IMG/VR virus record: IMGVR_UViG_3300027917_000060
Location: 1-51,243 of that record
DNA length: 51,243 bases
Source: a virus
Direction: 5' to 3' (one strand)
Under the pieces are notes generated by a model that was given only the letters and a program-made list of their open reading frames with translations, was not told where the DNA came from and did no database searches. Position numbers and translations under genes: made by a program. This document shows positions 1-51,243 of this stretch, piece after piece. Within the stretch, counting starts at the first letter, position 1. Each line of letters opens with the position of its first letter.

Positions 1-181
1 CCCGCGCATCTCTCCTCGTAGTCGCCTCGATAAACCCCGCCGCAGCCAGGCGCTCGCTTTGTAGCGTCGCCTCCGCGTCTTGCGCACGCCCGCGCAAATA
101 CTCCGCATACGCCCACCCAGCCACAGCCGCAAGAATCAGTGCGAGTATCACCGCCCAACGTATTTTGCGTTTCCAGCTCAT
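1..181 (-). CDS. Putative Rz-like inner-membrane spanin, partial (runs off the window)
   Basis: The 5' end of a leftward gene is cut by the window edge; about 60 residues are visible. It opens with MSWKRK, followed by one hydrophobic segment (about residues 8-26) and then an Ala/Glu/Arg-rich stretch that looks like the start of a coiled coil. That layout fits an i-spanin (Rz-like), which joins inner and outer membrane in the last lysis step. The start ATG overlaps the stop of the upstream gene (ATGA) and has an AAAGG ribosome site. Placement after an amidase and a holin-like gene supports a lysis role; the missing C-terminus prevents a firm call. Confidence 0.6.
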   Translation of the reverse strand, partial: MSWKRKIRWAVILALILAAVAGWAYAEYLRGRAQDAEATLQSERLAAAGFIEATTRRDAR

Positions 182-447
182 TTTTTGTGCCTTTCGCTGA
201 GCAGCGTCAAGGGATTGCGTATACGTAGGGTGGAGCGGCGGCGCCTATCACGGAACGCACGGCGTGCTTCCTTGAACTCCTCCTCAGTCGGGTAATACGG
301 CTCGTAAAACTTTCCAGTAAGCTCGGTGATCTTGTCCGCTTCAGCATTGATACGGATGAGTTCTAGGCCATACGCTGCTTTCCATGAATGATCAATGAGC
401 ACGCGCACGTGCAACCGGCTAAACCCATCGTAATAATCAGCGGCCAT
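178..447 (-). CDS. Hypothetical protein in the lysis cluster (89 aa)
   Basis: Not recognised. Soluble-looking protein with Tyr/Glu-rich middle (FYEPYYPTEEEF) and an Arg-rich C-terminal third. The start chosen is the ATG at 447, which gives an 11-nt overlap with the upstream membrane-protein gene; longer versions of this frame run inside that gene and look like noise (Cys/Trp-rich). Its stop overlaps the ATG of the spanin candidate, so it is probably translated together with the lysis genes. Confidence 0.6.
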   Translation of the reverse strand: MAADYYDGFSRLHVRVLIDHSWKAAYGLELIRINAEADKITELTGKFYEPYYPTEEEFKEARRAFRDRRRRSTLRIRNPLTLLSERHKK

Positions 448-769
448 TGTTGGGGTGACGACGTGCGTCGCTGATCTCCAGCAAACGCAAACGGTCTTCG
501 ATAGCACGCACACGGTCAGCGAAGTCGCGCGGAGTATCCTCGGCCATGCGCACACGAAGATCCGCCAGTTCCCCCATGATGCCCGTGATTGCTTCGGCGG
601 CAAGTCGCTGGTCGTTCAGCGCGTCGGCGTTCGTGTACGTGTTGCCCTTGAGGATGGACACTTGGATTATGAGGTAGACGAGGAGTGGTGCTGTGATGCT
701 TGCGAATAGCAGTTGCAGCCACTTTCCCGTTGCGCCGTTTGGAAAATCTCTCAACGTGTCAGTCCTCAT
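437..769 (-). CDS. Single-pass membrane protein with coiled coil, holin-like candidate (110 aa)
   Basis: One strong transmembrane segment (about residues 17-40) is followed by a charged, heptad-like region (about 52-100) rich in Leu, Arg and Glu. Start at ATG 769 has GGAGG five bases upstream. The gene sits directly after the amidase and before the spanin candidate, where phages often place the holin or another membrane lysis protein. The family is not recognisable by eye, so holin is an inference from topology and neighbours; a pinholin or an accessory lysis protein is equally possible. Confidence 0.6.
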   Translation of the reverse strand: MRTDTLRDFPNGATGKWLQLLFASITAPLLVYLIIQVSILKGNTYTNADALNDQRLAAEAITGIMGELADLRVRMAEDTPRDFADRVRAIEDRLRLLEISDARRHPNNGR

Positions 770-780
770 TGCGGCCTCCA

Positions 781-1230
781 CTAAGCACCGCGTAGCATCT
801 TGATGAAAAGCTCCCAAGGGAAGTTAATGCCAGGGCATGTCTTCGGTGCAAATTCATTATGTGGGTGGATGTGGCCCTCGTCGATGGGTATGTCGTGCAG
901 GTCCGCAAGTGCACGTACATGCCGCGCGCAAAACCTCAACATCTCAGCAGGGGGTTTACTGGTATCGAAGTCGCCGACTAGAACCACACCCAGCCCAAGC
1001 TTGTTCATGTTCTGCTGGTAGCAGTGTGCACCATCGCTCAGGAAGTCGCGTCCCATGAGCGCTTCGTAATGCCCAGCTCCCGTCGCGTCTTCGATGTACT
1101 CGATGCCTAAGTGGTAGCCAATGTCCCGCCAGCCTAGATCGTCCATGTGGTAGCGTCGAATGGCGTTCCACGACGCAGTGCCAGAGTCCTTCGTTGCGCT
1201 GTGGTGCATGACGATATGTGACTTCTTCAT
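781..1230 (-). CDS. N-acetylmuramoyl-L-alanine amidase (endolysin)
   Basis: Amidase_2 / PGRP-fold enzyme of 149 residues, similar in length to T7 lysozyme (about 150). It cleaves the amide bond between N-acetylmuramic acid and L-alanine in peptidoglycan. The expected zinc ligands are visible: the HHSAT motif near residue 9, H124, and C132 in KTCPG; the eight-residue H-to-C spacing matches T7 lysozyme (H122, C130). There is no signal peptide or separate wall-binding domain, so release through a holin is likely. Start is ATG 1230, overlapping the upstream stop as ATGA with GGAGA before it; the upstream TTG alternative is less likely. Confidence 0.92.
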   Translation of the reverse strand: MKKSHIVMHHSATKDSGTASWNAIRRYHMDDLGWRDIGYHLGIEYIEDATGAGHYEALMGRDFLSDGAHCYQQNMNKLGLGVVLVGDFDTSKPPAEMLRFCARHVRALADLHDIPIDEGHIHPHNEFAPKTCPGINFPWELFIKMLRGA

Positions 1231-1961
1231 GGGCGTCTCCACATTAGCAGCCAAGGGTTGTAACGGCGCACGCCACGGTTGTCCTCAGCTAGAAAGATAT
1301 GCCCATTGTACGCGATGCCTTCTTGCGCTTGAGAATCATCAGGCAACGCCCACTCGGCAACAACGGTGCCATCAAGGCGGAGTATCGCGCCCTTGTTGTA
1401 CGCGTCCCAGATCGCCCAGACCCAAGGCGCGCCATTAGGGTCGATGCCGTACGCCATGCCGCTCAGGTCGTAGTGCGGGTAGACGCTGAAGTTGCGCACG
1501 CACTCGACGACACCATCGACAAGGCGCACTACGTAAACACGCCCATCCGCCTGCTTGCCGATCCAGAACTCGTCGGTGTCCGGCACATAGGTCAACGCCT
1601 CTGCTCCATAGGTGGAGTCGTAGCCAACGCAATGCTCAGCGCTGTGCGACTCAAGCACGCCATCCGCGAACGTGATCCGAAGCAGCGTCGAGGACCACTC
1701 GGTAACGACCCAAATCTCGTCGCCACGCGTTGTAATCCCTTCGAGATCGCAGTTGTCAGGACACGCACTGCCACGCAGGACGACATGATCAGTGACTACG
1801 TCATCGCGCAGTTCAAACACCTCGCCGCCATCGTCAACGAACAGTAATGAGTCGTCAGTCCACACTGCGCCGCTCGGCTCGATGTTTGGCGCATCGTTGT
1901 AGACTTCGACGCCGTTGATGCCAGGAAAGATTAGCGCAACAGCAAGCACGACACTGATCAT
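1227..1961 (-). CDS. Secreted beta-propeller-like protein (SdiA-regulated/YjiK-type?)
   Basis: 244 residues with a hydrophobic N-terminus (about 1-17, MISVVLAVALIFPG) that looks like a signal peptide. The rest is a chain of short beta-strand repeats (LLFVDDGGEVFEL, IWVVTEWSSTLLRI, FWIGKQADGRVYVV, HIFLAEDNRGVRRY), typical of beta-propellers, and the DLEGIT and AQEGIAYNG motifs recall SdiA-regulated/YjiK proteins. Three cysteines could form periplasmic disulfides. It is locked between the ejection-protein gene and the endolysin by ATGA overlaps on both sides. Role unknown; an exported protein acting at the cell envelope, perhaps in superinfection exclusion or lysis, is an inference. Confidence 0.7.
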   Translation of the reverse strand: MISVVLAVALIFPGINGVEVYNDAPNIEPSGAVWTDDSLLFVDDGGEVFELRDDVVTDHVVLRGSACPDNCDLEGITTRGDEIWVVTEWSSTLLRITFADGVLESHSAEHCVGYDSTYGAEALTYVPDTDEFWIGKQADGRVYVVRLVDGVVECVRNFSVYPHYDLSGMAYGIDPNGAPWVWAIWDAYNKGAILRLDGTVVAEWALPDDSQAQEGIAYNGHIFLAEDNRGVRRYNPWLLMWRRP

Positions 1962-4900
1962 GGTATGTTCTCGTACGTCCAGGTACCTTCAGGCTCCAGG
2001 TCGAGCGCACTCGGATGCTCAATCACGTCGACCGCCTCGCGTATCTGCTGCATCTCATCCTCAGCAGCACGCGCATTGAGCTTCTTGAGTTGTAGTTGCT
2101 TCATCGCCCGCCGCCACATCATGTCCAGGTTCGCTTTCATGCCCACGTCTTCGTCGCTGAGTATCGCATCAACCTCGTCAAGCATCTGCTGCGCAGGGTC
2201 GATGTACTCGAAGCGCATGCCGGTGAGTGCGTTGAAAATCCTGTGCGACACAGGCCCGGCGCTTGGGTCGTCGATCTTGCCGATTGTGGAGTACAGCCGT
2301 GTCAGGTTCCACGCGAACATCCAGTTGAGCGTGCGCCACTTCTTGCGGTTGACTCGAATGATCTCCTGGTCACGGTAGGTGTCATAGCTGACTTCAAGCC
2401 AGTCCTGCATCTTCTGTGGCATTGCCTTGATGATCGGGTAGACTTTCGAACCACGGATGAACTGCGTACGCTCAGCGCCTGAGAAGAAGTCCTTGCCTAT
2501 CAGCTCTTCGAGGATGTCGCGCTGAAACGGCCCGACCTGCGCAAACCATCCCATGAGTGTCTCACGCCAACTCCCTTGCCACAGTCTATTCACGTCCTCG
2601 CCAGGAAGATCGAAGTTCATTATCCAGGTAGACAAACGCTCAGCATACCCCTCGGGCAACGGCACGACTCCATCAGGCAGGCGCACGGCCAGCAAGTCAT
2701 TGAGGTACTGGGGTAGTAACGTGCGCTCCACGTCGCTGCGCATGTCACTTTCCTTCTCGGCGCTCAGCGATCGCGCAAACTTGAACGGACTGACGAAGCG
2801 CCCAGGCCGGTTCGCAATAAGCCCTGCCTGCAGCTGCAAGTTCTTCCGCGTCCACGTCCAGAATGGGAAGAAGAAGCGCCGGATCAGTTCACTCTCCACC
2901 CACCCAAGATCCTGATAGTCAAAGAGGAACTTGAACACACGCTGCGCAGCTTCATCAGGAGGAAGCCCACGCTTGAGCGACTGCACGAACAGCTGCATTC
3001 TGTCTGCGTTCTCGATCCACAGACCCATCTCGGTACCTGCCTGGAACGGAGCGAGCACCGGCATGCCTATCTGTGCTGGGCCGACAGCTTCACCTGCTGC
3101 CTTGCCTCCAGGTAGAAATCGCTCACGTCCTGGCAGCTTCCAACCCATGCGCCGTGCGAGCTTGGAGCGTGCCTTACTCTCTCGCTCGACGATGTCACCG
3201 AGTAGGTCGCCTACATCTGGCCGTCGATACGTTACGTTAATAATACCTAGACGCCGAGAAAGCTTACGAACCTGGGAATAGGACATAGGTCCATGTGGAG
3301 TGTGCAGCACGCCATCCCCGCCCTGCATGATCGACCACATCGTGCCACGGTCCAGAATGCCGCCAACGCCAATCTCCATCGCACTGTTGACGACGTTGGT
3401 GAGCTTGTTGCGCGTGTGGAATGCAGGCCAAACGATCGTCATGGCTCGCTTCCACCAGAAATTGATGCGGTCGTACAGAGAGAAAAGCTGGCGTAGTTCG
3501 TCGGGTAGGTAGGAGGCGCTTACGCGCGCTAAGTCCTCGGCTATTGGCACGGGCAACCAGACCTTGCCGAGAACGGCAGGGTCCGCAAGTCCGCCAGCTT
3601 GCATCGGCGTCCAGGCTTGATAGTTTGGGTCGTAGATGTCGCGCGCATTGACAATCGACTCGTTCGCGTCACGACCTGGCGCAAGATCACGTCCTTTGTA
3701 CCTCCCTGCCGCTTCCGCCTCCTCCACGTACTTCTTCCATATGAAGTCGGCAGAACGATTGTTCGGTGCGTGACGGAAGCGATAGAGCAAGAACTCACGC
3801 CGTGCCGCATCGTCAAGCTTGGCAACGGCTTCAATCGGCACGAGCGATTCGAACGCCATTTGACGCGCCTTGTTCAGCTGCTCCTCGACCGGCATCGCAA
3901 TCCGTCCTAGGTGATTCGTGCGCGCGTTCATCACCTCTTTCCAGGTGGGCTCAGGTAGGGGCGTACCTGCACGAAAGATCATCTTCTGCGCAGCAGGCGT
4001 GTGCGGGCTGATGTTCCGCCCAAAGCGTTCGACGGACTCAGACAGAAAGTCGTGTGTCGTGAGTGCACGGCGGCCTGCCTGCATGCGAATCGCCGCGATC
4101 TCCGCCAGGTTGAGCTTGGGCACGAAGCCTAGGCGCTGTGCCTCGCGTAGCGTAGGCACCACACGCGCATGCGTGAACGGCTCAGTGATCGACGGAGCAC
4201 GTGGCTTCAGTTCGCGTGGGCGAAACGCCCGCACACGCCGGGTACTTTCGTATATATGCGATACGTAGTTCTTAACGCGTATGTCACTGAAGCGCTTAAG
4301 CAGCTTCTCACTTACACCTACTGTGCTTCCCGTGCGCACCCAGTCTTCAAAGCGTTGGCGTGTCTGCGGATTGAAGCCGCCTTTCGCTTTCTTACCCTTA
4401 CCGCTCTTGCGCGGTAGGAAGCCTCGGTGTACCTCTTCAATAAGCAAGTCGTCCATGGCAGCACGGTACATCTGTGACGCTTCGGCAACCCGCGCTGCAT
4501 ACCCTCCTCCTTTGCGGGCTGCAAGCTGCTGCAGGAACACATCCAACGTCCCTTCTTCAAGCACCATGGAAAGCTCTTCAAGATCACTAGCATCAATACC
4601 ATGGAATATGCGGGCAATGGTATCCCGCACCATGAGCGTCTCGAAACCTAGCTTGTCGTAGTACTCAGCCTGCTTGAACCACTTGTACTCCAGCCCCGCT
4701 TGTGGGTTCGTACGGTGGAACAGGAACCCCATTGCGTTACCCGTGTCACGAATCTGCTGGGGCACCCACTGCATAAACCTGCCTAGGTCACGCTGCAAAT
4801 TACCGGGCTTGGTCGAAAGCCTGGCGCCAAGTCTATCCACCACGTCCAGCGTTCCACGTCCTACGATCTTTGCGAGAGATTCCGCAACGTAATCCTGCAT

Positions 4901-6025
4901 GAGCACACCCTTACGCAACACCTCCTTCTTGCGCAAGAATGACGTGCCAGGCAGCGTGTACCCTGCAATCTTCAGCCCGCCCATGTCCAGAAACTGCTCA
5001 GCATTCCCACGCACGCTCAGCAGCTTCCGCATCTCATCGCCAGCGGCTCGATGATAGTTACGAATCGCGTCGACGCTGAGATCCAGCTCCGACGCTGCGC
5101 CCGCCGCTGCCATCGCCTCCTGCTTCATCAACTGCACAAGCTCGCCATACTTCGCTCGGCCTGTCGTGTTGAGGATCTGGTGCGCGCCAAGCGTGATGCC
5201 CTTGCGTGATGCACCTATGCCTAGAATGTTGATTGGGTCTACGAGTAGATCCAACCCCAGGCCGAGTCCCGCCGTAGAGATGTTGTCGTCGTACCCCGAC
5301 GCCAGCAGCACTTCCTTCCAGGTCGGCCCCATTTCCTCGGGGATGAAGACCCACCCCTTGTCAGAGCCTCGCAAAGCTGCCATCGCAGCCCTTTTTGCGT
5401 CTTCAGCCGTTGCACCTTTTTCGAGCGCGAGCTGGTGCGCCGTGATCGCGCCACGCCCTCGATCAAGGTTGCGCAGAAGGATGTCGAGCGCACGCCACCC
5501 CTTACGCCCAGCCCCCATCGCTGCGCGTTGCAGCTTCTCGAACCACGAATCGTTGAGATTAATGCGCTCGGCGAGATCTGGGTGCTTCTCCTGGAAAAGC
5601 TTGAGCGCCATGCGGTCCCGCTCAACTTCACTGATCTTACGTAACGCTCCGTCAAGACGCGCCTTCTCCAGAATACGCGCTTGCGTTTCTTGCCCGGTCG
5701 TCATGGGCGGCCCCATGGGCTTGGAGGGCGTAGGCGCCGAGATCTCCCCCAACCGCGTCATCGCAAGCCAGCGCAGCTCGCTCAGATCAGGGTCAGGGCC
5801 AACCTGGATCTGCGGTTCGCGCATCCCGAACTGCAGCTCGCGTGCCATGTCTTCGAATGCACGCGCCATTTCCTCAGGGGACGTGGCGCCTTGTGTGCCA
5901 AGCTGTGCAGGCGCTTCGGGGCGCTGCGCAAACGACTCGATCGTTGCGGGTGCGTTCGACGTAGGGAACGTCTGCGCTAGATCACGGTACACCTCTTCAG
6001 GATCGAACTCAGGCCCAAGTGGCAT
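1958..6025 (-). CDS. Large ejection/internal virion protein with LPD38-like region (1355 aa)
   Basis: 1355-residue protein with a disordered N-terminus (Pro/Glu/Gln-rich) and a long mostly helical body. Around residues 990-1040 it has a DYQDLGW...RRFFFPFWTWTRKNLQLQ segment, the signature of the large-polyvalent-protein-associated LPD38 region seen in giant phage internal proteins. Size and place after three other candidate core proteins fit a T7 gp16-like role: packed in the capsid and ejected with the DNA to cross the envelope. No lytic transglycosylase or other enzyme motif was found. The start overlaps the previous stop (TAATG). Confidence 0.75.
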   Translation of the reverse strand: MPLGPEFDPEEVYRDLAQTFPTSNAPATIESFAQRPEAPAQLGTQGATSPEEMARAFEDMARELQFGMREPQIQVGPDPDLSELRWLAMTRLGEISAPTPSKPMGPPMTTGQETQARILEKARLDGALRKISEVERDRMALKLFQEKHPDLAERINLNDSWFEKLQRAAMGAGRKGWRALDILLRNLDRGRGAITAHQLALEKGATAEDAKRAAMAALRGSDKGWVFIPEEMGPTWKEVLLASGYDDNISTAGLGLGLDLLVDPINILGIGASRKGITLGAHQILNTTGRAKYGELVQLMKQEAMAAAGAASELDLSVDAIRNYHRAAGDEMRKLLSVRGNAEQFLDMGGLKIAGYTLPGTSFLRKKEVLRKGVLMQDYVAESLAKIVGRGTLDVVDRLGARLSTKPGNLQRDLGRFMQWVPQQIRDTGNAMGFLFHRTNPQAGLEYKWFKQAEYYDKLGFETLMVRDTIARIFHGIDASDLEELSMVLEEGTLDVFLQQLAARKGGGYAARVAEASQMYRAAMDDLLIEEVHRGFLPRKSGKGKKAKGGFNPQTRQRFEDWVRTGSTVGVSEKLLKRFSDIRVKNYVSHIYESTRRVRAFRPRELKPRAPSITEPFTHARVVPTLREAQRLGFVPKLNLAEIAAIRMQAGRRALTTHDFLSESVERFGRNISPHTPAAQKMIFRAGTPLPEPTWKEVMNARTNHLGRIAMPVEEQLNKARQMAFESLVPIEAVAKLDDAARREFLLYRFRHAPNNRSADFIWKKYVEEAEAAGRYKGRDLAPGRDANESIVNARDIYDPNYQAWTPMQAGGLADPAVLGKVWLPVPIAEDLARVSASYLPDELRQLFSLYDRINFWWKRAMTIVWPAFHTRNKLTNVVNSAMEIGVGGILDRGTMWSIMQGGDGVLHTPHGPMSYSQVRKLSRRLGIINVTYRRPDVGDLLGDIVERESKARSKLARRMGWKLPGRERFLPGGKAAGEAVGPAQIGMPVLAPFQAGTEMGLWIENADRMQLFVQSLKRGLPPDEAAQRVFKFLFDYQDLGWVESELIRRFFFPFWTWTRKNLQLQAGLIANRPGRFVSPFKFARSLSAEKESDMRSDVERTLLPQYLNDLLAVRLPDGVVPLPEGYAERLSTWIMNFDLPGEDVNRLWQGSWRETLMGWFAQVGPFQRDILEELIGKDFFSGAERTQFIRGSKVYPIIKAMPQKMQDWLEVSYDTYRDQEIIRVNRKKWRTLNWMFAWNLTRLYSTIGKIDDPSAGPVSHRIFNALTGMRFEYIDPAQQMLDEVDAILSDEDVGMKANLDMMWRRAMKQLQLKKLNARAAEDEMQQIREAVDVIEHPSALDLEPEGTWTYENIP

Positions 6026-9000
6026 TACTCAGTTTCCCTCTCTGGCCGCGCGAGTTCAACGCCGATTTCGCGCTCCATCTGGCGCATCTCACGCCCGCGC
6101 GCTGCACGTGCATACGCCAACAGCTTCGCGTACTTCCTGCCTACTGCACGCCAGTCTGTCAACTTGCCGATCTGTGGGTCCCACTCGATCCTGGCTTTCG
6201 TCTTGTCCTGGCGGGCGTATTTCGTAAGCGCCTCTGGCGACACGCGCAAGAACTCTATGTCCAGCGGCTTGCCGATCTGCATCGAGCGCTTGACATTAGC
6301 GAAGAACGAGTCAGCAGGCACGACAGTGTCCGCACCTCCCTTTGCGCGCACTAGCACGTGCGTCGCACTCACGTTCTTGCCTTGCGCATCGAACACAGGA
6401 GACCACTCGACCTTTGTAGGCTCGACCGCCCAGCCCTTGGCAGGCGCTTCTATCTCCAGCTCCGGTGTATCTCCCGGCTGCTTGATCTCAACGGCTTCTA
6501 CATCCTTCTGATCAATGGGGAGTGCGTCAACGACCTTCTGCGTCTGCTTCGTGGGCTTGCGAATGTGATCAAGCAAGGCAAGCATGTTTGCGCCGCGCTC
6601 CCTGCCCTCACCAAGCCCAATGCGAACGAGTTCGTCACGTCCAAGCACTTCTTCGGCTTGCATCAGCCCATCGATGTACTTACCGAACGCATCGGAGAGC
6701 CTGTTGTACTTGCGCATACGCATAGCTTCTTGCCGCAACATATCCGCAGGCGTGCGCTTCAACTTACTCGTCGTCACTTCGCCCGTGCTGACATCAATCG
6801 CGCCTGCAGACATCAGCTGCTTGTGCAAGTTGCGTCGGTACTTCAAGTACGCCCTGTTCTGTGCGTCAACGAAATCCTCGTACCTACCCAGCTCGCTGGA
6901 GTACTCAAGAATCGAAGCAGTCGCCTCGCCAACACGCTTGATATCGAGTTGCAGCTGTGCACGTTGCTTGTCGCTAATCTTGCCCGACAGCTTCTCCTGC
7001 ATCTTGAGCATCGCGTCACGCATACGCCGCGCGATGTAGTTCGTCTGATAGCGGCGGGGGCGTACTGTCGTCTCACCACGCACAGGCGCCGCGCCTCGCT
7101 GCTCCACTGCCGCCTTCGAGACCGCGTAGTGCTCTGGCGACATGGCGCGCTCGAACAGCTGATCTGCGCGAGGCGTGCCCTTTTCAGCGTACGCTTTCTT
7201 CAACCCTTCTGTAGGCACGTCTGGGAAGTTGCGCTCAAGATAGCGTTTGAGTGCAGTGGCGTAGATGTGTGCTTCGCGTCCCGACTCCGCGTCCCACGAC
7301 AACTCACCCTTGGCATTCCAGTCTTTCTTCGAGTCGCGGATGAGCTGGGCAAGGCGTGCCAACGATCCTGGCTGTCCTTCCTCCGTAAGGTCCGTGATCT
7401 CGCCCGCTTCGTTCCTACGAAACGCGCGTGGATTGGACTCAGCAGCAGTAAGTGCGGACTCCAGGATGCGCCGCGCGTGATTCAGCGAGATCTCACGTCC
7501 AGGCAGCTCGTAGATAGCGCCAACTTCACCCTCTTCCACCATGGTTTCACGCGCCGTTGCGCGCTCCTCAGGCCGCACGTCCTCCATGCCCTCAATACGT
7601 GGCGGGTTGAAGGCACCAACTTCGCGCTCACGCTTCGTCGTCTCGACACGCATTTCAGGGTCAGGCGCAATGTCATCCCATGGTGTGCCTTCACGTGTGC
7701 GCGCAACACGGTCTGCAATGTCCAGCATGTGCTGCGCGGTCTTCGCAAGCGGAGAGATCTGGTCGCGTGTCCACTTCTTGCCTTGCTTGGTGAGCGCCTT
7801 CTTGATCTCGGTGACATATTCCAGCGGCATGCTGAGCGCCGTGGCGACATCCTCCGCACTACCTGGCGTGCGGTCGATACGCATCACCTCGTCGAGCGCG
7901 TGCACCATCGCCTCGCCGTCCGTGCGCGCGAGATCGAAGTCTTTGTTGCTAAGCTTCGCAAGCATGTCTGCGTAGTCACCAATCAGCTTGAAGCCCTTGG
8001 TCGTCGCTTCGAGGTACGGCTCACTTGGATGCGTAGGAATCTTCCAGTTCAGGTTCAAGAAGTCCTTGATGAAGGTGCGTAGTTTGCCGTGTACGCCTCT
8101 GAATCCCGTGTCCTTGCCTGACTTCTCGACGTTGAGGTACGGATCAGCGACGAGCTTGCCTGACATCTTGCCACGCATGCGCTTCTCGCCTTTGCCGTAG
8201 TCCATCTCGCGGTATTCGAGAGATGCAGGTCCTTCACGCCCACGCTCACCTCTTGGAAGCGTGCCTTTGTTGATCTGGTCGCCTGCTTCGCCTCGCGCTC
8301 GTGCTCGCAACACTTCGAAGATCGCGCGTTGCAAGTTGTAGTTCGGGCCAGCTTCGGTCGAGCGGTAGTCGGCGCTGTTCCCCCACACTGGGCTAGGGAA
8401 GTCCGCCCAGACCGTGCCGGATGCAGGGGTCTTGGGCTGCATGTAGCCACTGAGTGCACCCAACGCTTCATCAGGCAACTTGTGCAGCACTTCCTTGGCT
8501 ACGTCGACCCAGTCTTCCTTGCTCATGGTGGGGCGTTGACGCTTGGCGCCCTCTTCACGCAGCCGTCGCGCTTCGCCTCGCACCTTCTGCAGCACGTACA
8601 GCAGCTCCGCAGGCTCGATTTCGCGTCCTTGGAACGTGAGGTTACTGCGTGACTGCTCCACACCCGTCACCATGTGCAGCGGGATCTTCTCGTTGCCGAT
8701 GGTGAACTCCTGGTTCTCGAAGGAGTAGAGATCGCGCGTGTCGTAGTGCTGACCTTTGGGTGGCTTGGGGATTGCGCGCTTTGTGCCGTCGCGTAGAATA
8801 AGCTTCCCGCCAGGGAGTGCAGGCAGCAACCGCTCCACACGTGGCTTCAGCTTACGATCGATGTAGATGTCGACCTCGGTAGTTGCCCCTTCCTTCGGGT
8901 CCCACTCCATGTGCATCAACTGGTCTTCGATAGTACTGCGCCGTCGGTAGAGTTCGTCGACGTATTCGTTGAGTGCTTCTGTGTGTAGACGCTGCTCACC

Positions 9001-12000
9001 AGCCGTCGTACGCATTGGCTTGCCGGATTGCAGCTCTGAACCAGGAATAGGCACGAACCCAGTGATGCGCCCACGCTGGGCCGCACGCTCTGCACCGCGC
9101 GTCTCTGCTTGCTGCTGCAACTGGTCGTACATCTCAACGATATGCCGTGAGAGTTCTCGCCCGCGCGCCTTGATGTTCTCTACCTTGCTGCCACGCACGT
9201 ACATCTCGTCGATCGCCATGGCGAGCTTTTCGAGATCTTTCGCCGCGACCGCAGCCGCACGCTGCTGAGACGTAGGCCGCTCGACCAACGGGCGCTGTGT
9301 CGTCCTGAGCCCACGCCCCGCGTTACGCAGCATGAGGCGGTAGAGGTTCGTAGCTTGGCGTGCGTTGTCTACGTCTGCGGGAGGCGTTGGCAAGAGTTCG
9401 TCAGCCACGAACGTGCGCGTCTCGAACGGTTCGCCCACGACTGGTTCGCCACCTCGTATGACTGACGTAGCGCCTGGCGTCACAGGCATCTCACGCTGTG
9501 TCGTGACCTCGGGGACCGTGCGTGTCATGTTCGCCAAGTCCATAATCTTGGCGTGCATGAGCTGTAGGATCTTGCGATCGCCCCGTTGGCGCGCATCACG
9601 CAGCGCGGCGTCGAACTCCTCAGGACCCGCGTAATCCGGGTTGGAGTAAACGCGCGCCTCACGCTCACGCTCTGCACGGACTTGAGGTGCTTCAGGTTCG
9701 CCACGCGCAGCAGGCGGACGTGGAGGTCGCGGCGCTTCCCGCTCCGCCCGCGCAACGTCCATCGCCTCAGTTGAGATCGTTGGGCGAGTGCGAGGCGGTT
9801 GTCCTTCAAGTCCTCCAGCTTGTGCCTCGGTCAGCGTCGTAGGCCCACGACCACGCGTGCCCGTTGTCGTATAGAACGGGCCAGCGGGGCCGCCAGGTTC
9901 GCGCCCACGTGGGGCGGGGAGTTTCAGGCCGCCACGGTAGCGTTCGGGGACCACGCGTGACCGAGGCTGGTAGTCCATGGGTTGTCGCCCACCACGCTCA
10001 TACTCTATGCCTGGAGGTGCAGGACGCTCCGGCGCCTCACGCGGCACGCGGAACTCTTCCATAGCCTGCCGCCCTTCCTCGGCGTCTCTAGCACGCTTCA
10101 CCCGCTCGATGATGCGCGCTGTCACCTCCAAATCCTCAGCTGTCGCAGTGCCTGCACGCTCCTTACTCGTAAGCCCCTGCGCCGCCCTATACATCTCCTG
10201 AATAGCGATCGTCTCGATGTCCTGCCTGTCGCGCTGATCCAACTCCTGGAACGTGCGCTCCTCCGTGATCTCCGGCATCTTGCGGTCAGGCGTCTCCATC
10301 GCTTTAAGACGTTCGCGCACACCTACAGGGATCAGCGTCTCCGTTGGGCGCACTGCCTGATCCGCCACGTTCATCCAGAACTCAGCTTCGCTGCGAGGTG
10401 AACGCTCCTCTCCACGTCGCTCCCCGCCAGTACGCCTCTCCCCTCCCTCGAGCGGTGCTCCCTCAGCTTGCCGCCGATCCTCAACGGGAGGCGCCTCCAC
10501 AGCAGGCTCTTCCGCCTCAGGTTGAAACCTCCGCTTGATCAACTCCTTAACGTCATTGACAAAGCCTTCGTACGCTTCGAGCGTGTCGGGGCGTGTGCTC
10601 TTCGACTTACGAAGATTAGCCAGGCGCGACTCCAACGCCTCCAACTTCGTCTCGATGTCTGCCTGCGACGCTGACTCTGCGTTCTTCGTGAACCACCTAC
10701 CCACCGAGGTGCCCTTGAACCGCTTCAGATCCCACGAAGCTTCCGCAGGGGTGAGCGTCGGCCCTGATGCTTGCTTGATCGTCTCGGATGCTTGCTTGCT
10801 CAGATCCGCATACCGCAGCCAGTTGATTGCTTGGAGTGCGAAGCGCGTGTTGTCGTCCGCGACGTCGCCTTCGCGTGCAAGACGCACGAGCTGATCGACG
10901 ACTTCAGGACGCCACTCGTTCGGGTTTCCAATCTTGCCCCTACGAATATTCTGGAGCACGGCGTCGAGCTGGCCTTCGACGAGTAAGGCATACGACCGCG
11001 CCTGCTCGCCCATGAGTCGATGCTCAAGCGACGCGCCTTCCGCTTCGCCACGCGCAATGATCGACTGGCGCATTGCCGGGTCGTCAAGAATCCCCCGCTT
11101 CAGCTGACCCGTTTCCTCAATGTACGTCTTGATCGCCTGTGCATCAATTACGTTGCGCGGGATCGGGATGCCTTGGTCGCTCATCACGAACTGCTTGGCA
11201 AGGTCGCCTTGCGTACGCGGAGGAATCGGCATCTGTGTGACTTCGGCAGGCGCTTCCTCTGCGGGACGTGCCCCGGTTGGTGCGGGCGCAACTTTCGGGC
11301 GCCCTCGTCCTCGTGCCACACGCCCTATCCCACGTCCTACTGCCCCAAATGCAGGCGGGAACGCCGCGAGCATGGCAAAGCCTTCAGGGTCGAACATGTC
11401 GAAGGCGCCCATGACTGTGAGGTAGAGCGGAAAGCGTTGCCCGGCGTTCTCTGCTGCTGCTTTCTCCTTCCACACTGGGCTGTGCGGATCGCCGCCCGAA
11501 ATGAGGATAGCCGCATCAGGCAGGCGTAAGCCTAGCGTTCCCAAGCGCTTAACCGCCTCACTTGCCCCCTCCATCCGCGCCGTCTCTGCCACATTCAACG
11601 CGTGGAACCCTACTCCTGCCTCGATCCCATGCTTCCACTGCGGCCACATGCGCTCGATAAGAGCCACGGCCTGCTTGGAGATGAAGCGCTGTGCCGCACC
11701 AGCTACCCCTCCCTCCGCCTCCATCCCCGCCTTCGACTTCGCAAGCTGTGACTCACTGAATTTCTTGAGCGCCTTGACTCCGCGTTGGAGTGTGGGCACG
11801 TGCTTGACCGCAGCCTTGCCTAGGGCACGCGTGCCCAGCCCGATCGCCTTGCCCACGCCCGAGTACAACCCACCTGCCGAAGCCGTCTCGACCCCAGCGC
11901 CCAACGCGACCTGCCCAGTCGTTGCGCGCGGCACCAACTTCTGCTCAGCCAGGCGTAGAAACGGGCTGAATGCCGCGAGGTTGGGTCCTGTCGTGCCCAT

Positions 12001-12732
12001 TGCTGCGGACTGTGCCCACGCCTCTTGGAGCGACCTGGGGGGCGGCAGCGGCTCCTCAGGGGCACCTAGCACCAGGTTCTGAGCACTCTCCGCGAACCCT
12101 ACCCATGGCTGCGCCGCGTAGTACCCGTACAACCCCGCCTTTTCGCCCACACCAAGCGGCTCCTCAGACGGCATGATTTGGGCGCCGCTCATGACCCCAC
12201 GCATGCCACGTTGTTGTTGCGGTGTCACCCCGCCTGGCTGTTGTTGGAGCGCTTTCGCAGTCCCCAACCCCAGCTGCGTCACGTCCTCTTGGTACGCTTG
12301 CTGTGCTCTACGCCTAGGCGCCTTGCCACGCTCCCCCGCCACGCGCGGCACCTGCGTCCCTGCCACGAGCGGACGTCCAGCCTCCCTCGCCTCCAACTGC
12401 CTGCGCATCCTGCTCGCCACGCTTGGAGACCGCAAATAATCGTTCATCCACCTGCGTGCCGCCTGCGCCGCCCCGCTCTCCCGATCCGCCTTGATGTCCG
12501 CCCAGCCTTCGCGCAGCACTCCTTCCCACAGGTCAGGCTTGAGATCTTTACCTGTCTCCCGCGCGTACTGCATGCGAAGGTTGTACTGATGAATCCGCTC
12601 GCGCTTGGCTTGTAAGTTCTTGCGTGCTACCGACGAGCCTGACTGCGCCTCGGCCTGCTTGTAATAATCGCCAAGCACCGCACCCCAAGTACGTTGCTCA
12701 TCGTAGGTCAGCAGATCTGACAGGTTAGCCAT
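6025..12732 (-). CDS. Giant internal virion/ejection protein (2235 aa)
   Basis: The largest gene in the window. The N-terminal part (about 1-130) is Arg/Gln-rich and helical; residues about 180-480 contain Gly/Ala-rich, mildly hydrophobic stretches; about 740-1080 is a low-complexity Pro/Glu/Arg-rich linker with many EAPRPPRPP-type runs; the C-terminal half is helical and charged. No catalytic motif could be recognised. It lies between two smaller core-protein candidates and the LPD38 protein, so a structural protein stored in the head and ejected during entry is the best inference. It could equally be a polyvalent protein carrying a domain too diverged to see by eye. Confidence 0.75.
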   Translation of the reverse strand: MANLSDLLTYDEQRTWGAVLGDYYKQAEAQSGSSVARKNLQAKRERIHQYNLRMQYARETGKDLKPDLWEGVLREGWADIKADRESGAAQAARRWMNDYLRSPSVASRMRRQLEAREAGRPLVAGTQVPRVAGERGKAPRRRAQQAYQEDVTQLGLGTAKALQQQPGGVTPQQQRGMRGVMSGAQIMPSEEPLGVGEKAGLYGYYAAQPWVGFAESAQNLVLGAPEEPLPPPRSLQEAWAQSAAMGTTGPNLAAFSPFLRLAEQKLVPRATTGQVALGAGVETASAGGLYSGVGKAIGLGTRALGKAAVKHVPTLQRGVKALKKFSESQLAKSKAGMEAEGGVAGAAQRFISKQAVALIERMWPQWKHGIEAGVGFHALNVAETARMEGASEAVKRLGTLGLRLPDAAILISGGDPHSPVWKEKAAAENAGQRFPLYLTVMGAFDMFDPEGFAMLAAFPPAFGAVGRGIGRVARGRGRPKVAPAPTGARPAEEAPAEVTQMPIPPRTQGDLAKQFVMSDQGIPIPRNVIDAQAIKTYIEETGQLKRGILDDPAMRQSIIARGEAEGASLEHRLMGEQARSYALLVEGQLDAVLQNIRRGKIGNPNEWRPEVVDQLVRLAREGDVADDNTRFALQAINWLRYADLSKQASETIKQASGPTLTPAEASWDLKRFKGTSVGRWFTKNAESASQADIETKLEALESRLANLRKSKSTRPDTLEAYEGFVNDVKELIKRRFQPEAEEPAVEAPPVEDRRQAEGAPLEGGERRTGGERRGEERSPRSEAEFWMNVADQAVRPTETLIPVGVRERLKAMETPDRKMPEITEERTFQELDQRDRQDIETIAIQEMYRAAQGLTSKERAGTATAEDLEVTARIIERVKRARDAEEGRQAMEEFRVPREAPERPAPPGIEYERGGRQPMDYQPRSRVVPERYRGGLKLPAPRGREPGGPAGPFYTTTGTRGRGPTTLTEAQAGGLEGQPPRTRPTISTEAMDVARAEREAPRPPRPPAARGEPEAPQVRAEREREARVYSNPDYAGPEEFDAALRDARQRGDRKILQLMHAKIMDLANMTRTVPEVTTQREMPVTPGATSVIRGGEPVVGEPFETRTFVADELLPTPPADVDNARQATNLYRLMLRNAGRGLRTTQRPLVERPTSQQRAAAVAAKDLEKLAMAIDEMYVRGSKVENIKARGRELSRHIVEMYDQLQQQAETRGAERAAQRGRITGFVPIPGSELQSGKPMRTTAGEQRLHTEALNEYVDELYRRRSTIEDQLMHMEWDPKEGATTEVDIYIDRKLKPRVERLLPALPGGKLILRDGTKRAIPKPPKGQHYDTRDLYSFENQEFTIGNEKIPLHMVTGVEQSRSNLTFQGREIEPAELLYVLQKVRGEARRLREEGAKRQRPTMSKEDWVDVAKEVLHKLPDEALGALSGYMQPKTPASGTVWADFPSPVWGNSADYRSTEAGPNYNLQRAIFEVLRARARGEAGDQINKGTLPRGERGREGPASLEYREMDYGKGEKRMRGKMSGKLVADPYLNVEKSGKDTGFRGVHGKLRTFIKDFLNLNWKIPTHPSEPYLEATTKGFKLIGDYADMLAKLSNKDFDLARTDGEAMVHALDEVMRIDRTPGSAEDVATALSMPLEYVTEIKKALTKQGKKWTRDQISPLAKTAQHMLDIADRVARTREGTPWDDIAPDPEMRVETTKREREVGAFNPPRIEGMEDVRPEERATARETMVEEGEVGAIYELPGREISLNHARRILESALTAAESNPRAFRRNEAGEITDLTEEGQPGSLARLAQLIRDSKKDWNAKGELSWDAESGREAHIYATALKRYLERNFPDVPTEGLKKAYAEKGTPRADQLFERAMSPEHYAVSKAAVEQRGAAPVRGETTVRPRRYQTNYIARRMRDAMLKMQEKLSGKISDKQRAQLQLDIKRVGEATASILEYSSELGRYEDFVDAQNRAYLKYRRNLHKQLMSAGAIDVSTGEVTTSKLKRTPADMLRQEAMRMRKYNRLSDAFGKYIDGLMQAEEVLGRDELVRIGLGEGRERGANMLALLDHIRKPTKQTQKVVDALPIDQKDVEAVEIKQPGDTPELEIEAPAKGWAVEPTKVEWSPVFDAQGKNVSATHVLVRAKGGADTVVPADSFFANVKRSMQIGKPLDIEFLRVSPEALTKYARQDKTKARIEWDPQIGKLTDWRAVGRKYAKLLAYARAARGREMRQMEREIGVELARPERETE

Positions 12733-12735
12733 GGA

Positions 12736-14043
12736 TTACCCCGGACTGTTGAAGTACCGATCGACTAGATCTTCCTCTTCTTCCACTGGCGGTGCGTTAC
12801 GCTCGGGTGTGGGCGTCGTAGCGGGTGCGCGCGTCGGCGTGTACACCTCACCCCGCACCCCTCCAACATCTCCTATCGGAATCCCCGCAGCCTGGATCGC
12901 GGTCAGCGTGTTGCGCATAACGTCCCAAGCTTCCATCTCCATGTCTTCGAGTGCGGAGATCTTGCCCTCCCACAGCTGCATGTCCGCCAGCTCTTCGTCA
13001 CTCAATGCGGTCTGCGCGCGGCGCTGCGTCTGCTGCGCCCGTTGGAAATCCTGTTTGAGCATGTCCAGCGCGAACTTCTCCTGGTCCGTAAGCTTGCCTG
13101 CTGCTTGCTTCTTCATCAGGCGCGTGCGCGCTCCTGCCAGCTGCTTCTTCAGACTATCCATCTCGTCCATGCGCTGCTTTCTCGCACTGATAATCTCATT
13201 GATCAACGCGAGTTGTTCTTGCGCCTCCGCGTCGTTCGCAAACTCCGAATCCGCCGCAATGCTCGCTGGCATGCCTGTTTTCCAGCCTGTGTTAAGCTTA
13301 GCCCCAAGCGTCTTATTGCGGCGTTGGACTTTGTCGAACCGGCCTTTCGCCTCCGCATAAAACTGAGTGCCGCGACGTAGATCTTCAGGCGTTTCTGGAA
13401 TCCTACCAAGCTCTTGGACATAGTCATCCCACGCGTTGATCGACCCCAATCTATCCGCCAGCTTCGTCATCTCTTTGTTGAACGTCCACTCTTGGCGATC
13501 GCGCGCCGTTTGCTGCTGGTACTGACGGCGGTACTGCTTATCCTCGTTGCGCACTGCCTGCTGTTGACGCATCAGCTCGTTACGCTGGCGCAACTGCTGC
13601 TGCTGGAAGAAGTTCTGGAACATGGCTTGCGGGTTCGTCACGCCCGTCATGCCCAGCGCAACATTCCATGCAAACTGCTGCGGCGTGATCCCACGCTCTT
13701 GCATGAAGTTGGCGATGAGTCCACTCTTCGGCTGTGAGTACGGCCCAGGCGCAGGTTGCCCCGGCGCAAGCGGGCTCACAGGCGGCATCACAGCTGGCCC
13801 GTACGCCGCTTGCGGGTTGTTCATCTGCGGCGGTCCCATGGGCGCGGGCTGCTGTGGAGGCATCGGCGCCTGCGGGTACATGTCCCCAAACATTGGCGTG
13901 CTCATACCCATCGGCGCAGGCGGACCGTACGGAGTCTCATACGGCGTCATGCCGTACGGATCTTCGAAGACGTAATCCTCGCGCGGCTGGCTCAGCGCAA
14001 TGCTCGTCGGCACTCGCGCGGTCTCGAAGCCCTTACTGCCCAT
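12736..14043 (-). CDS. Internal virion/ejection protein candidate (435 aa)
   Basis: Starts at ATG 14043 (GGGAGGT upstream, TAATG overlap with the preceding gene); the frame stays open upstream but that part is antisense-like noise. Residues about 20-130 are Pro/Met/Gly/Gln-rich and probably disordered. The rest (about 150-400) is a Gln/Arg-rich coiled-coil-like region with long runs such as QQQQLRQRNELMRQQQ. The C-terminus ends in an acidic EEEEDLVDRYFNS motif. Composition and neighbours fit a T7 gp15-like core protein; sequence identity to a named family is not visible. Confidence 0.7.
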   Translation of the reverse strand: MGSKGFETARVPTSIALSQPREDYVFEDPYGMTPYETPYGPPAPMGMSTPMFGDMYPQAPMPPQQPAPMGPPQMNNPQAAYGPAVMPPVSPLAPGQPAPGPYSQPKSGLIANFMQERGITPQQFAWNVALGMTGVTNPQAMFQNFFQQQQLRQRNELMRQQQAVRNEDKQYRRQYQQQTARDRQEWTFNKEMTKLADRLGSINAWDDYVQELGRIPETPEDLRRGTQFYAEAKGRFDKVQRRNKTLGAKLNTGWKTGMPASIAADSEFANDAEAQEQLALINEIISARKQRMDEMDSLKKQLAGARTRLMKKQAAGKLTDQEKFALDMLKQDFQRAQQTQRRAQTALSDEELADMQLWEGKISALEDMEMEAWDVMRNTLTAIQAAGIPIGDVGGVRGEVYTPTRAPATTPTPERNAPPVEEEEDLVDRYFNSPG

Positions 14044-14978
14044 TAGTACCTCCCGGTCGGTGCCAACGGTCCCTGCCCCGGTTGCTGCCATCCGCCCCAA
14101 AGCTGGTTCACAAAGTCGCCGCCTTGCGGTATGTTGCCCCACTCCGGAGAGGGAGCCATCGGTGCCTGAGGCGCAGCGTTCCACCACTGGTTCGTCTGCG
14201 TTGGGATCTGCGAAGGCGCCATGCCTTGCCCACCTCCACCACCACCTGCGCCGGGGAACGACCCGAACGTCGCAAGGCCGCTTTGAATCGCGTTGCCCGC
14301 AATACCAGCCCAAGGCATTGGTGCCTGCTGTCGCGCTAGCATGTTCGCTTGCCCACCTGCAGCCTGTCCTGCCTGCCCCATCAGCTGGTTGTACGCGTTC
14401 TGAATAAACGCCATGTCTGCACGCCGCTGCTGCTCCCTCCACAACGCGTACTTCTGCTGCGTCTCCACATCACGCATCGTACGCCCCGCCTGATTCGCCA
14501 GCGCGTACGAACTCGCCAGCCCACCACGCATGCCTGACTTGCCAAGCTTGCCTGACGCCGCTGCCAGATCCTGCTGCTGTTTGAGCGCACTCAACTGCAT
14601 CGGCAAGTTCATCAGTTTCGGGTCGATGTACCCTGGCTGTTGTGCAAGGTTCGCGAGGTTCTGCCCCCACGCACCTGTCGCCTGTCCGCCCATCCCCATC
14701 GCCGCCATGAGGTTGGGGTCCATGCCTTGCATCCATGGCTGCATCTGCTCAGGCTGGTACAGCGAGGCGGCCTGTTGGTAGTACTTGTTCTGCGACTTCT
14801 GTTGACGCCGTGCACCGATGCCTTGCAACGCGCCGCCTAGAATCCCTAGCCCAGCAATCGCGCCCAAGAACGCATGCTCTACGCTACCTGCGGGAAGTAG
14901 GGCGACAAGTAGTGCGTCAAGCGGCAGCAACCCATACAGTAGATCCGTTAAGCGCATGCCTCGTAATTTTTTGAACAT
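14043..14978 (-). CDS. Small internal virion protein with N-terminal membrane segments (311 aa)
   Basis: N-terminal hydrophobic region (about residues 9-55, Leu/Ala/Gly-rich) followed by a Gln/Ala/Met-rich helical middle and a Gly/Pro/Gln/Trp-rich C-terminal tail. This is the pattern of T7 gp14-like ejection proteins, which insert into the outer membrane during DNA delivery. Excellent ribosome site (TAGGAGG) before ATG 14978. First of the four-gene ejection block 311-435-2235-1355 residues. The functional call is by layout and context, not by recognised homology. Confidence 0.7.
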   Translation of the reverse strand: MFKKLRGMRLTDLLYGLLPLDALLVALLPAGSVEHAFLGAIAGLGILGGALQGIGARRQQKSQNKYYQQAASLYQPEQMQPWMQGMDPNLMAAMGMGGQATGAWGQNLANLAQQPGYIDPKLMNLPMQLSALKQQQDLAAASGKLGKSGMRGGLASSYALANQAGRTMRDVETQQKYALWREQQRRADMAFIQNAYNQLMGQAGQAAGGQANMLARQQAPMPWAGIAGNAIQSGLATFGSFPGAGGGGGGQGMAPSQIPTQTNQWWNAAPQAPMAPSPEWGNIPQGGDFVNQLWGGWQQPGQGPLAPTGRY

Positions 14979-14987
14979 CGCTGCCTC

Positions 14988-15158
14988 CTACTGGTCGAAC
15001 ACGGCATTCACCCAGTTCGTGAACTCCGTAATTAACTCGTTCTTGTCAGCTGCGATCCGATCGGTGCGGAACTCCGTGACGTACTGCGGGTTCTCCAGCG
15101 CAGTAGCAACTGAGTTCCTTGAAGCGTTTCATTGGTCGAGCAACTTCTTGAGCATCAT
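14988..15158 (-). pseudogene. Small ORF interrupted by an in-frame TGA at codon 10
   Basis: A strong ribosome site (TAGGAGAG) precedes ATG 15158, and nine codons (MMLKKLLDQ) are followed by TGA (15129-15131). The same frame then stays open for 46 protein-like codons (NASRNSVATALENPQYV..., ending NWVNAVFDQ) to TAG at 14988. No ATG, GTG or TTG follows the TGA, so the downstream part cannot start on its own. TGA is used as a normal stop elsewhere in this operon, so this is either a nonsense mutation (TGG to TGA), a sequencing error, or programmed readthrough. With Trp at codon 10 it would be a 56-residue protein of unknown function between fibre and ejection genes. Confidence 0.55.
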
Positions 15159-15164
15159 TCTCTC

Positions 15165-15830
15165 CTATGAAACAACCATTACGCGGCGTGCTGCTGCTGC
15201 TGCTGCCGGATGAATTGCGATCGTGACCGCATCCCAATTACTGGAATTGCTGAGCGTGAATGTGCCAGGGTCCTCGGAAGATCCGGTGTACGCACGACTC
15301 GACATACCGCCAGTACCACCGGCGCTGCCCACGCCCGTGTCATAGGTCTCCTGCAGGTTGTTCGTGCCGTCGTAACCCGATGGGCCGTTGTCGCACGTAC
15401 GGCGACCGTCTGAGTTCGTCTCCATCACGACCCAGCGGTAGTCCTTCGAGCCGCCGGTCGGGGTGACGCTTGGCGGGTCTGGGTATTTGTTATATCCACC
15501 ACTCGCACCAGCGACCTCGGGAGCCTGCGTCGCAGGATCTTCCGCGCCGGTCAGCGCGCAAGTGAACCAACCGGCTGACCCGGCTGCGTTGTACGTCGAA
15601 GTTGGGTCCGTCTCGCTACTACTCGTCGCCTTCTTGTAGAAGACGGCCAAGCCACCTTGAGCTTGCAGCAAGGTCCACCCTGAAGGCGTAGACCAAGTCG
15701 CGGAGTGATACGAGTATCCATAGCACGCAAGCAGGACGTCGTCAGCAGCGTGCGTGGGTAGCACCGCTGTAATGCCGCTTGCCGCAGGACTGCCAATTCC
15801 TGAATTCGTCGCAATAGTAGGCGCAGCCAT
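15165..15830 (-). CDS. Fibre-associated/structural protein (221 aa)
   Basis: Ser/Thr/Gly-rich, all-beta-looking protein (ATWSTPSGWTLLQAQGG, FTLSNSSNWDAVTIAIHPAAAA) resembling small domains found in phage tail fibres, attachment proteins and environmental virion proteins. It directly follows the repeat-rich fibre gene with a TAATG overlap, so it may be a co-assembled head-binding or receptor-binding subunit. No enzymatic motif. The C-terminal poly-Ala stretch comes from a GCA/CAG-rich tract at about 15185-15205. Confidence 0.6.
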   Translation of the reverse strand: MAAPTIATNSGIGSPAASGITAVLPTHAADDVLLACYGYSYHSATWSTPSGWTLLQAQGGLAVFYKKATSSSETDPTSTYNAAGSAGWFTCALTGAEDPATQAPEVAGASGGYNKYPDPPSVTPTGGSKDYRWVVMETNSDGRRTCDNGPSGYDGTNNLQETYDTGVGSAGGTGGMSSRAYTGSSEDPGTFTLSNSSNWDAVTIAIHPAAAAAARRVMVVS

Positions 15831-18523
15831 TAAGCGTTCTCTCGATAGTTGACGGTCACTGTCACAGAGTTCACTGAACCAGTAACGGTGCCGAGGTTAA
15901 TGGAAATGACCTGATCGGCAGCTACGTTAGCACTAGTGATAGTCGTCTCGGAAGTGATCGCCGTAGTAGGTGTGATCTGGTCGATGAGCGTACCAGCAGC
16001 CGTAACCGTGGCCGCGTTCTCAATATTGCAAACCACGCTCGTCCCGCCCTCGCAAATAGCCTGAATCTCCGTAACCGTGATTGCCTTGTTGGTGATCCAC
16101 ATAGCAAACAAGTCGTTCTCGGCAGGATCTTCAATCGTAATACTTTTACTGTGTTCCAGTGTGTACCACTCAGGAGCAGTTGCACCACTGTTTGTGCGTA
16201 GATACTGGTAGGCGGTTCCAATACCTAATTTACCAAGCGAGTTACTACCGTCCGAGTACAGCACATCACCAGCCGTGTACGTGCTCTGCCCAGTACCACC
16301 GTTGGTTTCACCTGTCGTACCTGTAACATCGTTCGCTAGGTCCACGGCACTATAGGACGGCACCGTGGCTCCACCGTGAAGCACCGTATTGGCTCCACCC
16401 ACGGCCAGTTTGGCAAGCGTGTTCGCTGCACTGGCGTAGAGAATGTCGCCCTGAGCGTAGGTGCTTTGATCGGTTCCGCCTTGCGCCTCTGACAGTGGAG
16501 TGGTCAGACCAGACAGCGACGTGATGTCGCTGTTTGCGCCGCTTGCCGCGCTTCCGCTATGGGGGTTTGCTGCGCCAACATGAGTGTCTATGTCTGCGTG
16601 GCTGGTAGTGCCGTTGTTCGTAAGTGCCGTATCGTGATCTATCTTCCCGCCATCCGACGAACCAGTATGTGCGTGGTTCGCCCATGTAACAGATGCGCTC
16701 AAATCGTTGACTTCGCTACCAGCGGGCAGATTACCAATATCGAATTTTCGCAGCGCACCGCCAGCCTCCCAACCCAAGAGCATGTCGGTGGCGGCAGGAG
16801 ATCCTTCTTCGGTCACACTCCCGATAGCAAGCTCGGTTGGTCCCGCAGCGCCACCAGTAGCATTCCCGAGCAACGTGTTGGCCGCAAAGTTCTCGCCCTC
16901 GTAGGCGGTCTTGATTTCGGACCCGCTGCCGTAGGTTTCATTCGCCGCAGTGTTATCGGCGGTTGCATCTGTGCATTTAGCTTCTGTGTCCGCTGTTGGG
17001 ATGGGCGTGGTCTGCACTGCATAACTGCCTGCACCACCCGATCTTTTGAGATAGCCATCACTGCCAAAGTCACCGTCCTGAACGACATCTGCATGACTCG
17101 TCTCGTTTGATGCGGTATTGTCGGCTGTGGCGTCAGTACATTTAGCAGCAGTATCAGAAGTAGGAATTGGTGTAGCTTGAACAGCATATGAACCAGCACC
17201 GCCTGAGCGTTGCAAGTAACCATCTGAAGCAAAGTCACCGTCTTGGACAACATCTGCGTGAGATGTTTCATTCGCTGATGTCTGATCGGCCAAAGCATCC
17301 GTACACTTGGCTGCGGTGTCACTCGTTGGGATCGGCGTAGCCTGTACGGAATACGCACCCGCCCCATCCGTCTTGCAATACCCGGCAGACGAGAAGTCGC
17401 CGTCCACAACAACATCAGCATGACTGGTTTCTGGATAGTTGGAGCAGTTGGAGAGGTCGCCAGCAGACGGGGTGCCAATGTTGGGTGTCGTTAGTGTTGG
17501 TGAGGTGGCACGCACCACACTGCCTGTGCCCTCGGTGGCCGTGTAAACCACGGCATCGCCACCGGCAGCACCAACCGGAACCTCGTTTTCTAAAATATCT
17601 GCGCAGGCCGTTTCGAGGTTATTCGTCTCGCTTCCTGCGGGCATGTTGCCGACATCATACCGACGTAGGTTGCCCTCGGCGGTTTCCCCTAACAACCAGT
17701 CGCCACTAGCGGGAGATGCCTCCTCTGTTATCGCGCTGATCTTTGCATAGGCCCCAGTATTAGCACTAGCACCATAAACAATCTCGTCCGCAGCCACGCC
17801 AGTCATTGATGATTCTAAATCGTTTGTCTCGCTACCGGCGGGCATATTACCAACGTCGTAGCGGCGCAAATTACCTTCGGCTGTCTCACCAAGCAGCCAG
17901 TCCCCGCTCGCTGGGGACGCCTCTTCGGTGATGGTGCTAATTTTCCCGTATGCACCCGTATTCGCGCTCGCGCCGTACACAATCTCGTCGGCGGCAACAT
18001 CCGTCATCGCAGACTCAAGGTTGTTGGTCTCGGTATAGGAGGTGGGACCGCTCGTGTTGATTGCTGAAATCTCGCGCACGGACAGACTCATGTCCACGGG
18101 TGTAATGGACTTAGATGCACCATCCGCCTCGACGTAGATGGTTAGAACGTCGCTGGCTGATAGGGAGATGATGGCATTGAACCCCGCGCTGCCCGTGTCG
18201 CCCCCAGTGCCTAGCGTGCGCGTACATCCAAACGCCTGCTCGACGGCGTTGTTACGCAGCTTGAACGTGAAGACCGTAGACACCGTTCCGCTGAACGAGA
18301 TGTTGAAGTTGACCGCATAGATTCCAGCGGTACCGATAGTGATCTGGTCGTTCGTGTGGTCTGGCGTGGCATCGTTGGCTGGGCCGTTGGCAGCAAACCC
18401 TGTAACCTTTGCTGGCGTGGTAGAGATGCTGGCTTGGGGAGTCGCACCGTCAGCGACATAAATGTTCGCGTACCGCGCCTCGACGCCGGTTTTTGGCTTA
18501 CCCTGCGCGTCGTAGATTCTCAT
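15830..18523 (-). CDS. Repeat-containing tail fibre protein (897 aa)
   Basis: Ser/Thr/Ala/Gly-rich trimeric-fibre-like protein. Residues about 165-298 are two tandem 67-residue repeats (ETN...GNMPAGS) differing at five positions. Residues about 365-528 are three 54-55-residue repeats (ETSHADVV...CTDATADN). Further copies of LPAGSEVND-type and GGTGQSTYTAGDVLY-type phage-fibre repeats follow, and the C-terminus is a beta-rich tip domain. Start is the second Met (ATG 18523), giving an ATGA overlap with the gene before. Likely part of the adsorption apparatus; the C-terminal tip would contact the host. Confidence 0.8.
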   Translation of the reverse strand: MRIYDAQGKPKTGVEARYANIYVADGATPQASISTTPAKVTGFAANGPANDATPDHTNDQITIGTAGIYAVNFNISFSGTVSTVFTFKLRNNAVEQAFGCTRTLGTGGDTGSAGFNAIISLSASDVLTIYVEADGASKSITPVDMSLSVREISAINTSGPTSYTETNNLESAMTDVAADEIVYGASANTGAYGKISTITEEASPASGDWLLGETAEGNLRRYDVGNMPAGSETNDLESSMTGVAADEIVYGASANTGAYAKISAITEEASPASGDWLLGETAEGNLRRYDVGNMPAGSETNNLETACADILENEVPVGAAGGDAVVYTATEGTGSVVRATSPTLTTPNIGTPSAGDLSNCSNYPETSHADVVVDGDFSSAGYCKTDGAGAYSVQATPIPTSDTAAKCTDALADQTSANETSHADVVQDGDFASDGYLQRSGGAGSYAVQATPIPTSDTAAKCTDATADNTASNETSHADVVQDGDFGSDGYLKRSGGAGSYAVQTTPIPTADTEAKCTDATADNTAANETYGSGSEIKTAYEGENFAANTLLGNATGGAAGPTELAIGSVTEEGSPAATDMLLGWEAGGALRKFDIGNLPAGSEVNDLSASVTWANHAHTGSSDGGKIDHDTALTNNGTTSHADIDTHVGAANPHSGSAASGANSDITSLSGLTTPLSEAQGGTDQSTYAQGDILYASAANTLAKLAVGGANTVLHGGATVPSYSAVDLANDVTGTTGETNGGTGQSTYTAGDVLYSDGSNSLGKLGIGTAYQYLRTNSGATAPEWYTLEHSKSITIEDPAENDLFAMWITNKAITVTEIQAICEGGTSVVCNIENAATVTAAGTLIDQITPTTAITSETTITSANVAADQVISINLGTVTGSVNSVTVTVNYRENA
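16940..17431 (-). repeat. Three tandem 162-165-bp coding repeats in the fibre gene
   Basis: Units 17270-17431, 17105-17269 and 16940-17104 each encode a 54-55-residue ETSHADVV... repeat. The proteins are very similar while the DNA differs at many third codon positions. Confidence 0.85.
17630..18031 (-). repeat. Two tandem 201-bp coding repeats in the fibre gene
   Basis: Units 17831-18031 and 17630-17830 encode 67-residue repeats identical at 62 positions. My codon-by-codon comparison finds 52 of 67 codons different, nearly all at synonymous third positions. Confidence 0.9.
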
Positions 18524-18840
18524 TCCGTCGCCCCTGTTGCCGTCCAATCCACCGCGGTTGCTGTCGTGGTCTGCGCCTGTAACACATCCCCGTCGCTCAG
18601 CACGAGGACCTCACCATCGACCAAGAACTCGACAAACTCGTTTTGGTCAAGCTCAGCGCGCTTCCATGTTCTCGCGCTAGACCCGCTGCGGGTTATTCGT
18701 AACTCTAGAGTCTGCGTTGCTGCGTTGGTGTTCTGCATATCGAGTGAGCGCACAATCCACTTCGCCCCACTCGGGGCGAGGATGTTCGCCCAGCTCGTAG
18801 CCACCTGACCGTCACCAAGACTTGCACCAGTAAATGCCAT
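18520..18840 (-). CDS. Small tail/fibre structural protein (106 aa)
   Basis: Predicted all-beta protein (VRSLDMQNTNAATQTLELRITRSG, EFLVDGEVLVLSDGDVLQAQ) of the kind that forms a knob or adaptor between phage fibres. The start at ATG 18840 overlaps the upstream TGA (TGATG) and the stop overlaps the next ATG (ATGA), so it is translationally coupled to two fibre genes. No specific family recognised. Confidence 0.6.
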   Translation of the reverse strand: MAFTGASLGDGQVATSWANILAPSGAKWIVRSLDMQNTNAATQTLELRITRSGSSARTWKRAELDQNEFVEFLVDGEVLVLSDGDVLQAQTTTATAVDWTATGATE

Positions 18841-20132
18841 CACATAGCCCACTCAAGAAAAGAATCACCACCTGCACCACCACTTGGCAGCGCAGGACTG
18901 AAAGTCCAAGAATCAGCTGACGGGTCGTATGTGATAGTGCCATCGTTTGATTGCCCGTCAAAAGTGAGGACGATAGCATTGTCGTTCTGCGCTGCGCCTG
19001 TAATGCTGAAGAAGCCAAGCGATGCGCCACTGCCGTCAACCATCTTGAATTCGTAAGGCGAGCCCGCGCCGATGAGAAACGGCGAAGGGTTGATCCCTAC
19101 AGACCATAGCTCCCACTGCGTGCCCTGTGCACCGCTGGAATCGAGGTAAAGTACTGTACTACCCCCAAGAGAGGGCGCTTCTACGTGAATGATAGCATCT
19201 GCAGAATCGTCGTACACATACAGCTGCGAACCAGAGGGGCGTGTTGGTATCGCGGATGCGTCAAATACGGATAACCCAAGGCCACCTGCGTTCCGGTCGA
19301 GCTGTAAAGCATCAATGCTGACTAGTGAAAAGCTCAACGCCGCTCTATTCGCTGAGACATCCGTCCAGTAGGATGCAATAGCGCCCGCCTCCGTTAGCGT
19401 TCCTCCTGAATTTTCAATGTAGAGCCCTATACCAAGCCCATGCCCGTCCTGAATTGTACCAGTCAAGTTTTGCCGGATTTGCAGTGCATCGTTGATGCCC
19501 GAAACATTGTTGGTAAGATTAACCCAACGATAGGGGACATTGGCAACATTCGCAGTAAACGAAATCGCTGTCGATGACATTTGCCAGGTGACACTTGCGT
19601 CGAAAGGGTCGCTGATCGCCAACGACAGCTTCGCTCCGTTGCACTTGCCCGTACCGCCACTTTCGCCAAACAGAACGCTTGTAGTCCTAGAAGAGGAGAC
19701 ATCTGGGTGCGCTTTAACTAAGTACTGCAGGCGCCCCAACGATGCGTCCCAGCGCATCTCCATATCGTCAATTGTGCCAACAGCAGTAGACGACTCCATA
19801 AAGATGACACGATCCTCGTTGTCGCGTGTATTATCTCCTAGCGTAATGTCGCCAACAACGCCAAGCTCGCCCGCAGACTGCGACGCAACGGGCGCCTTGC
19901 CAACCCACAACTTATTCACGCTCTCTACAGGATCACTGCCGAGGTACTCGTGCGACGACGCGTGCGGGGCAAGCGCTGACGACCCACCCGTAGGCGCCGA
20001 AATGGGCTCACCGCTAATCAACGTCGCAAGTCGTCCCTCAGTCTCACGTATCCACCGTTCGAGGTTACGTAGATCCCTCTGCAGCGGTACGGTATAAGTG
20101 CGTAGGCCACTGAATGTCTTGAACTGTGCCAA
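18840..20132 (-). CDS. Tail fibre protein (430 aa, TTG start)
   Basis: N-terminus has a helical segment (LQRDLRNLERWIRETEGRLATL, about residues 17-38) as in fibre attachment domains, followed by a SSALAPHASSHEYLGSDPV stretch typical of phage fibre collars. The remainder is beta-rich. The start is a TTG placed directly after the previous TAG with an AAGAAGG ribosome site; no ATG lies near the N-terminus, so the non-ATG start looks real and may keep expression low or coupled. Probably binds the tail or another fibre; no receptor specificity can be read. Confidence 0.7.
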   Translation of the reverse strand: MAQFKTFSGLRTYTVPLQRDLRNLERWIRETEGRLATLISGEPISAPTGGSSALAPHASSHEYLGSDPVESVNKLWVGKAPVASQSAGELGVVGDITLGDNTRDNEDRVIFMESSTAVGTIDDMEMRWDASLGRLQYLVKAHPDVSSSRTTSVLFGESGGTGKCNGAKLSLAISDPFDASVTWQMSSTAISFTANVANVPYRWVNLTNNVSGINDALQIRQNLTGTIQDGHGLGIGLYIENSGGTLTEAGAIASYWTDVSANRAALSFSLVSIDALQLDRNAGGLGLSVFDASAIPTRPSGSQLYVYDDSADAIIHVEAPSLGGSTVLYLDSSGAQGTQWELWSVGINPSPFLIGAGSPYEFKMVDGSGASLGFFSITGAAQNDNAIVLTFDGQSNDGTITYDPSADSWTFSPALPSGGAGGDSFLEWAM

Positions 20133-20309
20133 CTAATTCGCCTTCTTCACCGCCTTGGGTTTTGCGTCGTCCGCGCTCTCCAACTGTGCGATACGTCCTT
20201 GCAGCTCTTGTACCTGTCTGAACATGCTGTCAAGTTGAAGTTGGTAGTCCAGCGTAATGCGCCCAATAATGCGCTGGATCGAAACCATGGTCAGCTGCTC
20301 TTCACTCAT
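20133..20309 (-). CDS. Short coiled-coil protein (58 aa)
   Basis: Encodes MSEEQLTMVSIQ... with a clear heptad pattern through LDSMFRQVQELQGRIAQLE and a Lys/Ala-rich end. The start overlaps the upstream stop (ATGA) and its TAG touches the TTG of the next fibre gene. A trimerisation helix, fibre adaptor or fibre-assembly chaperone would fit; no family recognised. Confidence 0.65.
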   Translation of the reverse strand: MSEEQLTMVSIQRIIGRITLDYQLQLDSMFRQVQELQGRIAQLESADDAKPKAVKKAN

Positions 20310-23300
20310 TTGTCCCTCGACGGTCCCCCCTCACGGACCTCAATCTCGTACCCGACGAGTGCAGGTAACGATGTGCTGCTAATGTCACGCACCTCGAACG
20401 TATGTCGGTCTGCGTACTGACTCCAATACAGTTTCTTCTGCGTGTTGATCGTATAGCTCTTCGTCTTCGTCGTCGCCGCGCTTGCACCGTCACGGCGGAA
20501 CGTGCCGATGACCGCTTGGGCGCTATCACCTGCAAGGGACTTCGTGGTGCTGCCCTCGAACTTCGGATAGCCAAAGATCGTCATGGTCGCCACGCCCAAG
20601 TTGCCGATGTACATGTCGCCGGTTTTGACTTGGAACGGTATGTTGCCCTGGTCGTCGTAGCCCTCAGCTTGGTCTTCGTTGCCATCACGCTCAATGAACA
20701 CGTCAGATGTAGCTTGCGGAGTACCGACGTCCCACTTGTTTGCCAGGTAGGTCTCAACGATCTCCTGGTCCGTGTCGCTGAGTAGCGAGTCGAAGACCAT
20801 GATCTCGGCAACCCAGGTGTTGTACTGGTCAGGAGAACCAGGGTTGCCGTTGAGTATGGTCTGCATAATGCAGTGAATGTCGAGCGCAAAGTTGTTGTTG
20901 TCCTCGAAGAAAATGCCTATGTCGATTCCATCAATCTCGTGCGTACATACCGCTGGAATATCGCTGTCACGCGTGAACTTGACGAGCCGCCAGGGTGTGC
21001 CGGAGAAATCTGTGCCTCCCTGCGCCAGAGTCTTGTAATCGACTTTGTAGTCACCGCCGTAATTATAATCCGAGCACTGCATCCTACTCCCCGCAGACCC
21101 GTCTATCTTCTGTATGCGCAGCTCGGCTGGAATGTAGCCAGCAGGGTAGGGGCTCATACTCCCCCCAATCAGCGCTTCGTTCTCATCGCTGAGATAGACC
21201 ACACCGAATGCAGTGAATGCTCCCAATGACAACACGCTAAACGTGTTGGCTCCCATGCCACGCGCGCCCGCAAACGACATGATTGGCTTGGAGTTGGGCA
21301 GCGTAGGAGGAGCTGGCGTCGAGCCTGCAACTTTGTACCACGTTGGCTGGTTGCCTATGACTTGTGAGGTCGTAGCATGCCGTGCGCCTGCTGCTTTGTC
21401 TGTCCAGCGTGCGTTCTGCAGGTCAACCCACTCAGTCCCATCGTCAATGTCGTTAGGACTCGTGCCGTCGCCGTATGGATCGTACGCATCGAACCACAGC
21501 GTGGGTGTGAGGGTGAACACGCCCGCTGCGCCCGTTCCTCCACTCCACCCTTGCCACTCCCCATCCGAGTCAAGCCCGTAGTGGTGACAGCGTACGCCCA
21601 TCGGATGCGGGCCAGTAATGAGTGGCGCCTGATTCCCGTCGTTGTCCTGCTTGAGCCGTCCGTAGAAGAAGTGCATCTCCTGGCGATCACCACTCGTGTC
21701 TTCGTACAGCAACTCGATACGACGCATCTGCGGGTTGTTGACCAGCTCGGCAACGCTCAAGTCCACGCCACTCATCAACGTGTCCCAGTCAAGGTCACGC
21801 GACCATTCCTGCAGCGTGCTCACCCCATCCGTCGACCACACGCCAAGCTTGTCCACGGAGATCGCAATCGTACGCCCCGCACCAACGTCGAGTTCGAGGG
21901 AGAGCAACCGTCCCGCGCATCCTCGATGCGTTGACACGTACTCACTCACGCGCGTATCGAACACCCCCGGATCTGTCGCTTGCGGTAGGTAGTTCACAAG
22001 CATGGAGTAGCGCGGAAAATAGACGATGAGCGAACGCCCCGCGTTGCACGTACAGATACTCACGACGTCATCGTTGAGCGGGGTGAGGAATTCAAGGTAG
22101 TACTGCGCAGGAACTTGCTCAGCGCCCTGCGATGAGATGTTTGTTGGTATCGAATAGTGGATACGATTCCCTGTCGTCGGCACGTACACCATCGAACCTT
22201 GGAACAACTTGGCGATCTTGGAGATGGGAGGCGCCCCGTTCAGCGAGGTGTACAACGTCTCGTTCGTGGGGTAGAGAATCGCCAAGGCTTCGTACGCCTC
22301 CTCCGTGCCACGCAGCTGGTTCAGGCCGTAGTACACCACTGTACCAAGCTCGTCAATCGTCGTCGAAGGCACGTCGCCGATGCGATCTTGATACGTCCCG
22401 CCTGCCTCCCACACGTTTGCCTCGCCGATCTTGTAGAAGAACGGAAAGCCCTGGTTGGGCAAGTCGAGTGTGCGGTAGATCACGAACTGCTGTGTGTGGT
22501 CGTTGTTCGCGGCACTCGGAAGTGTGATGTCGATCTGGCCATACGTGTCGGGTGGAACGGCGTCACTAATCGGCGACGCAATCGACTCGTGGGGCACTTC
22601 ATCACTGTCAATGTACTTCTCGGTGATGAGGTAGTACAGCGGGTTCGTCGTCGTGTACGTCCCTACCGCCTGGCCGTTGTCCAGCTCGATCTCGTAGATC
22701 TTGCCTTGAAACCACGGGTCGCCCGTGACGAGCGTGGCTTCGGTCGTTGCACGCACCTTCAACGGCGATAGGTCTCCAAACACCACCGTCGTCAACGTGT
22801 ACTTCGTGACCTTGCTCGTGATCGTCCCGCCCAACGCAGAGATCGTCGTCCAGTTCGCCCCTCCATCCTCGCTCACTTCGATCTTCTGCTTAGCGTTGAT
22901 CCATGACGTACTGACATCCACGTCATGTCCTACTGGATTGATCCCTATGGTGTTAACGCTCGATGCAGACCCATGCGTGATGGTCAGCGTCAAGTTGCCC
23001 GAGATGTCGGCGATCGATCCAGAGAACGACCATGTCGTTACCTTTGGTGAGTTTGCCGTGCGCACCGTGGCATACGCATACGTAGCAAGGTCACTGTCTC
23101 GTGCGTTGTCAACATTGGTGTATGAGCCGCCCGCGCTCGCGGCTGGTGCAGCAGTCGACCCTGTCGCAAGCGCGTTCTCCACCCACGCAGGCTTCTCGTC
23201 AGGCGGTTGCAGTCCAAGCGGACGCCAGTTCCCCTTGCTCCAGTTGTTATCACCATCGCCCGTAGAGTCAACGAACACCGCATTCGCTTCGCGCACGTAG

Positions 23301-23671
23301 TTGATATCTGCGCCATTGCACATAATCCACGTGTCATTGAACGAGGAGAAGTGCGGGATCGCCGTGGTGGACAGCCCGTTCAAACCACTGGATACGAAAC
23401 TCGGCGTGGTCGTGGGTGATGCCTCGTACATCGACCCGCCTGCGCTCGCCACAAGCTTGTCATCGCCGGTTTGGTACTCGTACTTGTGGATGCCGAGGAT
23501 CGTGCCGACGAAACTGTTCCCCGTCGCAGTCCGCCCTGGCTGCTTGTACACATGCGGCGACCCTACACGGTACTCACACCCTTTCGCAGTCTGCAGTTCA
23601 CCAGGCTTGAGTGTCGAGGCGTCTCGCGCAGTCACCAACCCCTGAGAGAAGTTGATCGGAATGTTGGGCAT
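20306..23671 (-). CDS. Large tail protein with LamG/ConA-like domain (1121 aa)
   Basis: The N-terminus (INFSQGLVTARDASTLKPGELQTAKGCEYRVG) matches the opening pattern of podovirus tail-hub/nozzle or beta-propeller tail proteins that follow the gp4/gp11-like adaptor. Residues about 100-650 are beta-strand rich. Residues about 750-985 look like a laminin-G/concanavalin-A-type lectin module (IMSFAGARGMGANTFSVLSLGAFTAFGVVYL, ending EIMVFDSLLSDTDQEIVETYLANKW), which often binds sugars. Likely a tail tube/nozzle protein fused to a carbohydrate-binding module; TAATG overlap with the adaptor gene. Confidence 0.75.
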   Translation of the reverse strand: MPNIPINFSQGLVTARDASTLKPGELQTAKGCEYRVGSPHVYKQPGRTATGNSFVGTILGIHKYEYQTGDDKLVASAGGSMYEASPTTTPSFVSSGLNGLSTTAIPHFSSFNDTWIMCNGADINYVREANAVFVDSTGDGDNNWSKGNWRPLGLQPPDEKPAWVENALATGSTAAPAASAGGSYTNVDNARDSDLATYAYATVRTANSPKVTTWSFSGSIADISGNLTLTITHGSASSVNTIGINPVGHDVDVSTSWINAKQKIEVSEDGGANWTTISALGGTITSKVTKYTLTTVVFGDLSPLKVRATTEATLVTGDPWFQGKIYEIELDNGQAVGTYTTTNPLYYLITEKYIDSDEVPHESIASPISDAVPPDTYGQIDITLPSAANNDHTQQFVIYRTLDLPNQGFPFFYKIGEANVWEAGGTYQDRIGDVPSTTIDELGTVVYYGLNQLRGTEEAYEALAILYPTNETLYTSLNGAPPISKIAKLFQGSMVYVPTTGNRIHYSIPTNISSQGAEQVPAQYYLEFLTPLNDDVVSICTCNAGRSLIVYFPRYSMLVNYLPQATDPGVFDTRVSEYVSTHRGCAGRLLSLELDVGAGRTIAISVDKLGVWSTDGVSTLQEWSRDLDWDTLMSGVDLSVAELVNNPQMRRIELLYEDTSGDRQEMHFFYGRLKQDNDGNQAPLITGPHPMGVRCHHYGLDSDGEWQGWSGGTGAAGVFTLTPTLWFDAYDPYGDGTSPNDIDDGTEWVDLQNARWTDKAAGARHATTSQVIGNQPTWYKVAGSTPAPPTLPNSKPIMSFAGARGMGANTFSVLSLGAFTAFGVVYLSDENEALIGGSMSPYPAGYIPAELRIQKIDGSAGSRMQCSDYNYGGDYKVDYKTLAQGGTDFSGTPWRLVKFTRDSDIPAVCTHEIDGIDIGIFFEDNNNFALDIHCIMQTILNGNPGSPDQYNTWVAEIMVFDSLLSDTDQEIVETYLANKWDVGTPQATSDVFIERDGNEDQAEGYDDQGNIPFQVKTGDMYIGNLGVATMTIFGYPKFEGSTTKSLAGDSAQAVIGTFRRDGASAATTKTKSYTINTQKKLYWSQYADRHTFEVRDISSTSLPALVGYEIEVREGGPSRDK

Positions 23672-24423
23672 TAGCGAATCCTAATAAACAGCTGGCCACG
23701 CAGTGGGTTTCTCTTGCCCGCAAACCTGCGATCCGCAAGCTTGAAGCGCTTGTTCGTGTCCGGGTGACGCTTGTCTACTGCCTTCAACTGCTGCAACGCG
23801 CGCATTTCCAGCCCTTGGAACGCCGCTACGTCTGGATGTCCTGGTCCGTAAAGGTGTATCGCCAGCCGCTTCTGCGCACCATATACCAATGCTGGTTCTA
23901 CTTCTGGCGGTATGTCAAGTGCAGCAGTCACTGAGCTTACAAGTGGAATGCGTCGATAATACTCCACGGTCAGCGTGTAGTCAGTAGCGGCGCCCGAGTC
24001 TGGTGTAGGGCCTAGGTACAACGTGCCGTCCCTCTCCACATTACGGAAAGAGTAAACGACAGGTATGCCCGACCCAATGTAACGGCTACTCCCGTACGCA
24101 TCCTGGTACTGCACGTACGGCAGGTACATCAACAGTAGTTCTTGCGTGGAGTCAGGGGTGTAGATCATACGAGCGATAGACTCGCGATACACGCCATTCC
24201 GCAGCACGATCGTGTTGGCGTCCGCAGTGATCGTCAGATTAGACTCGACCATCTTGTTGAACTCGTAGAGGTGCGAGTTCATTTCCTTGACGGTTTCATC
24301 AAGGAGGTCGAGTGCGACGCCCGCCATCTCGGTGTCGCTGGTCCTGTCAATGCCGTATACGTTGACTACCCTATCAACCAGGGCACTCTGATCAGACACC
24401 TTCTCCTGTTCCCACTGTGCCAT
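23671..24423 (-). CDS. Head-to-tail adaptor / tail accessory protein (P22 gp4, T7 gp11-like)
   Basis: 250 residues with the layout of podovirus adaptors: an N-terminal helical part (LVDRVVNVYGIDRTSDTEMAGVALDLLDETVKEMN), a beta middle (IPVVYSFRNVERDGTLYLGPTPDSG), a conserved-looking YTLTVEYYRRIPLVS strand, and a helical C-terminal part with the ALVYGAQKRLAIHL motif. Such proteins ring the portal and seal the packaged head before tail assembly. It begins inside the last 32 nt of the glycosyltransferase gene and is followed by the large tail protein, so tail genes resume here after the glycan cassette. Confidence 0.75.
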   Translation of the reverse strand: MAQWEQEKVSDQSALVDRVVNVYGIDRTSDTEMAGVALDLLDETVKEMNSHLYEFNKMVESNLTITADANTIVLRNGVYRESIARMIYTPDSTQELLLMYLPYVQYQDAYGSSRYIGSGIPVVYSFRNVERDGTLYLGPTPDSGAATDYTLTVEYYRRIPLVSSVTAALDIPPEVEPALVYGAQKRLAIHLYGPGHPDVAAFQGLEMRALQQLKAVDKRHPDTNKRFKLADRRFAGKRNPLRGQLFIRIR

Positions 24424-25516
24424 CCCGTCCTCCTGAGCGAACGATGTCGGCTAGGTCACGCACTGGTCCCTTCTTAACTACTCTCTCATATAAACTTACC
24501 CACTTGTCTACGTGCTTGTCAATGTGCCATTCGTCCACCACCCAATCGTAAAGCTCGCGTGCGGTCCGCTTACGCATTGGAGCGTCGGTAACTAACGCGT
24601 CGATCGCCTCCCGCCATTCATAGTTCCCCGCCACCTTGATCGCTGCGCTCGCCGGGACAGCAGCGTACGTGTCCCAATCGGTGCACAAGAACGCAGCGTT
24701 ACACATCGCTGCGTCGTACGCCTTGATGTGCGACTTCGAGCGGTTGAACTCGTTTTGTGCAACGGGAGCGAATATCACGTCAGGGGCAATCCAGCGCAGC
24801 GTCGCGCGGTACCGCGCCATCCCCATGGTTGGAATCGTAAATACCCGGTTGCGTATTGGATCGGTCGGCGACGGCAGCCACTTCAACGCCCAGTCTGGCA
24901 AGCAGCCAAGGAAGAACAGGCGCAAGTTCGGGTGGTCCTCCATGGCATGGACCAGCGCATCCTCAATCGTGTCCAAATCCCCTTTACGGCCTAGATTTCC
25001 AGCGAACATAAAGCGAACAGAATCGTCTTGGTGACGCTGCGGGTCCTTATCAAGCTGCCAATCCGGGGGGTAGACGCAGTTCGGTAATACCCACGACAGC
25101 TTGCAATCCTCGTCAAGTTGCTCCTGCAGGCGCGGTGTTGACACAGACACCGCGTCTGACATCCGCAGCATCATTCGCGTAATACGCCTGCCCTGCGAGC
25201 CGCCGTGATAGTCCCCAAAAGCGATGTTGTACGCTGGGACGTTCATGAAGTCATCGTCGATGTCCGTAATGAATGGGATCTCGGCATATTCACGCGCGGC
25301 TACAATGTACTTAAGAATCTCGTGGTTGATGACGTAGCCTGTGTGCAGGATGTCGTAATCCTTAACGTGCTTCATCAGCCACAAGTCAATGCGATCTTCG
25401 AAAGCGTTAGGATGCAGCTCTATGTCAACTCCTGCGCGCTTCAAGGCAGCGACTCCCAGCTCCGCGCGATAGTACCGCACGCCTCCAGCTTGTGGATGGA
25501 TTACACCGATACGCAT
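24392..25516 (-). CDS. GT-B fold glycosyltransferase, GT4-like (374 aa)
   Basis: N-terminal Rossmann half starts MRIGVIHPQAGGVRYYR, typical of GT4 nucleotide-sugar glycosyltransferases. The C-terminal donor-binding half has FMFAGNLGRKGDLDTIEDAL, LRLFFLGCLPDW and the acidic/Lys donor region VAQNEFNRSKSHIKAYDAAMCNAAFLCTD. Start is ATG 25516 (16-nt overlap with the previous gene); the longer frame upstream is not protein-like. It would transfer a sugar onto a glycan or protein acceptor; donor and acceptor cannot be read from the sequence. Last gene of the glycan cassette before the tail genes. Confidence 0.85.
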   Translation of the reverse strand: MRIGVIHPQAGGVRYYRAELGVAALKRAGVDIELHPNAFEDRIDLWLMKHVKDYDILHTGYVINHEILKYIVAAREYAEIPFITDIDDDFMNVPAYNIAFGDYHGGSQGRRITRMMLRMSDAVSVSTPRLQEQLDEDCKLSWVLPNCVYPPDWQLDKDPQRHQDDSVRFMFAGNLGRKGDLDTIEDALVHAMEDHPNLRLFFLGCLPDWALKWLPSPTDPIRNRVFTIPTMGMARYRATLRWIAPDVIFAPVAQNEFNRSKSHIKAYDAAMCNAAFLCTDWDTYAAVPASAAIKVAGNYEWREAIDALVTDAPMRKRTARELYDWVVDEWHIDKHVDKWVSLYERVVKKGPVRDLADIVRSGGRDGTVGTGEGV

Positions 25517-26079
25517 GTCGCAACGTCCTGTGGATAGACGAACTTCGAACCTTGTGGAAAGAACAGGTCCATGTTTTGAATGTAGTTGTCCATGCACGGT
25601 GTCATGTGCCCGTGCACACCACGCACGCCGTGTGTTTCGGGCATGTTATAGACATACTCCGGTACGCCAGAGTGTCCTACGCGAAATGTCTGATGTGATG
25701 CAACGCAGTAGTTCATGCGCTTGCATCCCTCGTAAACGTCAAGATCCAGCAGCCAAGCAGGCGCACGAAACACTGGCGAATCAATCCCCATCTTCTTCGC
25801 GAGCTTAAGCTTTCGCACAGTCTCGTCGTCCGTCCAGTGCAGGCACTCACCACGTGTGTGCCGCCAACCATGCGGCGCTAGCTGAATCCACTTCCTGCCG
25901 AAGCGCTCATTCAGCGCAACGATCTTGTCCAATGCAACACACGTCGTCCGCTTCGGGATGGTGAACAGCGTAACCTTGAAGCCGCTATGCTTCTCTTTCA
26001 GCCTGACGAGTGGGTCCAACTCGTCGATCGTCGCGTCACAATAATCATCGAAATCTACGCAGAACTTCTTGGCGCTCAT
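25501..26079 (-). CDS. Polysaccharide deacetylase-like protein (CE4/DUF2334-type)
   Basis: 192 residues with the ordered motifs of NodB-homology deacetylases: an acidic CVDFDDY motif (D9, D11, D12), the metal-binding HGWRH (H70, H74), an RAPAW motif (R105-W109) and a late HGH (156-158). The family removes N- or O-acetyl groups from sugars. It is shorter than most CE4 enzymes, like DUF2334 proteins. It has no signal peptide, so it acts in the cytoplasm, consistent with trimming a nucleotide-sugar- or lipid-linked glycan made by the neighbouring enzymes. ATGA overlap with the methyltransferase gene. Confidence 0.75.
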   Translation of the reverse strand: MSAKKFCVDFDDYCDATIDELDPLVRLKEKHSGFKVTLFTIPKRTTCVALDKIVALNERFGRKWIQLAPHGWRHTRGECLHWTDDETVRKLKLAKKMGIDSPVFRAPAWLLDLDVYEGCKRMNYCVASHQTFRVGHSGVPEYVYNMPETHGVRGVHGHMTPCMDNYIQNMDLFFPQGSKFVYPQDVATCVSV

Positions 26080-26711
26080 TCAAACTCCCTGCCTATGTAT
26101 TTGAACAACACGTCGAACGTGTTTTTGTAGGGGATACAGGCGTACTCCATGCGCCAGTTCGGGTACGGCTTGAACAGCTCGATCCAGCCGATCGGGTTCG
26201 AGGTCCACCCGTAGTGCGAGGGGTTCTCGTCGAACTTCTCCTTGCTCTCGAGCGGTAGGGAGAGGTAGATGTACTTACGTGTCACACGTACCATCTCGTC
26301 AATGGCCTTCGGGATGTTGTAGCAGTGCTCCAGAGCTTGAGCGCTGAACGTGCACTGGTAAGCGTCATTGTCGAACGGAAGCTCGTGCATGTCGCAACAC
26401 ACCGCATCGCTAATCGTTTTGGCCTTCTCAATGAACTCCGGGATGATGTCCACCCCCATCACCTCCACAGTCGGCACGCGATTGATAAACTCGCGCATCT
26501 CGTAACCGACACGGCAGCCTAGAACGAGGATCTCGTTGGGACGTACACCCTGCGAGTGCATCCACTGGCAGAACAGCCCGGCGTTGATCTTCCCACGCTC
26601 GAACGGGTGCTCGATACTACCGTCGCTATGCCGTGTGTTCACGGACCGCTGCCGCTTGACGTAGCTCTCAGGCTCCTCGTCAAGGCGCCCACCTACGAAC
26701 TTAATAGCCAT
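26076..26711 (-). CDS. Class I SAM-dependent methyltransferase (211 aa)
   Basis: Rossmann-type methyltransferase: motif I is ILVLGCRVGYE (residues 61-71), motif II is VMGVDIIPEFIEKAK, and the post-motif region has DMHELPFDNDAYQCTFSAQALEHC followed by AIDEMVRVTRKYIYLSLP. This is the arrangement of small-molecule and sugar methyltransferases of the Methyltransf_11 type. The ATG at 26711 is preferred; a GTG eight codons upstream is possible. Neighbours suggest methylation of a sugar or glycan intermediate. The substrate is not deducible from the sequence. Confidence 0.85.
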   Translation of the reverse strand: MAIKFVGGRLDEEPESYVKRQRSVNTRHSDGSIEHPFERGKINAGLFCQWMHSQGVRPNEILVLGCRVGYEMREFINRVPTVEVMGVDIIPEFIEKAKTISDAVCCDMHELPFDNDAYQCTFSAQALEHCYNIPKAIDEMVRVTRKYIYLSLPLESKEKFDENPSHYGWTSNPIGWIELFKPYPNWRMEYACIPYKNTFDVLFKYIGREFE

Positions 26712-27435
26712 GCTGTGCCCTAATGAAGTCGTCACATACCCTGCGAAATCGAGCCATGTTATCCACGGATGTCTCCTTACCGATCTTGTCCTCTGGGCGG
26801 TCCTTGCCGCCGATGTGGTACGCCTCGCCTGGGCCGATCATGTATGCCTCCATACCGAAGCGCAGCATGAATCGACAGCCTAGATCGTAGTCTACAAGAC
26901 CGTAGTCCTTGTACTCTAAGTCATGTCCTCCGACCGCGAAGTAGTCCTTCTTGCGCATGATCCAGTGCAAGTCGCGAAAGTCAGGGAACGCTTTGGGGTG
27001 CCCGCCCTTAAGCCGCCAGTCTTCGCGCTCGATCGGCAGGTCGGGGTACATGTCAACGGTGACATCGTGGGGCACGTCGTGCGTAGTGCCATAGACGATC
27101 AGCTCGGGCTCGGCGTACTCCAAGTTTGCTTCTATGGAACCAGGAGCGAGCACGACGTCGCCGTCGATATGCAAGACGTACTCAGTATCTGCGGCTTCCA
27201 TGCCTTGACGGATGGACTTGTGTGCGCCGAAGCCTTCGTGCTTGTGGTCCAGCAATCGCACAAGAAGAAGTGCGCGAGTCTCCTCGTTCGACTCTAGCAT
27301 GTTATCGTCAGTCCAAGGCTCGTCGTTCACGATGATCACACTGCGGATCGCATCAATGTTCGCGAGCAGCCCTGCCCGCACGAGCGGCCACGTTTTCTGC
27401 TTGCGGTAGTAATCTATGACGACGTCAACTTGCAT
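26701..27435 (-). CDS. GT-A fold glycosyltransferase, GT2-like (244 aa)
   Basis: Begins MQVDVVIDYYRKQKTWPLV and has SVIIVNDEPWTD, GFGAHKSIRQGMEAADTEYVLHIDGDVVL: the nucleotide-sugar-binding strand and a DxD motif (D91, D93) that coordinates the metal and the donor diphosphate. The second half carries WIMRKKDYFAVGGHDLEYKDYGLVDYDL, equivalent to the acceptor/catalytic region with an acidic pair seen in polypeptide and polysaccharide GT2/GT27-like enzymes. Soluble, no membrane helix. Overlaps the radical SAM gene by 22 nt and the methyltransferase gene by 11 nt. Confidence 0.85.
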   Translation of the reverse strand: MQVDVVIDYYRKQKTWPLVRAGLLANIDAIRSVIIVNDEPWTDDNMLESNEETRALLLVRLLDHKHEGFGAHKSIRQGMEAADTEYVLHIDGDVVLAPGSIEANLEYAEPELIVYGTTHDVPHDVTVDMYPDLPIEREDWRLKGGHPKAFPDFRDLHWIMRKKDYFAVGGHDLEYKDYGLVDYDLGCRFMLRFGMEAYMIGPGEAYHIGGKDRPEDKIGKETSVDNMARFRRVCDDFIRAQHGY

Positions 27436-28757
27436 TGTGCTATTTCCTTGCGGGCTTCGGCTTCAGTAACTCCGTACTCATAGATGTTCCTCATGTCGGC
27501 AAGTTCGCGTAGCTCAGTCAGCCACGCACGAACACGCGCAGCATCGCCCCACACCTTCGCCCATTCTCCAGGTTTGCCGATCGTGTGGAATCCTGCCGCG
27601 AAGTCCTCACTGTCCACGTCGATCTCTGGGAATCCGAACTTCGTTGGGTTGCGCCAGACTTGCGTACCTGGAAGAGGCACGAAGGCGTGGAAGCCCCATT
27701 TGTCTACAGGTGCCGTCTCGATGAACCGCTTCGTCTCTGCGATCGTCGCGACGTCCTCACCTGGGAACCCTACGATCATCTGGCCCCGGATGCCCATGCC
27801 TGCGTTCTTCACACAACGGATGGCACTCCAAGCCTCTTCCATCGTCTCGCACTTGTCCATGCGCTTGAGCATCTTGTCGCTGCCAGTCTCGAAGCCGAAA
27901 GTGACGTTCTGGCATCCCGCTGAGGCGAGCACATCAGCGAGCGCCTGATCCATCGTGTCGGCGCGGCACAGGCAATGCCACTTGAACTTGTGCTGCGGGA
28001 AGACGTTTTCGCACAGATGGTGCACACGCTTCTTGTTGATATTGAACGTATCGTCTTCGATGTAGATCAGGTCACACTCGTAGTCCTTGAGCAAGACGTC
28101 GAGTTCTGTGTGGAGATGCTCGTCGCTTAGGTAGCGTACAGCGCGGCCTGTAATGGCCGCCTGCGCGCAGAACGCACAATCGAACGGGCAACCGCGTCCC
28201 GTTTGTAGATAACCTTCATAGCGTACGCCGTCAGTCACGTACCTATTGATACCTACGTTGTGAAACGACCACATGTCTACGAGGTCACGTGCAGGACATA
28301 CGATCTTGCCCGCAGGCACACGCGGAAACTTCGATGCGTAGCCATGCAACCCATCGACCTTTTCACTCGGCCCGTTGTACATGAACTCGACGATGGCCTC
28401 GTCGCTCTCACCTACGAACGCATAATCCGCGTCCAGATGCTTCAAGCTCCACGCAGGCAACGCACTGACATGCGGCCCACCAACGATGATTTCGACTTTG
28501 CGGCGCGTACGTGCACGAATATGCTGAATCACGCGCTTCGCGATCGGTGCCTGCGCGCTCACGAGCGAGACGCCGTACACATCTGCGTCCGGGATGAGCC
28601 ACTTGTCCTCCGGCACTCCCACAAGATCGGCTACCTGAACTTCGATGCCTTCGAAGCGCAGAGAAGCCGCGAGGTACAGCACCCCCATCAACGGCAAATC
28701 ACGATCATTGATTAGCCAGGGGCTAGGCAGCTGTATCAGGACAATCTTTTCGCGCAC
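27414..28757 (-). CDS. B12-binding-type radical SAM protein (447 aa)
   Basis: The N-terminal 120 residues have a cobalamin-binding-like Rossmann domain (GVLYLAASLRFEGIEVQVADLVG, VYGVSLVSAQAPIAKRVI, VEIIVGGPHVSALP) without a DxHxxG histidine, as in many class B radical SAM enzymes. The radical SAM core follows with a canonical CxxxCxxC cluster motif (C190, C194, C197 in GRGCPFDCAFC), then IYIEDDTF and VTFGFETGSDKMLKRMDK. The C-terminus has HAFVPLPGTQVW. Such enzymes methylate or rearrange unactivated carbons. With sugar genes on both sides, carbon methylation or modification of a sugar is the likely role. Confidence 0.9.
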   Translation of the reverse strand: MREKIVLIQLPSPWLINDRDLPLMGVLYLAASLRFEGIEVQVADLVGVPEDKWLIPDADVYGVSLVSAQAPIAKRVIQHIRARTRRKVEIIVGGPHVSALPAWSLKHLDADYAFVGESDEAIVEFMYNGPSEKVDGLHGYASKFPRVPAGKIVCPARDLVDMWSFHNVGINRYVTDGVRYEGYLQTGRGCPFDCAFCAQAAITGRAVRYLSDEHLHTELDVLLKDYECDLIYIEDDTFNINKKRVHHLCENVFPQHKFKWHCLCRADTMDQALADVLASAGCQNVTFGFETGSDKMLKRMDKCETMEEAWSAIRCVKNAGMGIRGQMIVGFPGEDVATIAETKRFIETAPVDKWGFHAFVPLPGTQVWRNPTKFGFPEIDVDSEDFAAGFHTIGKPGEWAKVWGDAARVRAWLTELRELADMRNIYEYGVTEAEARKEIAQCKLTSS

Positions 28758-29586
28758 GCTCTTTGTACCTCTCTAGCATATTTACGCTGTCTAGGTGTTT
28801 ACGCTGAGGGGTGTAAGCGTAATGCACAAATAAAGCTGAGCCGCAAAAGCACACTGGGCGCTCCAAACTCTCCGCCAGTGTCGTCGTCAACCACATCTCA
28901 TCATGCGCTACCTTGCCAGATGTCGCACGGCAGTTCTGGTACGGTATCTCGTCTCCGTAGTATGCATACACATGGTTCGGTGCGCGAAAGTAATCCTCGA
29001 CAACGATGCGCTCGAACAGGAACTCCTTGGTTGACCGGGCGTCAGCATGCGCCAAAAAGCTGTCATGCACTGCTTGTACCCAACCAACATCGTAATGTCC
29101 AACTGGGTCACTGGAATACCTGTTGCAAGGCCGCCAGTTTCGCACGTCTTTTGGCAATGCACCCAATCTCTGATGCTCCACGTTGCAATATGTGTTGTTC
29201 ACGATGTTGCCTACGACAGCCAAGTACTCACGATTCTGCCGTCTAAAGCTGGCTAGCTTCGAGATAGCGCCACGCGCCATCCACACGATGTCATCATCCA
29301 TCTTGATGTACATCTGCCCTGGCTCTTCACAGAATTGGTAGTACTCATCATACGGGTAGAACTCACCCTTCACCGCATCAGTCTCTCGGTTGGGCAACAC
29401 CTTCAACATGAACGTGTCCCTGTGCTCTGCAGCGAGGTCACGAATGTACTGCTTGTCGTCCTTGTCCTCCCATACGTTATCCCACAGCATGACGTACTTG
29501 TACGTCTTACGCTCTCGAAGTAAATAGGGGACCAAGACCTCCAGGTGGCGGCGCCTCCCACACGGAATGCACACAATCGGCTTCAT
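28723..29586 (-). CDS. Glycosyltransferase-like protein, GT-A fold with DDD motif (287 aa)
   Basis: Starts KPIVCIPCGRRRHLEVLVPYLL, like an N-terminal GT-A strand, and has KMDDDIVWM (D97-D99), the metal/nucleotide-sugar motif, after a long acidic linker. The C-terminal part includes FLFERIVVEDYFRAPNHVYAY and GKVAHDEMWLTT, acidic residues in the position of a catalytic or acceptor-binding loop. Nine cysteines are unusual among its neighbours. Coupled by a 35-nt overlap to the radical SAM gene and by ATGA to the RGP-like gene. Function assigned at fold level only. Confidence 0.75.
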   Translation of the reverse strand: MKPIVCIPCGRRRHLEVLVPYLLRERKTYKYVMLWDNVWEDKDDKQYIRDLAAEHRDTFMLKVLPNRETDAVKGEFYPYDEYYQFCEEPGQMYIKMDDDIVWMARGAISKLASFRRQNREYLAVVGNIVNNTYCNVEHQRLGALPKDVRNWRPCNRYSSDPVGHYDVGWVQAVHDSFLAHADARSTKEFLFERIVVEDYFRAPNHVYAYYGDEIPYQNCRATSGKVAHDEMWLTTTLAESLERPVCFCGSALFVHYAYTPQRKHLDSVNMLERYKERARKDCPDTAA

Positions 29587-30494
29587 TTACGTCCCTCACA
29601 CAAATCCACCCACCTAAACATGTTCTCACCGATCTTGGCGAAATAGTCGCTATCCACAGGGAAATCACGCAAACGTGCTGCGATCTTGCAGTATGACTGC
29701 ACTAACGACGACGCACGTACGTCCATGCTCCACACAAACTGCCACAACTCGCGGTGTATGCGATCGCCGGGCGCTTCCTTGTCCTTGTTTGCTTCGACAG
29801 ACGAGGCACGCTCGTGGTAGACCTGTGCGCCTCCATTGACGAAAGCCCAGTCGTGCTCGCTGAGCGCTTTCTGCGCAAACATCCCGCCCCATATGTCTGC
29901 GTAGCGGTCAAACGGTGTACCTTCGCCCTGTGCAGGTTGGTACATCACCTGCGTCACATCACGCTTGAAGCCAATGTTCATTGCAGATTGCGCGAATGGA
30001 GGGTGAATACGGCGCCATGCATTGCTCTTGTGATAGTACGGCACGATGGCGTGATGCATGTCGAACGCAGAATAATCAAGCACTCCGTTCCACAATCCGT
30101 GTGTGAGCGCGACAGGCATCAGCAAGCCTGAGCGCGGCATACCACGCGTGTATACCCCTTCGACCGTGAAGTTCCAATGAGGCACAGGCACTGACAGCCC
30201 GTCACTATGCTGCGCCGCCCACCACTTCGGGACGAAGCAATCGTCGTCCACAGTGAGAACGTAGTCATAACCATCAAGATACGCCTGCAAGAATCCAGCG
30301 CTACGAATCGAGTCGCAGCGTTGGCCGTACATTTCGGGCTCTGGCGCTACGATGTGGTGCACCTCCTGCCCATTCTCGTCTACATTGCGGCGCTCGCGAT
30401 CATGCACGACATACCACTTCACAGGCACAGTCTGCTCTGGGACTTTGAAGCCACGACACGTAGGCACTACAGCCGCAATCCTAGGGCGCTGCAT
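29583..30494 (-). CDS. RGP/UDP-arabinopyranose mutase-like protein (GT75 family)
   Basis: 303 residues matching the plant reversibly glycosylated polypeptide / UDP-arabinopyranose mutase pattern along its length: IAAVVPTCR strand, TVDDDCFVPK (DDDC at 83-86), YTRGMP (R117, aligning with the plant RGYP arginine that carries the reversible sugar), ALTHGLWNGVLDY (131-141), AMNIGFKRD (171-179), FDRYADIWGG (195-204), YHERAS (226-231), and a C-terminal YF.K...MFRWVD. The family interconverts UDP-arabinopyranose and UDP-arabinofuranose. Start is ATG 30494 with GGAGAG; the 34 residues upstream are not protein-like. The match is from memory of the plant family, not from a search. Confidence 0.8.
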   Translation of the reverse strand: MQRPRIAAVVPTCRGFKVPEQTVPVKWYVVHDRERRNVDENGQEVHHIVAPEPEMYGQRCDSIRSAGFLQAYLDGYDYVLTVDDDCFVPKWWAAQHSDGLSVPVPHWNFTVEGVYTRGMPRSGLLMPVALTHGLWNGVLDYSAFDMHHAIVPYYHKSNAWRRIHPPFAQSAMNIGFKRDVTQVMYQPAQGEGTPFDRYADIWGGMFAQKALSEHDWAFVNGGAQVYHERASSVEANKDKEAPGDRIHRELWQFVWSMDVRASSLVQSYCKIAARLRDFPVDSDYFAKIGENMFRWVDLCEGRK

Positions 30495-31206
30495 CGGCTC
30501 TCCAAGGTGGAATGTACGGGATTGACTGGAATAATCCGTGCTGCTCGAAGTGTGAAGGGTCGCGTTCTTCCTGCGCGCGGGTGTTATGCCGCACACGGAT
30601 GTGCTTCAAATACGCCATCGGAATAATCGGATCGTGATTGCGGCAATACGAAGCCATGCTCGTTGCATCGCCTGAGCCCAACGGCATGCGCACGTCGGAG
30701 ACATAGTCCTTGATTAGCTCCATAGGATGCAGCCTGCAAATGCCGCCGATCGCGTACGTCAGGAACTCAAGCTGCAGCTTCTTGACCATACACACCTGGG
30801 AGCGTGCCGGTGGGTTCTTTAGACCTCGAATCGTAGGCGAGAGGATCATTTTGTCGTCGAGGAGTGCGCTTGCTTCGACTAGCTTCTTGAGCCAACGCTT
30901 CGACGGGAACTCGCAGTCGTCGTCTAGACGTAGAAGGTACTTGGCGCCTTTGTCACGCGCTAGCCAATGCGCCTCGTTCCATGCGACATGCTGCCCTACG
31001 TTCGTAGAGTAGCAGTACGACGTGTCAATGAGGCCAGTACTCTCAGCGGTCTTGATAACATTCTCGCCAACCTCGGCGCACCCCGACCCGACGACGTGCC
31101 AGTGGAACTTACACCCTGCCGTACGACGAGCCTGTGTGATTGTCTCGTTGAGCATGCGAGCGCGTTCGGGCGTCGATGCACGCGTTACCGTAAATGCGCA
31201 GATCAT
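30481..31206 (-). CDS. Glycosyltransferase-like protein, GT-A fold with DDDC motif (241 aa)
   Basis: N-terminal MICAFTVTRASTPERARML resembles a GT-A nucleotide-binding strand; HVAWNEAHWLARDKGAKYLLRLDDDCEF carries a DDDC motif at 95-98, like the one in the adjacent RGP-like protein. A later ICRLHPMELIKDY...MPLGSGDATSMASYCRNHDP region may form the acceptor site. Start is ATG 31206; a GTG one codon earlier overlaps the upstream TAG. Six further cysteines. Probably a sugar transferase or nucleotide-sugar-binding protein of the same pathway; the donor is unknown. Confidence 0.75.
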   Translation of the reverse strand: MICAFTVTRASTPERARMLNETITQARRTAGCKFHWHVVGSGCAEVGENVIKTAESTGLIDTSYCYSTNVGQHVAWNEAHWLARDKGAKYLLRLDDDCEFPSKRWLKKLVEASALLDDKMILSPTIRGLKNPPARSQVCMVKKLQLEFLTYAIGGICRLHPMELIKDYVSDVRMPLGSGDATSMASYCRNHDPIIPMAYLKHIRVRHNTRAQEERDPSHFEQHGLFQSIPYIPPWRADAAP

Positions 31207-31208
31207 CA

Positions 31209-32000
31209 CTAACCCGAAATAAACGCCGCGCTAATCCCGCCTGGACGCTGACGTCGCGGTGTCTCCGTCAACGGCCTTGTGAGTTGCAAGTTCTCACCAT
31301 GCCAGTGGTACTTCTGCACAACTGCATTCACGCCCTTTCCACGCCATCCACTGAAGAACACACCGCGTGTGAACAACTCCCAATCGCCGAAGCGCCGGTA
31401 CTCTTCATTCCACATCTTGCCTGTCGCTAACTGCAGTCTCCACAGGGCACCCTTTGCGACTAGCGCATCCGACGTGTCGATGAAATTCGTCGAAGGATTA
31501 TGCAGACGCTGCACGTTCTCTGCAAACGGCACGAACGGCGATACGCCATTATGTAGATTCATTCTCGTGCACCCCTCGTCGATCACATACTCGCGGCGCC
31601 CGTAAACAAAATCCGGCCAGACCTTGCCCTCCTCGATCGCCTCGACAAGCACCGTCAAGTGGTTTGACGTCCATTCGTTGTCGTCGTCTAGATACGCGAT
31701 GTAATCTCCTCGCGCGTGCCATATAGCTACATTTTTTGGAACGCATTGGTACCCACTGTTCTCATCCAACGCCAAGAACCGAAAGTCAACCTCGGTCAGC
31801 TCGAACACATCTGCTGACTCTTTGCACACCTCGATCGTCTCTTCGTCAGCAGGGCCGTCATGGATGACGATTACCTCGAAGTCGTCAAAGTCCTGGTTTT
31901 CTACAGAATCTAACGCGCGCTTGAGTAGCTTGGGGCGCTTGTACGTATTGACGATCGCCGTGACGCAAGGAAACTCACGAAAGGGGCGGGATTCTCGCAT
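31209..32000 (-). CDS. GT2 family glycosyltransferase (263 aa)
   Basis: Classic GT2 features in order: VTAIVNTYKRPKLLKRALDSVENQDFDDFEVIVIHDGP (nucleotide-binding strand and linker), ALDENSGYQCVPKNVAIWHARGDYIAYLDDDNEW with the DDD metal motif at 105-107, and a C-terminal FGDWELFTRGVF with the WE/D pair that often contains the catalytic base. No membrane helix. Start is ATG 32000; the TTG two codons earlier is less likely. The gene overlaps the 132-residue protein gene by 26 nt. It transfers an activated sugar; the acceptor is unknown. Confidence 0.9.
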   Translation of the reverse strand: MRESRPFREFPCVTAIVNTYKRPKLLKRALDSVENQDFDDFEVIVIHDGPADEETIEVCKESADVFELTEVDFRFLALDENSGYQCVPKNVAIWHARGDYIAYLDDDNEWTSNHLTVLVEAIEEGKVWPDFVYGRREYVIDEGCTRMNLHNGVSPFVPFAENVQRLHNPSTNFIDTSDALVAKGALWRLQLATGKMWNEEYRRFGDWELFTRGVFFSGWRGKGVNAVVQKYHWHGENLQLTRPLTETPRRQRPGGISAAFISG

Positions 32001-32373
32001 GCTCAATCAAATCCTTCACTTCGGCTGTCTCGCGTAGAACACGTTGATCGAGCAACGATTTCGCAGTCTCGCGCACGCCCCGCATGGGGTAGACTTCCCA
32101 TTTGTACTCCTCTTCGTTCCAGACGGATGGGTTGTTCGCATATGGAACATAGCCTTCTAAGTACCCACAGTTGCAGACGAACGAATCACGGTACCAGTCG
32201 TCTTGCTCATGCCCTGTTTGCACGTGTCCTTCGCGCTTCGGCAGTGTGAAATCGCAGATCGAGATCGTGTCCTTGAATCCGTCCTTTGAGCGGTAGTAAC
32301 GCAAGCGTGCCCAAGTACGTTTGTTCCGCTCGATAAACCTACGAAAATCGTCCCAGTACATGCCGTGCATCAT
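31975..32373 (-). CDS. Hypothetical protein heading the glycan cassette (132 aa)
   Basis: Not recognised. Tyr/Trp/Arg-rich N-terminal half (YWDDFRRFIERNKRTWARLRYYRS), a small C-x-C pair (FVCNCGYLEGYV) and a helical C-terminal part. The ribosome site AAGGAG overlaps the CCA end of the tRNA-like gene just upstream, and ATG 32373 follows. It is the first gene after the capsid terminator, so it may be co-transcribed with the tRNA-like element. A role in the sugar pathway is only suggested by position. Confidence 0.65.
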   Translation of the reverse strand: MMHGMYWDDFRRFIERNKRTWARLRYYRSKDGFKDTISICDFTLPKREGHVQTGHEQDDWYRDSFVCNCGYLEGYVPYANNPSVWNEEEYKWEVYPMRGVRETAKSLLDQRVLRETAEVKDLIEHARIPPLS

Positions 32374-32381
32374 GGGCTCCT

Positions 32382-32475
32382 TGGCGGAGGGCGGAGGACT
32401 CGAACCCCTCGCCCGATCTTTCTAGTCGCCACCGTCAAGCGTCGAGCCGGGCGTTTATCCTTTGCTACACCCTCC
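32382..32475 (-). tRNA. tRNA-like gene, anticodon not assignable (94 nt, encoded CCA)
   Basis: Read on the minus strand it has a seven-pair acceptor stem (GGAGGGT with GCCCTCC, last pair G-U), discriminator G and an encoded CCA, a T-arm with the TTCGAGT loop (four pairs plus one A-C mismatch) and a D-arm-like segment. At 94 nt it is as long as class II tRNAs, and a CGA...TCG pair could be a variable arm. The middle does not give a clean five-pair anticodon stem with a U33 loop; the best pairing is CGCCCG with CGGGCG around a 32-nt insert. It may be a class II tRNA, a degenerate tRNA or a tRNA-like 3' element. Confidence 0.6.
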
Positions 32476-32491
32476 ATGCGCTGAGTATAAC

Positions 32492-32525
32492 AAAAAACGG
32501 GGGAGCCCCGTCAAGGACTCCCCCG
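32492..32525 (-). terminator. Rho-independent terminator after the capsid genes
   Basis: On the minus strand an 8-bp GC stem (CGGGGGAG / CTCCCCCG) with a 12-nt loop is followed by TTTTTT. It lies 31 nt past the stop of the small gene after the capsid gene and 16 nt before the tRNA-like gene, so it would lower transcription into the glycan and tail genes. Confidence 0.85.
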
Positions 32526-32556
32526 CTGCTATCCCAGGACGAATCCCAGGCTGGCA

Positions 32557-32763
32557 TTACTTGCCTGAAGTAGGCTTCGATGTGGACTTCGACCCAGACG
32601 AGCCGAAACCACCCGCACCCTTGGCGTTCTTCGCATTGGGCGCGCCATAGTGGTTCCCCTGTCCTGCGCCACCCGTCGTGGGATCGCAGGTCTGACCAGA
32701 GTCCTTGGAGTACTTCATGAGGCCCGCAGGCTCGAACTTTCCGCCAGTTTTGTAGCTAGCCAT
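32557..32763 (-). CDS. Small Gly/Ser/Lys-rich protein after the capsid gene (68 aa)
   Basis: Starts MASYKTGGKFEPAGLMKYSK and becomes Gly/Ser/Lys-rich (GAGGFGSSGSKSTSKPTSGK). ATG 32763 has a near-perfect ribosome site (TAAGGAGGG). The gene is the last before the terminator and immediately follows the major capsid gene. Low complexity suggests a flexible head-associated or decoration peptide; no family recognised. Confidence 0.75.
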   Translation of the reverse strand: MASYKTGGKFEPAGLMKYSKDSGQTCDPTTGGAGQGNHYGAPNAKNAKGAGGFGSSGSKSTSKPTSGK

Positions 32764-32774
32764 GTTGGCCCTCC

Positions 32775-33698
32775 TTACAGCGACAGGGGGTAGTTGAGGC
32801 GTACCAGTCGATATTCCGTGGCCGACCATGCGGCAGGCACGACACCGAAGTACACCTTCGCACCGACTGTCGCGACTTGGTTCACGGGGTCACTGGTACC
32901 GCCGCTCCCCAGTTGTTTGACGAACGTGCGCGCCGTCATGTCGCTGATCTCGGTGACGTAATACGCATCGGGCGCGAACATGTAGTTACGCGCGCCGCTG
33001 ACAGCCGCCGAAATCGGTGCGGTCTCCTTGATGTTCGAGGAGGTGACGAAGCGTGCACCGTAAAGACGCCCGATTTCACCGATGTAGATGCGATCCGCAT
33101 TTCCCTCGGTGTACTTCGTGACGTCGAGCCACGCACCACCACTCAAGTTGATCTGCAAGTCGTATGCAGCCTTTGGGTGGATGATGCAAGGATAGTGGTT
33201 GTCGGGCGGGCGTGGGTTGTCCGCAGAATCGAGCGTCACTACAGCCTGAATGATGTCCGCAGGCTTGAGATAGTCGGTTCCGGTACCCTCGGACTGAATG
33301 GCTCCTGTCGCGGACAGCGCATCACGCACCGTGGTGTCCATCTTCTTTGCGATGTCCCGCGCGATGTCGACAAGCGACAGCTCGACGACGTCCGAAAGCG
33401 CAGTCATCACCAGCACGTCGGAGTGCTTGTACGCGCCCGCATATTGAGCCATCGTGCCCGAGATGTACTGGTCGCTGATTGGGCACGTCCCGATCACCGT
33501 TCCCTCGGTGTTTGCGAACACGATGTTCTTCTTCAACAGCCTCGGGATCTTGATGGTCGTACCGAAGTTACGCGGCACGGTCCTCTTGGTCCCGAACTGA
33601 TAGAAGTACAAGTTCGGGTACAGGTTCTCACCGAGCACCGCATCCCAGTAAGGCGGGATGAAATGGGTGAGGGTGCTGCTGGTTGTAGGTCCAGCCAT
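32775..33698 (-). CDS. Major capsid protein, N4-gp56 family
   Basis: 307 residues with the HK97-fold pattern of the N4-gp56 capsid family: N-terminal ...FYQFGTKRTVPRNFGTTIKIPRL, a central LSDVVELSLVDIARDIAKKMDTTVRDAL spine-like helix, YPCIIHPKAAYDLQ, IYIGEIGRLYGARFVTSSNI and a beta-rich C-terminus (VATVGAKVYFGVVPAAW). It forms the icosahedral shell. GAGGT precedes ATG 33698. Order portal, scaffold, capsid is standard, and the strong terminator downstream is consistent with the high transcription expected for this gene. Confidence 0.92.
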   Translation of the reverse strand: MAGPTTSSTLTHFIPPYWDAVLGENLYPNLYFYQFGTKRTVPRNFGTTIKIPRLLKKNIVFANTEGTVIGTCPISDQYISGTMAQYAGAYKHSDVLVMTALSDVVELSLVDIARDIAKKMDTTVRDALSATGAIQSEGTGTDYLKPADIIQAVVTLDSADNPRPPDNHYPCIIHPKAAYDLQINLSGGAWLDVTKYTEGNADRIYIGEIGRLYGARFVTSSNIKETAPISAAVSGARNYMFAPDAYYVTEISDMTARTFVKQLGSGGTSDPVNQVATVGAKVYFGVVPAAWSATEYRLVRLNYPLSL

Positions 33699-33700
33699 TT

Positions 33701-34720
33701 CTACCTCGTGTAAACGTCAGGTCCCCAGTCGTTTGCAGTCCTCATTCCGTACTTTTCAAGTACTTTGCGCTTCTCGAACGCAGTCTTCGCTGCGGTGAAC
33801 TCTTGCGCAATTCTCTGCTGCAAGGGGACTTCGGCTTCTGTATGCGATTTCTGCCGATTGTTTTCGATGTAGGTTACGCGGCGCGCCGCAGCTTGTTCCG
33901 GGCTGACACGTGCTTGCGTGGGCTTGGGCTGCCTGGAAGCAGGAGTCTTCGCTTTTTCGGCATTGACCATCTGCTGTATCGCCTGGATCTTTGCAGGGCC
34001 TTCCGGCATCTGCGCGATCCAGGGATACGTGCCAGCGATCCGTTGCTCGGTCGCCTGGTCGATCCCTGCGCTCGTCTTCATGAGCTGGAGCTGCTGCATG
34101 TAGAGTTGCAGGCCTTGTTGCTGCAACCCCTGCATGTATGCGTCGACGCGCTGTAACACGTTGTCAACGTCACGCGGCTCCAAGAAGTCTCCCTCGCCCT
34201 TGTCCGGGAAGTACGTGTCGGGAAACTGCGGTTGCGCCTGCTGCGGTACATTGTACGGCAGCTGTTGAGGTGGTGCGTAGTAAGGTGCTTGCGGTGGTTG
34301 GTATTGCGCTTGTTGAGGCGCTTGCGCAAAGGCTGCCCGCATCGAGCCTAGCTCAGCCTTCATTTGTTCCAGCTGTTGCATAGCTTCCTGTGCGGTGCGT
34401 CGCCACTCGCCCTTTTCGTTCTCGGAATCTCCGTACATCTTCTTCCAGTCCTGATAACCTTCGCCTTCTTGGGACTCGGCGTCTTGCGCGTACAGAGCTT
34501 CCTCAGGACGCGGTTCTGCTTCCTCGTAATTTCCAGGAACTTGGGGTGAATTTATCCCAGACCCCACTCCACGATCATTCGCGTCGAATCGCCCACCTTC
34601 CTGGTACGATTCTCCCTGCATCATGGTGTGGAACTCATTGATAGCGCCATCAGTGGCTGGCCCTTGCGATACCACCTTCTCGCCCTTACCTAGCAGCTCT
34701 CTTGCCGTACTCTCGTCCAT
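33701..34720 (-). CDS. Scaffolding protein
   Basis: 339 residues, acidic and Gln/Pro-rich, located directly before the major capsid gene, as expected for a scaffold. Residues about 85-120 (DSENEKGEWRRTAQEAMQQLEQMKAELGSMRAAF) form a coiled coil; about 120-170 is a QAPYYAPPQQLPYN-type disordered linker; the C-terminal part is helical and basic (RRVTYIENNRQK, TAAKTAFEKRKVLEKYG), which fits capsid-binding ends of scaffolds. Excellent AAGGAGG before ATG 34720. Confidence 0.85.
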   Translation of the reverse strand: MDESTARELLGKGEKVVSQGPATDGAINEFHTMMQGESYQEGGRFDANDRGVGSGINSPQVPGNYEEAEPRPEEALYAQDAESQEGEGYQDWKKMYGDSENEKGEWRRTAQEAMQQLEQMKAELGSMRAAFAQAPQQAQYQPPQAPYYAPPQQLPYNVPQQAQPQFPDTYFPDKGEGDFLEPRDVDNVLQRVDAYMQGLQQQGLQLYMQQLQLMKTSAGIDQATEQRIAGTYPWIAQMPEGPAKIQAIQQMVNAEKAKTPASRQPKPTQARVSPEQAAARRVTYIENNRQKSHTEAEVPLQQRIAQEFTAAKTAFEKRKVLEKYGMRTANDWGPDVYTR

Positions 34721-34821
34721 CGGTGCCTCCTTCGGCTTTGAAACCTACATCGACTCTGTCTCACTGGGCGTCTCGCTTTGACACGCAACGCACAGCCACA
34801 TCGTCTTTGCGGGGCAAGCAG

Positions 34822-35217
34822 CTACCGACTGGCTGTGAAACCAGTGTATCTGCTTTCACCAGTTACATTTAACACATCCTCTCCGTGGATGCCAGTTGTT
34901 CGTTGTGCGCGGTCCTCCTGTTTCAGCTTCTTGTCGTGTAGGTCCTCGTATTGCCGGTTGAGGATCGCTGGAAATGCGAGCAATCGTTCGATGACGTGTA
35001 GTGCTGCTCGTTTCTCGTTGTCTCGTGAGTTGCCGAACTTGTCAACGGCGCCATTGAGTAGCTCGGCAACGAGGTCTTTGCGTACACGTTGCATGCGTGC
35101 CATGTAATCTGTCCACGCTGGTTGCGAGCCGAGCGCGGCGTACAGTGCGTGCAAGCGTGCAACGTCGTCATAGTTAGAGACCTGTATCGGCGATGGGAGC
35201 CCCGCTTCGGTCAACAA
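34822..35217 (-). CDS. Small helical protein between portal and scaffold (about 131 aa, start uncertain)
   Basis: The frame encodes a convincing helical protein (YDDVARLHALYAALGSQPAWTDYMARMQRVRKDLVAELL ... ALHVIERLLAFPAILNRQYEDL) like the small proteins that commonly follow portal genes. It begins inside the 3' end of the portal gene in another frame. No ATG lies close to the portal stop: a TTG at 35217 gives a 44-nt overlap, while an ATG at 35373 with AGGGGGAG upstream would give a 200-nt overlap. I list the TTG start. Function unknown; head maturation or a packaging accessory role is possible. Confidence 0.65.
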   Translation of the reverse strand: MLTEAGLPSPIQVSNYDDVARLHALYAALGSQPAWTDYMARMQRVRKDLVAELLNGAVDKFGNSRDNEKRAALHVIERLLAFPAILNRQYEDLHDKKLKQEDRAQRTTGIHGEDVLNVTGESRYTGFTASR

Positions 35218-37231
35218 TTCCGCCAGTTGCGCTCGCTCGGTCTCCCGGATTCTGCACGTTTTGCATCGGGTTGTTTTGACCGTTTCCACCAGCGCCGCCA
35301 GGGAATTGCGCGGGACCTTGCATAGGCCCTTGAGGCCCCTGCCCACTTTCTGCGCCCATGCCTTGATTTTCATTCGGTGCTCCCCCTGCCATGCCCTGCG
35401 CAGCTTGCATTGCCATCATCTGCTGCAGCATGACTTCTTCCTCGGTTCGTACGTACTTGTCCGGGTCCTTCCAGCCACGATCTTGCATGAGCTTGCGTAG
35501 GATCTGCTCGGGGCGCAAGTACGGGGCAAACGACGGGTTCGCAGCGAGTTGAACAAGCTCTTGGTCCATTTGGAGGCGAGTCTCCTTGGACAACGCGAAC
35601 ATCCCACCGCTTACGATAATGTCGATCGGTATCTGGATTTCCGCCAGGTCGACCTGCGCGTACTCCTCGCCCACGGTGCGGACGATGCGGGGTGAGGACA
35701 TGCGCATTTGCAGCCACTTCCAGGTGCGTTCGAGCAGCTCCTTCTTGACGGTGTAGTCGTTCCACATGGTGTAGAGCATGTGGCGCGCGTTGCCTTGCTG
35801 AATTTTACGCTCGACTTCGGTAGCTGTCTGTCTATCTTGGGCGCCGACGCCTTGCATGATGTCGCTGGCTGCGGCGGCGTGCTCGGCCTGGGTCTGACGA
35901 TACTGGTCCTCATTCCACGCATCGGGCAGCACCGGCCTGCGCTCAAGTACGCTGAACACGTCCCTGACCGTTTCGCCTTGTTCGGGGCGCACCTCGATCA
36001 CGCCTGCGGGTTGAATGAGGAACTGGTTGTCACTGACTACTGCGTCAGCTTTGTACAGATACTGCTGCCAGATGCCAAGGAATACCTCGTCGAGGCGCAT
36101 GTTTGCGAGCCGTGACTGCTGGTCCGCGAGCGGGCCGATGTAGCGCAGAATCGACTCGCCGTACAAGCGCTTAGGGATGGGTACCGACTTTATGGGAAAG
36201 TAAGGAGGTCTGCCATCAGGAGTCGGCGAGGGTTCGTCGCGAAGTACGTATTTACCCTCAGCTATCACGGTAAGACGCCAGGCGGAGTCGTCTTTCTCGC
36301 GTAGCTCTTGCGGTACCCATCCCCAGCATTGCCATAGTTTGATGCCGATGCCGTCACGCATCGGAGTGGTGAGGTGAAGGGGGATACCCTCAGTCGCTTC
36401 GGGCTCTCGTGCATATTCTACGGATACGCCCGCCGACGTGCCCGAGCGTGCATCACTAAGACTATCCCCTCCTTTCATCATCGCGTTGGGAGGAGGTATC
36501 GAGGCCATGAGTGCGGCGAACTCAGTCTTGTCGTATACGCCAAGATGATCTTGAACGTCTTGCAGCTTTTCGACCGTGGTGTCGATCTCTTCGATGAACC
36601 ACTCGTACTCGCCCGTTGGGTCGGGGAACACACGGTCGAGCGTGAGCCAATCGAAGTCGACGTTGTTGTACGCCTCTTCCGTCACGACCTTGGCTTCGAC
36701 GCCCATGACCTCCATGCCTGTTTCTTCGTCAATAATTGGCGTCGGCACGAGTACCTGGCGCTCGGTGTACTCTTCCTTCCAGACGATCTTGCCCCACGCA
36801 TGCCCCATGATCAGGGCGTACTTGAGCGCTTCGTACATCTTAGGGAAGAGTTCCATCTCTTCGACTGTGGCGCGCAGGAGTGACTCGCACATGAGTTCGT
36901 ACTCGGAGTCACGGCGTTGGCGAGCTTCGACGCTGAACCAGTCCGGCGTGTCGAACATGCCGATGACGTAGCGTGGAAGCAGCGTTTCGATGACCTTGTA
37001 GACCGTGGGGATGACTTCGTTGGCGCGCCACCAGTCGGCAGGGTCCTCCATGGGCTCGGCCCAATTCCGGTACCACTTCCAGTACTTGATCCAGTCGCCT
37101 TCGTAGAGCTGCTTGAGTTCTTGCGAACGCTGGCGACGCGCGGTCCATAGGTTGATGCGTACGTCGAAGGGGCCGTTGAGCTGGTTAGGCCCCTCGAAAT
37201 ACGCACCGCTCGATCCTGCCATGAAAGGCAT
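35174..37231 (-). CDS. Portal protein (podovirus type, 685 aa)
   Basis: N-terminal YEGDWIKYWKWYRNWAEPMEDPADWWRANEVIPTVYKVIETLLPRYVIGMFDTPDWF is typical of podovirus head-tail connectors; the middle has WLTLDRVFPDPTGEYEWF and IKSVPIPKRLYGESILRYIGPLADQQSRLANMRLDEVF, matching portal wing and stem regions. The last 80 residues are Met/Gln/Gly/Pro-rich and probably disordered. The protein forms the dodecameric DNA channel at one vertex and docks the terminase. ATG 37231 has AAGGG upstream; a third-codon ATG is possible but has a poor ribosome site. Confidence 0.92.
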   Translation of the reverse strand: MPFMAGSSGAYFEGPNQLNGPFDVRINLWTARRQRSQELKQLYEGDWIKYWKWYRNWAEPMEDPADWWRANEVIPTVYKVIETLLPRYVIGMFDTPDWFSVEARQRRDSEYELMCESLLRATVEEMELFPKMYEALKYALIMGHAWGKIVWKEEYTERQVLVPTPIIDEETGMEVMGVEAKVVTEEAYNNVDFDWLTLDRVFPDPTGEYEWFIEEIDTTVEKLQDVQDHLGVYDKTEFAALMASIPPPNAMMKGGDSLSDARSGTSAGVSVEYAREPEATEGIPLHLTTPMRDGIGIKLWQCWGWVPQELREKDDSAWRLTVIAEGKYVLRDEPSPTPDGRPPYFPIKSVPIPKRLYGESILRYIGPLADQQSRLANMRLDEVFLGIWQQYLYKADAVVSDNQFLIQPAGVIEVRPEQGETVRDVFSVLERRPVLPDAWNEDQYRQTQAEHAAAASDIMQGVGAQDRQTATEVERKIQQGNARHMLYTMWNDYTVKKELLERTWKWLQMRMSSPRIVRTVGEEYAQVDLAEIQIPIDIIVSGGMFALSKETRLQMDQELVQLAANPSFAPYLRPEQILRKLMQDRGWKDPDKYVRTEEEVMLQQMMAMQAAQGMAGGAPNENQGMGAESGQGPQGPMQGPAQFPGGAGGNGQNNPMQNVQNPGDRASATGGIVDRSGAPIADTGL

Positions 37232-37233
37232 AG

Positions 37234-37455
37234 TTATCCCTTTTTCTTCCTGTACGCGGCGCGCTTCACTCCGCCCATCTTCTCAAGCTCTTGGCGATTC
37301 TTCATCTGCTGCGCATCGTACGACTTTGCATGGCTCATTGTCTCTGTGCCCGCAAAGTACTTTCGACGCTTCTTCGCAGGAATCTTCTTGAGATTCTTGG
37401 CGATCGACGCCATGCGCGCTGACTTGCTACGTCGAGGCTTACTTCTTGCTGCCAC
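37234..37455 (-). CDS. Small basic protein (73 aa, GTG start)
   Basis: Lys/Arg-rich protein (MAARSKPRRSKSARMASIAKNL, KKIPAKKRRKYFAG, ending GGVKRAAYRKKKG). GTG 37455 with AAGGGAG upstream overlaps the end of the previous small basic gene by 17 nt; longer versions of the frame lie wholly within that gene. Likely a nucleic-acid-binding head protein; no family recognised. Confidence 0.7.
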   Translation of the reverse strand: MAARSKPRRSKSARMASIAKNLKKIPAKKRRKYFAGTETMSHAKSYDAQQMKNRQELEKMGGVKRAAYRKKKG

Positions 37456-37585
37456 GTCTCTTCTCCCTTGACGGCTTCCACCCCGTCTTGCGCAGCGTGC
37501 CGTAGACGTACGCATTGGCACGTTTCTTCGAAAAGCCCTTCTTACGGGCCTTGGACTTCAGGGCGCGTTCTAGTTTCTTGGGCAT
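37439..37585 (-). CDS. Small basic phage protein MPKKLERALK type (48 aa)
   Basis: Encodes MPKKLERALKSKARKKG followed by ANAYVYGTLRKTGWKP, a short Lys/Arg-rich protein type seen often in phage structural regions. Its function is unknown. It is short enough to be missed by length cut-offs, but both ends and the overlap with the next gene are consistent. Confidence 0.75.
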   Translation of the reverse strand: MPKKLERALKSKARKKGFSKKRANAYVYGTLRKTGWKPSREKRRGSKK

Positions 37586-37588
37586 GGC

Positions 37589-37969
37589 TTAGTCACTCAG
37601 GAGCCAGTATTGGATATTGCATGACGCTGTGTCAGCTTTGAGGTAGAGCGCGCTGGCTGTGTCACCAAGGCGCAAGCACGCAAACTCTCCTGCCTTCAGT
37701 GCGCCTGTATATTGCGTGGGCGTGGCGTCCACGTTGAACTGCACGAAGTTCGTACTGTCCAAGTTCTTGATCATCAGGTAGCCAGGGTCGCTGACGTCAC
37801 CAAGATTGAGCGTCTCCTCAGACGTGCCTATCGCCTGAATACCCGTCGTCACCGCCGAGCTGGCCGTCACATCAAACGTCCCCGAGAACTCCGCAGGGTT
37901 GACACTCACCTCCCCTGCCGTCGACGGGTTGTAGTTGAACGTGATCTTGAGAGTAAGTTCGTCAGCCAT
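37589..37969 (-). CDS. Beta-rich structural protein candidate (126 aa)
   Basis: Beta-sandwich-like sequence (LTLKITFNYNPSTAGEVSVN, TSEETLNLGDVSDPGYLMIKNLDSTNFVQFNVD, GEFACLRLGDTASALYLKADTASCNIQYWLL). Proteins of this size and strand pattern are frequent head-decoration or tail-spike accessory proteins of phages. Located among small genes upstream of the portal. No specific family recognised. Confidence 0.7.
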   Translation of the reverse strand: MADELTLKITFNYNPSTAGEVSVNPAEFSGTFDVTASSAVTTGIQAIGTSEETLNLGDVSDPGYLMIKNLDSTNFVQFNVDATPTQYTGALKAGEFACLRLGDTASALYLKADTASCNIQYWLLSD

Positions 37970-37991
37970 TGTGTTCCTCTACGCCTAGGCG

Positions 37992-38186
37992 TTACGCCCT
38001 GTTCTTATTGACGCCGACGCCGCCGCCGTGCGCGATGTAGCCACTACGCTCACGTGCGAGCGAGGGCAGTCCTTTGCCTGGGTGTTTACGCTTGCGTTTC
38101 GCAGCGTCGTGCGCTTTCTTGCTTCGATACGTCATGCCGACGTCGTTCCCAGCAAGGCGTGGACGATAACGCAGCGTGGCCATCAT
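37992..38186 (-). CDS. Small basic protein (64 aa)
   Basis: Arg/Lys-rich (MATLRYRPRLAGNDVGMTYR, AHDAAKRKRKHPGKG) with a Gly/His-rich end (IAHGGGVGVNKNRA). Start overlaps the upstream stop as ATGA. Possible DNA-binding head protein; not recognised. Confidence 0.65.
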   Translation of the reverse strand: MMATLRYRPRLAGNDVGMTYRSKKAHDAAKRKRKHPGKGLPSLARERSGYIAHGGGVGVNKNRA

Positions 38187-38494
38187 CGTCTCCGTGCGGG
38201 CTTGCCTTTCGTCGCTAGCCCTTTTCGACGCACTGGTTTGCGTCGTCTACGTTGCGCAGGCGATGCACCCGCACTTTTTACGCCGCTGGGTGTGACACCG
38301 TACTTCGTGCCTTTACGCACGCTGGTTATTTTCGCGCGCCCGCCCTTTGGCTTCGGTGCGCGCTCCAAGTTCATCGTACGCATGCCCCCCTTGGTCTTCT
38401 CCATCAACTCGCCGCCTGTGTTGCGGTAGTATGGAGACTTCTTGCCGACAAACGGGTCAGTAAGTTTGCGCAGCGTAGATCGACGCTTGACCAT
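38183..38494 (-). CDS. Basic protein of unknown function (103 aa)
   Basis: Strongly basic throughout, with a C-terminal QRRRRKPVRRKGLATKGKPARRR tail similar to nucleic-acid-binding tails. ATG 38494 overlaps the previous TGA (TGATG). One of four consecutive small positively charged proteins between terminase and portal, which may be packaged with DNA or help capsid assembly; this is inference. Confidence 0.65.
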   Translation of the reverse strand: MVKRRSTLRKLTDPFVGKKSPYYRNTGGELMEKTKGGMRTMNLERAPKPKGGRAKITSVRKGTKYGVTPSGVKSAGASPAQRRRRKPVRRKGLATKGKPARRR

Positions 38495-38664
38495 CACTTG
38501 CCCCGTTTTGCCTGCTCCACAGCAGCCTTACCCTCAGCGCGCATCTTCGCGCTCGCGGCGCGTCGAGCTTCGAGTTCCTCGCGCGCTCGCCTCTGCGCCT
38601 GCAACCACCAGATGAGCGCTCCGACCAACCCAAGTACTGCGAGTACGAGTATCGCGGTGCCCAT
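38494..38664 (-). CDS. Small membrane protein (56 aa)
   Basis: One transmembrane helix (MGTAILVLAVLGLVGALIWWL, residues 1-21) followed by a charged helical tail (QRRAREELEARRAASAKMRAEGK). ATG 38664 forms TGATG with the previous stop and has GGAGG eight bases upstream; an ATG two codons earlier is too close to that site. Topology is N-out or signal-anchor type; role unknown. Confidence 0.65.
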   Translation of the reverse strand: MGTAILVLAVLGLVGALIWWLQAQRRAREELEARRAASAKMRAEGKAAVEQAKRGK

Positions 38665-38789
38665 CACCATCCCCTCCAGCCACAGCCGAACCAAGCTTCC
38701 TTCTTCGGCTTGGGCGGCGCTTTGGGCTCAGCCTTCTTCGCCTCCTGTTCCTTCTTGGATTCCTTTGTCTTCTTTGTAAAAGCCATCAT
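38664..38789 (-). CDS. Lys/Glu-rich microprotein with Trp/Cys tail (41 aa)
   Basis: Very short gene: a Lys/Glu/Pro-rich body (TKKTKESKKEQEAKK, PKAPPKPKKEA) ending in WFGCGWRGW. The start overlaps the upstream stop (ATGA) and the stop overlaps the next start (TGATG), so the frame is fixed on both sides. No family recognised; the conserved-looking aromatic tail could be an interaction motif. Confidence 0.6.
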   Translation of the reverse strand: MMAFTKKTKESKKEQEAKKAEPKAPPKPKKEAWFGCGWRGW

Positions 38790-39058
38790 GTACCTTCCCT
38801 ACTGATGGGGTGCGGCGCCCATTTGTCTCGCCGACCAGTATCGTTGCTGCTGTTCATCGGTGTGACAACTGGGTCGACGGGTGCCGTCATGTGTGGGGCG
38901 TGTTGATATGCATCTCGCGAGATGCCATCACGGGGGATTGATCCAGACATTTTGTACACCTGCCCTGCCTCTCCCATCTGAATCACGGTGCTCTCGCCTT
39001 CACCAAGCACGCGCTTTGCACTCGGCTTCCCGATCACTCCTTGCCGCAATCTAGCCAT
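38786..39058 (-). CDS. Hypothetical protein following the terminase (90 aa)
   Basis: MARLRQGVIGKPSAKRVLGEG start, then Pro/Asp/His-rich low complexity (YQHAPHMTAPVDPVVTP) and a basic end. ATG 39058 is one base after the terminase TAG and uses AAGGAG inside the terminase end. Not recognised. Confidence 0.65.
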   Translation of the reverse strand: MARLRQGVIGKPSAKRVLGEGESTVIQMGEAGQVYKMSGSIPRDGISRDAYQHAPHMTAPVDPVVTPMNSSNDTGRRDKWAPHPISREGT

Positions 39059-39059
39059 A

Positions 39060-40847
39060 CTAATTCTCCTTCCTAGGCAGTTTGCCCCAATCTATACGCT
39101 CGCTCCTACCCTTATCATAGTGATCGAAGTGCGGAATAGCCAAGCTGCCGTCTTCTTGGAGCCCGTAACGACCTGTCGGGTCGTCATTCGTCGATTTTGC
39201 TGGTGTGGCAAGCGCGGCACGGTTAAAAGTAGGCGTCGAGAGCTGGCGTGGGCGTAGATTTCGCACTTTCCACGCTTTTGCGTCACGAGTATGGGGGCGG
39301 ACGCGAATATCGGGGTGGAACGCCAGGCTCAGTGCGTCGATCGTGTCGTCGTGCGACCACTGGCCCATGTGAACCGCTTCGTCGACTATGACCTTGTGGA
39401 TGTTTTGCGGGAACCCCTGGACGAAGTGGATTTGACGTGCCATCGCGGGGTGTTGAAGGGCTTCGACGATGCGGACGAACTTCCGCCCCTGACCGCGCAC
39501 GTTGAGTGGGAAGATGGTGAGCGGGAGGTTTGCGCGGTTGAACTCACTACGCACCCATCCGAAAAAGGTATCCTCGCCGACTTTTTCCTTACAGAAGTTC
39601 GTGACGCTGTAGCCATGATCCGCCTTGCACTTCTGGTGCATGCTGATAATACGTTCAATGAACTCGCGGCCTTTGAGTTTGTCGCTGCGTAGAGCATCGG
39701 TGAGGTACAGGTGTCCGTAACTGTCGAAATGCCCGACGAACGCGACGGTGTAGTCGCCTCGCATCAAGATCTGCTCGTCCTTGGTCGCAGAGTCTACGAA
39801 GAACGCGCTGAACACGACGCCGCCAGGCAGGCGCGGTATCCACGTATCAAACCACTCTTCCTCGAACTTCTTCCCCGCTGGTGACATGCAGACGTTCATG
39901 TACTGCTTCCACCAGTCTTCCTCGCCACGCTTGGCGTCCATGGAGTACTGCGCGAGTTCTTGCAGCAACGTCTCACGGCTCCACACGGTGGGGAGGATCG
40001 GCTCGCCTTCGACACGGGGGTTCGTGACGGGGGCGCCGTGTTCGTCTTCGAGGCAGTGGCGAACCTTGGACTCGAACGCTGTGCTTACTTGCAGCGAGGT
40101 GTCTACTTCGTCGCCTCGGTCCTCGCCAAGCATTGCGCCGTAGATGTCGTTGTAGGCCCAACGCGTCCCGACAACGAACATCATGTTGTAAGCGCCGGTT
40201 TTGTCGACGATAGGAATTAAGTCGTTGAAGTCCTTGAGCGATTTGTCGGCTTGCTCGGGAGTGTTGACGTGACGTTTCTCGATGGGGTCATCGGCGATGA
40301 GTATGTCGCAACGTCGGCCCGCAACAGGCGCGCCAAGGTAAAAACTACGAAACGTCGGATCGATGAGGTTGTGGGCGTCACGTAGAGGGTGGGTAAAGTC
40401 ATAAGTGCGCCCAAACTGCTGGTCACGTTTGACGCGGTACTCGGGGAATACGCTGAGGAAATGCTCGTTGTACTGGAATTGACGCTTGACCATCTGGCAG
40501 AAGTGCTGCGCGGTGTCGTCGAGGGCTGAGACGAGGATGATGCGTACATTGGGGTCCCTTACGATGCGCCAGACTGCGTGTGCGATCGTGACAAGATACG
40601 TTTTGCGATGCCCGCGCGGCATGAGCAGCAGTTTGCGCGCGCCTTTCTTGTCCGTGCCGACCCACTCGCAGACGGGCAGGTGCAGCTTGTCGTAGTAGTG
40701 CGTAGGCGCCGTGTCGGGCCAAAGCACTTCCGTGGCGAAGAACCACAGATCCTTGAGGCCGAGTTCGCGCGTCTGGATGCGGAGTTCCTCATCCATGAAC
40801 GCGAGGACTTCGAGGTCCTCAGCTGTGGCTAGCTTGTCTTTTGCCAT
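39060..40847 (-). CDS. terL: Terminase large subunit (ATPase and nuclease)
   Basis: 595 residues. The ATPase domain shows the Walker-A-like PRGHRKT (77-83) of podovirus-type terminases, IILVSALDDTAQ, and Walker B DILIADD (181-187). The nuclease domain has VVFSAFFVDSATKDE, DYTVAFVGHF and a late HDDTIDALSLAF acidic motif. It powers DNA translocation through the portal and cuts the concatemer. The 3' end provides the ribosome site for the next gene; the 5' end overlaps a membrane-protein gene by 19 nt. Confidence 0.95.
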   Translation of the reverse strand: MAKDKLATAEDLEVLAFMDEELRIQTRELGLKDLWFFATEVLWPDTAPTHYYDKLHLPVCEWVGTDKKGARKLLLMPRGHRKTYLVTIAHAVWRIVRDPNVRIILVSALDDTAQHFCQMVKRQFQYNEHFLSVFPEYRVKRDQQFGRTYDFTHPLRDAHNLIDPTFRSFYLGAPVAGRRCDILIADDPIEKRHVNTPEQADKSLKDFNDLIPIVDKTGAYNMMFVVGTRWAYNDIYGAMLGEDRGDEVDTSLQVSTAFESKVRHCLEDEHGAPVTNPRVEGEPILPTVWSRETLLQELAQYSMDAKRGEEDWWKQYMNVCMSPAGKKFEEEWFDTWIPRLPGGVVFSAFFVDSATKDEQILMRGDYTVAFVGHFDSYGHLYLTDALRSDKLKGREFIERIISMHQKCKADHGYSVTNFCKEKVGEDTFFGWVRSEFNRANLPLTIFPLNVRGQGRKFVRIVEALQHPAMARQIHFVQGFPQNIHKVIVDEAVHMGQWSHDDTIDALSLAFHPDIRVRPHTRDAKAWKVRNLRPRQLSTPTFNRAALATPAKSTNDDPTGRYGLQEDGSLAIPHFDHYDKGRSERIDWGKLPRKEN

Positions 40848-41116
40848 AAACGATAGTTACGGTATGCGACGGCGCCGTAGACGATGCCGCCTGCTGCATA
40901 CATCCACCATGGGACGCCGATGAGCAGTAGCAAGACGAACACGATGACTTTGATTGCGGCGAGCGCGGTGCGCTTGCCCTCCTTCTCCATCAACCAGCGG
41001 ATGATGGGGTTCGCCTCTTTGTAGCCCGTACTGTCAACTAGCACGCGCTTCGAGGTGTAGAAGTCTGCGGCGGCGCCAAGGATGAAGACTGCGATGCCTA
41101 GCGCGAACAGCATCAT
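40829..41116 (-). CDS. Integral membrane protein (95 aa)
   Basis: Two or three hydrophobic segments: residues 2-18 (LFALGIAVFILGAAAD), about 55-70 (IKVIVFVLLLLIGVPWW) and about 70-85. The EANPIIRWLMEKEG loop between them resembles DUF5658-like membrane proteins. ATGA overlap with the upstream Cys-rich gene. A holin-type role is conceivable but the lysis genes are at the other end of the operon. Confidence 0.65.
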   Translation of the reverse strand: MMLFALGIAVFILGAAADFYTSKRVLVDSTGYKEANPIIRWLMEKEGKRTALAAIKVIVFVLLLLIGVPWWMYAAGGIVYGAVAYRNYRLWQKTS

Positions 41117-41223
41117 TTCACGCGCTTCTTTGGATCAGGGCATTCTGGGCACCCTGGGCACTCACCATAGCTGTCCACCATGCACTGGTGGCAAATCAGA
41201 AACTCGCCGTGTGGGCATTTCAT
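41113..41223 (-). CDS. Cys-rich mini zinc-finger protein (36 aa)
   Basis: Only 36 residues but with six cysteines and two histidines (MKCPHGEFLICHQCMVDSYG, then CPGCPECP), a zinc-knuckle-like arrangement. Start overlaps the upstream stop (TGATG) and the stop overlaps the next start (ATGA), fixing the frame. Probable metal-binding microprotein; target unknown. Confidence 0.6.
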   Translation of the reverse strand: MKCPHGEFLICHQCMVDSYGECPGCPECPDPKKRVK

Positions 41224-41366
41224 CACTTACTCCACTTCGCCTTCAACGCGTCGAGCAATTTCCACGCGATCATCACGATCGCGACGAGCAGCCCTAGCTT
41301 CCAGCCGATGCGAATCACTGCGTCGGCGATGTCCTGAGGTGCCCAGTTTGAGATCGCGATAATCAT
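41223..41366 (-). CDS. Small membrane protein (47 aa)
   Basis: MIIAISNWAPQDIADAVIRIG followed by one hydrophobic helix (WKLGLLVAIVMIAWKLL) and a short basic tail. ATGA overlap with the upstream gene and TGATG with the next confirm both ends, although the ribosome site is weak, consistent with coupled translation. Role unknown. Confidence 0.6.
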   Translation of the reverse strand: MIIAISNWAPQDIADAVIRIGWKLGLLVAIVMIAWKLLDALKAKWSK

Positions 41367-41599
41367 CGATATTGATTAATCCGCCCTCCGCGACGACTCT
41401 CTGAGTCCTTGTGACATTGGGGACACTCCCATCTGATACGCTCGGGCCGGTGATACCCGCGAGTATGATGCCCCGAGAGTAGAGTTCGTTCTGTAGGCAT
41501 ATGGCACACAGCGCATCGAAGTGGTTTCTCGATATGACCGCGCCGTACACCGTCGCGGACAAACTGCATGGCGTGGAGATGTTCAGGCGTCTTAGGCAT
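41363..41599 (-). CDS. Zinc-ribbon-like protein (78 aa)
   Basis: Two Cys pairs, CAVC (near residue 29) and CPQC (near 59), with several histidines between, the pattern of HNH/zinc-ribbon small phage proteins (LRCAVCHMP ... WECPQCHKDSESRRGG). No His-Asn-His catalytic motif is clear, so nuclease activity is not claimed. Lies in the leftward early part of the operon. Confidence 0.65.
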   Translation of the reverse strand: MPKTPEHLHAMQFVRDGVRRGHIEKPLRCAVCHMPTERTLLSGHHTRGYHRPERIRWECPQCHKDSESRRGGRINQYR

Positions 41600-41602
41600 G
41601 AG

Positions 41603-41812
41603 TTACCGTGAGTGCCAAGTATTATCTTGGTACCAAATCGTCGACGGAATCGGCGCGTTGAAGCAGCCGTATGGCCAGTCTTCGTTTGGCGGCGTGTACG
41701 TGATGCCGCCTGTCGCTTTTCGTTTTGGCACCTCCCACAAGCAGCTGTCTTCGACATGCGCTAGCTCGTCCCAAATCGACTTACGCGCTTCGTCGTCAAC
41801 TCTGTTCTGCAT
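41603..41812 (-). CDS. Hypothetical protein (69 aa)
   Basis: Not recognised. Acidic N-terminal helix (DDEARKSIWDELAHVED) and a Tyr/Trp/Pro-rich C-terminal half (TYTPPNEDWPYGCFNAP, TIWYQDNTWHS). GGAG nine bases before ATG 41812; overlaps the upstream Cys-rich gene by 17 nt. Confidence 0.6.
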   Translation of the reverse strand: MQNRVDDEARKSIWDELAHVEDSCLWEVPKRKATGGITYTPPNEDWPYGCFNAPIPSTIWYQDNTWHSR

Positions 41813-41996
41813 GCTCTACACTCCACACTTCCCCATCGAACAATGAGCGCGTCAACTTCCACCCCCAACGATGCACCGGGCCGTCGAAGATCGCCTCGCG
41901 GCACGTTGGGCAAAACAAGCATTTCCACGCGAAGATTCCACACACAAATCGCGTCTCGACCATTTCCTTGGCGACGCGACATCCGCGACAGTTCAT
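41796..41996 (-). CDS. Cys-rich zinc-binding protein candidate (66 aa)
   Basis: Five cysteines arranged as CRGC ... CGIFAWKCLFCPTC, suggesting a zinc ribbon. AGGAG six bases before ATG 41996. No family recognised; one of several small metal-binding proteins in this block. Confidence 0.6.
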   Translation of the reverse strand: MNCRGCRVAKEMVETRFVCGIFAWKCLFCPTCREAIFDGPVHRWGWKLTRSLFDGEVWSVEHAEQS

Positions 41997-42004
41997 ACAA
42001 GCTC

Positions 42005-42196
42005 CTAGGTTTTTGGTTTACCGTTCTCGGCGCGGCGTTCGATCGCGTTTGCGACTTTCGATCCGAAGACAGCCGCACCCGCCGCGATGATCATCGTCGA
42101 CGCTCCGGTGAAGTCGCCCTTGCAGATCCACGCCATGTATGCGCAGAACACTATGAACACGATATTGGTTGCCAGCGTGCGCTTGCCCTTCAACAT
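42005..42196 (-). CDS. Small membrane protein, holin-like topology (63 aa)
   Basis: Two hydrophobic helices (TNIVFIVFCAYMAWI and STMIIAAGAAVFGSKVA) separated by a short KGDFTGA loop, with a charged C-terminus (ERRAENGKPKT). This is the layout of class II holins, but the gene is far from the amidase, so the lysis assignment is uncertain. TGATG overlap with the coiled-coil gene before it. Confidence 0.6.
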   Translation of the reverse strand: MLKGKRTLATNIVFIVFCAYMAWICKGDFTGASTMIIAAGAAVFGSKVANAIERRAENGKPKT

Positions 42197-42741
42197 CAGT
42201 TCACATCCTCTGGAGCGCCCGCAGTACGCTTGCGTTCGATCTCTGCGAGCGCCTCCTCAGCTTGTTTGATCTGCACTTCTTTCTTGCGCAAGAGCATGCT
42301 CTTGAGTCGCTTTTCTTTTTCCTCGCGCTCTTTCTTGTACGCAGTCATCGAGACGCGACGCGGCTTCTTGCGCATCTCGTCCTGCCAACGAATCTCTTGC
42401 TTCGAGCCTTCGAGCGTAGTAATCGCGCGCAGGGCTACGTCCGCTTTGTCTTTGATGGAGACGCGTAGGTCACGCATCTCTTCGCGCGTGAGGCGTAGGA
42501 AGTATTCGAGGATCGTGCGTGCTTGCAGCCCGATCCGCATTTCAAGCTCGTCAAGATTGACGATACCAAATGAGCGTGATTCTAGTGCAGCTTGTTCGTC
42601 GAGAGTGCGTGATGTCTTACTTAGTATCGACGCAGGGTCCTCAGCGATCGGAGTTTTCTTCGCGACGTCACCTGCCCCTGTCAGCCGCTTGCTTTCCTCA
42701 AGCTCCTTGCGCTCCTTCTCTCGTTGTTTCGCTTTGCTCAT
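42196..42741 (-). CDS. Coiled-coil protein upstream of the terminase, candidate small terminase (181 aa)
   Basis: Highly charged helical protein. Residues about 65-120 (LDELEMRIGLQARTILEYFLRLTREEMRDLRVSIKDKADVALRAITTLE) could be a helical core and the C-terminal third (KKEREEKEKRLKSMLLRKKEVQIKQAEEALAEIERK) is a long coiled coil. A helical DNA-binding oligomer a few genes before the large terminase fits a small terminase, but no HTH motif is clear. ATG 42741; a GTG one codon earlier is possible. Confidence 0.55.
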   Translation of the reverse strand: MSKAKQREKERKELEESKRLTGAGDVAKKTPIAEDPASILSKTSRTLDEQAALESRSFGIVNLDELEMRIGLQARTILEYFLRLTREEMRDLRVSIKDKADVALRAITTLEGSKQEIRWQDEMRKKPRRVSMTAYKKEREEKEKRLKSMLLRKKEVQIKQAEEALAEIERKRTAGAPEDVN

Positions 42742-43303
42742 CACTAGGTAATTTACGATCCTGTGCTAAGCGATCAACCACGGCGCCGATCGTGCGGACT
42801 TCACGAGCTGCAGCGCACTTGACACAGCGCGGAGAATCGCAAGGCTCGCGATAGAACTTGTGCCCAGGACGGTGCCAATTATACGTCTCAACGATAGGCG
42901 CATTGTGCAGCTTCTTGTTGCAGTTCGACTTTACCATAGTTTTGCCCGTCGGATCTGGGAAGAGCACGACGTGTGCCCAACGCAAGTGAAATCCGTTACC
43001 GATAGCAGCACGAATCGGTTTGCTCATTCCTCGTTGAATCAGCAGCAATTCCTCGAATCTTCCGTACTCCGCGTCCTCGTAGTGGCTGATCTTCCACCCG
43101 TGCGATTCAAGCTCAGCCACGATCTTTTCTCGCTCCGTTTCGTTGACAGGCGGGAAGCGTGATGGTCGCCCTCCCTTCCAGTACGCTATGTCCTTGAGCC
43201 CACCATGTGTGTGCTTGCACTTGGCAGAGCACCACTTGAAGCCGGTCCCATAGGCGTGTACGTCGAACTCCTCTCCGCAGCCCTTACAGACGGCTAGGCG
43301 CAT
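42698..43303 (-). CDS. Zinc-finger protein, first gene of the leftward operon (201 aa)
   Basis: N-terminal CKGCGEEF...KWCSAKCK is a four-Cys zinc finger (C6, C9, C25, C29) of the kind seen in phage DNA-binding proteins; a second CDSPRCVKC group lies near residue 155. The middle (FEELLLIQRGMSKPIRAAIG, LRWAHVVLFPDPTGKTMVK) is mixed alpha/beta. Ideal ribosome site (AGGAGG) before ATG 43303. As the first leftward gene beside the control region it could regulate the operon or act in packaging; neither is shown. Confidence 0.7.
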   Translation of the reverse strand: MRLAVCKGCGEEFDVHAYGTGFKWCSAKCKHTHGGLKDIAYWKGGRPSRFPPVNETEREKIVAELESHGWKISHYEDAEYGRFEELLLIQRGMSKPIRAAIGNGFHLRWAHVVLFPDPTGKTMVKSNCNKKLHNAPIVETYNWHRPGHKFYREPCDSPRCVKCAAAREVRTIGAVVDRLAQDRKLPSDEQSETTREGAQGA

Positions 43304-43371
43304 CTTGACCTCCTAGGAATTTTATACTACTCACCCTTGAGCAGTAAGCATTAAGTTAACTCGTATATATC

Positions 43372-43399
43372 AGTATACAAATCTGCGCCTGGAAGTCAA
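43372..43399 (-). promoter_or_regulatory. Sigma70-like promoter for the leftward operon
   Basis: On the minus strand TTGACT (43399-43394), 16-bp spacer, TATACT (43377-43372). The -10 lies inside box B. Transcription would start near 43365, about 60 nt before the ATG at 43303. Confidence 0.6.
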
Positions 43400-43592
43400 G
43401 CACTAAGTTGGTGCGGTATAAAGTTATAGGGAAATAGAAGAATAGGAGAGAAATGTTGGCACACACATTGCTATAATACTATATATAATTACAAATCTTT
43501 ACTTCGCACATATAGTAGTAGTATGTAGGTGTATTCTTACATTACTCTATAACTTTATACCGCGCCGAGTAAGTACAGGAAAAGCAGTCTAG

Positions 43593-43618
43593 GATTTGTA
43601 TACTGGTTTATACTGGTT
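43593..43618 (+). promoter_or_regulatory. Mirror-image box B with tandem TATACTGGTT repeat (candidate rightward promoter)
   Basis: GATTTGTATACTG matches the -10 region of the leftward promoter in inverted orientation and runs into a tandem repeat TATACTGGTT x2 (43599-43618). No TTGACA-like -35 is seen at the expected distance, so an activator or a phage polymerase might be needed. Confidence 0.4.
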
Positions 43619-43659
43619 TCCTAAGCGTACTATTTGCAACAAGAGTAGTATAAAATAGC

Positions 43660-43870
43660 TTTCGCCTCGGCTACGCTTAGCTACATTATATTCCAAGAGT
43701 GCTTAGCTTCACTGCGCCTAGGCGCCTCGGCGTCACGCAACGCCACGACGCCTCGCTGCCTCGTGTGTCGCGTAACTCGCTGAGGCGACTCGCACTTGCG
43801 GGCGGCTGCGACGCTTTTGTTGCAGTCAGCGCCCCTGCGACACGGATGTTACACCAAGGCGCCTCGCCCC
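43660..43870. other. GC-rich non-coding leader with CGCCTCG repeats
   Basis: Abrupt change from AT-rich to GC-rich sequence. CGCCTCG occurs at 43663, 43723, 43749 and 43860 and inverted near 43782, with GGCGCC palindromes. A 9-bp inverted repeat CTAAGCGTA/TACGCTTAG (43621-43629, 43672-43680) sits at its left edge. The one open frame here has no ribosome site and an Arg/Ser-rich noise-like product. Could be a structured RNA leader or protein-binding region. Confidence 0.45.
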
Positions 43871-43895
43871 GGCGCCAAGCTTATAATAGCTCTAT

Positions 43896-43923
43896 TTGAG
43901 CACCCCGGCCTCATTAGTATAAC
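43896..43923 (+). promoter_or_regulatory. Sigma70-like promoter for the rightward operon
   Basis: TTGAGC (43896-43901), 16-bp spacer, TATAAC (43918-43923). Start expected near 43930, giving a leader of about 120 nt before ATG 44052. The leader has a GCGTAA/TTACGC hairpin and a G-rich tract. Confidence 0.6.
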
Positions 43924-43968
43924 TAGAAAAAATTCGGGCGTAAGTTCTTTTATTACGCGCGCTTAGGC

Positions 43969-43986
43969 GGTGGGGGAGGGTGGGGG
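43969..43986 (+). other. G-rich tract in the 5' leader (possible two-tetrad G-quadruplex)
   Basis: GGTGGGGGAGGGTGGGGG lies about 65 bases before the first rightward start codon, inside the predicted transcript. Confidence 0.35.
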
Positions 43987-44051
43987 CATGTCTCGGGCTA
44001 AGGGGTGCAAGGACGGAATGAACCGTCTACGTACAGGCAAAGGAGATGCCT

Positions 44052-44474
44052 ATGTTACGCGAATTGAAGTGGAAGCCGTCCACCAAGGTGGCCAAGGTTG
44101 ACAAGATTGTCGACGGTGAGACGATCACCGTTGACAAGATTGGCGACGATGGTAAGAAAGTACGCGAAATTGCCGCATACAATCTTCTCGCAGTCGTCGA
44201 AGATGAGGATGGGAACCAAAAAGCCCTGAATCTCGCAACAACGGTCAACCGAATGGATCGAACCGCAGAGGATTGCAAACTCTTTTACGGATTCGACGAT
44301 CCAATTGCAGGCACACTGTCAGAACGTGCGGATAACATCCACCAAGGGATGCAAGCCAAGGCAAAAGAGTACGCCAAGCAACTCAAAGCCCAGGTGAAAT
44401 TCGCCGCATCGCGGACGACAAAAGAGCGAAAAGAGACGACCCTCGACGCCGGGGCGCTCGAATTCGCAGAGTAA
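44052..44474 (+). CDS. Hypothetical protein, first rightward gene (140 aa)
   Basis: Not recognised. N-terminal half mixed (VDKIVDGETITVDKIGDDGKKVREIAAYNLLAVVEDEDGN), C-terminal half helical and charged (LSERADNIHQGMQAKAKEYAKQLKAQVKFA). The second ATG (44052) is chosen because AAAGGAG is six bases upstream, while the first ATG abuts it. As the first gene of the rightward operon it may be abundantly expressed early; a regulatory or host-takeover role is only a guess. Confidence 0.7.
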   Translation: MLRELKWKPSTKVAKVDKIVDGETITVDKIGDDGKKVREIAAYNLLAVVEDEDGNQKALNLATTVNRMDRTAEDCKLFYGFDDPIAGTLSERADNIHQGMQAKAKEYAKQLKAQVKFAASRTTKERKETTLDAGALEFAE

Positions 44475-44495
44475 CCCACAACAAGCACAACGAGT

Positions 44496-44530
44496 TAGGA
44501 GCCAGGGACAACGACAGTCCTTGGCTCCTA
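44496..44530 (+). terminator. Strong 14-bp hairpin after the first rightward gene
   Basis: TAGGAGCCAGGGAC pairs with GTCCTTGGCTCCTA (one G-U) around a 7-nt loop. No T-run follows, so it may be an mRNA-stabilising or processing hairpin or a partial terminator. Confidence 0.5.
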
Positions 44531-44555
44531 GCCATATACCCTAGGAGCAAATGAG

Positions 44556-44687
44556 ATGAACTCACTACGTTACGCACTGGGTATTCTCGCACGTGCGTGC
44601 GCCTGGATCGCCGTGGGCTTCGTCGTTGTCGCGTTCTGCGTTCTATTCACGCATTTCTTCAGCGTGCTCTGGCGTGACGTGTTCTAG
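44556..44687 (+). CDS. Membrane microprotein (43 aa)
   Basis: MNSLRYALGILARACAWIAV followed by a strongly hydrophobic GFVVVAFCVLFTHFF segment: one transmembrane helix with a positive N-terminus. TAGGAG eight bases before ATG 44556; an ATG five bases earlier is followed at once by a stop. Function unknown. Confidence 0.6.
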   Translation: MNSLRYALGILARACAWIAVGFVVVAFCVLFTHFFSVLWRDVF

Positions 44688-44776
44688 CTCTGCACGTGCG
44701 TAGAGCGTAGCGCACATGTTAAGCACGTGTGCGTTGCTCTGTGCGCTTGTGCACATGTCGAAGTAAGGAGGCGCGT

Positions 44777-44860
44777 ATGTTCCCCCGCTTACGCAATGAC
44801 ATCATCGCTCTGTGCATCGTCACGGCGTTCTGCCTGACGTTGCTCGTGTGTTATACGTAG
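44777..44860 (+). CDS. Membrane microprotein (27 aa)
   Basis: MFPRLRNDIIALCIVTAFCL then TLLVCYT: a single transmembrane helix with three cysteines. Consensus ribosome site TAAGGAGG before the ATG argues that this very short frame is translated. A GC-rich imperfect hairpin lies in the preceding 80 bases. Confidence 0.55.
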   Translation: MFPRLRNDIIALCIVTAFCLTLLVCYT

Positions 44861-44890
44861 CGCCACGTATAGGCGCAGAGAGGAGAAAGC

Positions 44891-45172
44891 ATGGCAAGGA
44901 GAGGTATTAGCGCCACCATGGACGGTGAGTTGCGCGTGGACGGCAAGGAGATCATCTGCCCACTGACAAAGCGTCCTGTGCGCTTCGCACCCAGTGCGGA
45001 CGCGAACATGGGCAAGGCAGTGGAGTTCTTGCGTGAGTTGGTGCAGACACGCGCTGCACTGTACGCACTCGAAGGTAACACGTTGCTTGTGGCAGCGCTC
45101 GACGCTCGCATCGCGCATGTGAGTGAGCGTGTGGAGCGAATGGCCGCGAGTGACACGTACGGAAAGCGCTGA
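44891..45172 (+). CDS. Hypothetical protein (93 aa)
   Basis: Not recognised. N-terminal MARRGISATMDGELRVDGK, then IICPLTKRPVRFAPSAD and a helical C-terminal half (KAVEFLRELVQTRAALYALEG, AALDARIAHVSERVERM). GAGAGGAG upstream of ATG 44891. Confidence 0.65.
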   Translation: MARRGISATMDGELRVDGKEIICPLTKRPVRFAPSADANMGKAVEFLRELVQTRAALYALEGNTLLVAALDARIAHVSERVERMAASDTYGKR

Positions 45173-45173
45173 G

Positions 45174-45296
45174 ATGCACGCAACTACGTGGCTTAGCGTC
45201 GTGCTGTGCGTACTGGTAGTCACTGGGCTAGTTGTAGGTGGCTACTTCGCGTATCTAGTAACCAGAGAACTCCACAAGCTGCGTAACAAGGAGTAG
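45174..45296 (+). CDS. Membrane microprotein (40 aa)
   Basis: One transmembrane helix (LSVVLCVLVVTGLVVGGYFAYL) with a basic C-terminal tail (RELHKLRNKE). Starts one base after the previous stop (TGAGATG), so probably coupled. Function unknown. Confidence 0.6.
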   Translation: MHATTWLSVVLCVLVVTGLVVGGYFAYLVTRELHKLRNKE

Positions 45297-45298
45297 GC

Positions 45299-45517
45299 AT
45301 GGACAACGCACAACGCGACACATGGATTGATGCTATCGCAGCGTCCATTGCGCTGAGCGGTGGCGAACTGCCCAAGCCTGTGCGGTGTAGGATTTGTGGC
45401 AAGCACAAGCCGTTACGCAGCGTGGCTGGGCATCTCGTGTGCTTGGGCTGTTGTCGCGTGCACCTGGGATTCAACGAGAACGCGCACAAGAAGCGTCCCA
45501 AACAACTCAAGGAGTAG
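45299..45517 (+). CDS. Zinc-ribbon-like protein (72 aa)
   Basis: CRICGKHKPLR ... HLVCLGCCRVH contains two Cys pairs with a histidine between them, likely binding zinc. The end is basic (NAHKKRPKQLKE). AAGGAG upstream of ATG 45299. Resembles small Cys-pair phage proteins; function unknown. Confidence 0.7.
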   Translation: MDNAQRDTWIDAIAASIALSGGELPKPVRCRICGKHKPLRSVAGHLVCLGCCRVHLGFNENAHKKRPKQLKE

Positions 45518-45521
45518 CGTC

Positions 45522-45734
45522 ATGCGTTGCATTCGCTGCAATGAGGAGTTCGAGGCCAAGCGTGCACGCGCTGGCTACAACCTCTGCAAGGATTGTGGTG
45601 ATGAGTACGCAAGTGAGTTGATTGAGGCAAGGAGCAAGGAGACTGCGCCACTGTACAACAAGGGGCCATACATGCTCATTCCACGTATGCGTGGCGCAAC
45701 GAAATCGTTGGGTAAGAAAGGAGAAAGCAAGTGA
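45522..45734 (+). CDS. Zinc-ribbon-like protein (70 aa)
   Basis: MRCIRCNEEFEAKRARAGYN then CKDCGDEY: a CxxC...CxxC zinc ribbon of the anti-termination or RNA-polymerase-associated kind in size, though no family is recognised. C-terminal Lys-rich tail (SLGKKGESK). AAGGAG from the previous gene's end serves ATG 45522. Confidence 0.7.
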   Translation: MRCIRCNEEFEAKRARAGYNLCKDCGDEYASELIEARSKETAPLYNKGPYMLIPRMRGATKSLGKKGESK

Positions 45735-46090
45735 AGAAGTCGTACAAGCTACTCACGTGGCGCAAGAACCGTGAGACGGCGCAAGAGCGCAAGGCACGCG
45801 CTGTGGAGAAGTGCGTCGTGCCGCAAGATCAGTACAGCCTCGCGTTGTTTCATGGCGGGCAGTATTTGGGGCACTGGGCGTTGGATTGGACGGAAGGGCG
45901 GATCATCCTGGACCAAGAACTCGTCAACGGTGTCGTGGACGCGATTCGGGAGTTTGAGGCGCACGTACGTGAAGCAGGCGTGGTGTTCAAGGCCACGCCG
46001 TGCCCTGAAGGTGGTCTGCACGGTGATAATCACTCGTGTCCTTCGTGTCGTGCGGTGGCGCGGCCTCATGGTGAGAAGGAGGACTCGTGA
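45731..46090 (+). CDS. Hypothetical protein with C-terminal CPSC (119 aa, GTG start)
   Basis: Basic N-terminus (MKKSYKLLTWRKNRETAQERK), a beta middle (YSLALFHGGQYLGHWALDWTEGRIIL), a helix (VNGVVDAIREFEAHVREAG) and a Cys/His end (CPEGGLHGDNHSCPSC) that may bind a metal. GTG start overlaps the upstream TGA (GTGA) with AAAGGAG before it. Confidence 0.65.
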   Translation: MKKSYKLLTWRKNRETAQERKARAVEKCVVPQDQYSLALFHGGQYLGHWALDWTEGRIILDQELVNGVVDAIREFEAHVREAGVVFKATPCPEGGLHGDNHSCPSCRAVARPHGEKEDS

Positions 46091-46260
46091 TGGACGAACC
46101 AGCGTACGCCGTCACATTTCGCTGCATGGCGTGTGGATGGACATACGTGTGCGGGGATCACAGTGACGCGGATCTGAAGGTGCTTATTGGGCACGCGACC
46201 GCTGTGTGCTTCAAGGCCCCGATCCGCGTGGACGTGGAGGAGATCCATGCCAGTTCATGA
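46090..46260 (+). CDS. Cys/His-rich protein (56 aa)
   Basis: FRCMACGWTYVCGDHSDAD...GHATAVC carries a CxxC and later Cys/His residues in zinc-finger-like spacing. TGATG overlap with the previous gene fixes the start. Unknown function. Confidence 0.6.
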   Translation: MDEPAYAVTFRCMACGWTYVCGDHSDADLKVLIGHATAVCFKAPIRVDVEEIHASS

Positions 46261-46516
46261 ACGCGCTCAAGGACTCAACCCAGTCAAGGTCATACGCAAG
46301 CTCGAAGCAGGCGAAGCGTTCACAGGGCGCATCAACTTCGAGTTGTGGGAGGATAGCTTCCAGGTTGCGTTGTATCTCGTGCGGCGTATCCCTGGCCAGC
46401 GTCAGCCTACGTGGACGTATCGCATTGCGAACCCAGCAGAGTTTGCGCAGCTTGCGTTCAGTGCTGCGGAGGTGCATGCTGCCGAGGCGATGCGCAAGTT
46501 GGAGGAGAAGCCATGA
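46247..46516 (+). CDS. Hypothetical protein (89 aa)
   Basis: Mixed alpha/beta protein (VKVIRKLEAGEAFTGRINFELWEDSFQVALYLVRRIPGQRQPTWTYRI). ATG 46247 follows GGAGGAG; overlap of 14 nt with the previous gene. Not recognised. Confidence 0.6.
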   Translation: MPVHERAQGLNPVKVIRKLEAGEAFTGRINFELWEDSFQVALYLVRRIPGQRQPTWTYRIANPAEFAQLAFSAAEVHAAEAMRKLEEKP

Positions 46517-46773
46517 GACCCCCCACGATCATCACCACGTCGAAGAAGTGCGCTAACGACGCGCACGACTGGTTTATGGAAGCGCACGGCCCTGGGTGGA
46601 ATCGACCTTGGTATTGCCGTCGTTGTGGCTTCACCATTGGCTCTGATGACATGTGGTTGTATCGCAGCGTCATTGCGCTAGAACGCAAGCTAGATCGCTT
46701 GATGCTTGCGTTGAATGTGAGCAAGGGTGGGCTAGAGGACGAGGAGATCAAGGCAGGAGGGCAAGAATCATGA
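46513..46773 (+). CDS. Hypothetical protein with CRRC pair (86 aa)
   Basis: MRPPTIITTSKKCANDAHDW start, a WYCRRCGFTIGSDDMW centre that may bind zinc with upstream C/H residues, and a coiled-coil-like C-terminal half (VIALERKLDRLMLALNVSKG). ATGA overlap with the preceding gene. Confidence 0.6.
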   Translation: MRPPTIITTSKKCANDAHDWFMEAHGPGWNRPWYCRRCGFTIGSDDMWLYRSVIALERKLDRLMLALNVSKGGLEDEEIKAGGQES

Positions 46774-46958
46774 GCACACGAACTTGTTGGGCAACATTCA
46801 TTTTCACCACTTTTGCCTATCTTACCATCGTTGGGATGGCGCTTTACTACAGTACGACTACCAGCATGGTTAACTCGTACGTGTTTCTGCTGGCGACAGC
46901 AGGGTACTCGGTGTTCACGAAGTGGATTACAGAGAAGTGGAAGGATAGCAAGCCATGA
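46770..46958 (+). CDS. Two-helix membrane protein (62 aa)
   Basis: Hydrophobic helices at about residues 7-27 (WATFIFTTFAYLTIVGMALYY) and 33-51 (MVNSYVFLLATAGYSVFTKW), charged end. Holin-like topology without lysis neighbours. ATGA overlaps at both ends of the gene. Confidence 0.6.
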   Translation: MSTRTCWATFIFTTFAYLTIVGMALYYSTTTSMVNSYVFLLATAGYSVFTKWITEKWKDSKP

Positions 46959-47263
46959 GCACCCCCAAGCTCTCACCCGAGTTGCAAGCGGAGTACAACG
47001 CTGCGATGGCGGATTACGAAGCACTTGAGAAAGTGCTCAACGCGCCCGGTGGTGATAAGGAAGCGTTGTATAGAGTGCGCGCGGCCAAGCGCTCACTCGA
47101 AAACCAGCACAACATCCTCAAGCTGTACGAGCATCTCGCGTTCTTCGTGGATACGCAGCACAGGCTAAGCAAGATGGTTAACGTGCTCACGATCAGCGTG
47201 ATCATCATCGCGATGCTGCTGGCTGTGAACGCCCTCGCCACCATCATCTTCAAAGCCCCATAG
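46955..47263 (+). CDS. Tail-anchored helical membrane protein (102 aa)
   Basis: Long charged helix (LQAEYNAAMADYEALEKVLN ... LYRVRAAKRSLENQHNILKLYEHL) followed by a C-terminal transmembrane segment (VLTISVIIIAMLLAVNALATIIF). The stop codon TAG (47261-47263) lies inside the tRNA-Met gene, as its residues 8-10. Function unknown. Confidence 0.65.
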   Translation: MSTPKLSPELQAEYNAAMADYEALEKVLNAPGGDKEALYRVRAAKRSLENQHNILKLYEHLAFFVDTQHRLSKMVNVLTISVIIIAMLLAVNALATIIFKAP

Positions 47264-47329
47264 CTCAGTAGGTAGAGCAGCACGCTCATAACGTGCAGTG
47301 CGCAGGTTCGAGTCCTGCTGGGGCTACCA
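47254..47329 (+). tRNA. tRNA-Met (anticodon CAT)
   Basis: 76 nt with encoded CCA. Acceptor AGCCCCA/TGGGGCT, D-arm GCTC...GAGC, anticodon stem GCACG/CGTGC with loop CTCATAA (CAT at 34-36), T-arm GCAGG-TTCGAGT-CCTGC. All stems are perfect. The A1-U72 pair and the anticodon stem lacking three G-C pairs argue against an initiator; it could be elongator Met or Ile decoding AUA after lysidine modification. Confidence 0.95.
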
Positions 47330-47351
47330 GTGCGCGCTGCAAGGAGGAAGT

Positions 47352-47555
47352 ATGGCTTACCAACCAGGCGAGGTTGGGAGGGCGATGCAAGCGATCAATG
47401 AAGCGCTCTTTCAAATCTCTAAGGACGTTGCCGCGCAGACCAAATACCTCTGCGCCATCTCGCTGATCATGTCGATGCACGTGATGCGACACATGAACAA
47501 GAAGGACCAAGACGAGCTGCAGAAAGAGCTGAAGAAGGTGGTGAAAGATGAGTGA
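47352..47555 (+). CDS. Hypothetical protein (67 aa)
   Basis: MAYQPGEVGRAMQAINEALFQ with a hydrophobic middle (YLCAISLIMSMHVM) and a Lys/Glu-rich end (KKDQDELQKELKKVVKDE). AAGGAGG upstream of ATG 47352, 22 nt after the tRNA. Not recognised. Confidence 0.6.
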   Translation: MAYQPGEVGRAMQAINEALFQISKDVAAQTKYLCAISLIMSMHVMRHMNKKDQDELQKELKKVVKDE

Positions 47556-47787
47556 TGACAAGGTGCTCGGTGTCAAGCTCGGCGCCAAGATCGTTGAGCA
47601 GCTAGCGCTCGCAGTCGATGCGCTTGGCAACGTCGAGGAGTGCGTGCGTCAAACGCGCGAAGCACTCAACCAAGGCGACGTGGAAGCAGTGCATCGTCAT
47701 TTCAACGCGTTGACTGCATTGGCTGGTCAACTCAAGCGTCACGCAGGTACGTATGTATTTCTTGTCGACTTCGAGAAAGGAGGTTGA
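47548..47787 (+). CDS. Hypothetical helical protein (79 aa)
   Basis: All-helical appearance (AKIVEQLALAVDALGNVEECVRQTREAL ... RHFNALTALAGQLKRH). Overlaps the previous gene by 8 nt. Not recognised. Confidence 0.6.
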   Translation: MSDDKVLGVKLGAKIVEQLALAVDALGNVEECVRQTREALNQGDVEAVHRHFNALTALAGQLKRHAGTYVFLVDFEKGG

Positions 47788-47791
47788 GTAG

Positions 47792-48358
47792 ATGAAAGCT
47801 GGTGATTTCGTCAAGACAATGGGAAACAAGCGAGGGGTTGTGGTCAAGATAGTCCCGACGATCGGCACCAACATGGTGCTCGTGCAGACGCTCACAGACA
47901 GTCGGTGGTACCGCGAGCAGGATCTTCAGCCGGTTATCATTGGCGCAGCGCGCAGGATCACTAACGTGGACAAGCGGCGCAAGGAAGTCAGGGAGGCGAT
48001 AAAGCGCGCCGGACTCCCCATCGGAGGTGAGTGTGATCCTGATGATGCGCAGTGCGAGGCGTCAGAGCCCACTCACACGCGTATACCGAAGATACGCTTC
48101 TCCAGCGATCCCTGGGACCTCGGGCCTTCAACGATGCCAACGCCTCCGCCCCCCGCATCAACGCAAGATCCTAGCTCGTTGCCCAATGAGGGGCGCACGA
48201 TCACGGACTTCAACGAGCAAGCCGACGCGCCCATGGGCCAGTCCACCATCGCCCAAGACGCAGACGACGGGATCGAGTGCATTGACAACGAGGACTACGG
48301 CGGTGCACGCGAGGCGCTCGTCGACATTCGTGACAAAGCAGCGAAGAAGGGCGTCTAG
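47792..48358 (+). CDS. Protein with KOW/SH3-like N-terminal domain (188 aa)
   Basis: Residues 1-45 (MKAGDFVKTMGNKRGVVVKIV, MVLVQTLTDSRWYREQDLQPV) look like a small SH3-type barrel. The rest is acidic and Pro/Ser-rich (STMPTPPPPASTQDPSSLPNEG) ending in a helix. Good AAAGGAGG site. Possibly nucleic-acid or protein binding; function unknown. Confidence 0.6.
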   Translation: MKAGDFVKTMGNKRGVVVKIVPTIGTNMVLVQTLTDSRWYREQDLQPVIIGAARRITNVDKRRKEVREAIKRAGLPIGGECDPDDAQCEASEPTHTRIPKIRFSSDPWDLGPSTMPTPPPPASTQDPSSLPNEGRTITDFNEQADAPMGQSTIAQDADDGIECIDNEDYGGAREALVDIRDKAAKKGV

Positions 48359-48398
48359 ACTAGGCGCCTAGAACATAGTAACGTCTAGGAGGACGTAC

Positions 48399-49016
48399 AT
48401 GAAAGAGATCACCATAACGCGGGCCATGGCGGCGCTCAAGATCAACGAGGACAAGATTGCCAAGCGTAGGCAGTTTCAGCTGGCGTACCTGATTCGCGAG
48501 TCCGACCGAGTCGACCCCATCAGGGCCGAGGGTGGAAGCGAAGGGTACATTCAGCGCTTGGGGCAGTCCATCAATGATCTGATCGCAGAGCGCCTCGCTG
48601 TCAAGCGAGCCATCGCCGTCGCGAACATGCGGCATGAACTCACGTTGCCGATGAACCCAGCGGCACCACGTCGTGTCACCCGCTCGATCCACGACTGGCT
48701 CGTGTGGCGCAACCAGATCGCCAAGCCCACGCGGGACCACCTGATCGCAATGGCGAAGATGATTCAGCAAGCGCGCTTCGGCACCGTGCGTGATCGACTG
48801 CAGTCGTTTGCTCAGCGGCGCTCTGTCACGGAAGCTGAGGACGCAAAGAAGGACATCGCCGTCAACATCGACGAGGAGAAGCTCAACGAAGAGATCGAAC
48901 TCATCACGCACATCTTGCAGGAGCTGGATGGCGAGCTGAGCCAGTTCAACGCAACTCATACGGTGAAGGTGGGGGAGACGCTCGACACGATCGAGGACCT
49001 CGACCGGCGACAATAG
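48399..49016 (+). CDS. Helical protein of unknown function (205 aa)
   Basis: Predominantly coiled-coil/helical: ITRAMAALKINEDKIAKRR, YIQRLGQSINDLIAERLAVKRAIAVANMRHELTL, SIHDWLVWRNQIAKPTRDHL. The order (short N-terminal helix, I..LI.ER...KRAI..AN pattern, then ... DWL.WRN) reminds me of the phage/bacterial DIP1984-like family, but this is not certain. TAGGAGG before ATG 48399. A palindromic CTAGGCGCCTAG lies in the gap before the gene. Confidence 0.6.
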   Translation: MKEITITRAMAALKINEDKIAKRRQFQLAYLIRESDRVDPIRAEGGSEGYIQRLGQSINDLIAERLAVKRAIAVANMRHELTLPMNPAAPRRVTRSIHDWLVWRNQIAKPTRDHLIAMAKMIQQARFGTVRDRLQSFAQRRSVTEAEDAKKDIAVNIDEEKLNEEIELITHILQELDGELSQFNATHTVKVGETLDTIEDLDRRQ

Positions 49017-49032
49017 CAAGGAGGAAATGAAC

Positions 49033-49710
49033 ATGAGTGGAAGACGAGGATTGACGGTAGGCGTAGGCACCCACGAAGTGCACGTGCCCGAGAAGTGGCT
49101 GGGGGCCATACTGTTCATTGTGGCTAGCGCTCTGATACTGAGTCGTGTGCTCGCTGCCGAGTGCCAAGACGTGCAGATCCGTGGCATCTACGACGGGCCT
49201 GACCCGATGTGGCCGGTGATGCGCGTGTGCGTGCCTGAGTGCGGTGGTATTGACGTGTTGCCTACGTTCGCGCCACTACGCACGATCGAGGGCGTCGAGG
49301 AGTTCGAGGTCGAAGAGGTACGCAGCGTGCCTGACATTGTGCTCCTGCTCGACCCTGACGAGATCGAGAGCATGGCACTGTCACGTGACTCACGCAGCTA
49401 CAACACAGGCTGCTCGAACGTGTTTGATTGCGTGAGCACGGCGTACGACAACTGCGCAGGACAACGCGCACACGCACGCATGGTCGTGTACGTCGAGAGC
49501 GGTGGTGAGAACGCGTGCACGTGGCAGTGTAGTAACAATCGTGCGGGGCGGTTGGCGTGCGATGTTGAGGAGCAAATGCCCACATCGGACGGATGCAACC
49601 CGCAGCTTGCGTACCCGCAGTGCCATCCATGCTTCGTCGGGCCAGTGCAGCCAGGAGCGTGCGACACGCCCGACCCTGGCGGAGTGGCTGCCCCAGTGAG
49701 TGCACAATGA
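49033..49710 (+). CDS. Exported or membrane-anchored Cys-rich protein (225 aa)
   Basis: N-terminal cytosolic stretch, one hydrophobic helix (LGAILFIVASALILSRVLA, residues about 25-43), then an ectodomain with about 14 cysteines in separated pairs (CVPEC, GCSNVFDC, CTWQC, CHPC), as in disulfide-bonded periplasmic proteins. ATG 49033 is better placed after AAGGAGG than the ATG two codons earlier. A role in the envelope, such as superinfection exclusion, is possible; no homologue recognised. Confidence 0.65.
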   Translation: MSGRRGLTVGVGTHEVHVPEKWLGAILFIVASALILSRVLAAECQDVQIRGIYDGPDPMWPVMRVCVPECGGIDVLPTFAPLRTIEGVEEFEVEEVRSVPDIVLLLDPDEIESMALSRDSRSYNTGCSNVFDCVSTAYDNCAGQRAHARMVVYVESGGENACTWQCSNNRAGRLACDVEEQMPTSDGCNPQLAYPQCHPCFVGPVQPGACDTPDPGGVAAPVSAQ

Positions 49711-49898
49711 AGCTGCTCGTCACGGCAGGCTGGGAAGACTCCAACGGTGAGTGGGTCGAGAACAGCGACGTGCTCACGATCGAGACGGGCATGTACACCG
49801 ACCTTGCTCGCTTCATCGAGACGCACTTCGAGCGCGAGCGTCCTCGAACGACAACAGCCCAAGAAGTACAACAAGTCATCGATATTCGTAAAGCTTAG
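49707..49898 (+). CDS. Hypothetical protein (63 aa)
   Basis: Short mixed alpha/beta protein (MKLLVTAGWEDSNGEWVENS, LTIETGMYTDLARFIETHFERE). ATGA overlap with the Cys-rich exported protein. Not recognised. Confidence 0.65.
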   Translation: MKLLVTAGWEDSNGEWVENSDVLTIETGMYTDLARFIETHFERERPRTTTAQEVQQVIDIRKA

Positions 49899-49901
49899 AA
49901 G

Positions 49902-50024
49902 ATGGACTCCCACGCGAGTGACTCGGAAGCACCACGAGCGTGCCGTTCCCCTGGTGCTCGCTGGCACACAGGCTCGCGTACTCCAGCGAACGGTCAGAAC
50001 GAGTACGCCTCGCTTGAGCGCTAG
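49902..50024 (+). CDS. Possible small protein (40 aa)
   Basis: ORF of 41 codons, Ser/Arg/Ala-rich, with a weak ribosome site (TTAGAAG directly before the ATG). The rest of the gap to the tRNA at 50087 has no gene but contains a 9-bp hairpin (50052-50080, GCGCACAGG/CCTGTGTGC-type with a G-U pair). Confidence 0.3.
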   Translation: MDSHASDSEAPRACRSPGARWHTGSRTPANGQNEYASLER

Positions 50025-50086
50025 CACTCAGGCGTGGAGAGTTCTAGGCATGCGCACAGGCCCCTAGACCCTGTGTGCGTGCCGCT

Positions 50087-50160
50087 GGAGCGTTAGTGTA
50101 ATGGCTAACACGCCGGGCCGTAACCCCGCAAATCCAGGTTCGAGTCCTGGGCGCTCCACC
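50087..50160 (+). tRNA. tRNA-Tyr-like (anticodon GTA, C33)
   Basis: Acceptor GGAGCGT/GCGCTCC, D-stem GTGT/ACAC, four-pair anticodon stem CGGG/CCCG with loop CCGTAAC (GTA at 34-36, C instead of U at 33), T-arm CCAGG-TTCGAGT-CCTGG. Ends ACC followed by G, so CCA is not fully encoded. Short variable loop, unlike class II bacterial tRNA-Tyr. Confidence 0.8.
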
Positions 50161-50235
50161 GGGGCGGTGGTGTAATGGGAAGCACTAGAGATTGTGATTC
50201 TCTCAGCGCCGGTTCGACTCCGGCCCGTCCCTCCA
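50161..50235 (+). tRNA. tRNA-His (anticodon GTG)
   Basis: Acceptor GGGGCGG/CCGTCCC (one G-U), D-stem GTGT/GCAC, anticodon stem AGAGA/TCTCT with loop TTGTGAT (GTG at 34-36, U33 present), T-arm GCCGG-TTCGACT-CCGGC, encoded CCA. It begins directly after the previous tRNA. The usual G-1:C73 pair of tRNA-His is absent: the base before is C and position 73 is T. Confidence 0.9.
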
Positions 50236-50325
50236 TTAACATGCTCAACATTATGCCCGAACATGACCCTACCGGCGGACTGTGTCTTGACCTGTCTTCG
50301 AGACTGGTGTGCGTAGACCCGTTCA

Positions 50326-50469
50326 ATGTCACCGGAACCAACCAACGCCACTGTCGTGTTCGGGCACCAAGATGCCCCCGTCGCATTTCTGTTAACCGAT
50401 GGAGTACCCCCAAGCTACACACACGGTAAACGAGTTCTTGACCGCGATGGGGGCATTTACTTTTCGTAG
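50326..50469 (+). CDS. Possible small protein between tRNA genes (47 aa)
   Basis: Open frame with protein-like composition (ATVVFGHQDAPVAFLLTDGV, YTHGKRVLDRDGGIYFS) but no clear ribosome site; only one ATG is available after an upstream stop. The competing frame 50239-50429 looks less coding. It may be a remnant. The remainder of 50236-50543 shows nothing else I can support. Confidence 0.35.
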   Translation: MSPEPTNATVVFGHQDAPVAFLLTDGVPPSYTHGKRVLDRDGGIYFS

Positions 50470-50543
50470 GAGACACGTTAAGCTATACGCCGTAATCAAA
50501 TCTGCTTTCAGGTGCGAAGTGGGAAGAGGCGTGAGAACTACTA

Positions 50544-50618
50544 GATGATATAGCTCAATTGGTAGAGCACCAGACCATAAATCTGGCGTTCCGGGTTCGA
50601 TTCCCGGTATCCTCGCCA
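50544..50618 (+). tRNA. tRNA with anticodon position ATA (C33)
   Basis: Acceptor GATGATA/TATCCTC (one T-C mismatch at pair 3), discriminator G, encoded CCA, D-arm GCTC...GAGC, perfect anticodon stem CCAGA/TCTGG with loop CCATAAA (positions 34-36 read ATA, position 33 is C), T-arm CCGGG-TTCGATT-CCCGG. Anticodon ATA would read UAU (Tyr). The C33 and A34 are unusual, so identity is uncertain; a one-base shift would read CAT (Met/Ile). Confidence 0.75.
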
Positions 50619-50630
50619 TAGGGGATCTTT

Positions 50631-50718
50631 CAAAGTTCAAAGTTCACACGCTCAAAGCTCACACCTATCAAAGCTCAGCCCTGGATATGATGAAGGGGCA
50701 TTCAAAGCTCAAAGTTCA
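50631..50718 (+). repeat. Six copies of CAAAGYTCA
   Basis: Copies start at 50631, 50638, 50653, 50669, 50703 and 50710; the first two and the last two overlap by two bases. Three have T and three have C in the variable position. Located between the last tRNA and the next gene, in otherwise non-coding sequence (50619-50869 holds no gene I can support). Confidence 0.85.
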
Positions 50719-50869
50719 TGTCAAATCCAACGCTTACCTGGCTACGATGGAGACATCGTAGACACGCGACTTGCGCAGCGTGTTCCCAGGGTGTTGGCTG
50801 CAGTTGGAAGCAGAGACATTACGCCGCGAAACGACACGAAACGTCCGAACGAAAGGAAGGAGAACAGTA

Positions 50870-51109
50870 ATGCAGCAAAGTACCACTCCCGTGTGGAACG
50901 TGAGTTTCATCCTGAAAGCCACGTTCGTCATGGAACAGGCTGGCTTCACCGACGAGGTGATCGTGCAGCCGGTGCAGGTGTCCGCACCCTCCGAGGCCGG
51001 CGCCGTCACGCAGCTGCTCATGGACGACGACATCCATGGCAAGCTGGCGCAGTACGAGAAGGACAAGGGGCGCATCGTCCCTATCGTCATCTGTGTCGCA
51101 AACCCTTAG
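50870..51109 (+). CDS. Hypothetical protein (79 aa)
   Basis: MQQSTTPVWNVSFILKATFVM start, then acidic and helical (SEAGAVTQLLMDDDIHGKLAQYEKDKGRIVPIVICVANP). ATG 50870 has AAGGAG eight bases upstream; the frame upstream lacks a ribosome site and looks non-coding. Not recognised. Similar small alpha/beta proteins are common in phage early regions. Confidence 0.7.
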   Translation: MQQSTTPVWNVSFILKATFVMEQAGFTDEVIVQPVQVSAPSEAGAVTQLLMDDDIHGKLAQYEKDKGRIVPIVICVANP

Positions 51110-51243
51110 GCGGAGGCGCGGCCAAGAGTGCGCCAACGCGGATCGCCGAGGCGCGCCGCGCTGTAGAGCGTGGGCTTCGTAAGCAGCCCAAGAGCCCTTA
51201 CGATCGCCTTGCACGCAAAGCCCGCCAGCCTGACGAAGCGGAC

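Follow-up and report, generated by a model that had tools for sequence, protein, structure and literature searches.

The locus and its genes

The region considered here is a mirror-symmetric stretch of 338 bases lying between two outward-facing gene blocks in a virus record of 51,243 bases, the whole of which we name the window. To its left the genes run leftwards. The first of them (42698..43303, minus strand) codes for a protein of 201 residues with paired cysteines at its N-terminus, and its Shine-Dalgarno sequence, AGGAGG, starts 5 bp past the outermost conserved box of the region, box C below. There follow a gene for a 182-aa protein, then the terminase (39060-40847), the portal (35174-37231), the major capsid protein (32775-33698), glycosyltransferases and very large proteins. 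The glycosyltransferase-like genes form a cluster (24392-32006, minus strand) downstream of the capsid gene; those at 30481-31209 and 31209-32006 also follow the capsid gene in the two relatives, L139 and L219, discussed later. Of the very large proteins there are two, of 1355 and 2235 aa (1958-12732, minus strand). They match nothing in Pfam or PHROGs, and the longer finds no match in PDB sequences or in the phage collection either.

The right operon is made of small proteins, several of them with paired cysteines, together with four tRNAs (50087-50618 and 47254-47329, plus strand). Their specificities are Met, Tyr, His and again Tyr, the last of these with the anticodon ATA, which is unusual. 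Its first clear gene (44046..44474, plus strand; 142 aa) begins 390 bp from the right-hand box C. The intervening bases (43657-44045) are GC-rich and carry many GCCTCG or CCTAGG words; as RNA they fold somewhat better than shuffled sequences (z -2.05), and a similar CCTAGG-rich stretch is present at positions 130-220 of L139. Structural genes on the left, small genes and tRNAs on the right: this agrees with an earlier note on this DNA, which had placed the boxes between two divergent operons.

Neither the 201-aa nor the 142-aa protein adjoining the region has a regulator match or resembles cI or cro/mor, and the structure models of the two flanking proteins are too poor to read (pLDDT 35 and 47). 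Of the proteins scanned, none matched a p4-like, CI/Cro-like or sigma-like family. Several small paired-cysteine proteins of the right operon (45299-46773, plus strand) are candidate regulators; one in this interval, at 45360-45734, is weakly DksA-like (E 0.0036). The contig is probably incomplete, since no enzyme of replication or transcription could be recognised on it.

Two mirror arms sharing three boxes

Alignment of the region with itself (blastn) delimits a left arm (43319..43444, minus strand), facing the structural, late operon, and a right arm (43532..43656, plus strand), facing the small-gene and tRNA operon. They are 71% identical over 126 nt (E 2e-10), and a repeat search returned an 87-nt arm pair with 74% identity. 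Between them lies an AT-rich centre (43445..43531) that is not itself mirror-symmetric (10/43 positions). The whole region has a GC content of 34%, against 56-57% for the genome.

Reading outwards from 43488, each arm displays TATTCTT..ATT, then box A, 29 bp, box B, 37 bp (right) or 38 bp (left), and box C. Box A, of 17 bp (CTATAACTTTATACCGC; 43413..43429, minus, and 43547..43563, plus), includes the near-palindrome TATAA-CT-TTATA; box B, of 13 bp, reads GATTTGTATACTG (43371..43383, minus, and 43593..43605, plus); box C, of 14 bp, reads GAGTAGTATAAAAT (43319..43332, minus, and 43643..43656, plus). All three are identical in the two arms. The boxes, their perfect match and their spacing are thus exactly as first described, and the mirror centre, found at 43487.5-43488, falls where the earlier note had put it. 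Arithmetic from the coordinates places the palindrome centres of A and B 52 bp apart in either arm, or about five helical turns.

Outside the boxes the arms have diverged. Identity is 14/29 between A and B and 12/19, then 5/18, between B and C. The inter-box DNA is only partly similar, as had been claimed, and the likeness extends slightly further than was then thought: it begins 15 bp inside box A (11/15) and persists beyond box B. It is lost sharply just past box C (9/44 positions) and towards the centre.

Chance is a poor explanation for this symmetry. The local mirror score is 48, when 2000 dinucleotide shuffles gave a mean of 10.1 (sd 1.6) and a maximum of 22, and the arms share 11 12-mers where the same number of shuffles gave at most one. 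Scanning the whole window for mirrors, the runner-up place scores only 16, and among 198 other fetched loci (2.29 Mb) comparable arms were seen on one contig only, L162, which appears repeat-rich. Identity is also clustered: the three longest identical runs total 44 positions, a value equalled in 5 of 20,000 shuffles of the match and mismatch columns. This clustering, with the diverged DNA between the boxes, leads us to see the arms as homologous, old and unevenly constrained, judging from their sequences, which bears out the idea that the boxes were kept by selection rather than left by a recent duplication. Two other accounts can be set aside: an assembly fold-back would have made identical arms, and a telomere-type hairpin would have a palindromic centre.

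Palindromes and promoter matches

In both arms box B opens a 16-bp palindrome, GTATA-N6-TATAC, at 43363..43378 on the left, where it would be an operator over a -10 element, and at 43598..43613 on the right, where it is again a proposed operator. These single copies, one per arm, are the only two in the window even when one mismatch is allowed; when the region was shuffled 3000 times, at least two copies arose once. The right arm also holds 2.1 tandem copies of TATACTGGTT (43599-43619).

A predicted sigma-70-type promoter for the left operon, TTGACT-16-TATACT (43372..43399, minus strand), ranks second in score among some 102,000 positions. Its -10 is the TATACT of box B, overlapped by the left palindrome, which is the position of an operator, while its -35 falls outside the boxes. 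Because 9 of 400 shuffles of so AT-rich a region reach the same score, the match would by itself be moderate evidence, strengthened by its coincidence with box B. The right arm retains the -10-like box; the -35 is not kept there, so that, to judge from their letters, the arms cannot be identical sigma-70 promoters. A weaker rightward candidate, GAGAAA-18-TATAAT with an extended TGC (43448..43477, plus strand), sits in the centre and has the fourth-best score in the window.

TATACT occurs once outside 43300-43960, at 32484 on the minus strand, within TTGACG-19-TGTTATACT, the window's top-scoring sigma-70 match. That match is overlapped, shortly after the capsid gene, by a terminator-like hairpin followed by a T run (32484-32550, minus strand; GGGGGAGTCC...GGGCTCCCCC). 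Since the only outside copy lies in the best match of its kind and at such a hairpin, the phage plausibly uses TATACT as a functional -10. Downstream of the same match, at 32380-32470 (minus strand), is found a tRNA-like 3' half (GGGGTTCGAGTCCTCCGCCCTCCGCC), possibly a decayed tRNA, for which neither ARAGORN nor Rfam makes a call.

All five TTTATAC words of the window fall in the mirror region, which for this one word is striking. As 6% of shuffles of an arm this AT-rich contain some 7-mer three times, we count this recurrence as support only. Box C was also considered as the -10 of the left operon and judged unlikely: standing 5 bp from AGGAGG, it would have transcription start inside the Shine-Dalgarno sequence (43309-43314). 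We therefore take it for a site on the flank or part of the leader rather than for the left promoter.

Relatives of the phage

Scans of viral contigs with single proteins (terminase, capsid, the 201-aa and the 2235-aa protein) gave no match, an initial terminase profile brought up relatives at no more than 31% identity, and a genome scan with the terminase found none. A capsid profile, then a terminase profile built from two sequences, recovered the only true relatives found, L139 and L219, with 43-44% identity in the terminase, 50-54% in the portal and 44-45% in the capsid. The earlier note had looked to related phages for conservation of the boxes: A, B and C were seen in neither contig, and both are too diverged for this to decide the matter. 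The L219 contig stops 310 bp before the start of its first gene, and no box is present there.

L139 continues upstream of the structural operon, where a gap is followed by a gene of the opposite direction. In this gap (973-1072) a 17-bp repeat of the type TGTGTCAAGATAGACAC occurs three times. Two copies are exact GTGTC-N6-GACAC palindromes, the third departs from one at a single position, and the array is flanked by two copies of GTGT..CGAAAGGTTACA (GTGTxxCGAAAGGTTACA). The letters differ from those of the window, yet a cluster of 5-6-5 palindromes occupies the equivalent position in the gene order, which suggests that the gap may be an operator region in this lineage, with regulator and sites changed.

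Comparison with known switches

As a control, the mirror score was also run on divergent switches known from other phages. It is 19 for phi29, 16 for TP901-1 and 14 for lambda OR, against 48 here. In phi29 the best mirror centre falls in the gap that separates the early p6 gene from the late gene 7, annotated with A2c and a p4 site, and the score there exceeds all of 300 shuffles (maximum 17). Protein p4 binds four inverted-repeat sites in two groups, represses A2c and A2b, and activates the late promoter A3, which has a poor -35 (PMC3100819). The window shares with phi29 divergent operons that are parted by an AT-rich gap and of which one is structural (scaffold and major head protein in phi29), symmetric sites around a centre (p4 sites there, putative sites here), and one promoter with a poor -35. 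It differs by its longer and better kept arms; by its palindrome, GTATA-N6-TATAC, where the p4 consensus is CTTTTT-N15-AAAATG; by the lack of a p4-like family match among the right-operon proteins scanned; and by the good -35, which is on the structural side, whereas the phi29 late promoter has a poor one. By analogy, the region may be viewed as a stronger case of the anatomy seen in a proven early/late switch, and we do not claim that it belongs to the phi29 system.

With lambda OR and the TP901-1 sites OR, OL and OD, where the promoters of TP901-1 stand back to back around a central operator (PMC7250872), the region shares divergent promoters (here predicted) and palindromic operators (here proposed). 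The overlap of such operators with a promoter, typical of CI and Cro, is found at the left arm, for a predicted promoter. By contrast with CI switches, no recognisable repressor gene adjoins the region, and the mirror symmetry of lambda and TP901-1 is weak.

A probable control region for two operons

The explanation that we prefer, and to which we give an even chance of being right, is that of a symmetric control region for transcription of two operons, with operator sites common to both arms. Several observations argue for it: mirror arms far beyond chance, with boxes kept on a diverged background; a palindrome found only here, once per arm; a strong left-arm promoter match with TATACT in box B; structural genes on one side, small genes and tRNAs on the other; and the significant mirror symmetry of the proven phi29 switch. 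Counting against it are the want of a regulator match among the proteins scanned, the good -35 on the structural side, the reverse of phi29, the 390 bp from the right arm to the first clear gene, the two relatives without the boxes, and the -35 not kept between arms.

Binding of a regulator, repression or activation, looping and timing are what we infer from this anatomy. One putative DNA-binding regulator encoded by the phage would occupy equivalent sites in both arms: box B as a palindromic operator, and boxes A and C to either side of it at nearly fixed distances. On the left, the operator would lie over the -10 and start of a predicted promoter that serves the structural operon and is of the host sigma-70 type, and its occupancy would block or reshape that promoter. 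On the right, where the -10-like box has no good -35, firing would depend on the bound regulator or on the central promoter. Cooperative binding across the mirror could then couple the two operons, in the manner of phi29 p4.

The main rival, which we think unlikely, is a replication origin: an AT-rich centre would be bordered on both sides by mirrored boxes for an initiator, with an anatomy like that of herpes oriL and a logic like that of PLE, the satellite of ICP1. In herpes simplex, the gap that separates two divergent operons at oriL is non-coding and holds repeated semi-palindromic boxes. For PLE, published work documents origins that lie between divergent operons and carry semi-palindromic iterons (PMC7145576, PMC8263062), and the region resembles both types in its repeated semi-palindromic boxes, its non-coding gap and its divergent operons. 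Its low GC content and palindromic boxes fit an origin, as does a change of sign in GC skew with a cumulative minimum at about 43-44 kb. This change coincides with the change of gene strand, which explains it, and on account of this coincidence an origin remains conceivable. Against it weigh the lack of any recognised initiator or other replication gene on the contig, iteron-like repeats that are few and unevenly spaced, and the strong promoter match within one arm.

A second rival, rather more doubtful, would have A, B and C recognised by an RNA polymerase or sigma factor of the phage, with transcription running outwards from both arms. TATA-like cores in all three boxes, in outward register, speak for this, and a -35-like sequence that is not kept is what an enzyme other than sigma-70 would predict. 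The promoters of T7, N4 and the late genes of T4 are dispersed, in many copies over the late genes. Here, unlike these, none is repeated in the 43 kb of the structural operon: with up to three mismatches, A and C have no further copies in the 51 kb and B is no commoner elsewhere than chance allows. The dispersed class is therefore disfavoured. The earlier note had advised this search and had spoken of phage-specific promoters or operators; its regulatory reading is supported, whereas that promoter class is not, as further copies are lacking and the most promoter-like element is an ordinary sigma-70 match in the left arm, its -35 lying beyond the boxes. A scan with a 15-mer of box A picked out 41 viral contigs, and neither box B nor box C was present in any of them. 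Moreover, no RNA polymerase or sigma factor was recognised, and left box C stands too near the Shine-Dalgarno sequence.

It is less probable again, though conceivable, that an origin and a bidirectional promoter are combined in this tailed phage, with mirrored boxes for an initiator or regulator about an AT-rich centre, as in oriL.

Improbable, too, is a relic of an old inverted duplication or of a small MITE-like insertion, functionless in one or both arms. The arms are homologous along their whole length and the outermost 14 bp, box C, make a perfect terminal inverted repeat; against this stand the clustered conservation and the fact that no exact match to A plus B exists in a genome collection of 84,980 species. 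The MITE itself we reject, for the flanks show no target-site duplication and blastn finds no second copy in the window. Finally, an invertible segment, its arms serving as recombination sites that flip a central promoter between operons, is very improbable: the perfect pair of 17-bp A boxes does flank a centre with a rightward extended -10 candidate, but boxes B and C would be left without explanation and no recombinase was recognised in the window.

What such a switch would mean

Mirror-arm scoring picked out the phi29 switch, which suggests that it may flag such switches from sequence alone. Were origin and promoter combined here, the start of replication would be coupled to both transcription programmes. 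If the region is a control region for two operons, this lineage would have arrived independently at a phi29-like solution, a single compact and symmetric switch that serves both of its opposed transcription programmes, in a phage unrelated to phi29 by anything found. The lineage is uncultured, and the region would be a clean target in the search for its regulator.
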